A stretch of DNA of 38,921 nt, from positions 1 through 38,921 of the forward strand of contig JAMCVZ010000039.1 in assembly GCA_023476565.1 (NCBI GenBank), given 5' to 3'. Positions 1 to 38,921 of this stretch are shown here, piece by piece. Position 1 is the stretch's first letter; each line of letters begins with the position of its first letter. A program made the position numbers and the translations under genes. Below the pieces are notes generated by a model, which was not told the origin of the DNA, did not search any database, and saw only the letters and a program-made list of their open reading frames with translations. Source of the DNA: Nitrospirota bacterium (GTDB lineage Bacteria > Nitrospirota > Thermodesulfovibrionia > Thermodesulfovibrionales > Dissulfurispiraceae).

Positions 1-1953
1 CTCACGATATGGGCGGCTTCGTCTTCAGAAGGAAGGGTCTATGCATTGCTGTGCACTGATGGGAGCCGTTCTTCCCATATTCGGTTCCTCCATTCCCGTA
101 TTCGGCTCTTTTTAAATCCCGCCTACAATTACGTCGGCGTCAACAGCAAAAAAACCGTTTATCGCATTCTCTTAAACGCCCTGGACCCCGTTTCGGTCAA
201 AAGGGCTCTTTCTGATTTAAGAAGCAATAAAGACTTTCAATCACTCAAAGAAAGCGCTCTTGCCCGGCAGCGTGCTGATTGGCTTATAGGTATGAACGGG
301 ACCCGTGCTTTTACCTTAACAGCCCAGGCAGCAGGCCACAACGGCACTATGAACGTTGGGCGCGTCAAAAGCGTCATACAAGCTCTTGTCGTCAGCAGAG
401 AACGCGAAATACAATCTTTCAAACCTATCGATCACTACGGCATCAAGGCGCTTTTCGAGCATACAAACGGCCAATTTGCAGCAACCTGGATTCCGAGCCC
501 GGAGCAATCCGGTCTCGATTCGGAGGGCCGCCTGATCGACAAAGTCGCAGTTCATAAGGTCCTCGATAAGTTCATGGCCGGCAGCGGCGGCATTATCTCA
601 AAATACATTACCGAAGAGAAAAAAGAATCCCCGAAGCTTCCTTTTTCCTTGTCGGCCCTACAGATCGCCGCCTCCAAGAAGTACGGCATGAGCCCGCAGC
701 AGGTCCTCGATGCTACGCAAGCCCTTTACGACAAGAAGCATCTTTCCTATCCGCGTTCCGGAAGCGACTATTTGCCTGAAAGCCAGCATGCGGACGCTCC
801 TGATATCCTCAGCGCGATCGCAAGCGCCGGTCATAACTTCGCTCAATGGGTTTCGCTGGCCGATCCGTCCATAAAGGGCCGTGCATGGCTTCCAGGAGAC
901 GACAAGAGAATTACCCCTCATCATGCCATTATCCCTACTCGCATAACTCCTGATGTGTCAAAGCTTTCTCCTGATGAGCTTACCATTTATTGCCTTGTCT
1001 CAATGCATTATGTGATTCAGTTTTGTAAGCCTCATGTGTACAATCAGACCATTATCGAGGTAAGCTATCAGGATGAATTACTCCGTGCATCTGGCCGCGT
1101 CACAGTTTTCGCAGGATGGCGTGAAATACTGGGAATGGATGAAGACAAGGACGATAAAAACGACGACGTCCAGGCTTTGCCTGTCATGGCCCAGGGCGAC
1201 TCTGCAAAGCATCTAAGGTCTGATCTGCAGAGTAAAACGACGCAGCCTCCCAAAAGATTTACGAAGGGCTCTTTGGTCCAGGCCATGAAGGAGATCCATA
1301 AGTTTGTGCAGGACCCCGAGCTCAAAAAACGCCTCAAAGATTGCGAAGGGATCGGCACGGAGGCTACCAGGGCAAGGATAATAGAGGAGCTTTTCGAGGC
1401 TGATTTTTTCAAAGAGGTAAAGAAAATCATCGTTCCGACCGACAAGGCTTTCGCTCTTGTCGATATTCTTCCGGAGCAGCTTAAAAAAGCCGATACGACG
1501 GCTCTTTGGGAAGATGCTTTGAGCCGCATTTCAAACGGGGAATTAAGCATCGAGAGCTTCATGAGCGGCCTTCTTGAAGATGTAAACGCAATTATAGACA
1601 CCGCTAAAACCACTTCGGTGAAAAGCGCTTCTGAATCGAAATATGCTTGCCCTAAATGCCAGAAACCTTTGAGACAACGAAAAGGTTCAAAGGGTATTTT
1701 TTGGGGTTGTAGCGGTTATCCTGACTGCAAAGAAGCATTTCCTGACAAAAAGGGATTACCTGATCTTACTCCACGGCAACAGCAGGAATCTTCTAAATTC
1801 TCATGTTCGAAATGCAAGAAACCCTTGAGGAAAATAAAGGGACCAAGGGGCATTTTTTGGGGATGCACCGGTTATCCCGAGTGCAAGAAGACGTACCCTG
1901 ATAAGAAGGGCATTCCTGATTTTTCACCTAGAAAAAAGGCAGCTACCGCTTGA
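1..1953 (+). CDS. topB: Topoisomerase III-like type IA DNA topoisomerase, 5' end missing
   Basis: Type IA topoisomerases cut and pass single strands and are common in ICEs of this class. The frame is open from base 1, so the true start may lie outside the window; the first ATG is at 46. Counting from it, the protein shows the ALDPVS and RADWLIGMNGTRAFT blocks of the family, the active-site region LSYPRSGSDYLPE with catalytic Tyr235, and two near-identical four-cysteine zinc fingers after about residue 533 (CPKC...CSGYPDC and CSKC...CTGYPEC). The N-terminal Toprim acidic motif (DxDxxGE) is absent: the residues just upstream of VYRILLNALDPVS do not resemble the family in this frame. The 5' end is therefore outside the window, frameshifted or rearranged. 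The stop overlaps the next gene's TTG. Family is sure; intactness is not. Confidence 0.85.
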   Translation, partial: LTIWAASSSEGRVYALLCTDGSRSSHIRFLHSRIRLFLNPAYNYVGVNSKKTVYRILLNALDPVSVKRALSDLRSNKDFQSLKESALARQRADWLIGMNGTRAFTLTAQAAGHNGTMNVGRVKSVIQALVVSREREIQSFKPIDHYGIKALFEHTNGQFAATWIPSPEQSGLDSEGRLIDKVAVHKVLDKFMAGSGGIISKYITEEKKESPKLPFSLSALQIAASKKYGMSPQQVLDATQALYDKKHLSYPRSGSDYLPESQHADAPDILSAIASAGHNFAQWVSLADPSIKGRAWLPGDDKRITPHHAIIPTRITPDVSKLSPDELTIYCLVSMHYVIQFCKPHVYNQTIIEVSYQDELLRASGRVTVFAGWREILGMDEDKDDKNDDVQALPVMAQGDSAKHLRSDLQSKTTQPPKRFTKGSLVQAMKEIHKFVQDPELKKRLKDCEGIGTEATRARIIEELFEADFFKEVKKIIVPTDKAFALVDILPEQLKKADTTALWEDALSRISNGELSIESFMSGLLEDVNAIIDTAKTTSVKSASESKYACPKCQKPLRQRKGSKGIFWGCSGYPDCKEAFPDKKGLPDLTPRQQQESSKFSCSKCKKPLRKIKGPRGIFWGCTGYPECKKTYPDKKGIPDFSPRKKAATA

Positions 1954-2471
1954 GCAGAAAGTGTAAAATATTTTCCTTTATCTTTGTCCCGATCGTCGCG
2001 GCAGGGCTCTTACAGGCCGCTTCTTTTTGGACAAAAGATATCCTAAAGCTCAATTTTACCGACTCAATGCCAAAGGGGATTTACTATATGCATTCGTTTT
2101 CTCACAGGTCTTTGCATAGGGGCGATATCATTGAATTTACTCCTCCGGGCTGGACCGCTGATTATATTTACAAGCGTCATTGGTTGCCTGAAGGCACGCC
2201 TCTTTTGAAGCACGTCGGAGCGATCCCTGGAGATCGCATAAACATAACCGATGATTCCGTTTTTATTAACGGCATATACGCCGGACCGGTCCAGAGCGTA
2301 GACAGTAAGGGGCTGTCTCTACCTGCTTTACGGGGCGCTTTTATCGTGCCTCAGGGGTATGTTCTTCCCTTATCCGTGCGTATTTTCAACTCATTCGACG
2401 GGCGCTATTTCGGCTTTGTTTCTATTGCGAACGTTCGCAATATAGCAAAGCCTATTTTATTGTTTCAGTAG
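1950..2471 (+). CDS. traF: TraF-type conjugative pilin-processing peptidase (S26 family)
   Basis: TraF peptidases resemble leader peptidases and, in the RP4 system, trim and circularise the TrbC pilin in the inner membrane. An N-terminal membrane segment (about residues 6-27) is followed by TDSMPKGIY with the likely nucleophile Ser39, and LLKHVGAIPGD with the likely general base Lys87. The length of 173 aa is usual for the family. The TTG start overlaps the topoisomerase stop (TTGA), which implies translational coupling. A TrbC pilin is encoded at 10484-10789, so enzyme and substrate are both present although some 8 kb apart. Confidence 0.88.
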   Translation: MSRKCKIFSFIFVPIVAAGLLQAASFWTKDILKLNFTDSMPKGIYYMHSFSHRSLHRGDIIEFTPPGWTADYIYKRHWLPEGTPLLKHVGAIPGDRINITDDSVFINGIYAGPVQSVDSKGLSLPALRGAFIVPQGYVLPLSVRIFNSFDGRYFGFVSIANVRNIAKPILLFQ

Positions 2472-2479
2472 GAGATCAA

Positions 2480-3097
2480 TTGTTAATTATTAGCGCAGTA
2501 ATGTCCCTTTCATCATTGGCCGCACAATGCGGCCCTGTTGTGCATCCCGCAACCACGACGGCGATCATTCGCATCGAGTCCGGTGGACATCCGTACGCAA
2601 TTCATGACAACACTACTCATAAGACTTACAAGCCTTCTTCGAAGAAGGAAGCGCAGTGGACGGCCTACAGGCTTTTGCTTCAAGGTCACTCTATAGACAT
2701 GGGCTTGATGCAGGTAAATTCTCAGCATATTGGGGATATGAATATCGACTATCGCAACCTTTTTGATGCTTGCTATAACATCCGAACGGGCACACAAATA
2801 CTCGCAGGATTTTACAGAAAATACTACAGGTCCGGAGCTCGCCCCGAGGCTATTTTATTGCTCGCTCTTTCAGGCTACAACACCGGGACTCCCTACAGCG
2901 GTAGGGCTTATATCAACCGTATCCTTTTGGCTGCGGGCTCTTCTGTTCGTGTCGCAGTTATCAATCATAATCGGCCCTCCAGGGCCGCTTTAAAGGGGAG
3001 GGCAGACGCACAGCCAACGGCACCTTCAGGCGCTCAATACTGGCCCTCAGGCAAGTCAATAATTGCCCTTTCGCGTGAGCGCGACAGGGCGCCTTGA
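2480..3097 (+). CDS. VirB1-like lytic transglycosylase
   Basis: Predicted periplasmic murein hydrolase that opens peptidoglycan for the transfer channel or pilus. The SLT fold is visible: AIIRIESGGHPYAIHDN carries the catalytic Glu33, followed by DMGLMQVNSQHIG and LALSGYNTG, the usual second and third blocks. A hydrophobic N-terminus ending near LAAQCG may be a signal peptide. Start is TTG, preceded by AGGAGATCAA, 8 bases after the traF stop, so it lies in the traF operon. The last 50 residues (Ala/Pro/Arg-rich) are not part of the fold. It could serve the Trb system, the type IV pilus (as PilT does in R64), or both. Confidence 0.85.
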   Translation: MLIISAVMSLSSLAAQCGPVVHPATTTAIIRIESGGHPYAIHDNTTHKTYKPSSKKEAQWTAYRLLLQGHSIDMGLMQVNSQHIGDMNIDYRNLFDACYNIRTGTQILAGFYRKYYRSGARPEAILLLALSGYNTGTPYSGRAYINRILLAAGSSVRVAVINHNRPSRAALKGRADAQPTAPSGAQYWPSGKSIIALSRERDRAP

Positions 3098-3126
3098 AGA
3101 TGTCTTTTACAGGTCTTTTCCGAGGG

Positions 3127-3147
3127 GGGGCGATAGGCCCCTTTTTT
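3127..3147 (+). terminator. Rho-independent terminator after the topB-traF-transglycosylase operon
   Basis: GGGGC and GCCCC arms around a GATAG loop, followed immediately by six T. It lies 30 bases after the transglycosylase stop. Confidence 0.75.
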
Positions 3148-3372
3148 ATACCTTCCTCACTTCTTTTCAGGAAACTTTTCTTTCCCTTTCTTTGATCCTC
3201 CCGAGTCTTATAGCGCTCTGATTTTGAGAGGGGTTATTCTGTCTTTTTCTGGCCGGAGCGACAGCGGAGAGCGGAGCGGGGACCCTACATAAGTCCCGGC
3301 GAAGCGGTGCCGGAAAAAAGACGGAAATAACCCCCTCGTGCGTACCACAGAAGGCTATTTGCGGCCTCTTTA

Positions 3373-3388
3373 TGTTTCGTACGAAACA
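3373..3388. promoter_or_regulatory. 16-bp perfect palindrome TGTTTCGTACGAAACA (operator-like)
   Basis: A perfect dyad with central CGTACG. A closely related dyad, TGTATCGTACGATACA, lies at 35243-35258 upstream of parA. Two such sites in intergenic DNA suggest operators for one dimeric regulator. The regulator is not identified. Confidence 0.5.
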
Positions 3389-3613
3389 ATATAGGAGCCG
3401 AGCAAGCGGCGGTCCAGGAGGTCGAGGAGACCGAAAAAGAACCGGAAACGACCTTAAAGGCAGTACAGGGGAAAACAAAAATGCAGGGCGAGATAAAAAG
3501 ACTGGGCTGTTTGTTTTTGTTTTCGTGGGCTATCAGCCCACTTTTTACGGATTTTGTCTTTGTTTTCCCTGGTATTTTTTCTCAATTTTTGGGATGTGGG
3601 CAACCCAGAAAAA

Positions 3614-3640
3614 TGGGCAGTTTGAAAGGCCGACTGCCCA
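3614..3640. repeat. Inverted repeat TGGGCAGT / ACTGCCCA
   Basis: Perfect 8-bp arms at 3614-3621 and 3633-3640 with an 11-base loop. The same arm sequence forms the dyad at 3854-3872. Confidence 0.6.
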
Positions 3641-3853
3641 CGTTTTGCGCAAAGCCTTATTTGGCGCGGCTTCACGTGGGACACACTATATTATCTTATT
3701 GTTTTTTTGGCTTTTTTTAAATTCGCATTGTCGCTTTCTCTCAATTTTGCCTATTTGCCCACTTTTTCACTGCCCACTGACTGCCCACGCCTCTTATATC
3801 GTGCTGCTTTGTAGTGTTTTTTTGTGGGACATGAATGGGCTGTTTTTTGTTTT

Positions 3854-3872
3854 TGGGCAGTTGAACTGCCCA
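3854..3872. repeat. Near-perfect palindrome TGGGCAGTT-G-AACTGCCCA
   Basis: Nine-base arms around a single G. It shares the TGGGCAGT arm with the inverted repeat at 3614-3640, so one protein may recognise both sites. Confidence 0.6.
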
Positions 3873-3917
3873 TTTCTTTGTAGAATGGCTTCTGTAGCCG
3901 CTTTGCGCCTTATCATA

Positions 3918-3948
3918 GTGGGCAAATCAGCGCCAGTGCTGGGTTTGC
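3918..3948 (+). repeat. 31-bp direct repeat with internal hairpin, copy 1
   Basis: Begins GTGGGCAAATCAGCGCC and ends GGGTTTGC. The GCAAA/TTTGC ends and CAGC/GCTG inner bases can pair. A diverged copy is at 4313-4343. Confidence 0.5.
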
Positions 3949-4312
3949 TGCTTCTACAGACGAAATAGCATGAAATTATCATTTTTCGTATAGCCCATAC
4001 AACGCCATTTCGCCGATTGTTCAAGGCGTTTCGTGGGATGTGGGCGCACCTATTGTCCCACATTCTCCGCAAATCATTTATACATGCAGCTTCGCGTGGG
4101 ACGACACTGGGCAAACCTTTAAATCGTGCGGCTTTGCCTATGTTGCTAAACATGCAACGACACGGAAGCCGCTACAGTATTGGCTTTAGCCAATGTCCCA
4201 CTTTGGGATATGCCAGCAAAGGCTTTATAGCAGCCGTTCCTCACATACTTTTTCCGAATTGCAAGCAAAGTGGGCTGTTTCCCTCGCAAAGCCGTGCCGT
4301 TATTGGTTTTCT

Positions 4313-4343
4313 GTGGGCAAACCCGCGCCGTTGCTGGATTTGC
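4313..4343 (+). repeat. 31-bp direct repeat with internal hairpin, copy 2
   Basis: Begins GTGGGCAAACCCGCGCC and ends GGATTTGC. It matches copy 1 at 3918-3948 at most positions and keeps the GCAAA/TTTGC pairing ends. Confidence 0.5.
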
Positions 4344-4393
4344 GTTCAATATTCACAAAAATTCGATGGAATTCTATGATTTTCAGAGCGCCC

Positions 4394-4421
4394 ATTTTGG
4401 GATATTCAATAATCCCAAAAT
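4394..4421. repeat. Perfect 10-bp inverted repeat upstream of the relaxase gene
   Basis: ATTTTGGGAT (4394-4403) and ATCCCAAAAT (4412-4421) flank an 8-base loop, followed directly by the palindrome CTTATAAG. It lies about 125 bases before the relaxase ATG. An inverted repeat beside nic is typical of oriT, so this is the strongest local candidate for relaxase or accessory-protein binding. Confidence 0.55.
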
Positions 4422-4456
4422 CTTATAAGTTAATGTTTCTTTTGCCTAAATTTGGG

Positions 4457-4489
4457 ACGATAGGTTTTTTCATTTTAAGGCGGGATACT
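4457..4489 (+). promoter_or_regulatory. Shared promoter-like element, relaxase copy
   Basis: ACGATAGGTTTTTTCAT starts at 4457 and CGGGATACT at 4481. The same two blocks, with the same 24-base offset between their starts, occur at 10415-10447 before trbC. GATACT may act as a -10 box; the -35 is poor, so an activator or alternative sigma factor is possible. Confidence 0.5.
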
Positions 4490-4547
4490 ATTAATGGGAT
4501 GCGAAATCATAGAAAGGAGCCACTTTCAATAAGTTGCGTGGGACGTT

Positions 4548-6698
4548 ATGAAAAATGTTACTAAAAGAAACACAAAGCCTTTGAACTCTCAACAGCACGG
4601 AGAGGCTGAAAAAGAAACCCCGGCGCTCAATATAAAACACGGGAAAGCGAAGCCAGAAAGAAACCGGAGAAGCGCCAAAAAATTTATGAATCTCATGCTC
4701 TCATTGTGCGGTCCGAAAGGCAGGGGCGGCGGGTCTTTCGGGCGTACTCATTTTGTAAGAAATCCCACTCAATTTTCACAACGAGTTGTCATGAAAGCCC
4801 GGGTCGTAAAAATGAATGCGAAGGGGGTCAAAAACCTCAGGGAGCACCTGGCTTATATCCAGCGCGACGGTGTGGACCAGGACGGCGGAAAGCCAAAGGC
4901 TTTTGACCATGATCACGACGAACTTCCATCAAAACATATCGCAGAGTTTGCCGACAATTGTTCAGGAGACCGGCATACTTTCCGTTTCATTCTTTCTCCG
5001 GAAAACGGAACATCTCTCAATATGAAAGAATATGTCCGGGAGGTTATGACACAGGCCGAAACAGACCTCAAGACAGAGCTGAAATGGACGGCAGTCGTCC
5101 ACTACAACACGGACAATACCCATGCCCATATCTTGATCCGCGGGAAGGACGATGCGGGCAATGATCTTGTCATATCTCCAGACTATATTTCTCACGGTTT
5201 CAGGAACCGGGCAGCCGAGATCGCAACGCAGAATTTGGGCCTCAGGACAGAGCATGAAATAAAGCAGGGGATTGCGCGTGATGCGATCAAAAACCGTCTT
5301 ACGCCTTTAGACCGGGAAATATTATGGGCATGTGACGTAAACGGCTTCTATGCGGTCCCTCCGATAACCGCCGATCCAGACCAGAATTTTAAGCGAGCAG
5401 TCCACATAAGACGTCTTCAACATTTAGAATCTTTAGGGCTCGCAGAGGAAAGGCTTAGCGGTTTTTGGCATATCTACAATGGCGCAGAAAAAGTATTGAA
5501 AGAAATGGGCGAAAGAAACGACATTATCAAGACGATGCATAAAAGAATGAAGGGCCTTGATAGAATGCCAGAGTGCATTGTTCACAGGACTGACGACCCG
5601 CATATTTCTAAGACTGAAATAAATGGCATGGTCCTTACGAAAGGCCTTGAAAACGAGCTCTACGACAGTAAGTTCATAATCGTTCAGGCAGATGATGGTA
5701 AGGCCCATTATTTTCCCATGTCCTACTTCTCCGAAAGACCTGGCTTCGAGGTTGAGGAAGGTTCCCTTGTCACTATCAAAGGCAAGGAGTACCAGCCCAC
5801 CTTTGCTTCAGACAAAAACATTGTCCGCTTTGCAACCGAGGGCTTTCCAGGGAATGATGGGAAGAGATTTGGAGGCCAGGGGATATATGACCCTGCCGCT
5901 CATCTGGAATATGTTTCAGGAAAACTGCCTGAGGGCGTGGACCCCTCCCGTTATGTAGATCAGCATATAATGCGCGTGGAAAAGTTTGTTTCTCAAAAAC
6001 TGGCGACAAGACTTGAAGATGGTACATATCGAATAGAACCAGGCACCGCACAGAAGATAGCCGAGATCGAGACTGCAGCGCAGAAAAAGGGTCCGCGACG
6101 CCACTACGAAATAGATGCCGTTTCGATAGCTCCACTGGATAGACAAATACATTCCTCCGGACCTACCTACCTGGATAAGCTCATCGCAGAAAGAGGCTAT
6201 ACAGAGGAGGCGCAGAGGGCTATTCTTACACCTGTACAGAAAAAAACCAGAGATGCGCTTTTGAGGCGAGTTGAAGAATTGAAGAAAAGAGGATTGCTAA
6301 GGATCATTCCGGGGGAGAACGGTGAACCCAATAAGTATTTATTTATAAAAGGCGCTATCGAGAAGATGGAGGAAGAATTTAAGGCGGCTCTTTATAAGAG
6401 ATTGGAATCTAAATATGGGAAACCAGTTGACCTCAAGGAAGGGGAAAGCTTCAAAGGCGCTCTCGGGGCAGTAGAAAGACATCCGGAAGGCCCTTACGCG
6501 ATAATCCATGACAAAGTGAACAATAAATTCACAGCTATCGAGATGAAGGGGGGCATGAGCAAAATGACAGGTACAGATAGACTGATAAAAATCACGAAAG
6601 ATCGCGAGAGGCGCTTTCTTGCACCTCCAAAGTACACCATGAAAGTAGATCAGCCAAAACGGATAGAGAGGAAACAAGATAGGGGGAGGGATTTATAA
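4548..6698 (+). CDS. DUF3363-type (VirD2/MOB-P-like) conjugative relaxase
   Basis: The relaxase nicks oriT, stays covalently bound to the 5' end and pilots the strand into the recipient. After a basic, disordered N-terminus the conserved run begins with VVMKARVVKMNAKG. HLAYIQRDG supplies the likely catalytic Tyr103, and HYNTDNTHAHILIRG the metal-binding histidines (His185, His192, His194). TFRFILSPENG is another family block. Residues from about 245 to the end correspond to the DUF3363 part. At 716 aa it is of usual size. The ATG at 4548 has no close Shine-Dalgarno; AAAGGAG at 4514-4520 is about 27 bases away, so another start is possible. Its last base overlaps the start of traG. Confidence 0.88.
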   Translation: MKNVTKRNTKPLNSQQHGEAEKETPALNIKHGKAKPERNRRSAKKFMNLMLSLCGPKGRGGGSFGRTHFVRNPTQFSQRVVMKARVVKMNAKGVKNLREHLAYIQRDGVDQDGGKPKAFDHDHDELPSKHIAEFADNCSGDRHTFRFILSPENGTSLNMKEYVREVMTQAETDLKTELKWTAVVHYNTDNTHAHILIRGKDDAGNDLVISPDYISHGFRNRAAEIATQNLGLRTEHEIKQGIARDAIKNRLTPLDREILWACDVNGFYAVPPITADPDQNFKRAVHIRRLQHLESLGLAEERLSGFWHIYNGAEKVLKEMGERNDIIKTMHKRMKGLDRMPECIVHRTDDPHISKTEINGMVLTKGLENELYDSKFIIVQADDGKAHYFPMSYFSERPGFEVEEGSLVTIKGKEYQPTFASDKNIVRFATEGFPGNDGKRFGGQGIYDPAAHLEYVSGKLPEGVDPSRYVDQHIMRVEKFVSQKLATRLEDGTYRIEPGTAQKIAEIETAAQKKGPRRHYEIDAVSIAPLDRQIHSSGPTYLDKLIAERGYTEEAQRAILTPVQKKTRDALLRRVEELKKRGLLRIIPGENGEPNKYLFIKGAIEKMEEEFKAALYKRLESKYGKPVDLKEGESFKGALGAVERHPEGPYAIIHDKVNNKFTAIEMKGGMSKMTGTDRLIKITKDRERRFLAPPKYTMKVDQPKRIERKQDRGRDL

Positions 6699-8611
6699 TG
6701 CAAGGGAATCGAATCCTCATTCTTACTGCCTTTACAATTTTGATTATTATCTTTTCAGGCATATGGGCCTCGACACAATGGGCCGCTTATTTGCTGGCAT
6801 ATCAGCCTCAACTAGGTGCCCCTTTGTTCACTATAGCCGGGCAGCCAGTCTACTTCCCATGGAAATGGTTTACATGGAATTATTTTTACTACTATTACGC
6901 ACCACGGCAGTTTACAACTGCTTCCATCCCTATGTATGTTACTTCTGGTCTTGCCGTCTTATTTGCGATTATTGCCTCTATTGTGAGGAGTAAGAGACTG
7001 AAAATACCCACTTCCCACGGCTCCGCTCGATGGGCCACCGAGGAGGAAATAAAGACCTCCGGCCTTCTTTCCACATCTGGTGTTTTTCTGGCGCAAACGA
7101 AATCGGGGCAATATCTGAGACACGGCGGCCCTGAACATCTTATGATCATGGCCCCTACAAGATCGGGCAAAGGTGTCGGCCTCATTATCCCGACACTTTT
7201 TTCATGGCTTGAGAGCGCTGTTATTACTGACATCAAAGGTGAAAACTGGGCAATAACTTCAGGATTCAGAAAGAAGCTGGGCCATCGCGTAATAAAATTC
7301 GATCCGTGCAGCTCAGACGGGACCAGCGCGAAATACAATCCCCTTCTCTCCATTCGCGTAAAGACTTTGAATGAGGTCCGCGATTGCCAGAACGTCGGTG
7401 AGATCATAGTTGATCCTATGGGGACCGGAAATGTTGACCACTGGGGGAAAACAGGACTCTCCCTTCTGGTTGCCGTCTTTCTTCATATCCTCTATCAAGA
7501 CAAGTGGCCGAAAACGCTTCCCGGCGTAGCTTCCATGCTCTCAAATCCGGAGCAGTCCATACAAGAGACATTTCATGAGATGCTTACTTACGAGCACGAC
7601 CCCACAGAGACTATTTTTCAGGAAATCTACGGAGTAAAGTCTAAGACACATCCTAAGGTTGCGGAGGCGGCAAGGGAGTTACTGAATAAAAGCGAAAATG
7701 AGCTCTCCGGCGTTGTTTCAACGGCCATGTCGTTTTTAGGGCTTTATAGAGATCCTATCATCGCCAGGAACACCAGCGAAAGCGATTTTACCCTTGCCGG
7801 CTTGATGAATTTTGAAAGGCCTGTGAGCTTATATCTCGTAATTCCTCCATCTGATATACAGCGAACCATTGCGCTAATTCGTATGATTCTAAATCAACTG
7901 ATAAGCCGATGCACAGAGGAGATGCGCTTTGAGGGAGGAATGCCAGTAAAGTCTTATAAGTGGCGACTCTTGCTGCTCCTCGATGAGTTCCCGGCGTTCG
8001 GGCGTATTGACTCTTTCGAGAGGCAGCTTGCCTATATCGCTGGTTACGGCATAAAAGCTTTTCTTATTTGCCAGAGTCAGAATCAACTTAATAAGGCATA
8101 CGGCCAGGACAACAGCATTATGGACAATTGCCATATAAGAGTTTTCTACAAGCCGAATGATCCCAAGTCCTCAGCTATGGTTTCTCGCATGCTTGGAACT
8201 TCAACTCAATACGTTGAAAGCCACAGCTACCGGGGAAGCCGCTTGAAACTATGGCTTGGAGATGTGAGCCACACTATCAGTGAACAGGCCCGCCCGCTCC
8301 TTACCGAAGGCGAAATGCAGAATTTGCCGGATGATGAGGTTATTATTTTCTCTCATATCATGCCGATTCGTTGTAAAAAGATTGTGTACTACAAAGACCA
8401 TAATTTCAAAGATAGGCCATGTGAGGCTCCGAAAGCTTCAGAAACTACAGTAGGCCAGCGGGCGGCGGGGGGCAATGAGGAAGTACATCAACAGACCGCA
8501 TCTCCAGAGCCGATGATAGAGAGCGTCGATCAAAGAGATTTGCAATCTTCGACTCAAGAAAAGCCTGAGGAAGTAATTCCTACAGTAGCGAACAGCGATA
8601 AATTCATATAG
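6698..8611 (+). CDS. traG: TraG/VirD4 type IV coupling protein
   Basis: Inner-membrane ATPase that links the relaxosome to the secretion channel. Two N-terminal membrane segments (about residues 5-35 and 75-97) precede SHGSARWAT, then Walker A APTRSGKGVG with Lys158 and Walker B LLLLLDEFPAFG with Asp429/Glu430. The length of 637 aa is normal. The ATG overlaps the relaxase stop by one base (TAATG), so the two are translationally coupled. The C-terminal 60 residues are polar and unconserved. Confidence 0.93.
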   Translation: MQGNRILILTAFTILIIIFSGIWASTQWAAYLLAYQPQLGAPLFTIAGQPVYFPWKWFTWNYFYYYYAPRQFTTASIPMYVTSGLAVLFAIIASIVRSKRLKIPTSHGSARWATEEEIKTSGLLSTSGVFLAQTKSGQYLRHGGPEHLMIMAPTRSGKGVGLIIPTLFSWLESAVITDIKGENWAITSGFRKKLGHRVIKFDPCSSDGTSAKYNPLLSIRVKTLNEVRDCQNVGEIIVDPMGTGNVDHWGKTGLSLLVAVFLHILYQDKWPKTLPGVASMLSNPEQSIQETFHEMLTYEHDPTETIFQEIYGVKSKTHPKVAEAARELLNKSENELSGVVSTAMSFLGLYRDPIIARNTSESDFTLAGLMNFERPVSLYLVIPPSDIQRTIALIRMILNQLISRCTEEMRFEGGMPVKSYKWRLLLLLDEFPAFGRIDSFERQLAYIAGYGIKAFLICQSQNQLNKAYGQDNSIMDNCHIRVFYKPNDPKSSAMVSRMLGTSTQYVESHSYRGSRLKLWLGDVSHTISEQARPLLTEGEMQNLPDDEVIIFSHIMPIRCKKIVYYKDHNFKDRPCEAPKASETTVGQRAAGGNEEVHQQTASPEPMIESVDQRDLQSSTQEKPEEVIPTVANSDKFI

Positions 8612-8620
8612 GAGAAAACC

Positions 8621-9106
8621 ATGAGAAATGATTTACACATACGCTTGGGAACTGATCTAAGGAAACAGCTTGAAGCAATGAGACTGAAGAGAAAAGGCAT
8701 AACGCTCAATGCTCTTTGCACTTCCATTATTACTGACTACATAAACGGTAATGATCAATCAAAGAGAGATGCTCTAATTTTAAAGGGTATAGAGCGTTTA
8801 GAGCGCCGTATGATCAGTTTGGATAAAAAGAATGAAATTCTTGCTGAGATGATCGCAGTTTATGTCCGCGTATTCCTTACTAATGTTCCGCCTGTAGAGG
8901 AGGGTCAGCGTACACTTGCGATTTCCTTAGGCAATACCCGTTTCGATGCATTCATAAAACAGGTTTCCAAAAAATTCAATTACGGCGGCTCTTTCTTTGC
9001 TCAAATGCTGGATCAGAATTTCAAAGCTGACGATTTTAAAATTCCAGAACAGGAAGATTTGAGTGATCCTACAGAAAATACAGGAGACAATGGAAAACTC
9101 AAATGA
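8621..9106 (+). CDS. Ribbon-helix-helix (CopG-like) protein between traG and trbB
   Basis: The N-terminal 45 residues fit a CopG-type beta-helix-helix domain (DLHIRLGTDLRKQLEAM then a second helix LNALCTSIITDYI). A CopG-like gene at this position, between traG and trbB, is characteristic of Tn4371-type Trb clusters. The remainder is helical and unassigned. It has an AGGAG site before ATG, and its stop overlaps the trbB ATG (ATGA). It may regulate transfer genes or act as a relaxosome accessory protein. Confidence 0.7.
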   Translation: MRNDLHIRLGTDLRKQLEAMRLKRKGITLNALCTSIITDYINGNDQSKRDALILKGIERLERRMISLDKKNEILAEMIAVYVRVFLTNVPPVEEGQRTLAISLGNTRFDAFIKQVSKKFNYGGSFFAQMLDQNFKADDFKIPEQEDLSDPTENTGDNGKLK

Positions 9107-10044
9107 TTACTACTCAGTCAGACGATAGATTGCTCAAAATGCTTTCGACGGCCCTGGGGCCTGATATAGCAAAGTTCTTGAGCGATCCTAAAATAGTGGA
9201 ATTAATGCTGAATCCCGATCGGCGCTTGTGGATTGACAAGCTCGGGATTGGACGTCAAGATACAGGCACTAAGATCATGCCGGCAGATGCAGAAAGAATT
9301 ATTGGCATTGTCGCAACATCGGCAGGAAGCGAATGCAATCATATTACACCTATACTAAGCGCCGAGATGCCCGGTAGCGGGTATCGCTTTCAGGGTATCT
9401 TGCCGCCCGTTGTGTCGAGTCCTGTTTTTACTATAAGGAAAAAAGCCCTTCTCATTTACAGTCTAGACGACTATGTAAAACAGGGTATTATGACGAAAAC
9501 ACAGATGCAAACGGTTAAAAAGGCCGTTACAGACAAGGAAAATATTCTTGTTGTAGGCGGGACTGGGACCGGCAAGACCACGTTGGTTAACGCGATCCTG
9601 GCCGAGATAGGAAAAACCAAAGACAGGATTGTCATAATTGAGGACACGCAGGAGCTCCAGTGCCCTGCGGATGATACTGTGTTTCTCAGGTCCCGCGAGG
9701 GAGTGGCTACTATGACCAATCTTCTCAAGGCCACAATGCGCTTACGGCCCGACAGGATCGTAGTCGGAGAGGTTAGAGGGGGAGAGGCCCTAGCGCTCCT
9801 GAAGGCTTGGAACACCGGGCATCCAGGAGGGGCAGCGACTGTACATGCAAACAGCGCTGCGGCAGGGCTTACTCGAATCGAACAGCTCATACAGGAAGCT
9901 GTAGTAGGAGTAAGTAGGCATCTTATCGCCGAGGCCGTAAATATTATTGTCTATATAGAGCGCACTCCAAGGGGGCGCAAAATCAAAGAAATATGTCGCG
10001 TTTTAGGTGTTGATGGTGAAAAATACCTTACCAAATCAATTTAG
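9103..10044 (+). CDS. trbB: TrbB, VirB11-family secretion ATPase
   Basis: Hexameric cytoplasmic ATPase of the conjugation channel. Walker A is VGGTGTGKTTLVNAI (Lys158). RIVIIEDTQELQCPADD is the Asp box, LRPDRIVVGEVRGGEAL the Walker B region and GHPGGAATVHAN the His box. The 313 aa are typical. It is coupled to the upstream RHH gene by a 4-base overlap. Unlike most trb operons, where trbC follows at once, it is followed by a 439-bp non-coding gap with a repeat array. Confidence 0.93.
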   Translation: MITTQSDDRLLKMLSTALGPDIAKFLSDPKIVELMLNPDRRLWIDKLGIGRQDTGTKIMPADAERIIGIVATSAGSECNHITPILSAEMPGSGYRFQGILPPVVSSPVFTIRKKALLIYSLDDYVKQGIMTKTQMQTVKKAVTDKENILVVGGTGTGKTTLVNAILAEIGKTKDRIVIIEDTQELQCPADDTVFLRSREGVATMTNLLKATMRLRPDRIVVGEVRGGEALALLKAWNTGHPGGAATVHANSAAAGLTRIEQLIQEAVVGVSRHLIAEAVNIIVYIERTPRGRKIKEICRVLGVDGEKYLTKSI

Positions 10045-10057
10045 CGCAGTTCCTTAT

Positions 10058-10300
10058 GATAAATATATCTTACCCCTCCGGGCGATCCTCGCCGCATGCG
10101 GCACCCCTGAATGATAGATTTATCACGATCGATGCCGGCGCTGGCAGTTCCTTTTTGATAGATGTATCGCATACCTGGCTGAGCTCCGGAGACTGGGGAT
10201 GATAGATGTAGCATCCTCGAGGAAGATATCCGGGCGCCCAGGATGATAGATGTATCGTCCTGAAGACCGTGGACGTGATCAGTACCTCGATAGATGTAGC
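10058..10300. repeat. Array A: six GATAGATNTATC-like motifs, five at exact 44-bp spacing
   Basis: Motifs start at 10058 (GATAAATATATC), 10113 (GATAGATTTATC), 10157 (GATAGATGTATC), 10201 (GATAGATGTAGC), 10245 (GATAGATGTATC) and 10289 (GATAGATGTAGC). The first step is 55 bp and the other four are exactly 44 bp. The 12-mer is a near-palindrome (GATA-N-AT-N-TATC). The 32-bp segments between motifs are GC-rich, differ from one another, and contain short dyads such as CTCCGGAG and GGGCGCCC; the longer first gap contains GCCGCATGCGGC. Related arrays lie at 32375, 34166 and 37101. Confidence 0.85.
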
Positions 10301-10414
10301 GACCCCGAGGCCCGGTCAATTCCGACCTACCTGCGTTTTTTTCCGCAACATAACAAGATATTGTGTAAAGCGGAAATCTTAAGCACCATATTATCCATAA
10401 TTTTTTTATTTTGC

Positions 10415-10447
10415 ACGATAGGTTTTTCATCATCCTTGCGGGATACT
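10415..10447 (+). promoter_or_regulatory. Shared promoter-like element, trbC copy
   Basis: ACGATAGGTTTTTCAT starts at 10415 and CGGGATACT at 10439, 24 bases apart as in the relaxase copy at 4457. It lies 36 bases before the trbC ATG and probably starts transcription of the trbC-trbI operon. Confidence 0.5.
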
Positions 10448-10483
10448 CCATATAGAAAACATTTTCTTTATGGAGGCAAAAGG

Positions 10484-10789
10484 ATGAAAAAGCTATCTCC
10501 ACTGGCAGTTATCTTATTGGCTATATTTTCAGCGTCTTCCGCGTTTGCAGCAGGCAGCGGTATGCCCTGGGAGGGGCCTTTGCAGCAGATACTTAACAGT
10601 ATCTCCGGGCCTGTTGCAAAGATAATCGGGGCAATCGCAATCATAGCGACCGGCCTTGCCCTGGCGTTTGGAGAGGGAGGGGGCGGTTTCAGAAAACTCC
10701 TTATGATTGTTTTCGGCTTGTCCATCGCCTTTACCGCAACAAGTTTTTTCCTTGGCTTTTTCGGTTTCAGCGGCGGCGTGGCGTTTTAA
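10484..10789 (+). CDS. trbC: TrbC, conjugative pilin (VirB2 family)
   Basis: Major subunit of the conjugative pilus. The ATG at 10484 follows GGAGGCAAAAGG and gives 101 aa; a longer frame upstream would run through the repeat array and is not credible. The signal peptide likely ends at SSAFA, followed by AGSGMPWEGPLQQIL, then two long hydrophobic segments separated by EGGGGFRKLL, the normal TrbC/VirB2 topology. Cyclisation by the TraF peptidase at 1950-2471 is expected from family knowledge. Confidence 0.9.
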   Translation: MKKLSPLAVILLAIFSASSAFAAGSGMPWEGPLQQILNSISGPVAKIIGAIAIIATGLALAFGEGGGGFRKLLMIVFGLSIAFTATSFFLGFFGFSGGVAF

Positions 10790-10790
10790 C

Positions 10791-11042
10791 ATGCAAAGAG
10801 ATATTGAAGCTCCTATACATAGAGCCCTTACCGAGAAGATATTGCTTGCAGGAGTGCCGCGCGAGATAGGAATACTTAACGGCACAGGTGGTGCGGCTTT
10901 CGGGCTCGGCTTGGGCTCCTATTGGGTTGTGCCTCTCTTCGTTGTCACCCACTTTATTTTTGTGAGGCTCACAAAGATAGATCCTTACTTTTTCGACATT
11001 TTTAAGCGGTATCTGAAGCAAGCTGACATATATGAGGCATAA
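10791..11042 (+). CDS. trbD: TrbD, VirB3-like inner-membrane protein
   Basis: Small membrane component that works with the TrbE ATPase. The ATG at 10791, one base after the trbC stop, gives 83 aa starting MQRDIEAPIHRALTEKILLAG, a recognisable TrbD N-terminus, with one or two hydrophobic stretches around residues 28-55. The stop abuts the trbE GTG directly. Confidence 0.88.
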   Translation: MQRDIEAPIHRALTEKILLAGVPREIGILNGTGGAAFGLGLGSYWVVPLFVVTHFIFVRLTKIDPYFFDIFKRYLKQADIYEA

Positions 11043-13496
11043 GTGATTAACCTTGCAGAATATAGAAAGACTCCGAACAGATTGGCGGACCGTCTCCCTT
11101 GGGCAGCAATAGTCCGCCCTGGAACCATCCTCAATAAGGATGGTTCTTTTCAGAAATCCTTTGCCTATCGAGGTCCCGATCTTGACGCTGTAACGGAGGG
11201 CGAGCTCTCTTCATTTTCGGCGCACCTGAATAATATTCTTAAGCGTTTTGGCTCGGGCTGGGCCGTCTATTCCGAGGCCCAGCGTGTCAGGTCCGACCGC
11301 TACCCCCAGGCTTCTTTCCCGGCGCCAGTGCCTTTTCTCATTGATGAGGAGCGCCGGGCTCTTTTTGAAGGAGGCACGCACTACGAAACTAATTATTATC
11401 TCACTTTCGTTTACCTCACACCACCCGAAAGCGAGAACAAAATCAAAAAGACCATTATTCAATCTGCGGTAAAAAGAAACAGCGGCGAGGATTACAGGCA
11501 ACAGCTTAAATACTTCGAGAGTGAAACTACTCAGATCAGGGGCATGTTTGAAGAACTTTTCTCTTATTTCGTTCCTCTTAACGATGATGAAACATTGACG
11601 TATCTTCATTCTACCGTGTCTCCCAAAAAACAGAAAGTCAGCATGCCTCATATACCCATGTACCTTGATGCCTTTATCGCGGACACTCCCCTTGTAGGAG
11701 GCTTTGAGCCGCTCTTAGGCGATCATTTTTTAGGGGTGACTTCCATCTTAGGTTTTCCCGGCAGGAGTTTGCCCGGGGTGCTCGATGATCTTGGCAAGCT
11801 GAATTTCGAATATAGGTGGTCGTCGCGCTGGATACCCCTCGATAAGGTAGATGCTCTTTCCGAGATCGACAAATACAAGAAAAAGTGGTTCTCAAAACGA
11901 AAAGGCATTACCACAATCATCAAGGAGCTTGTCACCAACTCGGAAAGCGTAATGCAAGACAGCGATGCAATCAATAAGGCCGGCGATGCGGAAGAGGCAA
12001 AGACTGAGGTTGCCGACGATCTGGTTTCCTACGGTTATTATACTTCCTCTGTTGTCGTTTTGGATCAGGACCCGCAGCGCCTGGAGAAAAAATTGCAGGC
12101 CATAGAGCGTATTATTATAGGCCGCGGACTTACCTGCATACGGGAAAGCATGAATGCGGTAGAGGCATTTTTAAGCTCTATTCCTTGCATATGCCGCGCA
12201 AATGTTCGTCGTCCTTTGCTCTCCAGCTACAATATTGCTCACATAATTCCTACAATGGCAGTGTGGGCGGGGCCTACCGAGAATAAACACTTAAAAGCAA
12301 CTACAAGTGAGGGAGCCCCGATTATGCATACCCTCACCGGAGGCAGTACGCCGTTCCGTCTTTCCCTCCATGTCGGTGACGTAGGCCACGCCATGATAAT
12401 TGGGCCGACAGGTGCAGGGAAGACTGTCTTTTTAAATGCCCTCACCGCTCAATTCATGCGCTATCCAAAAGCACAGGTATATACCTTCGACAAGGGCTAT
12501 ACAGCGGCGGCGTTGATTGCGGGCATAGGAGGAGATCACTACGATATCGGAGGGGAGAGAGGCGTAGGCCTGGCTTTTCAGCCGCTCCTTAATATCGACA
12601 ACGAGAATGATAGGCGCTGGTCCTTTGACTGGACATTAAACATGCTTCGCGCGGAAAGAATAGAGTGCGATTCTGAAATAAAAAAGATTGTCTGGACCGC
12701 GCTCTGTTCCCTTGCCACAGCACCGGCAGAGCAGAGGACAATCACAGGCCTTGTTACCTTGACTCAGAAAAAAGAAATTAGAGATGCCTTGCACCCTTAT
12801 GCGATCGGAGGGGCATATGGCAGCATCTTCGATGCGGACTACGACGGCCTTTCTTACGGGAGAATTCAGTGCTTCGAGATGGAGCATTTGATGAATATCC
12901 CTCAGGCTTTGCCTCATGCGCTTGATTACCTTTTCCACAGGATAGAGGCTCGCCTTTCCTCACTCATACCTACATTAATAATTCTCGATGAGGCATGGAT
13001 ATACCTTGACAATCCTTTGTTCGCAGCAAAAATCAGGGAATGGCTGAAGGTTCTCAGAAAAGCCAATACCTCTGTGATATTTGCAACCCAAAGCCTTGCC
13101 GATGCAGAAAAGAGCTCCATCCTTGTAGCACTTATAGAAAGCTGTCCTACAAAGATATTTCTACCGAATCCTGATGCGGAGCAGGAAAACATAGCGGCAA
13201 TGTACAGACGCTTCGGCCTCAACAACAGAGAGCTCAATATTTTGGCCTACGCCACAAAGAAAAGACACTACTACTACAAATCCTCTTTAGGAAGCCGTCT
13301 TTTCGAGCTTGGCCTTGATAAGTTCGCGCTTGCATATTGCGGCGCCTCCCGAGAGGAATGCGAAAAGCTTGTGCCTGCTTTGCTTAAAGAGCACGGCAAA
13401 AACGGTTTCAATAATGCTTGGTTGAGACACAAAGGCGAGATTGTTTTGGCAGATATGCTACAAGCCCTTATAGAGAAAAAAAAAGGAGACAATTAA
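11043..13496 (+). CDS. trbE: TrbE, VirB4-family ATPase
   Basis: Largest ATPase of the mating channel; it energises pilus assembly. At 817 aa it is full length. Walker A is IGPTGAGKTVFLNAL (Lys460) and Walker B LIILDEAW (Asp649/Glu650). The N-terminal CagE_TrbE_VirB domain starts with LAEYRKTPNRLADRLPW. GTG start immediately after the trbD stop. Confidence 0.95.
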   Translation: MINLAEYRKTPNRLADRLPWAAIVRPGTILNKDGSFQKSFAYRGPDLDAVTEGELSSFSAHLNNILKRFGSGWAVYSEAQRVRSDRYPQASFPAPVPFLIDEERRALFEGGTHYETNYYLTFVYLTPPESENKIKKTIIQSAVKRNSGEDYRQQLKYFESETTQIRGMFEELFSYFVPLNDDETLTYLHSTVSPKKQKVSMPHIPMYLDAFIADTPLVGGFEPLLGDHFLGVTSILGFPGRSLPGVLDDLGKLNFEYRWSSRWIPLDKVDALSEIDKYKKKWFSKRKGITTIIKELVTNSESVMQDSDAINKAGDAEEAKTEVADDLVSYGYYTSSVVVLDQDPQRLEKKLQAIERIIIGRGLTCIRESMNAVEAFLSSIPCICRANVRRPLLSSYNIAHIIPTMAVWAGPTENKHLKATTSEGAPIMHTLTGGSTPFRLSLHVGDVGHAMIIGPTGAGKTVFLNALTAQFMRYPKAQVYTFDKGYTAAALIAGIGGDHYDIGGERGVGLAFQPLLNIDNENDRRWSFDWTLNMLRAERIECDSEIKKIVWTALCSLATAPAEQRTITGLVTLTQKKEIRDALHPYAIGGAYGSIFDADYDGLSYGRIQCFEMEHLMNIPQALPHALDYLFHRIEARLSSLIPTLIILDEAWIYLDNPLFAAKIREWLKVLRKANTSVIFATQSLADAEKSSILVALIESCPTKIFLPNPDAEQENIAAMYRRFGLNNRELNILAYATKKRHYYYKSSLGSRLFELGLDKFALAYCGASREECEKLVPALLKEHGKNGFNNAWLRHKGEIVLADMLQALIEKKKGDN

Positions 13497-13498
13497 TT

Positions 13499-14257
13499 AT
13501 GAAAAAGCTTATTACCACAATACTTATTACATTTCTTGCAATATGCGTTATTCAGGCACACGCCCTTATTGTCTACGACCCAACGAATTACGGCCAGAAT
13601 ATCGCCAACTATGTACGGCAGGCCGAACAGCTTTATCAGCAAGTACAGCAAACCGCAACACAGCTGCAGCAGCTTGAAGCTATGGCGCAAAACCTGAAAA
13701 ATATGGATGCTTCTTTACAGCAGCAAGTTATGTCAGGCATTCAGAATAACCTCAATGTGCTTAAAAACATACAGAGCCAATCTAGGGGCATGACGTACAA
13801 CTACGGCCAGCTTTCTACGGCATTCGACCAGATGTATCCCGGTTTCGCATCATATAATGGCGGCTTGTCGGCAGAACAGTATTCCTATCAGATACAGAAA
13901 TGGCAAAACCAGACTCACTACGCTATGCACGACAGCATGAAGGCACAGGGGCTCGCCGATCCAGCTAAGATCCAGAGCGAGGCCGAAATGCTCAATACGC
14001 TGATAAGCGCATCTCAGACAGCCGAGGGAGCCCTTGCAGCAGCCCAAACCGGCAACCAGATAGCGGGATTCCAGGCGCAACAACTCATGGAACAAAAGCA
14101 GATCATGGCCGCTGGATACCGCGCCCAGGCGTCTTACTATGAGCAACAGGTACAGCAGCAGGAGGCTACAAAAGCACGGGCTGAGCAGTCTATGAGCGAC
14201 TGGGGTAAAAACCCTGGGAAGCGCAAACCAGTTGATGTTATGAACTTCGGGAAATAG
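13499..14257 (+). CDS. trbJ: TrbJ, VirB5-like pilus-associated protein
   Basis: Periplasmic or pilus-tip protein. The ATG at 13499 follows AAAGGAGACAATTAATT and gives 252 aa with a signal peptide ending near QAHA, then LIVYDPTNYGQN, typical of TrbJ, and a Gln-rich helical body. The C-terminal tail SMSDWGKNPGKRKPVDVMNF is remarkable: its final 70 nt recur with three mismatches at 37441-37510, at the end of a lipoprotein gene. No trbK follows; trbL starts 13 bases later. Confidence 0.88.
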   Translation: MKKLITTILITFLAICVIQAHALIVYDPTNYGQNIANYVRQAEQLYQQVQQTATQLQQLEAMAQNLKNMDASLQQQVMSGIQNNLNVLKNIQSQSRGMTYNYGQLSTAFDQMYPGFASYNGGLSAEQYSYQIQKWQNQTHYAMHDSMKAQGLADPAKIQSEAEMLNTLISASQTAEGALAAAQTGNQIAGFQAQQLMEQKQIMAAGYRAQASYYEQQVQQQEATKARAEQSMSDWGKNPGKRKPVDVMNFGK

Positions 14258-14270
14258 GAGGCTTCTTATT

Positions 14271-15497
14271 ATGACTGCCGATTCCGGTGCACTTACGAAT
14301 ATAATGAATCAGTTTTCACAAGTTTTTTCCCTTGGTAGGGGCCAGGTGTTCAATTACGCATGGGCTCTTCTTGCAATTCTCACTGGACTTGAGCTTTCTG
14401 TAGCCTCTCTTTTCTGGCTGCTCACGAAAGACGAGATAATACCTGTATTTATTAAAAAAGTGCTGACAATAGGGTTATTTATTTTTTTCGTTCAGGGCTT
14501 TGGTCCGGGCTTCAACGGCATGAGCCTTTCGAATATCATTTTGCAGGGCTTTATCAAGACCGGCGCAGTAGCAGGTGGGAACGCCAACGTCGCAAATGTC
14601 ATGGGCGATCCGTCCGCGATAATAGATTTGGGCATTGCAGCGGCAGGCCCTATTTTCAAAAGTCAGTCTCTCATAGCCTCGCTGCTCAATTCTGCTGGAG
14701 TAGATTTCATTTTTCGCGGCATTTGCGGTTTGCTCATATTGTTTACTTACTTTGTCCTTGCAATTCAGATAGTCATAACGAATATAGAATTCGGTATTGT
14801 TTCTACTTTGGGATTAATACTTCTACCTTTCGGTGTTTTCCGGTACACATCGTTTCTTGCTGATAAATTTTTCGGCGCTATCATAGCCTTTGGCATCAAG
14901 CTCATGGTACTTGCGTTTGTTGTCGGTGTCACATTTCCGCTTTTGCAAAGCTTCACCCTTCCTTCCGATCCTACTCCAGATCAAATTATCTCTATGCTTT
15001 TTGCATGCGCCGCGATCGCGTTTATAGCCTGGCATGCGCCCGGCGTAGCTTCGGCAATCCTTGCGGGGTCTCCGTCGCTTACGGCTGGGACCGGTGCCCA
15101 AGGTGCAATAGCAGGCGGTATGGTAATGGCGGGGGCGGTAGCCCCTGGAGCGGCAGGTCTGAAGGGAGCTTCTGCGTTGGCCGGAGGAACAAGCGCAGTT
15201 GCAGGAGGGGGCGGCAGCGTCAGAAATGCGCTAAGGGCCGGTTTGTCGAGTATGCGAGGATCTTCCCAGGCAAGCGGCATGGTCGATGCTTATAAGGGAG
15301 GAAAGCAAAGGGCCACGTCTGCGCTTGAAGGACTGAATATATCGAATGCAGCGGGCGGCAGTAAAACAGATGGCGGGCCGGGCAATAGGCCTTCCCCTTT
15401 GGAAAGCATGTATAAGAATATTCAGCGTTCCGTCCCGCCCGAAGCACAGCCGGGCGCCGGGGCCGGTGTCAATATCAAACCGAGTGAGGAAGAATAA
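14271..15497 (+). CDS. trbL: TrbL, VirB6-like polytopic membrane protein
   Basis: Inner-membrane channel component. Several hydrophobic helices run from about residue 25 to 270, followed by a Gly/Ala/Ser-rich, low-complexity tail of about 130 residues, as is usual for TrbL. The stop overlaps the trbF ATG by one base (TAATG). AGGAGG lies before the ATG. Confidence 0.9.
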   Translation: MTADSGALTNIMNQFSQVFSLGRGQVFNYAWALLAILTGLELSVASLFWLLTKDEIIPVFIKKVLTIGLFIFFVQGFGPGFNGMSLSNIILQGFIKTGAVAGGNANVANVMGDPSAIIDLGIAAAGPIFKSQSLIASLLNSAGVDFIFRGICGLLILFTYFVLAIQIVITNIEFGIVSTLGLILLPFGVFRYTSFLADKFFGAIIAFGIKLMVLAFVVGVTFPLLQSFTLPSDPTPDQIISMLFACAAIAFIAWHAPGVASAILAGSPSLTAGTGAQGAIAGGMVMAGAVAPGAAGLKGASALAGGTSAVAGGGGSVRNALRAGLSSMRGSSQASGMVDAYKGGKQRATSALEGLNISNAAGGSKTDGGPGNRPSPLESMYKNIQRSVPPEAQPGAGAGVNIKPSEEE

Positions 15498-16201
15498 TGG
15501 CAAAAGGAGCTTTCCAGGACCAGTCACATAACTACAAACCCGAAGGGGAACCAGTAACACCCTATCAAAAAGCCGCTGCGGAATGGGACGACCGCATAGG
15601 CACGTACCGCGTCCAGGCGAAAAACTGGAGAATATTCGCCCTGGGCTCCATGGCCGTGTCCGTAATTCTGGCCGCCGGTCTTGTGTACAAGGCTTCAAAG
15701 TCATCTGTGACGCCTTACGTTGTCCAGACTACCAGTGACGGCCTTGTTGTGGCCGTAGGCCCTGCAAAAGCCTCAAATTACACTCCTCAGGCTCCAGAGA
15801 TAAAGCATTTTCTTTCCGAGATCGTTAATAAATCTCGTTCTATCCCTCTCGATCCTGTAGTTTCAAAGCAAAACTGGATAGACGTTTACGACTTCTTGAG
15901 GCCTCAGGCTCAAAATGAAATGAATGTTATTGCACAACAAGAAAACCCTATGTCCAAGATCGGTCAGATCACCAGGACAGTGATCATTATAGGCGTTATA
16001 CCGCAGTCGAAGGATACGTGGCAAGTAAGGTGGAAAGAGGACGTGGTAAATAAGGGCGGTGAAATTGTCGAATCCTACAAAATGACCGGCCTCTTTACAA
16101 TTGACTTTCAGCCTCCCACGAATGAAAAACAATTGATCAAAAACCCCCTTGGGCTCTTTGTGAGACATTTTTCTTGGTCCAAAGACGTAACGGCAGAATG
16201 A
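15497..16201 (+). CDS. trbF: TrbF, VirB8-like assembly protein
   Basis: Bitopic inner-membrane protein of the core complex. A short cytoplasmic N-terminus (TPYQKAAAEWDDRIG, a strong TrbF signature) leads to one membrane helix (about residues 51-68) and a periplasmic NTF2-like domain. The 234 aa are typical. Confidence 0.92.
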   Translation: MAKGAFQDQSHNYKPEGEPVTPYQKAAAEWDDRIGTYRVQAKNWRIFALGSMAVSVILAAGLVYKASKSSVTPYVVQTTSDGLVVAVGPAKASNYTPQAPEIKHFLSEIVNKSRSIPLDPVVSKQNWIDVYDFLRPQAQNEMNVIAQQENPMSKIGQITRTVIIIGVIPQSKDTWQVRWKEDVVNKGGEIVESYKMTGLFTIDFQPPTNEKQLIKNPLGLFVRHFSWSKDVTAE

Positions 16202-16211
16202 CGGAGGACGC

Positions 16212-17279
16212 ATGATAAAACATATCCTATTTTCTATTTTTGTTTCAGTAGTTCTTTTCACTACAAATGCCGCTTTCGGCGAGCTTACTCGCGTAACTCC
16301 TATCGTTCCGAAGGACCTCAGCGATACCGAGCCGGTCCTTTTTTCGCCTTTGCGCGATAATGCCAAAAGTACGGTATTGCAAAAGGCCGATCCTTCTACA
16401 GACCTTGCCCCCTCGAAAGGGGCCGCCAAGACAAGGAAGGCCTCCAGGGGAACTGTAAAGCCTCCTGATACTGTTGAGGAGGGAAGAGACCGAGACGAGG
16501 AGATAGAAGGCCTTAAGGAGCAAATAGAGGCGCTTAAAGACCAGAATGCTTTATCTCAGGTCATTAAAAATTCTACTCAAACACCGACCGAAGCGGCAAA
16601 AATTCAGGCAATGACCGTCTACACCTATGTTCCAGGCGCTATCTATACCATAGATACCGCACCGGACCACTTTACGGATATCTTTCTGCAGCCCGGAGAA
16701 GAATACAGAGACGTGGGTGCTGGCGATACCGCCCGCTGGATATTCTCGAAAAGCCTTTCCGGTGACGGCGCTTCCTCTCAATACCATATTTTAGTAAAGC
16801 CCTTGCAGCCGGGCCTGTCAACTAATTTTGCTATCTATACGAACAAACATGTCTATCAGATCAAGGCCCGATCGGTAAAGAACTTCTATACGCCTTCTAT
16901 ATCCTGGACCTATCCGGCTGAAGAGCGCGATGCGCTTATAGCGATGAAAAACGAGCAGCAGAGACAGGAGAAATTACAGGCAAATGGCAAGGAGCCTATT
17001 TCTCCGGACAAGCTGAACTTCAAATACAAAATCAAGGGCGATGACTACGATTGGAGACCCTTGCGCGCCATGGACGACGGCGCAAAAACATATATTGAGA
17101 TGCCCCCGAGCATGAAATCCTCGGAGGCCCCTGCCCTCTTCATTGTCGATTCAGAAGGCAATCTCAATATTGTCAATTACCGCGTGTCGGGAACCTACTT
17201 TATCGTCGATCGACTGTTTAAGGAAGCTCGTTTACAGCTTTCAGAAAAAGAATATATCAGGATTAAAAAGGACAACTGA
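16212..17279 (+). CDS. trbG: TrbG, VirB9-like outer-membrane core protein
   Basis: Periplasmic partner of TrbI in the outer-membrane core complex. The signal peptide ends around NAAFG. A charged, coiled linker (EEGRDRDEEIEGLKEQIEAL) precedes the VirB9 beta domains, from about residue 135 (MTVYTYVPGAIYTI) to the end, including the YRVSGTYFIVDRLF block. Length 355 aa, somewhat longer than many TrbG proteins because of the linker. The stop overlaps the trbI start. Confidence 0.9.
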   Translation: MIKHILFSIFVSVVLFTTNAAFGELTRVTPIVPKDLSDTEPVLFSPLRDNAKSTVLQKADPSTDLAPSKGAAKTRKASRGTVKPPDTVEEGRDRDEEIEGLKEQIEALKDQNALSQVIKNSTQTPTEAAKIQAMTVYTYVPGAIYTIDTAPDHFTDIFLQPGEEYRDVGAGDTARWIFSKSLSGDGASSQYHILVKPLQPGLSTNFAIYTNKHVYQIKARSVKNFYTPSISWTYPAEERDALIAMKNEQQRQEKLQANGKEPISPDKLNFKYKIKGDDYDWRPLRAMDDGAKTYIEMPPSMKSSEAPALFIVDSEGNLNIVNYRVSGTYFIVDRLFKEARLQLSEKEYIRIKKDN

Positions 17280-18724
17280 TGGAATATAAGTCAGCAGAGA
17301 AGGCACAAGAGGCCTTTATCCAGGACGATCAGCCCTATGATCCTGAGCGGGCAGCAGCAGAGGCATCGACCCGAGATATTCCTAAAAAAGGAATGCTTAC
17401 AACTATTCGCGGCTTCAAGCCTGAAATAACAAGCGCAAATAAAAAGGTGGTTGTTACCGCCGTTGCTATTGCAAGCTTTATAGTTCTTGTTGCGCTCATT
17501 CAGGTTTTCACACCGAAAAAAGAGACCCTTCCTGCATCGGATGATAAAACACGACAGCAGAATACACCGGCCCAGGCAAAGCCTACGCTGCCTGACTCGG
17601 TAAGCCAACTGCCAAGCAGCTACATCACCACCCCGGACAAAGACACCGCGAAAAAACCGTCGTCTCCCACTTCAGGAAGCCCATCTTCGATCCCTGGCGG
17701 GGTCCCTCAGTTAGGCACTCCTATGCCCGGAGTAGTCCCGGCGCCTGGCACCGTGACTCCCGAAGCGGCACGAGCGGCAGGACTCCCTTCAACTACTGTA
17801 CAGCCAGGGCAGGCACAACCAATACATGAGACAGAACCAATCTCTCCCGCAGAAGCACGAAAAGAAGAGATGAAGAAAAAGAGCCGTGAGCTCATAGAAA
17901 ACGCAAGGAAAAGCCCTATTCTTGCCCCTATGGGAGGCGCGAATAATACAAAAACCTCTCCGGCGCCCGCCGCCCCTGCCCCTGCCGTCGATCCCTTTGC
18001 CATTGCCTCGAGATTAAACACTATGACTGATTCACAGCCGAAGCAGGAGCCGCAGCAGGATCAGAACCGCCAGGACGAAAAGAAGAGTTTCTTAAAAGAA
18101 AAAAGCGACAAAACATCTTATGTCTCAGACGTTCTTCATGCTCCATTGTCGCCTTATGAAGTAAAGGCAGGAACTATCATTCCGATCGTCATGATTACAG
18201 GGATCAATTCCGATCTTCCCGGCGAGATCGTCGCACAGGTGAGAGAAAACGTCTATGATACCGTCTCCGGAAAACATTTACTAATTCCCCAGGGAACAAA
18301 AATAAAAGGCATTTATGACAGTCAGATTGCCTACGCCCAGGACAGGGTTCTGGTGGTATGGCACAGGCTTATGCTACCGAACGGCAATAGCATTAATCTC
18401 GAAAATATGCCCGGAGTGGATCTTTCCGGCTATTCCGGATACAAAGACAGGGTCAATAATCACTGGGGCCGTATTATGGGCTCCGCGGTCCTTTCTTCCG
18501 TCTTCGGCGTTGCAGCGAAATATTCCGCAGGGCAACCCAGCAGCACCCTGCAGAATCTTTCTCCAGGACAGGCCTCAGGTCAGGCAGCAGGCGATACGAT
18601 AAATAACGTCGGACAGCAGATAACGAAAAAGAGCATCGATATACAGCCCACCATTGAAATAAGAATGGGTCAAAGATACAACGTGCTTATCAGCAAGGAC
18701 TTAATTTTACAGCCGTACCGCTAA
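17279..18724 (+). CDS. trbI: TrbI, VirB10-like channel protein
   Basis: Spans both membranes in the core complex. Short cytoplasmic N-terminus, membrane helix at about residues 58-76, then a long Pro/Ala/Gln-rich periplasmic region, and the VirB10 C-terminal domain from about residue 285, with LSPYEVKAGTIIPIVMITGI, LLIPQGTKIKGIYDSQ and GQRYNVLISKDLIL. Length 481 aa. ATG overlaps the trbG stop (TGATGG). Confidence 0.93.
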   Translation: MEYKSAEKAQEAFIQDDQPYDPERAAAEASTRDIPKKGMLTTIRGFKPEITSANKKVVVTAVAIASFIVLVALIQVFTPKKETLPASDDKTRQQNTPAQAKPTLPDSVSQLPSSYITTPDKDTAKKPSSPTSGSPSSIPGGVPQLGTPMPGVVPAPGTVTPEAARAAGLPSTTVQPGQAQPIHETEPISPAEARKEEMKKKSRELIENARKSPILAPMGGANNTKTSPAPAAPAPAVDPFAIASRLNTMTDSQPKQEPQQDQNRQDEKKSFLKEKSDKTSYVSDVLHAPLSPYEVKAGTIIPIVMITGINSDLPGEIVAQVRENVYDTVSGKHLLIPQGTKIKGIYDSQIAYAQDRVLVVWHRLMLPNGNSINLENMPGVDLSGYSGYKDRVNNHWGRIMGSAVLSSVFGVAAKYSAGQPSSTLQNLSPGQASGQAAGDTINNVGQQITKKSIDIQPTIEIRMGQRYNVLISKDLILQPYR

Positions 18725-18750
18725 ATCAAAATAAGGAGGTATTACTAAAA

Positions 18751-19104
18751 GTGACATATGAAACATCCAGGGCATTAAAGCTCGTACAGGTCCGAATTCC
18801 TGTATCGCTCTACGCGCGGATCGTAAGACAGTCCCAAAGCTCCGGACGCAGTATGGAGGACCTGTACCAGGATGCGGTAAGGGCCCTTCTACAGGCTTAC
18901 AGCGAGAAAAAAAATGCTTTTATCTTCAGGGCAAGCTACAAAGGCCAAAAGGCATACAATCTTAATGTACGGCTACCTGGGAATCTTTACGAACTTGTAG
19001 AGAAGGCAACTCGCAAAGCGGAGGTTTCAAAAACAAGCCTCGTGTATACGGCTTTATATGAGGCTTTTGATACACCGAAGAAAGGAGGGGAGACAAATGC
19101 CTAA
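18751..19104 (+). CDS. Tandem ribbon-helix-helix DNA-binding protein (TraY-like layout)
   Basis: Not a close match to a named family, but the chain contains two consecutive beta-helix-helix units: VQVRIPVSLYARIVRQ...YQDAVRALLQAY (about residues 12-51) and YNLNVRLPGNLYELVEK...VYTALYEAFD (about 70-108). A single-chain double RHH is the layout of F-plasmid TraY, an oriT-binding accessory protein. GTG start after AAGGAGG. Possible roles are relaxosome accessory factor or repressor of the adjacent operons. Confidence 0.6.
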   Translation: MTYETSRALKLVQVRIPVSLYARIVRQSQSSGRSMEDLYQDAVRALLQAYSEKKNAFIFRASYKGQKAYNLNVRLPGNLYELVEKATRKAEVSKTSLVYTALYEAFDTPKKGGETNA

Positions 19105-19348
19105 GGTTGGAATCATCAAAAAAGTAAAGCATTTGCCGGTTACTGTTAAGTTGCCGCAGGAAACAGTGGAGGAAATCGCCGCCTACCAGGAATTCTACAA
19201 GGAAGAGGCGACAAAAAAAGGAATTGATGAAAAAGACGCCTCAGTAACCAAAGACGAATTACTTACGCGGATTGTCGAAATGTTTTTTGAGTCAGACAAG
19301 GATTTTCTGAAGTATAAACAAAAAATACAGAAGCGGCAGCACGAGTAA
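19097..19348 (+). CDS. DUF2274-like small protein
   Basis: 83 aa from the ATG at 19097 (AGGAGGGGAGACAA before it), overlapping the preceding stop. The pattern LPVTVKLPQETVEEIAAYQ ... ELLTRIVEMFFESDKDFLKY matches the DUF2274 proteins that follow trbI in Tn4371-type elements. The first strand and helix suggest another RHH-like DNA binder. Function unknown. Confidence 0.55.
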   Translation: MPKVGIIKKVKHLPVTVKLPQETVEEIAAYQEFYKEEATKKGIDEKDASVTKDELLTRIVEMFFESDKDFLKYKQKIQKRQHE

Positions 19349-19370
19349 AAAATAAAAAGGAGATAATCTT

Positions 19371-19937
19371 ATGGAGTCAACAATGCTGAAAATAAGGGAA
19401 CAAAAGGGGTTTACTCTGGTTGAGATTGTCGTGATTATAGCTTTGCTCGCTATAGTTGCTCTTATCGTGTTTCAAATTTTTGGCAACCCTTTTAAGCAAT
19501 CATCGACTGACGGCAATACTACACAGATATTTGAGCAGTTCCGCGCGGTTGAGCAGGGCGCATCGCAATACTACGCGCTCAACATGAAAGAAACCCCCGA
19601 CATTGCTACTCTTACCACGGCGGGGATATTGAAGACATTGCCGGCGCCGACTACATCAGCTCGAGAGCCGACCAATACTTACACATCCGGATACACAATA
19701 GTCCTCAGTAATCAGTACCCATCCGGGACGACAATTACCGGCTTCGGAGGCCCGGCAACCGATACCGTCGCGTACCTGGAGGGCGTAACGCAAGATATTT
19801 GCTCACAAGTAAATTATCGCTTTGCTCGCGGTGTGCAGGGAGCAACCCCGCCGGCTGCGATAGACTATACCAAATCATTACAGTGTTACGGCACAGCACC
19901 CAACTTTGTTGTCCTCATGCCGGTCTACGTGAATTAA
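19371..19937 (+). CDS. pilS: Type IV prepilin, probable major pilin (PilS-like)
   Basis: Subunit of a type IV pilus. A 13-residue leader ending EQKG is followed by FTLVEIVVII, the class III prepilin signal with Glu at mature position 5, and a hydrophobic alpha-1 helix. The globular part ends with two cysteines (QDICSQ and SLQCYG) that could form a D-region disulphide. Length 188 aa. It begins 22 bases after the DUF2274-like gene with AAGGAG before ATG, so the pilus genes continue the trb transcription unit. Confidence 0.85.
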   Translation: MESTMLKIREQKGFTLVEIVVIIALLAIVALIVFQIFGNPFKQSSTDGNTTQIFEQFRAVEQGASQYYALNMKETPDIATLTTAGILKTLPAPTTSAREPTNTYTSGYTIVLSNQYPSGTTITGFGGPATDTVAYLEGVTQDICSQVNYRFARGVQGATPPAAIDYTKSLQCYGTAPNFVVLMPVYVN

Positions 19938-19949
19938 CAGGGAGGAGCT

Positions 19950-20471
19950 ATGCAGCGGCAGAAAGGGTTTTCGCTCGTTGAACTTATCATTGCACTAGCG
20001 CTTTTAAGTACTATCGCGGCTATCGTATACAACGTTGTAAATCCTAATCTATGGCAGGTTACGGGCCTCTCAGCCCGTATACGATCCGATTTCATGCAGA
20101 TGGAAATGGGCGTAACCAACTACTATAGCGCTGCGGGCTCATACCCGGCCAGCTTGTCGGACAATACGTTTGTGCCGCAATATCTAACCCCCCCATCTGT
20201 AGCGTCAACTTTTGACGCTACTTATGGGACAGGCGGCTATCTGCTCGCGCAGCAGACGGGCCAAGCATCTCCCAACAACGGGTATTATCTTGCCTGCCGC
20301 GTAACCGTAACGGGCACCCAGGACCCCAATTACAAAGCTATCAAGCAAGTAGCGGCGAATCTATCTGTGCAAAAATTCTTTTACAACACTTCTGTTCCTG
20401 CGGTTTCCAACATGGGGGACCCTGCGGGAAACGCCACCGTATATTTAACATACTGGCTGACGAGGAACTAA
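19950..20471 (+). CDS. Second type IV prepilin-like protein
   Basis: A short six-residue leader (MQRQKG) is followed by FSLVELIIALALLSTIAAIV, a canonical prepilin N-terminus with Glu5. 173 aa. GGAGGAGCT precedes the ATG, 12 bases after the first prepilin. Having two full-length pilins in tandem suggests one major and one minor pilin; the sequence cannot say which is which. Confidence 0.82.
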   Translation: MQRQKGFSLVELIIALALLSTIAAIVYNVVNPNLWQVTGLSARIRSDFMQMEMGVTNYYSAAGSYPASLSDNTFVPQYLTPPSVASTFDATYGTGGYLLAQQTGQASPNNGYYLACRVTVTGTQDPNYKAIKQVAANLSVQKFFYNTSVPAVSNMGDPAGNATVYLTYWLTRN

Positions 20472-20473
20472 GA

Positions 20474-22309
20474 ATGACCATGCAAAGAAAAAAACAACAT
20501 ATAGGCGAATATCTTATCAGAAAGAAGATTATAACCAAGGAGCAGCTTGAAATAGCACTTCTTGAGCAGCACAGCCAGCCTCGAAACAAAAAAGAGAAAA
20601 CCGGCGAGATTTTTGTAAGATGGGGCTTTGCCTCATACAAACAAATCCTCGAGGCACTTATCGAGATCGAACCGGCTGCACTTATCGACGAAGACGGATA
20701 CGGCCACTCGATACCTAATCACGTTCTCATTAACACGCAAAGTGTTGTAATCGGCGGCGATGGTAAGCACATATATATAGGCACCTTAAATACACACCCG
20801 CATGATGTGGTAAGGACGTTACAGGAACACGTCAAGGACCAGCAAGTACAGCTCGCTCCGCACGGTGTTTCCCCCGACCAAATCAGAGATAAGCTTGAAC
20901 GCCTCAAAAAAGATGAAACCGTACATTTTAATAACACGACCGATGGAGGCGACCCGGATATACCCGGAATAGTCCATTCTATAATGTCCCGAGGCCTCCA
21001 GGACGGCGCAAGTGATATCCATATTATCAACACAGGCCATTCTATACATATCAGATATAGGACAGATGGAGATCTGCATACTAAACTTGTTTTTCCAATC
21101 ACAATTGAACAGCAACTATACGCCAGGTTCAAAGACCTCTGTCATGTGGATATGAGCCAGAAGAGAAAAGCCCAGGACGGCAGTTTTTCACAAAAATACC
21201 GTGGCCGCATTGTCGATTTCCGTGTCTCGATAATACCAATGATTAATTCCACTGAAAAAATCTGTATAAGAATACTCGACAAGGAAAAGATATTTATACC
21301 AATAGAGGAGCTAGGCATTACACAAGTCAGTGAATGGCTTGCCCTTACGAATATGGCGAACGGGATTATTCTAGTTTGTGGTCCTACCGGGAGCGGCAAA
21401 ACAACTACTCTCTATTCAACCGTCAACCGCATGAATAAACTAGGGAAGGCCATTTTTACGATTGAGGACCCCGTTGAATACGAAGTGCCATTTATTTTCC
21501 AGACACAGGTAAATGCGAGGGATGAGATTACTTTTGCAAGTTACCTTAAATATGTTTTACGCCAGGACCCGGACATCATCATTAGTGGCGAGATCCGCGA
21601 TGAAGAAAGCTGTGATAACGCACTTGCCGCCGCAGATACGGGGCATCTTGTCTATGCTACCTTGCACACAAACGATGCGATTAGCACACTACAAAGACTT
21701 AAGGATTTTGATATAGACTGGGGGAAACTTGTGTTTGCTTTGCGAGGCATTATGGTACAAAAGCTAGTTAAAAAGATTCACCTTGATTGTAAACGAAAGG
21801 GTTGTGCAGCATGTAATAATACCGGCTTTAAAGGCAGAACCTTAATTACAGAATTTGTTCGATTCAACGGCCCTGCAGATATTCATGCTTTACGGGAACA
21901 AAAGTTGAATTACCATACATTTCAAGCCGACGAAGTATTAAAGCTTTCACGACGTATCACATCAGGAGACGAGATTATAAGGGTTGCTGGCCGCTGTCAT
22001 AAGGGTGAGTGGTGTAGTGATTGTCTAACCCCCGCGCTTTGTCAACATTTAGCAGCGGATGGGAATAATTCTCTCCCGCAATCTGGTAGCGCGCCTGTCC
22101 CTGTGCCTGTATCTGTCCAGGCACAGGAGGCCGCGAATGAGCCTATTATACTCTCACCTGATAAGGATACCGATACCGCAAAAGATGTGTCGCAAGGTGA
22201 CGCAAAGAACGACACATCCACGGATAAAGCTACAACTGCGAAAGTTAATGATAACCCAGTCACTTCATCCCCATGGAAAGGCACCTTTACTGAAGGAGAC
22301 TACATTTAA
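20474..22309 (+). CDS. pilQ: Type IV pilus assembly ATPase (PilQ/PilB/GspE family)
   Basis: Powers pilus extension. The N-terminus (IGEYLIRKKIITKEQLEIAL) is a MshEN/GspE-N-like domain, followed by the GspE core: Walker A GPTGSGKTTTLYST (Lys309), Asp box FTIEDPVEYE, Walker B DPDIIISGEIRDEESC and His box GHLVYATLHTND. Cysteines at 439, 444 and 447 form the small zinc loop of the family. The last 110 residues are low-complexity and unconserved. Length 611 aa. Stop overlaps the next ATG. Confidence 0.9.
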   Translation: MTMQRKKQHIGEYLIRKKIITKEQLEIALLEQHSQPRNKKEKTGEIFVRWGFASYKQILEALIEIEPAALIDEDGYGHSIPNHVLINTQSVVIGGDGKHIYIGTLNTHPHDVVRTLQEHVKDQQVQLAPHGVSPDQIRDKLERLKKDETVHFNNTTDGGDPDIPGIVHSIMSRGLQDGASDIHIINTGHSIHIRYRTDGDLHTKLVFPITIEQQLYARFKDLCHVDMSQKRKAQDGSFSQKYRGRIVDFRVSIIPMINSTEKICIRILDKEKIFIPIEELGITQVSEWLALTNMANGIILVCGPTGSGKTTTLYSTVNRMNKLGKAIFTIEDPVEYEVPFIFQTQVNARDEITFASYLKYVLRQDPDIIISGEIRDEESCDNALAAADTGHLVYATLHTNDAISTLQRLKDFDIDWGKLVFALRGIMVQKLVKKIHLDCKRKGCAACNNTGFKGRTLITEFVRFNGPADIHALREQKLNYHTFQADEVLKLSRRITSGDEIIRVAGRCHKGEWCSDCLTPALCQHLAADGNNSLPQSGSAPVPVPVSVQAQEAANEPIILSPDKDTDTAKDVSQGDAKNDTSTDKATTAKVNDNPVTSSPWKGTFTEGDYI

Positions 22310-23481
22310 TGCGTATAGTTCACTATTACGACGCGGACGGCAAACGACACGAATCCGACTTCATCGGGACCCCTGACGAAATCCGAAGCAGGCTGGATGC
22401 GCAAGGCGCTACAGTTATTCGTATAACGGCGCCTTCTGTATGGCGCGTTAAGAAAGTGAATGATAAAGAACTATCGCAGGTCTTAGCTGCACTTGCTGAC
22501 CTTTTAGCATCAGGCATGTCCTTTTCCAAAGCGCTTGAGACCATTATAGCCAGCTTTGATAAATCATCCCCCCTGAAAGGCATTTTCTCAACTATACATC
22601 ACTCTATTGTCAACGACGGTAAGACTTTCTCGCAGGCCTTTTCCGGCTATCAGCATGTTTTTGACAAAACAATTATCGCAATGATGCAGGCAGGCGAGGA
22701 ATCCGGCAGCTTCGCGCAGAGCATAACGGCTGCATCTCAGTACATAGAGACCCTGAACGCAAGTAAAGCTGAAGTAAGGAAAAGTCTGACTGAGCCTGTA
22801 ATAACCCTCTTAATCGGCTGCGTCGTTTTGATGTTCAACACATGGTTTACTATGCCGAGAATCATGAACAGTCCTCTGATGCGGGCGGTAAACAATGGCG
22901 GCGATACAAATATCTTTATCCGCATTCTTGACGCGGTTGCTTTTTCCTTGCCCTTTATTTTTGCTTTTGCCGGTATCCTCTATATCGCAATGCGCTATGC
23001 CAAACTATCAAAAAGCGACGCGGTGGAGCGCTACTTGCTAAAAATTCCCATGCTCCGCGAACTCACCTTTTACCGGGGTTTCTATGTTGCTTTCTATAGC
23101 CTTACGAATCTATTGACCACCGGCCTTCACCTATCGGATGCTCTCAGGATCGTGAGAGACGCTACAGATATGGGCATTGTGCAAAAAGATATGCAAAGGG
23201 CCTATGATGCCGTAAAAAAAGGCAAACACTTTTCCAGTGGCCTGCATAACATCAGCCCCATCGAACGGGCAATGCTTGAAATAGCGAAAGACGAGGAAGC
23301 GATAAAAAAGAATCTTGAGAGGGTGTATAAGCGCTTCTTTGACCAATATATAAGAAAAGTTAGGTCCCTCGCGCCAAAAACACAGGTGATCGTATATGCC
23401 TCTATTATTACGCTGATCCTCTTGATGGTGCTTGGCTTATTTATTCCCTACGGGAAAGTTCTAGGAGGTATACATGCCTGA
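22309..23481 (+). CDS. pilR: Type IV pilus inner-membrane platform protein (PilR/GspF family)
   Basis: Polytopic platform on which the assembly ATPase acts. Two T2SSF repeats are visible: LAALADLLASGMSFSKALET in the first half and FYSLTNLLTTGLHLSDALRI in the second, each followed by hydrophobic helices (about residues 165-185, 205-225 and 362-382). Length 390 aa. Overlaps the ATPase gene by one base and the next gene by eight. Confidence 0.88.
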   Translation: MRIVHYYDADGKRHESDFIGTPDEIRSRLDAQGATVIRITAPSVWRVKKVNDKELSQVLAALADLLASGMSFSKALETIIASFDKSSPLKGIFSTIHHSIVNDGKTFSQAFSGYQHVFDKTIIAMMQAGEESGSFAQSITAASQYIETLNASKAEVRKSLTEPVITLLIGCVVLMFNTWFTMPRIMNSPLMRAVNNGGDTNIFIRILDAVAFSLPFIFAFAGILYIAMRYAKLSKSDAVERYLLKIPMLRELTFYRGFYVAFYSLTNLLTTGLHLSDALRIVRDATDMGIVQKDMQRAYDAVKKGKHFSSGLHNISPIERAMLEIAKDEEAIKKNLERVYKRFFDQYIRKVRSLAPKTQVIVYASIITLILLMVLGLFIPYGKVLGGIHA

Positions 23482-24514
23482 AAATGAACCCACGTTCAAA
23501 AGCGACTCTTACGATGAGAAAAACAGCGACTTAAAAGAAACTGCCCCCCAAGCCGCCGAGCTTAAAGACCTGGGGGATGTGCTTATGGCAGACGAGCAGA
23601 CGGAGCCGCTTGAATCCTCGCGCGGGGACCGGGCTCCAGATCAAACTACCAGGAAAGGATTGCTCACCGCTTTTAAACAGCGCTTTTCGCAGATGGAGAG
23701 GCCGCGTAAATTCAGCTTCTCAAAGAAACAGCCTGCAGAAAACGAATCCTTGCACTGGGAAGAGCGTTTTGTTATCGCAACTGTAACCATCCAGGACAAG
23801 AAGGATATTGAGGGCTTCATCCTCAATAAAGCCCTCAAGGTCCTTGACGACCCGGATTTTTATTACGGATATATTCTCACCGGCAATTCGCTGTCTATGG
23901 TAGCTGTTAAAAGCGCAAAGCATATTGTCGGCGGGCTTTCCATCTTTGCCCCTGCTTTTTTGACAGAAGGCAAGTTCTTCTGGTACGAAGATGATTCTAA
24001 AAGTTACCACTTCATCACCAGCAAAGAAGGAATTATAAAGCATGAATTGGGCTATCAGCCCCGCGAAGAATATACACCACTATCCGCCGACGCTGAAATT
24101 CTCGCGGGCGTCTCAATACCTAAGTCTCTTCGGTTCAGGTGGTCGCTGAGCAGAAAGGAGACCAATCTGACAGCTTCCCTCGTGCTTGTAATGGCCGTTG
24201 CAGTGATAATGCTTGGAATATCTCTTTATGACTTCGACAAGGGCAGAAGAGAGCAGTTTCGTCAGGCCCATATGGTCAAAAAGCCCAATTTCACGCGGGG
24301 GCTCCCAAACGTCTTCGGCCCCACATGGACCGTTGCAAACAAGATCCAGGGGAAAGGCATTATCCATTTAATCAGCATAAATGACGGCACTAAGCGGGAG
24401 GTCACTTTTAATATCAAATTCCCGAATCCCGTAGACACCCAGGGCTTTATAGCTCAAAATCCCACGGCACAAGTGCATAACGACATGGTGGTATACACCA
24501 TGCCGATGCAATAA
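23474..24514 (+). CDS. Type IV pilus inner-membrane accessory protein, PilO-position
   Basis: Sequence family not recognised. 346 aa with a charged, disordered first 100 residues, a soluble cytoplasmic domain to about residue 220, one membrane helix (NLTASLVLVMAVAVIMLGIS, about residues 232-251) and a periplasmic C-terminus. This bitopic layout and the place between pilR and the secretin match the alignment subcomplex (PilL/PilO/PilM-like) of type IVb pili. Overlaps pilR by eight bases. Confidence 0.55.
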   Translation: MPENEPTFKSDSYDEKNSDLKETAPQAAELKDLGDVLMADEQTEPLESSRGDRAPDQTTRKGLLTAFKQRFSQMERPRKFSFSKKQPAENESLHWEERFVIATVTIQDKKDIEGFILNKALKVLDDPDFYYGYILTGNSLSMVAVKSAKHIVGGLSIFAPAFLTEGKFFWYEDDSKSYHFITSKEGIIKHELGYQPREEYTPLSADAEILAGVSIPKSLRFRWSLSRKETNLTASLVLVMAVAVIMLGISLYDFDKGRREQFRQAHMVKKPNFTRGLPNVFGPTWTVANKIQGKGIIHLISINDGTKREVTFNIKFPNPVDTQGFIAQNPTAQVHNDMVVYTMPMQ

Positions 24515-24524
24515 AGGAGGTCGA

Positions 24525-24962
24525 ATGTCAAAAGATTTTAAAACTATTGCGATCCCCGCGCTCATGATTATCTTCACGCTGTTGATAACCGTGATGGCGG
24601 TAAAGATCAAAAAAGACGCCGCCGCTTCCTGGAAAGACGTAGTAAGCAGCGAAGTTAAGGCCTCCCTGCAAAAACAGTCAACGCCGAGCTATCAGGACAT
24701 GGCGGGTTTCCAGCACCTACTTGAAGCCATAGCGAAAAGCAACAACTTACCCGTAAAGATAACGATTGATGCAAATAAGGTGATTATAAACGCAGACAAC
24801 ACCATTCTGCAGCGCGATGCCTTTCTTGAGAATTCTACCGGGATTTATCAGTTCTTGAATACTATAGCCGCGCTGCCATACCTAATGCAGTATACCTATG
24901 TGCAAATAGGCGAGGGCGCGAGTAGTGGATTCGATATCGCTATCCAGGTAAATGGCATTTAA
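24525..24962 (+). CDS. Small bitopic protein of the pilus operon
   Basis: 145 aa: a short cytoplasmic tip, one membrane helix (IAIPALMIIFTLLITVMAV) and a periplasmic domain of about 110 residues with alternating helix and strand, compatible with a PilO/GspM-type ferredoxin-like fold. AAGGAGGTCG lies before ATG. Likely a partner of the preceding protein. Family not identified. Confidence 0.5.
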   Translation: MSKDFKTIAIPALMIIFTLLITVMAVKIKKDAAASWKDVVSSEVKASLQKQSTPSYQDMAGFQHLLEAIAKSNNLPVKITIDANKVIINADNTILQRDAFLENSTGIYQFLNTIAALPYLMQYTYVQIGEGASSGFDIAIQVNGI

Positions 24963-24972
24963 GGAACCGACC

Positions 24973-26079
24973 ATGAACTTAAAATCACTACACAGAAAAC
25001 AAAAAGGCTTTATCAATATTCTTCTTGTTTCTGTGATCGCCATTGTCCCCTTGCTTGTCTATACGACCTTGCAGATCATCAGCACTTCTCAATCCGCGAG
25101 CTTCTTTTTCAAGCGAAACATGACAAAGCAGGGCATGTATGTAGTAAAAAACCTGCTTACATCAACCGCCGTCGATACAGACAACGACGGCAACCCGGAA
25201 CTGCTTAAAGAAGGGGCTGGGAACACAATACCGCTTTCAATCGTCGCTCAGGGAGTAGACGAGTGGGGGCATGCGCTGAAATATTACACTTGGGATTTAG
25301 GCTCAGCAAACGCCAACCCGCTTTATTCGCAGAATACTACAGCGCCGCCCAACTCCACCATGATAGGACGGATAATAAGCGCCGGGCCAGACGGCGCATT
25401 CCAAACCAATGACACCAATACGACTTGTCAGGGCGACGACATATGCATCGACATATATAAAAGCGATGTGCAGGGGGCTCAATCTTCATCAGCGATCCCA
25501 GGCGAGATAAGAGCATTTTCCGGAGCCGTAGCGCCTGCAGGCTGGCTTGCCTGCAATGGCGCTACAGTACTGCGGGCGACATACCCATCACTTGCAGCGG
25601 CATGTATTGGAGGCGCTTGCGGCTCCGGCGACGGCGTAACAACTTTTACGCTTCCTGACGGCAGGGGTAGGGCTCTGATAGGAGCTGGGCAAGGGCCTGG
25701 CCTCGCCAACAGGGTTATAGGCCAGACGATCGGGGAAGAATCTCATCTGTTATCGATTGCGGAAATGCCATCTCATAGCCACGGAGTAAACGACCCGGGG
25801 CACGGCCACGGAGTAAACGACCCGGGGCATACGCATATTTTGGGTGACGGCGGATGGGGTATTTTGGGAGCAAATAACATTGGAGCAAACCAAACAGTCC
25901 TGGGCCGGTTATCAGAAGGAGCCGGATATTCCTTCTATACAACTTACAACGGTTATTCTTATACCGGTATCTCCATACAAGGGGCGTACACTAACATCTC
26001 CATACAAAACAATGGCGGCGGCTCGGCGCATAACGTAATGCAGCCGTCATTAGTGGTTAACTGGATTATTAAGTATTAA
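24973..26079 (+). CDS. pilV: PilV-like minor pilin / tip adhesin with phage tail-collar domain
   Basis: Probable pilus-tip adhesin that recognises recipient cells. The ATG at 24973 (AAGGAACC before it) gives 368 aa. The N-terminus KQKG-FINILLVSVIAIVP has a G/F prepilin cleavage site and hydrophobic helix but lacks Glu at position 5. A middle pilin-like part runs to about residue 175. From IPGEIRAFSGAVAPAGWLAC on there is a phage tail-collar domain (FTLPDGRGRALIGAG, EEXHLLSIAEMPSHSHG-type block with S at X). Two tandem nine-residue units HGVNDPGHG/HGVNDPGHT follow, carrying HxH pairs, then a Gly/Tyr/Asn-rich fibre-like end closing with VMQPSLVVNWIIKY. PilV tips of R64-type pili determine recipient specificity. 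Confidence 0.8.
   Translation: MNLKSLHRKQKGFINILLVSVIAIVPLLVYTTLQIISTSQSASFFFKRNMTKQGMYVVKNLLTSTAVDTDNDGNPELLKEGAGNTIPLSIVAQGVDEWGHALKYYTWDLGSANANPLYSQNTTAPPNSTMIGRIISAGPDGAFQTNDTNTTCQGDDICIDIYKSDVQGAQSSSAIPGEIRAFSGAVAPAGWLACNGATVLRATYPSLAAACIGGACGSGDGVTTFTLPDGRGRALIGAGQGPGLANRVIGQTIGEESHLLSIAEMPSHSHGVNDPGHGHGVNDPGHTHILGDGGWGILGANNIGANQTVLGRLSEGAGYSFYTTYNGYSYTGISIQGAYTNISIQNNGGGSAHNVMQPSLVVNWIIKY
25778..25829 (+). repeat. 27-bp tandem duplication inside the adhesin gene
   Basis: Two identical 25-base copies at 25778-25802 and 25805-25829, offset by 27 bp, encode the repeated HGVNDPGH unit. Nucleotide identity points to a recent slippage or duplication that changes the number of HxH units. 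Confidence 0.85.
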
Positions 26080-26125
26080 TGAGAAATATTTTGAGTAACG
26101 GCCTATAACATAAAAAGGAGTCAAT

Positions 26126-27061
26126 ATGTCACCTAAAAATTTGTTCAGGTTCGGGTTTTATCTTACCATCGTTTTAAGCATTCAACTTTCAGTACTTTCG
26201 GTATTTGCCGCAGAGAGTCCTTTTGTTGCGGCGCGGGCACCTAAAAAAGAAAAGCAAATACAAAGGCCCGGAGAAGGGCCAGGCGCTCCAGGAGCCCAGA
26301 AAATGCCTCAGGGAGCCGCCGATCCGGTTTATGTACCTGCACCGCCTGGCCTGGGCCAGAAAGGGGTGCCAAAAGACGATAAAGATAGGTGGTCTGTATC
26401 CGGCATTGTGAATGACGATGTTATTCTTGTGGACCATGAGATGGATGATCGTCTGCTCCACATCCCGGACGGCTCAATACTTGATAATGGATGCGTTATC
26501 AAGTATCCGAAAATCCTTTGCGGCGCCGAGGCTAAAAGAATAATTGCAGACCGCTATGGCAAAAAAGATATATCAAGCCGGGTTGCCGAGCTTGCCAAGG
26601 AAAAGGGACTTCTGACTACTGAAAACAACCGGCTCAAAAAAAAAGTAGCGGAATTCGAGGAAAGATTAAAAGACCTGCCGAGTCTCCAGAAAGCAGCAAA
26701 GGAGCTGGAGATAATGAAAGTGGAGACTAAGCCCCTGGACGGCCTGAAAGCCGATATCCGGGCTCTTAAAACAGAGCGCCTTGAACTTACCCAGGATCTA
26801 GGCGTCCTGGCTCACCATATGCAGAAAATGAAAGCAGGAGAGTATTACAAGACGCCCGAAGTCGGGCCGTTTAATGTCGTCGCAACTCCTCAGAGTATGT
26901 ACGTCTTTTTGTACCCCGATCAAAGGCCGAAGGCTGACAAATATTTTAACAGCACGATAAAAAGGGCGTATCAGGATGAATCATTGCTTCTCTATGTCCT
27001 GGACAAAAAACAGATATCAACAACAGCGGATATGCCGGAAAATAAGGAGACAACAAAATGA
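26126..27061 (+). CDS. Exported coiled-coil protein of the pilus operon (PilP-like position)
   Basis: 311 aa. Signal peptide ending near VFAA, a Pro/Gly/Lys-rich linker, a small beta domain (SVSGIVNDDVILVDHEMDDR ... CVIKYPKILCGAE, two cysteines), a coiled coil at about residues 155-240, and a mixed C-terminal domain. Secretins of type IVb pili need a periplasmic partner and this gene is coupled to the secretin gene by an ATGA overlap, so a PilP-like or secretin-adaptor role is likely. Family not recognised from sequence alone. Confidence 0.5.
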   Translation: MSPKNLFRFGFYLTIVLSIQLSVLSVFAAESPFVAARAPKKEKQIQRPGEGPGAPGAQKMPQGAADPVYVPAPPGLGQKGVPKDDKDRWSVSGIVNDDVILVDHEMDDRLLHIPDGSILDNGCVIKYPKILCGAEAKRIIADRYGKKDISSRVAELAKEKGLLTTENNRLKKKVAEFEERLKDLPSLQKAAKELEIMKVETKPLDGLKADIRALKTERLELTQDLGVLAHHMQKMKAGEYYKTPEVGPFNVVATPQSMYVFLYPDQRPKADKYFNSTIKRAYQDESLLLYVLDKKQISTTADMPENKETTK

Positions 27062-28587
27062 GAAAAAAGCAGTTCTTTTTACTTATAGCCGCAGTATTTT
27101 TACTTATCGTAGGATGCGCGCCGGCTATAAAGCCCAATGACCAGGCAGATACACAAAAGCAGATTATAGAGGAACAGGAAAAACTTGCCGCAGAGCCATC
27201 AATAGAACGTATTCCCGTTCCCTCAAAGGCCTTTACACTTGATGAAACAACGATACCAAAGGAGCTTGACAAACAGATGTCAGTATCGTTTAATCGGGCA
27301 ACTTTGCGTACCATTCTACGCGCTGTTGCTGCCGAGTGGGGCGGCAGTTACATCATTGAAAACGAGGCTCAGGATTCCCGGTCTGGAGGCGAAAAGGAGG
27401 TTATCAAGTACACGGACACTCCTACGGGCGGAGGCGGGCCTTCAGCGCTGTATAAGGAAAGCCTTAAAAGGACGTTAAGCCTCGAATTCAAAGGCTCCTT
27501 GAAAGACCTTATGGAGCTTCTTTCACAACACACCGGCTATTTTTTGAATTACAAGAATAATGCCCTTATCGTCAGTGAAAAGCATACCTTCAGTTTTCAG
27601 GTCCCTTCCTATAAAGACCTTTTGAAAGAGATAAGCGACAACTTATCGAAAATGGGAGCAAGGGAAATCGGATATGATGAGATAACAAGCCGCATCACCT
27701 ACACAACCGATTACCAGGGCCAGCAACGGATAAGGGCGTTCCTCAACGATTTGCGCGGCAATATGTCAATGATTGCGCTGAAAATCGTTATCCTTGATTT
27801 GTCATTTACAGGCAACCAGAATAAAGGCGTTGATTGGACAAAATTTCTTGCGGCATATGGACGCCAGAAAGTCGGTGCTTTTGGCTTAAATGCTTCTTCC
27901 ACTACAGGGACCACCACGACGGTCACGACAACTAGCACCACTACAGGAACATCTTCATCAACGTTCAAAAGCGGCGTTGGTATCGTGGGAAACGCTACCG
28001 GCATAAATCTGTTTCTTGAGAGCAGCCGGTTTTCCATTTCCCAGTTTTTCAGCTTTATTGAGAGCTACGGAAAAGTTGATATAGTTCAAAACATAGGAGT
28101 CGAAACATTAAGCGGCAAGAAGGGGAAAATAAAGTCTCTTACAAAAACGCCCTATATAGACCAAGTAGGGGTTGCAGCACTCAGCACAACAGCGGCCAGC
28201 GCGCAGAACACAGCAACATCAAAATTTGCCGATTCCGGCGTGACAATGGAAATATGGCCCTACTATTCCCGCGAACAGGGAACCGTCACGGTGTCCCTCG
28301 ATGCCGCTGTACTGGGTGTTACCCGGTTTATCAAGCTCGATGCCGGAAACCTTGGAACTTTTTCACAGCCGGAAACAACAGAAAAGAGCGTATCCCTTAC
28401 GCTCAGGTTAGCGCCCTCTCAGACGGCCATTATCGGCGGGCTCTTCTTTGACAAGAAAACTACGAATTCTGTAGGAATGCCGGGTGATACCTATTTAACA
28501 AAGTCTTATGCCGGCACACAGGACAAGGAAGAATTGATACTTATTGTAAAGCCGAAGGTGTATGAGTTTGTACCCTCAGAAATATAA
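27058..28587 (+). CDS. pilN: PilN-type lipoprotein secretin
   Basis: Outer-membrane ring through which the type IV pilus passes. Lipobox LLIVGCAP places the lipidated Cys at about residue 20. N-domains are followed by a Thr/Ser-rich loop near residues 280-303 and the secretin core, ending with SQTAIIGGLFFDKKT ... KEELILIVKPKVYEF, the typical last secretin block. 509 aa, the usual size for PilN of thin pili. ATGA overlap with the preceding gene. Confidence 0.87.
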   Translation: MRKKQFFLLIAAVFLLIVGCAPAIKPNDQADTQKQIIEEQEKLAAEPSIERIPVPSKAFTLDETTIPKELDKQMSVSFNRATLRTILRAVAAEWGGSYIIENEAQDSRSGGEKEVIKYTDTPTGGGGPSALYKESLKRTLSLEFKGSLKDLMELLSQHTGYFLNYKNNALIVSEKHTFSFQVPSYKDLLKEISDNLSKMGAREIGYDEITSRITYTTDYQGQQRIRAFLNDLRGNMSMIALKIVILDLSFTGNQNKGVDWTKFLAAYGRQKVGAFGLNASSTTGTTTTVTTTSTTTGTSSSTFKSGVGIVGNATGINLFLESSRFSISQFFSFIESYGKVDIVQNIGVETLSGKKGKIKSLTKTPYIDQVGVAALSTTAASAQNTATSKFADSGVTMEIWPYYSREQGTVTVSLDAAVLGVTRFIKLDAGNLGTFSQPETTEKSVSLTLRLAPSQTAIIGGLFFDKKTTNSVGMPGDTYLTKSYAGTQDKEELILIVKPKVYEFVPSEI

Positions 28588-28600
28588 GTAAAAAGAGTTT

Positions 28601-29161
28601 ATGGATCTAGGGTATTTTCTTCACTGGAGGGCAAAGAGGCGGGACGATCCTTACTCATGCTCGTTTAAGGGGCTTTGTAAGCCTGCTTTCGACTATTCAT
28701 GTCTCGTTTGTTGTTGCGCGGATTATTTTACAGAGGAAAGGTCTAAGATTCAGGCATACATGACACAGATTGAGAAAGTGCATGCGTTGTCGGATTTGTT
28801 AAAGGGCGCTCTTGAAGGGTTTCCCGAGAAAAAGGGTGAGATTGATTATCACGTTATCGAACAAGCAGCTATGGAAGTCCTGAAGGGCCATGAGCATTCG
28901 GCTACCTGGCAGGCGGAGCCGTGGGAAATCTCTCTATATGGAAATCTTATCTACGGTTTGAATCTAACGTGCCGGCGCGATGCCGAGAAAAAGGATATCT
29001 GTAATTTTGATTTGTTTCTTTTGCCGAGGGGGAAAAATATTGCTTTACCGGACGATTTAGAGGCGGAAGCCGCAGGCCTTTTTTACCAAATGTATATGAA
29101 GGGCTACGCGATTTGTCATTTGGATTGTTATACGGCCCGGGGAATTGCAGACGCAAAGTAA
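28601..29161 (+). CDS. Hypothetical protein with cysteine-rich N-terminus
   Basis: 186 aa, not recognised. The first 50 residues hold six cysteines (CSFKGLC and CLVCCC clusters); the rest is acidic, alpha/beta, without signal peptide or membrane helix. The ATG at 28601 has only a weak purine stretch before it; an in-frame ATG at 28760 (MTQIEKVHALSD) is an alternative that would drop the cysteines. It lies 13 bases after pilN and may be the last gene of that operon. Confidence 0.5.
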   Translation: MDLGYFLHWRAKRRDDPYSCSFKGLCKPAFDYSCLVCCCADYFTEERSKIQAYMTQIEKVHALSDLLKGALEGFPEKKGEIDYHVIEQAAMEVLKGHEHSATWQAEPWEISLYGNLIYGLNLTCRRDAEKKDICNFDLFLLPRGKNIALPDDLEAEAAGLFYQMYMKGYAICHLDCYTARGIADAK

Positions 29162-29685
29162 GCATTTTATAAAAGATGATCAGGGCGTCTCCCTTCCGGG
29201 CCGGGCTACAGGCAAAAGCTCGAACCCTTTAAACTCCCCGGTTTCGACCCTTACGGGCTTGTATCCCATGACGCTTAAAAAGGCCTTCAGGCTGTTTTTT
29301 GGGGCCGAGCCTTGCCTTGTGTGGCACCCTGCCCTTAAAAAGCTTCTTATGCAGACAAAAACTGCAGCCGGGATCTTACAGAACCCCGGGTGCCGGGATA
29401 CCGGGAAAGAAACGGCAAAAAATCCCTGCTCAGGCACCCCTTTCCTACTTCCCCCAGGGGAAAACACGCAAGGGATGTATCCCTTCCGTATCCCCCCTCT
29501 TCAGGATCACCGGCCATACGGCACACTTGCCAAAGCCTTCTTGTGGTGTCTCGCTCTTCAAGAGTCACGCCAGAACCCCTACGGGAACCTGTCATGCCTC
29601 TTGCCGCTCGATCATCTTTCTATATTACGGCCCTCGATACTCTCAGGCCTGGCTTTGTCTACGTGCTTTTTTCATTCCCCTGCCA

Positions 29686-29717
29686 AACCGCCCTTCAGGA
29701 TTTATGAAAGGGCGGTT
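29686..29717. ncRNA. Conserved hairpin, copy 1 (DNA or RNA structure)
   Basis: AACCGCCCTT (29686-29695) pairs with AAGGGCGGTT (29708-29717) around a 12-base loop. In copy 2 (34740-34774) the outer A-T pair of this stem is T-A, a compensatory change that supports selection on structure. Confidence 0.55.
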
Positions 29718-29758
29718 CGCCCGGGGAATTGTAGTTGAGAGGCACTACACAAATAAAA

Positions 29759-29774
29759 AGGCTCTTCAGAGCCT
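29759..29774. repeat. Short hairpin AGGCTC-TTCA-GAGCCT before ssb
   Basis: Perfect six-base arms with a TTCA loop, 28 bases before the ssb ATG. No T tract follows, so it is not a terminator on the plus strand. Confidence 0.5.
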
Positions 29775-29802
29775 CAAAACAAAGCAGTAAAGGAGAAAGA
29801 AA

Positions 29803-30129
29803 ATGGTAAAGGTAGAAGGAAATGTAGGATCAAAGCCGGAGGTTAAACCCATTCCTGGAGGCGTAAAAGTCGCCAATTTCAGCATTGCGCAGAATGAAAC
29901 CAAAAAAGGTAAGAAGTCTACTGAATGGGTAAAGGTTAAGGCTTTCGGTAAGCTGGCCGACCTTGTAGAGGCGCATGTAAACAGCGGGGATTTTATCGGA
30001 GTAAGCGGAACCTTTTCTGTTGAATCATGGGATTCGCCGGAGAAGGGGAGGTAGTTTGCAGCGGTTGTAACTGCCTATTCTGTGGAGTTCTTCGCAGAGA
30101 AGAAGAAAGAGGAAAAGGCTGAGAAGTAA
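29803..30129 (+). pseudogene. ssb: Single-stranded DNA-binding protein (SSB) interrupted by an in-frame TAG
   Basis: SSB proteins coat the incoming strand after transfer. MVKVEGNVGSKPEV ... VKVANFSIAQNE ... TEWVKVKAFGKLADLV ... VNSGDFIGVSGTF is a clear OB-fold SSB. Codon 84 is TAG (30052-30054), yet the same frame continues FAAVVTAYSVEFFAEKKK to TAA at 30127-30129. VTAYSVEFF corresponds to the last OB strand of SSBs, so the frame beyond the stop is still SSB. Either a nonsense mutation (AAG to TAG is one base), a base-calling error, or amber read-through. The 83-aa product would lack the last strand. AAAGGAGAAAGAAA precedes the ATG. Confidence 0.8.
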
Positions 30130-30134
30130 ACAGT

Positions 30135-30171
30135 AAGGGAGAGGCTTCTGCAAAGGAGCTTCTTCCTTTTT
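30135..30171 (+). terminator. Rho-independent terminator after ssb
   Basis: AAGGGAGAGGC (30135-30145) pairs with GCTTCTTCCTT (30158-30168) over 11 positions including two G-T pairs, followed by a T run. Located six bases after the read-through stop of ssb, supporting the longer ssb frame as the original gene end. Confidence 0.6.
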
Positions 30172-30188
30172 AAGATAAAGGAGACCCC

Positions 30189-30380
30189 GTGAAACACAAA
30201 AAGAAAAGCAGCGCAGCAGCAGATTCCAAAGCAGTTAAAGGCTTAAAAACAAAGCTTCGCGGCATGTATGAAACAATGAGCATTATCCGGTATCTGTGCA
30301 GTGAAGCCAGTTTACCCGATGATCGGAAGATAGCTCTAATTCAAGAACTCGTAAAAGATACTACAAAGGAGGCATTCTAA
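30189..30380 (+). CDS. Small hypothetical protein
   Basis: 63 aa from GTG, preceded by AAAGGAGACCCC. Lys-rich N-terminus, then helical. Its end (DDRKIALIQELVKDTT) resembles part of the protein at 30713 (LERRRAIIEELQQDFG), so the two may be distant paralogues. Function unknown. Confidence 0.5.
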   Translation: MKHKKKSSAAADSKAVKGLKTKLRGMYETMSIIRYLCSEASLPDDRKIALIQELVKDTTKEAF

Positions 30381-30381
30381 A

Positions 30382-30720
30382 ATGAAAATAGACCTCAGGC
30401 CCGAATGGAAAGAAAATGAAGGTGCAAACGCATTAGAAAGCCTTGTACGGGCATGTTTCAGACACCAAGGCGGTAGCACCATGCCTTTAATCGATTTTCT
30501 CTGTGGCCTCTGGAACGGATACGACTACCGGCCAGATATGCAGCTCTTATGTGGACGCATAGAAACCGAACACTTTAGACAAGTCATAGAAGTTATGTTA
30601 CTTATAAGGACTGCACAGAAAGAGGCGCACGAATTTTTTATAGACGGCGGGAGAGTATTTGAAGCACTATCGGGATATGCTCGGCGTTATGGGCCTGTAG
30701 AGGAGGTTAAAAATGGGTAA
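30382..30720 (+). CDS. Hypothetical protein, possibly DUF7673-like
   Basis: 112 aa, starting right after the previous stop. ALESLVRACFRHQGGSTMPL, IDFLCGLWNGYDYRPDM and a later EAHEF motif recall DUF7673 proteins found in mobile elements of proteobacteria, but this is from memory of the pattern only. No function is known. Stop overlaps the next ATG. Confidence 0.5.
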   Translation: MKIDLRPEWKENEGANALESLVRACFRHQGGSTMPLIDFLCGLWNGYDYRPDMQLLCGRIETEHFRQVIEVMLLIRTAQKEAHEFFIDGGRVFEALSGYARRYGPVEEVKNG

Positions 30721-30940
30721 AGACGCGCAAGGCTATGAAAACGGCATGTATAAGAATATCCCCGGCCTCGGGTTTACAGCGCCCCTGATTGAGCGCGCGG
30801 AGCTGCTGCGGGCCGTGTCGAAAAGTCTTATACGAAAGACGATTCCCTTAGAGAGACGCCGGGCAATCATCGAGGAGTTGCAGCAAGATTTCGGCATACA
30901 GCTCTCAGAGCGCGGATTAGAGCATTTCTTAGGGGAATAA
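30713..30940 (+). CDS. Small hypothetical protein
   Basis: 75 aa overlapping the preceding gene by eight bases. Predicted helical (RAELLRAVSKSLIRKTI, RRRAIIEELQQDFG). No motif of known function. Confidence 0.45.
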   Translation: MGKDAQGYENGMYKNIPGLGFTAPLIERAELLRAVSKSLIRKTIPLERRRAIIEELQQDFGIQLSERGLEHFLGE

Positions 30941-30980
30941 CTCGGAATATACTCGATGCTGTAGATAAGGAGAGTGAAAT

Positions 30981-31277
30981 ATGAATATAAGAGAGATTAC
31001 ACGAAAGCATTATTTGAAAGCGGCGGAAAACCTGAGAGAGATTTTACACAGCGACCGCAAGCATGGCGTTGCTTTGGAGCCTACGCATGATAATAAAGTA
31101 GATTTATTTATGCAAGCAATGGACAGAAGCGCAAGGATGTGCGCTAGAGAACTTTTCTCGAAACAAACGATGTCCGCTATTGACTATGCTTGTGCATATC
31201 GAGTTCTTGAGAACTGGTTTGCCCGAGAAATTGAAATGAATCAGCTATATCAAAAGAGGAAAGGTGCAAAAAAATGA
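30981..31277 (+). CDS. Small hypothetical helical protein
   Basis: 98 aa with AAGGAGAG before ATG. Charged, all-helical, no membrane segment. Its TGA overlaps the recombinase ATG (ATGA), so they are co-translated; it may assist the recombinase. Confidence 0.5.
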   Translation: MNIREITRKHYLKAAENLREILHSDRKHGVALEPTHDNKVDLFMQAMDRSARMCARELFSKQTMSAIDYACAYRVLENWFAREIEMNQLYQKRKGAKK

Positions 31278-32002
31278 ATGCCGCGATATACGCAAGAGTT
31301 AGTACTACCGATAAGGGCCAGGACCCGGAAATGCAGCTCCGGGATCTCCTGGCCTTCGCCCAGGCCCGAGACTGGACGATCAGCGGGGAGTACGTGGACC
31401 ACATGACCGGTAGTAAGGCCGATCGGCCAGCATTCAAAGAGCTGGTAAAGGCGAGTAGAGAGCGCCGGCACGATATTGTGCTTGTATGGAAACTGGACCG
31501 TTTCAGCCGTTCCCTTCGGGACCTCTTAAATACTCTCCAGGAGCTCCAGGAACTCGATATCGCCTTTGTATCGCTGAAAGATAATCTGGACCTTACCACC
31601 AGCGCCGGAAGGCTTATGACGCACATTATAGGAGCTTTCGCAGAGTTCGAGCGTGATATTATACGAGAGCGGGTGAAGGCCGGACTGGTAAACGCCAAGG
31701 CGAAGGGTAAGAAGTTAGGCAGAAGGGGACTCGCACCGATCGAGATAAAGCGTGCGATCGACGCATACGAGCAGGATTCTAAGAAATCAGTGCGTAAGGT
31801 TGCAAAGGCTGCGAGGATATCGCCGGCGAGTGCCGGCAGGATCCTGAAGGACTACAAGGCCGGGCTCCTGGACCGGGACGGGCACAAATATGAAAAGCCG
31901 CTTTTTAGCGTCTCAAAAACCCCTTTGAAAAGCAAAAAGGCAACCCCAGTAAAATCGGGGCTTCGGAATCTTAAAAAAAGCCGTTCAAAAAAGAAATGTT
32001 AA
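31274..32002 (+). CDS. Serine recombinase (resolvase/invertase family)
   Basis: Small serine recombinase of the resolvase type. IYARVST gives catalytic Ser10 and Arg8; DIVLVWKLDRFSRSLRDLL and GRLMTHIIGAFAEFERDIIRERVKAGL are the other family blocks; a helix-turn-helix follows (KKSVRKVAKAARISPASAGRILKDY). The last 40 residues are Lys-rich. Length 242 aa. Likely roles are multimer resolution of the excised circle or inversion. No paired res sites were found by eye. Confidence 0.9.
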   Translation: MNAAIYARVSTTDKGQDPEMQLRDLLAFAQARDWTISGEYVDHMTGSKADRPAFKELVKASRERRHDIVLVWKLDRFSRSLRDLLNTLQELQELDIAFVSLKDNLDLTTSAGRLMTHIIGAFAEFERDIIRERVKAGLVNAKAKGKKLGRRGLAPIEIKRAIDAYEQDSKKSVRKVAKAARISPASAGRILKDYKAGLLDRDGHKYEKPLFSVSKTPLKSKKATPVKSGLRNLKKSRSKKKC

Positions 32003-32019
32003 AGAGACAAGGAGGATAT

Positions 32020-32220
32020 ATGCCGAAAGCAAAGCGTAAATGTAGGGTATGCGGTTGCACGGATGATGATTGCAGTCAATGCATCGAGAAAACAGGCAAG
32101 CCGTGCTTTTGGGTCGAGTTGGACCTTTGTAGCGCATGTGTTGATATAAAGAAGCCTTTTCCTAAGCATTGGAAACCCGAAAAGAAAAAAATAAATAAGA
32201 GAAGGAAGGTGGTTCAATGA
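32020..32220 (+). CDS. Small zinc-binding protein (CxxCGC ... CSAC)
   Basis: 66 aa from the ATG at 32020, with AAGGAGG before it. CRVCGCTDDDCSQC and FWVELDLCSAC form a cysteine-rich zinc module also seen in phage and mobile-element proteins. Lys-rich tail. Function unknown, probably nucleic-acid related. Confidence 0.6.
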   Translation: MPKAKRKCRVCGCTDDDCSQCIEKTGKPCFWVELDLCSACVDIKKPFPKHWKPEKKKINKRRKVVQ

Positions 32221-32423
32221 AGGTAAGAATTGTTTTTACAGAGAAGGGGCCTGCTACTCAGTTTCTGAATGATATCGATATGGTTATTTTTCAAGCGGGA
32301 GTTACGGATGTTTACATAGAGGACGTGTCGCTTGAATTAACGGACATTATAATTGAGGGACAGAAATACAAGTCTGTAGATATAGCGTCCAGGGAGCTGA
32401 AGGCTTGGCCGCGGTCTCGATAG
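32217..32423 (+). CDS. Small hypothetical protein ending inside repeat array B
   Basis: 68 aa overlapping the previous stop (ATGA). The last 16 or so codons and the stop TAG derive from repeat-array DNA: the stop is the TAG of a GATAGATGTAGC motif. The gene was probably longer or had another end before the array arrived. Function unknown. Confidence 0.45.
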   Translation: MKVRIVFTEKGPATQFLNDIDMVIFQAGVTDVYIEDVSLELTDIIIEGQKYKSVDIASRELKAWPRSR

Positions 32424-32474
32424 ATGTAGCATTCCCGGGGTCGCTGCAGAGGCCTCCGGAACGATAGATTTATC
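32375..32474. repeat. Array B: three GATAGATNTATC-like motifs at 44-bp spacing
   Basis: Motifs at about 32375 (degenerate, GTAGATATAGC at 32376-32386), 32419 (GATAGATGTAGC) and 32463 (GATAGATTTATC), at 44-bp steps. The second 32-bp segment is the same as in array D at all but one base. The last motif is followed at +23 by TGTTA and at +26 by TATAAG, a promoter-like layout repeated at 32902. Confidence 0.8.
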
Positions 32475-32488
32475 TTCAGCAAAAATGT

Positions 32489-32494
32489 TATAAG
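32489..32494 (+). promoter_or_regulatory. Putative -10 box behind the last array B motif
   Basis: TATAAG lies 26 bases after the start of motif 32463-32474. The motif itself would cover the -35 region (TAGATT, 18-base spacer). Confidence 0.4.
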
Positions 32495-32527
32495 ATGAGT
32501 AATTAAGCCAGAGGAGGAGGAATTTAA

Positions 32528-32735
32528 ATGAGCAAAGCTACAAGTAGATCAAATGGGACGAGAGCTATACGATGATGGAGCGGAAGCAAAGCGCATTCTT
32601 GCAGCTGGCCGGGCTATTTACATCTCCGACGACGCATTTCCCGGCCAGGTAATTAAGAAATACCCGGACGGGCGGCGGGAGATCGTAAGGCTTGACGAGA
32701 ACGGAAACGATATTGTTATAAGAAAGCTCAGCTAA
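32528..32735 (+). pseudogene. Antitoxin-like small protein preceding a zeta toxin remnant
   Basis: The frame with the strong AGGAGGAGG site starts at ATG 32528 but ends after 15 codons; the conserved-looking protein is in another frame from ATG 32553 (60 aa: MGRELYDDGAEAKRI ... FPGQVIKKYPDGRREIVRL). A frameshift near 32550 may separate the two parts. The C-terminal PGQVIKKYPDGRRE pattern is that of small proteins encoded just before zeta-type toxins. Confidence 0.45.
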
Positions 32736-32866
32736 TGGACCAGCCTCAATTATGGGTAATTGCTGGGCCAAACGGTGCCGGTAAAAGCACACTTGTCCAG
32801 AGGAAGGGACTGAGTGAGCGGATAATGCCCGGAATTGCAAAGAAAGCTTTCACGCGGGCTTGGTAG
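32735..32866 (+). pseudogene. Zeta-toxin-like kinase, truncated after the P-loop
   Basis: The ATG overlaps the preceding stop. The 43-aa frame begins MDQPQLWVIAGPNGAGKST, the unmistakable start of a zeta/PezT-type P-loop kinase, then diverges after ERIMP and stops, where the family runs to about 200 aa. The remainder is deleted, so the product should be inactive. Confidence 0.75.
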
Positions 32867-32901
32867 ATAAGGGTCTTTCCTCAGCAACTTCCTTCAGGAA
32901 T

Positions 32902-32933
32902 GATAGATGTATCTACAGTGAAAATGTTATAAT
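32902..32933 (+). promoter_or_regulatory. Single GATAGATGTATC motif with promoter before vbhA-fic
   Basis: Motif 32902-32913 is followed by TGTTA at +23 and TATAAT (32928-32933) at +26. This is the same geometry as in array B. The motif overlaps the expected -35 position, so a bound protein would control the toxin-antitoxin operon. Confidence 0.55.
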
Positions 32934-32959
32934 ATAGTCAACCGAAAGGAGATTAACAA

Positions 32960-33190
32960 ATGAGCACCGCAAGAGCTTTGAAGCCTACAGAAACCGTAAA
33001 AAGAGATATGCGTGAGGCAGTAAGGCAGTCAATAGCAACGATGCGTCTTGAGGGCTTCGTATTCACTCCTGAAGAGCTTGAAGAGTCCGAGTTGATTGCG
33101 AGTGGAGAGCTGACCACAGAAGAAGCGCGTAATCGAAGGCTCCGGCAGCTTGAACAGCTAAGGAAAGAGCGCCCGGAGCTTTTCGTATAG
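32960..33190 (+). CDS. vbhA: VbhA-like antitoxin of a Fic toxin
   Basis: Small protein that blocks the ATP site of its Fic partner. SIATMRLEGF contains the inhibitory (S/T)xxxE(G/N) motif with Thr27, Glu31 and Gly32. Length 76 aa and position directly before fic are as in class I Fic modules (VbhA/VbhT). AAAGGAGATTAACAA precedes the ATG. Confidence 0.88.
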   Translation: MSTARALKPTETVKRDMREAVRQSIATMRLEGFVFTPEELEESELIASGELTTEEARNRRLRQLEQLRKERPELFV

Positions 33191-33199
33191 GCAGGGCTC

Positions 33200-34159
33200 T
33201 TGGGCGCTGATCCTTACGTCTATCCAGGTACTGACGTTCTAAAAAACAAGCTCGGCATTCAAGACAAAAAGCTGCTTGAGGCAAACGAGCGTTATTTTAC
33301 CCACTACCGAAGTATAGAAATAAACGACAATCCCATCAAAGGCAAATTCGACTTCAACCACCTTAAAGAGATACACCGTCATATCTTCCAGGACATTTAC
33401 GAATGGGCCGGAAAGTCCCGTACGGTCGATATTGCGAAGTCGCATACCTTTTGCCTGTCAAAGTATATTGACGTTAATGCAGAAAAGATATTTTCGGGTT
33501 TAAAAAAAGATAATTACTTGCGCGGACTTGAGGCCGAGGCTTTTGCGGAAAAGGCCGGTTATTATCTCGGGGAAATAAATGCCCTTCACCCTTTCCGTGA
33601 GGGGAACGGACGTGCACAGCGCGCATTTATGTGTGCGCTTGCCCGTAAGGCGGGCTATAAACTTGACTGGGAAAGGGTTACTCCAGAGAAGATGATAGAT
33701 GCGTCCGTCAAGAGCTTTGGAGCTGATTACGACGAGATGAAAAAAGTTATCCTTTCCGTGATGGCACCTTTAAGTGCTCCTGAGAAACGAATAACTGTTC
33801 AACTGGAGATCAACCGCATAGAGGCAATTCATAATGTCGGGAAGAGGCCCCCTTTTCTACCAGGCCACATTAAAGACCCCGACCCGGTGCGCGAGTATAG
33901 GAATCAGGCAAAAGAGATTCTAAAAAATAGCCGGGACTGGCCCGGACCGGATGCAGACATAGAAATAACGAAGAAAATGATTTTGCAAGGATACAGCAAA
34001 GAAAGAATCTCAAGAGCTCTTAAGGCTGCAAGCCCCGAGCTTTCGGGAAAAGCCTCCAACCTGGACGCTCAATACATAGGAAAAACCTTAGAGAAGGCGC
34101 TACAGGCCCCTGAACTCCAAAAGACGCTCCGCTCTTTTAATCGCGGCCTGTCTCGTTGA
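33200..34159 (+). CDS. fic: Fic-domain AMP-transferase toxin (VbhT-like)
   Basis: Fic enzymes transfer AMP from ATP onto target proteins; VbhT-type toxins modify gyrase and topoisomerase IV. IHRHIFQDIYEWAGKSRTV is the N-terminal Fic block; LHPFREGNGRAQR is the active site with catalytic His130. The TTG start lies nine bases after the antitoxin stop. Residues after about 190 form a helical C-terminus of about 130 residues; I see no clear BID secretion domain, but cannot exclude a diverged one. 319 aa, apparently intact. Confidence 0.9.
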   Translation: MGADPYVYPGTDVLKNKLGIQDKKLLEANERYFTHYRSIEINDNPIKGKFDFNHLKEIHRHIFQDIYEWAGKSRTVDIAKSHTFCLSKYIDVNAEKIFSGLKKDNYLRGLEAEAFAEKAGYYLGEINALHPFREGNGRAQRAFMCALARKAGYKLDWERVTPEKMIDASVKSFGADYDEMKKVILSVMAPLSAPEKRITVQLEINRIEAIHNVGKRPPFLPGHIKDPDPVREYRNQAKEILKNSRDWPGPDADIEITKKMILQGYSKERISRALKAASPELSGKASNLDAQYIGKTLEKALQAPELQKTLRSFNRGLSR

Positions 34160-34165
34160 GCCTTC

Positions 34166-34363
34166 GATAAATACATCTTTTCGGTCCGGGCGATCCTTCC
34201 CGCATCTGGACCGGAGAATGATAGATTTATCCCGACCGGTGTCGGCGCCGGCAGCTCCTTTGTGATAGATGTATCGCGGTCCACGCCGATCTCCGGAGCA
34301 TCGAGGTGATAAATATAGCGCCCAGGGAACTGAGGAGCTGATCAGATCCTCGATAGATGTATC
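34166..34363. repeat. Array C: five GATAGATNTATC-like motifs, four at 44-bp spacing
   Basis: Motifs at 34166 (GATAAATACATC), 34220 (GATAGATTTATC), 34264 (GATAGATGTATC), 34308 (GATAAATATAGC) and 34352 (GATAGATGTATC). The first step is 54 bp, the rest 44. The 32-bp segments resemble, in the same order, those of array A (first, second and last), so the arrays share one ancestor; array A has one extra unit. Confidence 0.83.
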
Positions 34364-34833
34364 GTTCCCGGGGCCGCTACAGATCCTTCTTCAGAGACGA
34401 CTCCCCTCCAGGCCGGGCCATGCCCCACCCTACCCCCCTCTTGTCCTGGATTGTGGAGACGATAAACAGAATGCGCGTCTCCGCTCCGCTCTGTACGCTT
34501 TGCGATCCGCTGCACTCCGCACGCATCAGGGTATATATCCCCTGGACCCCGAGTTCTTACGGCTACAAGAATAACGGCACAGCCCCAAAGGGCCTACTTT
34601 CGGTGTCTCGCTCATCAAGTGCCGCGCCAGTCCCCTACGGGCTCCTGTCACGTCCCTTGCCGCTCGATCTTTCTTTCATATGCCGGCGCTCGCTTCGCTC
34701 CCCCCTGCCCTTTGATGCTGCTTTTTTTATTTTCCAGTCGTACCGCCCTTCGGAATTCAGTGAAAGGGCGGTACGCCCGGAAAATTGCAGTTGTTAAGCA
34801 ATGCACAGTTAAGAGGCAAAAAGGAGAAAAAAA
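34364..34833. other. Leader-like non-coding region, copy 2
   Basis: No credible gene. The part from about 34600 to 34800 is related to 29545-29740 and carries the same hairpin and the trailing CGCCCGG / AATTGCAGTTG. It ends directly before a small frame with a good ribosome site. Confidence 0.5.
34740..34774. ncRNA. Conserved hairpin, copy 2 (DNA or RNA structure)
   Basis: GTACCGCCCTT (34740-34750) pairs with AAGGGCGGTAC (34764-34774), a perfect 11-bp stem with a 13-base loop. Compared with 29686-29717, one outer pair is exchanged (A-T to T-A) while the pairing is kept. Confidence 0.55.
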
Positions 34834-34942
34834 TATGTCACCAAAAATAGCGAGACCTCAAGAGTTAGGAGGAAAAACCGTGAAGGTGGAAACTGGGTAC
34901 TGTTTATACTCTTATTTTAAGAGTTTTATAATCTTATTTTAA
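34834..34942 (+). CDS. Short reading frame, possibly a truncated gene
   Basis: 35 codons from ATG 34834 with AAAAAGGAGAAAAAAAT before it: MSPKIARPQELGGKTVKVE and a hydrophobic tail formed by the AT-rich operator DNA. Strong ribosome site but no family; probably the remaining start of a gene whose body was replaced by the operator segment. Confidence 0.35.
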
Positions 34943-34950
34943 CTGTTTAA
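34911..34950. promoter_or_regulatory. 11-bp phased operator cluster 1 (CTTATTTTAA)
   Basis: CTTATTTTAA at 34911-34920 and 34933-34942, 22 bases apart, with CTGTTTAA next to the second. Lies just before the SprT-like gene. Same motif family as at 35269-35333, 36018-36071 and 37274-37293. Confidence 0.6.
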
Positions 34951-34963
34951 AAGGATTATTATA

Positions 34964-35227
34964 ATGCCAACTAAAAAACCGACCAGCGAGCAGTTCGAGG
35001 CATACCAGGGGCTGTACGATTATTTCAATGGAACGCTCTTCAATAACGAGCTTCCCGCGATCATCCTGAACTTTTCCCGTCATTCCGGGGCATGCGGTTT
35101 TTTCGCCCCTAATCGGTGGACGAAAGTCAAATACACCTGCCCGGGGTGCTCACTTAATGTATGGGGGAAGCCAGGACTCCGGATTAAATGCGTAGACTGT
35201 GACAAGGACCTGGAGGACGGCGAATAG
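34964..35227 (+). CDS. SprT-like protein lacking its catalytic segment
   Basis: SprT/Spartan-type proteins are zinc metalloproteases. The first half (YDYFNGTLFNNELPAIIL ... ACGFFAPNRW) is the SprT N-terminus, and the second (YTCPGCSLNVWGKPGLRIKC...CDKD) is its C-terminal zinc ribbon. The part between them, which should contain the HExxH motif, is missing with the frame kept, leaving 87 aa. It cannot be a protease; it may be a relic or a small zinc-binding protein. The ATG follows AAAAGGATTATTATA. Confidence 0.7.
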   Translation: MPTKKPTSEQFEAYQGLYDYFNGTLFNNELPAIILNFSRHSGACGFFAPNRWTKVKYTCPGCSLNVWGKPGLRIKCVDCDKDLEDGE

Positions 35228-35241
35228 CCGCCCTCCCCTTT

Positions 35242-35259
35242 CTGTATCGTACGATACAG
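35242..35259. promoter_or_regulatory. 18-bp perfect palindrome CTGTATCGTACGATACAG
   Basis: Perfect dyad upstream of parA, related to TGTTTCGTACGAAACA at 3373-3388. Probable operator of a dimeric regulator. Confidence 0.5.
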
Positions 35260-35268
35260 TTTTATAAT

Positions 35269-35333
35269 GTTATTTTAACCTTGACAATTTTTTTTTATAA
35301 GCGTATTTTAATCTTACTTTAAGCTTATTAAAA
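35269..35333. promoter_or_regulatory. 11-bp phased operators overlapping the parA promoter (cluster 2)
   Basis: Motif-like decamers start at 35269 (GTTATTTTAA), 35302 (CGTATTTTAA), 35313 (CTTACTTTAA) and 35324 (CTTATTAAAA): offsets 33, 11 and 11. A promoter with TTGACA at 35281-35286, a 17-base spacer and TATTTT at 35304-35309 is overlapped by them, so binding should repress parA. Confidence 0.65.
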
Positions 35334-35359
35334 AAGTACGGCCACCAGGAGGAAGGCGG

Positions 35360-36016
35360 ATGATAATTAATATCGCACACCAGAAGGGAGGGGTAGGGAA
35401 AAGCACTCTTGCCACCAATTTAGCGGTTGCCATGAAAGGGGATATTCTCGACCTGGACAGCCAGCACAGTTGCTTGCTTTTCTCAAGGCTCCGTGAGGAC
35501 TCCGGATTAGGGAAAATCGCGGTCCATACGGCGGACACCGTTGACGAGTTGAAAGAGATCGTGGGGAGCTACAACGGCGAGAAAACGCTTATTATAGATT
35601 CAGGAGGGTACGACAATGAGATTAATCGTACCAGCCTTTATCTTTCTGATATCATCCTTACTCCCGTGGGACCTGCACAAATAGAAATATTCGGGCTCAA
35701 AAAATTTTCATCGATTCTCGAAAATGTCACAACAAAATTGCAGCAATCTTCCGGCAGGAGTGATATAAGCTTGCGGTCAAACGTCATTATCAATAATGCG
35801 GACCCTCGTAGCCAAGGCGCAATCGGTGAGCTGAAAGAATATATCGTTGCTAATAGTAAGTGGTTTGACCTTCTCGAAAGCGTACTCCACGCCCGGACGG
35901 ATTATAAAAGAGCATATGGCCAGGGGAAAAGCGTAGAAGAACTCAAGGCAGGCAGCAAGGCCGGGGAGGAGCTCCAAAGCCTCGTGAAGGACATAAAATC
36001 AGTAATTGCGTTTTAA
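35360..36016 (+). CDS. parA: ParA-family partition ATPase
   Basis: Deviant Walker ATPase of the short ParA type without N-terminal HTH. HQKGGVGKSTLATNLAVAM is the Walker A box, LDLDSQHS follows, and TLIIDSGGYDNE and LTPVGPAQIEIFGL are the remaining blocks. 218 aa, preceded by AGGAGGAAGGCGG. An RHH protein follows 67 bases later, the arrangement of type Ib partition cassettes. It could stabilise the excised circular element. Confidence 0.9.
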   Translation: MIINIAHQKGGVGKSTLATNLAVAMKGDILDLDSQHSCLLFSRLREDSGLGKIAVHTADTVDELKEIVGSYNGEKTLIIDSGGYDNEINRTSLYLSDIILTPVGPAQIEIFGLKKFSSILENVTTKLQQSSGRSDISLRSNVIINNADPRSQGAIGELKEYIVANSKWFDLLESVLHARTDYKRAYGQGKSVEELKAGSKAGEELQSLVKDIKSVIAF

Positions 36017-36017
36017 G

Positions 36018-36071
36018 CTTATTTTACTTTTTTAGTAAGATTATTTTAATCTTACCGTAAGCGTTTTAAGG
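36018..36071. promoter_or_regulatory. 11-bp phased operators between parA and the RHH gene (cluster 3)
   Basis: CTTATTTTAC (36018), a degenerate unit (36029), ATTATTTTAA (36040), CTTACCGTAA (36051) and CGTTTTAAGG (36062) follow each other at exactly 11 bases. Likely a centromere-like or autoregulatory site for the RHH protein. Confidence 0.6.
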
Positions 36072-36083
36072 GAGGCTATTAAA

Positions 36084-36347
36084 ATGGCGAAAAACTTATT
36101 CAAAGATGTTCCTATGGATGATAAAAAGATAAAGGAAATCGGCAAGGGTGCGGATATGGTAAAAAACGCTGAATTGAAAGCAAAGCACAAAGGCAGACAG
36201 AAGAAAGAGCAGAAAGCAACATCACAGGTAACGGTGTATTTTACTCCCGAGGAAAAAGCGCGCCTCGATGATTTCATAGGAAAGCTTCGGGGAGTGTCTA
36301 TATCTTCATACATAAAAATGCTGCTAGCAGAAAAGGGAGTCATTTGA
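36084..36347 (+). CDS. RHH-type partner of ParA (ParB/ParG-like)
   Basis: 87 aa: a basic, disordered N-terminus of about 45 residues, then VTVYFTPEEKARLDDFIGK and a second helix (SISSYIKMLLAEK), a ribbon-helix-helix domain. A flexible tail plus RHH next to a short ParA is the ParG/omega design, in which the RHH binds tandem short repeats. The phased CTTATTTTAA repeats upstream are the natural candidates. GGGAGG lies before ATG. Confidence 0.72.
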   Translation: MAKNLFKDVPMDDKKIKEIGKGADMVKNAELKAKHKGRQKKEQKATSQVTVYFTPEEKARLDDFIGKLRGVSISSYIKMLLAEKGVI

Positions 36348-36398
36348 TATGAAAAAACCGGAAGATATGAATGATTATTGATGACATGGAGGACATAG

Positions 36399-36674
36399 AT
36401 GAAATGCCCTAAATGCAAAAAACCAAGCGAGTTGCAGACAAAAAGGACCCTGGCAAATGGCAGAAGCGTTGCCAGAGAGCGCCATTGTCCGAAGTGTAGA
36501 GGCCAATTCTGGACAACGGAGCTCTTCGATATGGACGTTCAAGAGCAGACTCTTAAGCATAAGAGGGATGTAGAGGAGCTTGTACATAAATACACAGAAA
36601 GCAACTCTCAATTATCAGTAATTAGGGGGCATATAAAAAGCCTGATACAGTTTGCTGTTCCTGGTATAAAATAG
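36399..36674 (+). CDS. Zinc-ribbon protein with NrdR-like finger
   Basis: 91 aa. CPKCKKPSELQTKRTLANG and RERHCPKCRGQFWTTE form a four-cysteine ribbon like the N-terminus of NrdR or Ogr-type regulators; the C-terminal half is helical. GGAGGACATAG precedes the ATG. Likely a DNA-binding regulator of the element; target unknown. A ten-codon frame sits at 36349-36381 and is probably not a gene. Confidence 0.6.
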   Translation: MKCPKCKKPSELQTKRTLANGRSVARERHCPKCRGQFWTTELFDMDVQEQTLKHKRDVEELVHKYTESNSQLSVIRGHIKSLIQFAVPGIK

Positions 36675-36722
36675 GCCTATTGCGGCAGAGCAGTGCAAAT
36701 AATTTCTTTCGAGGAGGCAGCA

Positions 36723-37070
36723 ATGAAGCAAAAGCGTTTTATCTTCACTCTCATCCTTTTTGCCTTACTTGTCCCAATCGCTGTATCTGCATATTACGAC
36801 AATCCGGAAGAAGTTGATAAGCGCATTACTAAGGACGGCTACATAGCAGCGGTTAATCCTGACAAGCTTACTGAAGCTATCGGATATAAAGAACAAAACA
36901 ACCTTTCTGCTCTTCAGACTATGCTGAAGAATGGAGAGATTATTTTGACTAAGGGGGGAACAATTGTGGAGGTTGTCGCTTTTGCACATAGTTGGTCCAG
37001 GATTAGAATAAAACTTCCTGATGGAAAACTGTACTGGGTTAAAGAAGACGCACTTACAAAAATCGAATAA
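36723..37070 (+). CDS. Small exported protein
   Basis: 115 aa from the ATG at 36723 (GAGGAGGCAGCA before it). Signal peptide FIFTLILFALLVPIAVSA with cleavage before YYDNPEEV. The C-terminal part (GTIVEVVAFAHSWSRIRIKL ... KLYWVKEDAL) resembles an SH3-like barrel. Periplasmic; function unknown. Confidence 0.6.
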   Translation: MKQKRFIFTLILFALLVPIAVSAYYDNPEEVDKRITKDGYIAAVNPDKLTEAIGYKEQNNLSALQTMLKNGEIILTKGGTIVEVVAFAHSWSRIRIKLPDGKLYWVKEDALTKIE

Positions 37071-37100
37071 TTTTGCCTTCTTGCTCCGGGCGCTCAGGGT

Positions 37101-37200
37101 GATAGATATAGCGTCCAGGGAGCTGAGGACCTATCCGCGGTCTCGATAGATGTAGCATTCCCGGGGTCGCTGCAGAGGCCTCCGGAATGATAGATGTATC
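37101..37200. repeat. Array D: three GATAGATNTATC-like motifs at 44-bp spacing
   Basis: Motifs at 37101 (GATAGATATAGC), 37145 (GATAGATGTAGC) and 37189 (GATAGATGTATC). The second 32-bp segment is identical to that of array B except the last base, so B and D arose by recent copying. TGTTA lies at +23 from the last motif, as at the two other promoter-proximal copies. Confidence 0.83.
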
Positions 37201-37234
37201 GAAAGCATGGTTGTTAACGTTGTTAATGGGATAT

Positions 37235-37263
37235 TTGACTTTTTACAGAGATTTGTTTAATAT
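37235..37263 (+). promoter_or_regulatory. Sigma-70-like promoter for the lipoprotein-integrase operon
   Basis: TTGACT (37235-37240), 17-base spacer, TAATAT (37258-37263). Lies between array D and the CTTATTTTAA-like cluster, 59 bases before the lipoprotein ATG. Confidence 0.55.
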
Positions 37264-37273
37264 TTTCCCTAAT

Positions 37274-37309
37274 CTTATTAAAATTTATTTTATATCATTT
37301 TTATATCAT
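37274..37309. promoter_or_regulatory. Operator-like AT repeats before the lipoprotein-integrase operon (cluster 4)
   Basis: TAATCTTATTAAAA (with CTTATTAAAA at 37274-37283) and TTATTTTATA (37285-37294) match the par operators in sequence and in the 11-base step. TTTATATCAT is then repeated at 37289-37298 and 37300-37309, also 11 bases apart. Placed downstream of the promoter, they would suit a repressor. Confidence 0.5.
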
Positions 37310-37321
37310 AAGGGAGCTGCA

Positions 37322-37510
37322 ATGAAAAAGAAAATGATTTTTCTGGTTGCGAGTGTCCTTTCTTTGGCTCTTCTTACACAATGCAAGGATAAGCCAATAA
37401 CCTCATCCAATGATGATGAAGTCAGAAAAAGAGCCGAGAAGTCTATGAGCGACTGGGGTAAAAACCCTGGGAAGCGCAAACCAGTCGATGTTACGAATTT
37501 CGGGAAATAG
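37322..37510 (+). CDS. Small lipoprotein, TrbK-like, with a TrbJ-derived C-terminus
   Basis: 62 aa from the ATG at 37322 (AAGGGAGCTGCA before it). The signal sequence MKKKMIFLVASVLSLALL ends in lipobox LLTQC, giving an outer- or inner-membrane lipoprotein of about 40 residues. Its last 24 residues (tail SMSDWGKNPGKRKPVDVTNF) equal the end of TrbJ apart from two changes, and 67 of the last 70 nt match. TrbK entry-exclusion lipoproteins are small, have the same layout and are normally encoded right after trbJ, where none is present here. I infer an exclusion protein; other lipoprotein roles remain possible. Confidence 0.65.
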   Translation: MKKKMIFLVASVLSLALLTQCKDKPITSSNDDEVRKRAEKSMSDWGKNPGKRKPVDVTNFGK

Positions 37511-37527
37511 GGAGGGATGACTACTTC

Positions 37528-38775
37528 ATGGATCGCCTTGCCTTGACCTCTGCCGCAAACATAAGCCATAATCCCCGGAATCCTTTTGTTGGGGGCTTGT
37601 CTATGGCTGGGCATATTAGATGTGCCAAGTGCGAGGGAAGGCGTACGACTTCTGTCTGCCCTCATTGCGGAGAATATAAGTGCTATATCTCTGTCTATTT
37701 CAATAAGAGGCATTGGCGTTTCTGGAAGTATAAGCCCGACGGAAGGCCCCTTGATTTTGATCGTGCCGAGAGACAATTAAATGTTATCCGCACTCAAATT
37801 GACGAAGGAACATTTGCCCCCTCTGGTTGGAAAGAAGGGAAAATTGCAGAGCGCCAATTCAGCGTCCAAATAGATGCATGGCTACGCCAGAGAGAAGCCG
37901 ATTATGCAGCAGATGAGCTTGCAGCGGGAACAATACGACTCTATAAAAGCTACAACAATAACCATTTCTATCCATTCTTCAAAGGAACCGACGTACAAGA
38001 GATCGACGATAAGAAGCTAAGGGATTTTAAAGACGTGATCCGCGAGAAAAATCTATCGCTCAAGACAAAACGGAACATACTTGCAATTTTTCACATATTC
38101 CTTGTGTGGCTAAAAAACAATGCTAAAATCATAAAAGAAATTCCCATCATTCCGGAGATTGATGGAGATGATACCGTAGTTGTAAAGGTCACTGAATACG
38201 AGGACCAGCAGACTATTTTAAGTAGGTTCCCCGAGGAATTTGCAGACTCTATAGAATTCATGATGGAAACCGGCCTGCGCCCCGGAGAACTCTGTGCCCT
38301 TTGGATATCCGACATATCCTTGTCAAGGCATGAGGCTACCATTCAGCGCACTTATTCAGGACATGTGCTAAAGTTCTCTACAAAAGGGAAAAACAAGAAG
38401 CCCATACCCTTGAGTGATCGAGCTCTCGATATTGCTCGCAAACACATCGGCAGCCGAGCTGGTAATCTTCCGCTGTTCGTCAATCCGAGGACCGGCAGGG
38501 GATACAGGCCCAGGACGCTTCAGGTCGCCTGGAATGAGCATAGCGGATGCAAAGGGGAGATTCACCTTAAGGACGCCACGCGGCACTCTTTCTGCACTCA
38601 GATCGTAGAGAGCGGGGCAACGCAGCTTGAAGCTATGGCCCTTATGCGCCATTCGGACATAAGGAGCACTTTGAAATACTTTCACGCCAATACAAAAAAA
38701 CTCCGTCATATAGTGAATAGACGTGGAAAGGTCAAAGATATCCTTAACAGAACGGGGACTGAACGCGGCAAATGA
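37528..38775 (+). CDS. Tyrosine recombinase / integrase of the ICE
   Basis: Catalyses integration and excision at tRNA-Ser. Starting at ATG 37528 (415 aa) or possibly 37603, it has an N-terminal zinc finger (CAKC...CPHCGEYKC), an AP2-like arm-binding region, a SAM-like core-binding domain (about residues 110-200) and the catalytic domain: TGLRPGELCAL with Arg251, DATRHSF with Arg352, MRHSDIRST with His375 and KYFH with Tyr384. It lies 17 bases after the lipoprotein stop. Its 3' end faces the tRNA gene 22 bases away. Confidence 0.92.
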   Translation: MDRLALTSAANISHNPRNPFVGGLSMAGHIRCAKCEGRRTTSVCPHCGEYKCYISVYFNKRHWRFWKYKPDGRPLDFDRAERQLNVIRTQIDEGTFAPSGWKEGKIAERQFSVQIDAWLRQREADYAADELAAGTIRLYKSYNNNHFYPFFKGTDVQEIDDKKLRDFKDVIREKNLSLKTKRNILAIFHIFLVWLKNNAKIIKEIPIIPEIDGDDTVVVKVTEYEDQQTILSRFPEEFADSIEFMMETGLRPGELCALWISDISLSRHEATIQRTYSGHVLKFSTKGKNKKPIPLSDRALDIARKHIGSRAGNLPLFVNPRTGRGYRPRTLQVAWNEHSGCKGEIHLKDATRHSFCTQIVESGATQLEAMALMRHSDIRSTLKYFHANTKKLRHIVNRRGKVKDILNRTGTERGK

Positions 38776-38797
38776 CAAATTACCTTGAAAAAACAAA

Positions 38798-38885
38798 CGG
38801 AGGGGGTGAGATTCGAACTCACGGTAGGATATAATCCTACAACGATTTTCAAGACCGTCGCCTTAAACCGCTCGGCCACCCCTCC
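38798..38885 (-). tRNA. tRNA-Ser (anticodon UGA), integration target
   Basis: Read on the minus strand it gives GGAGGGGTGGCCGAGCGG (acceptor and D-arm), an anticodon loop around CTTGAAA (UGA), a variable arm with paired GTAGGAT / ATCCTAC-type bases, the T-loop GTTCGAATC and the closing CCCCTCC acceptor strand plus discriminator G. About 88 nt, no encoded CCA. Its 3' end points to the integrase, so one attachment site should lie in the 3' part of this gene. No second copy of the 3' end was seen in the window. Confidence 0.93.
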
Positions 38886-38921
38886 ATCGCGAGGTAAGCA
38901 AGTAATAATATTATCAAATTT

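Follow-up and report, generated by a model that had tools for sequence, protein, structure and literature searches.

The gap upstream of the relaxase gene, in a 38,921-nucleotide stretch of a Nitrospirota genome (the window), appears with a probability of about 0.7 to be the oriT of an ICE-type element whose relaxase is of the RlxS/DUF3363 (MOBP) type, in which the sites of a long repeat array most likely bind a dimeric accessory or repressor protein. That the gap holds an oriT is well supported by its sequence, because it combines a conserved nick core at 3486-3499 with synteny with other RlxS-type elements. The preliminary description had proposed the region as an oriT candidate on the basis of its repeats. 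The location stands, by way of this synteny and of a core that the description had not named. We read the region as an oriT/operator array, an expanded variant of the known RlxS-type oriT. The predicted oriT is a new member of a kind already known; its expanded array is unusual.

The window covers the end of an ICE-like element, with a tyrosine integrase next to tRNA-Ser. Trb/VirB T4SS genes, TraG, and a DUF3363 relaxase are also present. The genes around the gap are sequentially an S26 peptidase, a VirB1-like (SLT) transglycosylase, the gap itself, the relaxase, TraG, a CopG-like gene, and trbB. This order matches that of Xanthomonas and Bradyrhizobium plasmids, where the SLT transglycosylase lies upstream of the gap and the DUF3363 relaxase downstream. 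The relaxase scores 153.8 bits against DUF3363 (PF11843), above the gathering cut-off of 28.4, and 363 bits against the curated RlxS model NF041267, below the cut-off of 850. It is a divergent RlxS relative outside the narrow NF041267 model. Residues Y103, H185, H192, and H194 are conserved in a 10-row alignment. Aligned identity to nine relatives is 27-33%, and identity in the best segments is at most 38% for the 80 genome loci kept. An exact-peptide scan with the single relaxase protein found no relatives in genome contigs or viral contigs; relatives were found instead by an alignment-based scan, which yielded these 80 genome loci and one locus in viral contigs. Within the phylum, relaxase relatives occur in 3 of 395 genomes, the own genome counted.

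Upstream of the relaxase, seven of nine plasmid relatives and 68 of 80 chromosomal relatives (RlxS/DUF3363, MOBP) carry GGCAAGAYAAAAG or a closely similar sequence. The motif GGCAAGAYNAAA was first spotted by eye in seven of the nine plasmid gaps, and these sequences supplied a search pattern for the 80 genome loci. The criterion for this oriT family is the core GGCARGAYNAAA upstream of, and on the same strand as, the relaxase gene. The core occurs once in each of the 68 loci, without exception on the strand of the relaxase gene, and precedes the first aligned residue by 125-416 bp. The pattern finds no core in the other 12 loci, two of which have too little upstream DNA. By a matrix with a cut-off of 13, chosen after the scores were seen, the core is present in 75 of 78 genome loci with enough upstream DNA and in all nine plasmid loci. 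The two other relatives in the phylum sample, L003 and L004, have no core by the matrix; their gaps measure 390 bp and almost nothing, respectively. The estimated distance from core to relaxase start is 107-191 bp in 75 relatives. Many of the relatives examined (such as L020, L025, L041, L084, and L096) also carry a second block about 35 bp past the core. It reads TTGTCTGCAC and continues in several with TGGGGGTGGCGCGGCAC; this block is absent from the window. No printed nick sequence for RlxS-type relaxases was found in searches of open papers, including passages of PMC11963761, PMC2789088, and PMC8627217.

In the window, GGCGAGATAAAA at 3487-3498 fits the family search pattern, upstream of the relaxase gene and on its strand. 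With a matrix built from 22 distinct genome-locus sequences, the window left out, 3479-3502 is the top site among all window positions on both strands, scoring 20.4 (next site, 13.2). The best scores among 500 shuffles of the gap and 30 shuffles of the whole window are 15.0 and 18.3, respectively. At one position that is otherwise nearly invariant, the window core has G where the family core has A (usual GGCAAGA). It also lies farther from the relaxase start than in the RlxS-type relatives, at 1062 bp. A second genome copy of GGGCGAGATAAAA is located on contig C55 inside an ABC-transporter-like ORF, and was taken as a chance occurrence.

Nicking is predicted between 3488 and 3489 of the minus strand, at 5'-TATCTCG↓CCC (the arrow marks the nick). 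An inverted repeat with 13-nt arms, 3497-3509/3534-3546, abuts the core, and an equally good one arises in 2 of 2000 shuffles. On the cut strand it lies on the 5' side of the predicted nick, as in RP4-type MOBP systems. A separate perfect 11-bp inverted repeat, 3471-3524, encloses the core and has wider partner arms at 3464-3479/3559-3574. We infer a course of transfer in which relaxase cleavage of the minus strand at 5'-TTTTTATCTCG↓CCCTGC would leave the enzyme attached to the 5' end. The cut strand would be led out leftwards, so that the recipient would take up the signal-peptidase side at the start and the relaxase/T4SS genes at the end. Copies of TGGGC, the core word of the abutting inverted repeat, continue for 1.04 kb as far as the relaxase ATG and would most likely bind a dimeric accessory or repressor protein, serving both relaxosome assembly and shut-down of the relaxase promoter.

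Table 1. Coordinates of the predicted oriT, its repeats, and associated genes in the window
Feature	Position	Strand	Remarks
Perfect 11-bp inverted repeat GAAAACAAAAA/TTTTTGTTTTC around nick core	3471..3524		folds with z -2.0 (+), -2.4 (-)
Predicted nick core GGGCGAGATAAAAA	3486..3499	+	relatives-only matrix; family core upstream of relaxase in 68/80
Nic-proximal arm AAAGACTGGGCTG of predicted oriT inverted repeat	3497..3509	+	11/13 complementary to 3534-3546; contains first TGGG site
Array of 34 TGGG(C/A) half-sites, both orientations	3503..4542		from nick core to relaxase start
Palindrome GTGGGCTATCAGCCCAC, then T5	3525..3541
Distal arm CAGCCCACTTTTT of predicted oriT inverted repeat	3534..3546	-
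TGGGCAGT dyad 1	3614..3640
Three direct GTGGGCA copies	3756..3788	-	15 and 11 bp apart
TGGGCAGT dyad 2	3854..3872
31-bp repeat, copy 1	3918..3948
GTGGGATGTGGG/CCCACA inverted repeat	4029..4072
31-bp repeat, copy 2	4313..4343		84% identical to copy 1
Sigma-70-like promoter TTCACA-17-TATGAT	4352..4380	+	10 of 12, weak
Perfect 10-bp inverted repeat ATTTTGGGAT/ATCCCAAAAT, possible operator	4394..4421		just downstream of promoter-like -10
Last GTGGGAC	4538..4544	+	3 bp before relaxase ATG
RlxS-like MOBP relaxase with DUF3363	4548..6698	+	Pfam DUF3363 8.8e-45; NF041267 3e-108, below cut-off
CopG/RHH-like protein between traG and trbB, candidate binder	8621..9106	+	relatives in 147 plasmid records; L012 synteny
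RHH/Arc-like protein, second candidate binder	18751..19104	+	RHH_1 just below cut-off; PHROG Arc-like 8.5e-8

The predicted cut site resembles that of RP4 (IncP). The RP4 oligonucleotide TATCCTG↓CCC, with the strict MOBP nick hexamer ATCCTG given in the consulted part of PMC3772185, is resembled by the complement of the family core, TATCTTG↓CCC, and by the window sequence. The strict hexamer is not kept in the window, which has ATCTCG, two bases different. The RP4 oriT also shares with the window TATC..G↓CCC on the cut strand and an inverted repeat on its 5' side. To our knowledge, it has no long repeat array. A parallel in layout is offered by RA3 (IncU), for which PMC4175270 describes a nick site, several repeats, and the autoregulated promoter of the relaxase operon within one intergenic region, oriT-mobC. 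By the same account, that region spans 417 bp with a single operator, OM, close to the promoter; the window has half-sites by the dozen and lacks a neighbouring mobC gene. RA3 MobC, as presented there, is a precedent for one protein acting as both relaxosome part and autorepressor (PMC4175270), and in pCF10 an RHH factor is reported to bend oriT and recruit the relaxase (PMC6514445).

The array comprises 22 TGGG(C/A) sites on the plus strand and 12 on the minus strand. The density of TGGG half-sites is 32.5 per kb in the array and 4.6 per kb elsewhere in the window (the latter taken as expected rate gives a Poisson P of ~6e-18, the motif having been picked after the data were seen). No second TGGG cluster of this density exists anywhere in the window, and 3098-3500 contains no TGGG(C/A) site. 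The whole interval 3148-4547 had been called repeat-dense; array sites are present from 3503 on and absent from the left 350 bp (3148-3500). Perfect inverted repeats with arms of at least 7 and loops of at most 20 number six in the region, versus 1.3 in shuffles. GTGGGCA occurs seven times in the region, which accounts for all seven copies in the window (219 in the 2.67-Mb assembly). This top 7-mer count falls within the range of a null that took the largest count of any 7-mer with three or more letters in 1000 first-order shuffles of the region itself (mean 4.1, maximum 9). Since that null reached 9, the enrichment is clear for the TGGG word relative to its surroundings, but not as that of just some word in a T-rich stretch. 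Phasing of the 34 sites at 10.5 bp is not convincing (R = 0.29). The array has no homologue for testing selection, and BLASTN of 3440-4560 against plasmids gave no match.

The individual repeats named in the preliminary description are all in place, and the unit they share is the array's TGGG followed by C or A, in either orientation. Both TGGGCAGT dyads are present, as are the paired 31-bp repeats at 3918 and 4313; the 10-bp inverted repeat at 4394-4421 is indeed perfect (arms 4394-4403/4412-4421), and the GTGGGAC/GTCCCAC motifs, described as many, number six in the region, of seven in the window. The pattern TGGGCAGTN{0,30}ACTGCCCA has only two matches in the 2.67-Mb assembly, which are the two dyads. 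Outside its own genome the dyad is near chance and was rejected as a wider motif, because 8 of 395 genomes matched versus 4 with a reversed control pattern. The seven dyad loci of other genomes carry no TGGG array. A cluster of three GTGGGCA copies on contig C30 was set aside, TGGG density there being ordinary. MraZ-type repeats, in which TGGGN recurs as a 10-bp repeat, were likewise rejected; the array spacings do not fit such a repeat and a literature search found no support. Sigma-70-like promoter matches number three in the sequence versus 2.0 in shuffles. A Shine-Dalgarno-like AAAGGAG lies at 4513-4519, 28 nt before the relaxase ATG, and the usual ribosome-binding position of the relaxase is occupied by a GTGGGAC site.

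Repetition of the nic-proximal arm is a habit of the family. Within 150 bp downstream, 39 of 52 distinct relatives repeat a 7-mer of the arm in direct orientation (shuffles: mean 11.9, maximum 20) and 27 of 52 in inverted orientation (mean 12.5, maximum 22). CGGCAC is the commonest core-adjacent word in relatives; 71 of 75 have two to four copies of it, typically three, no more than 200 bp from the core. There are exceptions to the habit: L012 and L096 each have 0 shared 6-mers. In a swap control, the relatives' own arms score 395 and swapped arms a mean of 323 and a maximum of 377, a weak control because CGGCAC is common to most relatives. The window shares its gene order, same-strand core, and repeated arm with the RlxS-type oriT of ICEMlSymR7A, Tn4371-like ICEs, and Xanthomonas and Bradyrhizobium MOBP plasmids. 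It differs from the RlxS-type relatives in a spacer of about 1.06 kb rather than 107-191 bp, and in the arm word, which is TGGGC with 18 further copies (34 TGGG in all) rather than CGGCAC with usually three. The 18 copies compare with 1.6 expected. Among the 5-letter words of the window arm, only TGGGC is strongly repeated in the array; the longer TGGGCTG recurs three times. It is plausible that the repeats bind relaxosome proteins, and this reading gains support from the family-wide habit of repeating the nic-proximal arm. These data do not separate such a role from that of an operator at the relaxase promoter.

RHH-type proteins had been described as encoded nearby. Candidates do exist in the element, but at distances of 4 kb (8621-9106), 14 kb (18751-19104), and 31 kb (36084-36347). 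The CopG/RHH-like gene occupies the same place, between traG and trbB, in the related plasmid L012. The RHH/Arc-like protein is rare in plasmids, with one plasmid record. The third protein is more likely a partition protein than an array binder, because the ParA/RHH pair to which it belongs (35360-36347) is homologous to a ParA/small-protein pair on plasmid pATS2 from Athalassotoga (48% and 42% identity), and because the par genes lie among their own repeats. These AT-rich repeats (CTTATTTTAA-like), at 11-bp multiples in 34900-36082, flank the ParA gene and its RHH-like partner, and together they probably form a partition system with its own centromere on the ICE-like element. A structure model of the 36084 RHH protein is too poor for use (mean pLDDT 69.6, pTM 0.28).

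Other functions of the array have to be weighed against the proposed one. The oriT might extend only over about 3464-3575, with 3590-4545 serving as a regulatory leader whose repressor operators control the relaxase/traG operon and take no part in DNA processing. Such a division is quite possible, given that relatives manage with 107-191 bp between core and start, that 3 bp separate the last array site from the relaxase ATG, and that the dyad at 4394-4421 comes after a promoter-like match. However, the repeated word is that of the nic-abutting arm, the sites run continuously from the core, and 34 sites are many for a single promoter. It may also be that multiplication of the nic-proximal arm created the array of roughly 1 kb. 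The relaxosome would then be, instead of a compact 100-200-bp complex, a long nucleoprotein tract reaching from nic to the start codon of the relaxase gene, and it would couple repressor titration to transfer readiness. We regard this as unlikely. If true, transfer would be switched on by excision or replication of the element, through titration of the binder.

It is very unlikely that the array is a replication origin or a partition centromere next to oriT. Its site density is iteron-like and the element does encode ParA with an RHH partner, yet no replication initiator was recognized among the window proteins searched, a subset of the ORFs. The pATS2-like pair lies among its own repeats, which would indirectly, at the level of sequence, place the par site there and not in the array, and the pATS2 par gap is itself poor in the word (6 TGGG in 1.1 kb). 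Less probable still is that the array encodes a structured non-coding RNA or derives from a decayed gene. The 150-nt windows of the array do fold with mean z of -1.25 (+) and -1.44 (-), versus -0.10 and -0.51 in controls, but an excess on both strands is expected of palindromic DNA sites, no Rfam match was obtained, and eight ORFs of the gap have no notable Pfam match.

Many ICEs and plasmids are transferred by RlxS/DUF3363 relaxases. For this family, the conserved core and its repeated nic-proximal arms provide a direct, testable nick prediction, and the lineage-specific recognition word beside the core may set oriT specificity. The expanded array of the window offers an extreme case for asking what role nic-proximal repeats play.

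The window contains several further features. A VbhA-like antitoxin lies beside a Fic-domain protein at 32960-34159, likely a toxin-antitoxin pair. A type II/IV-pilus-like cassette at 19371-28587, composed of prepilin-like proteins, a T2SSE ATPase, T2SSF, and a secretin, adjoins the trb genes. It includes a minor-pilin-like protein with a phage tail collar domain (24952-26079) and is reminiscent of the R64 thin pilus and PilV. Finally, the last 126 bases of the window (38796-38921) are identical to the first 126 of contig C70 (L109, 1-126), and this overlap starts at the 3' end of tRNA-Ser, next to the integrase. The overlap points to a branch in the assembly graph at the attachment site, which may stem from cells that have lost the element by excision.
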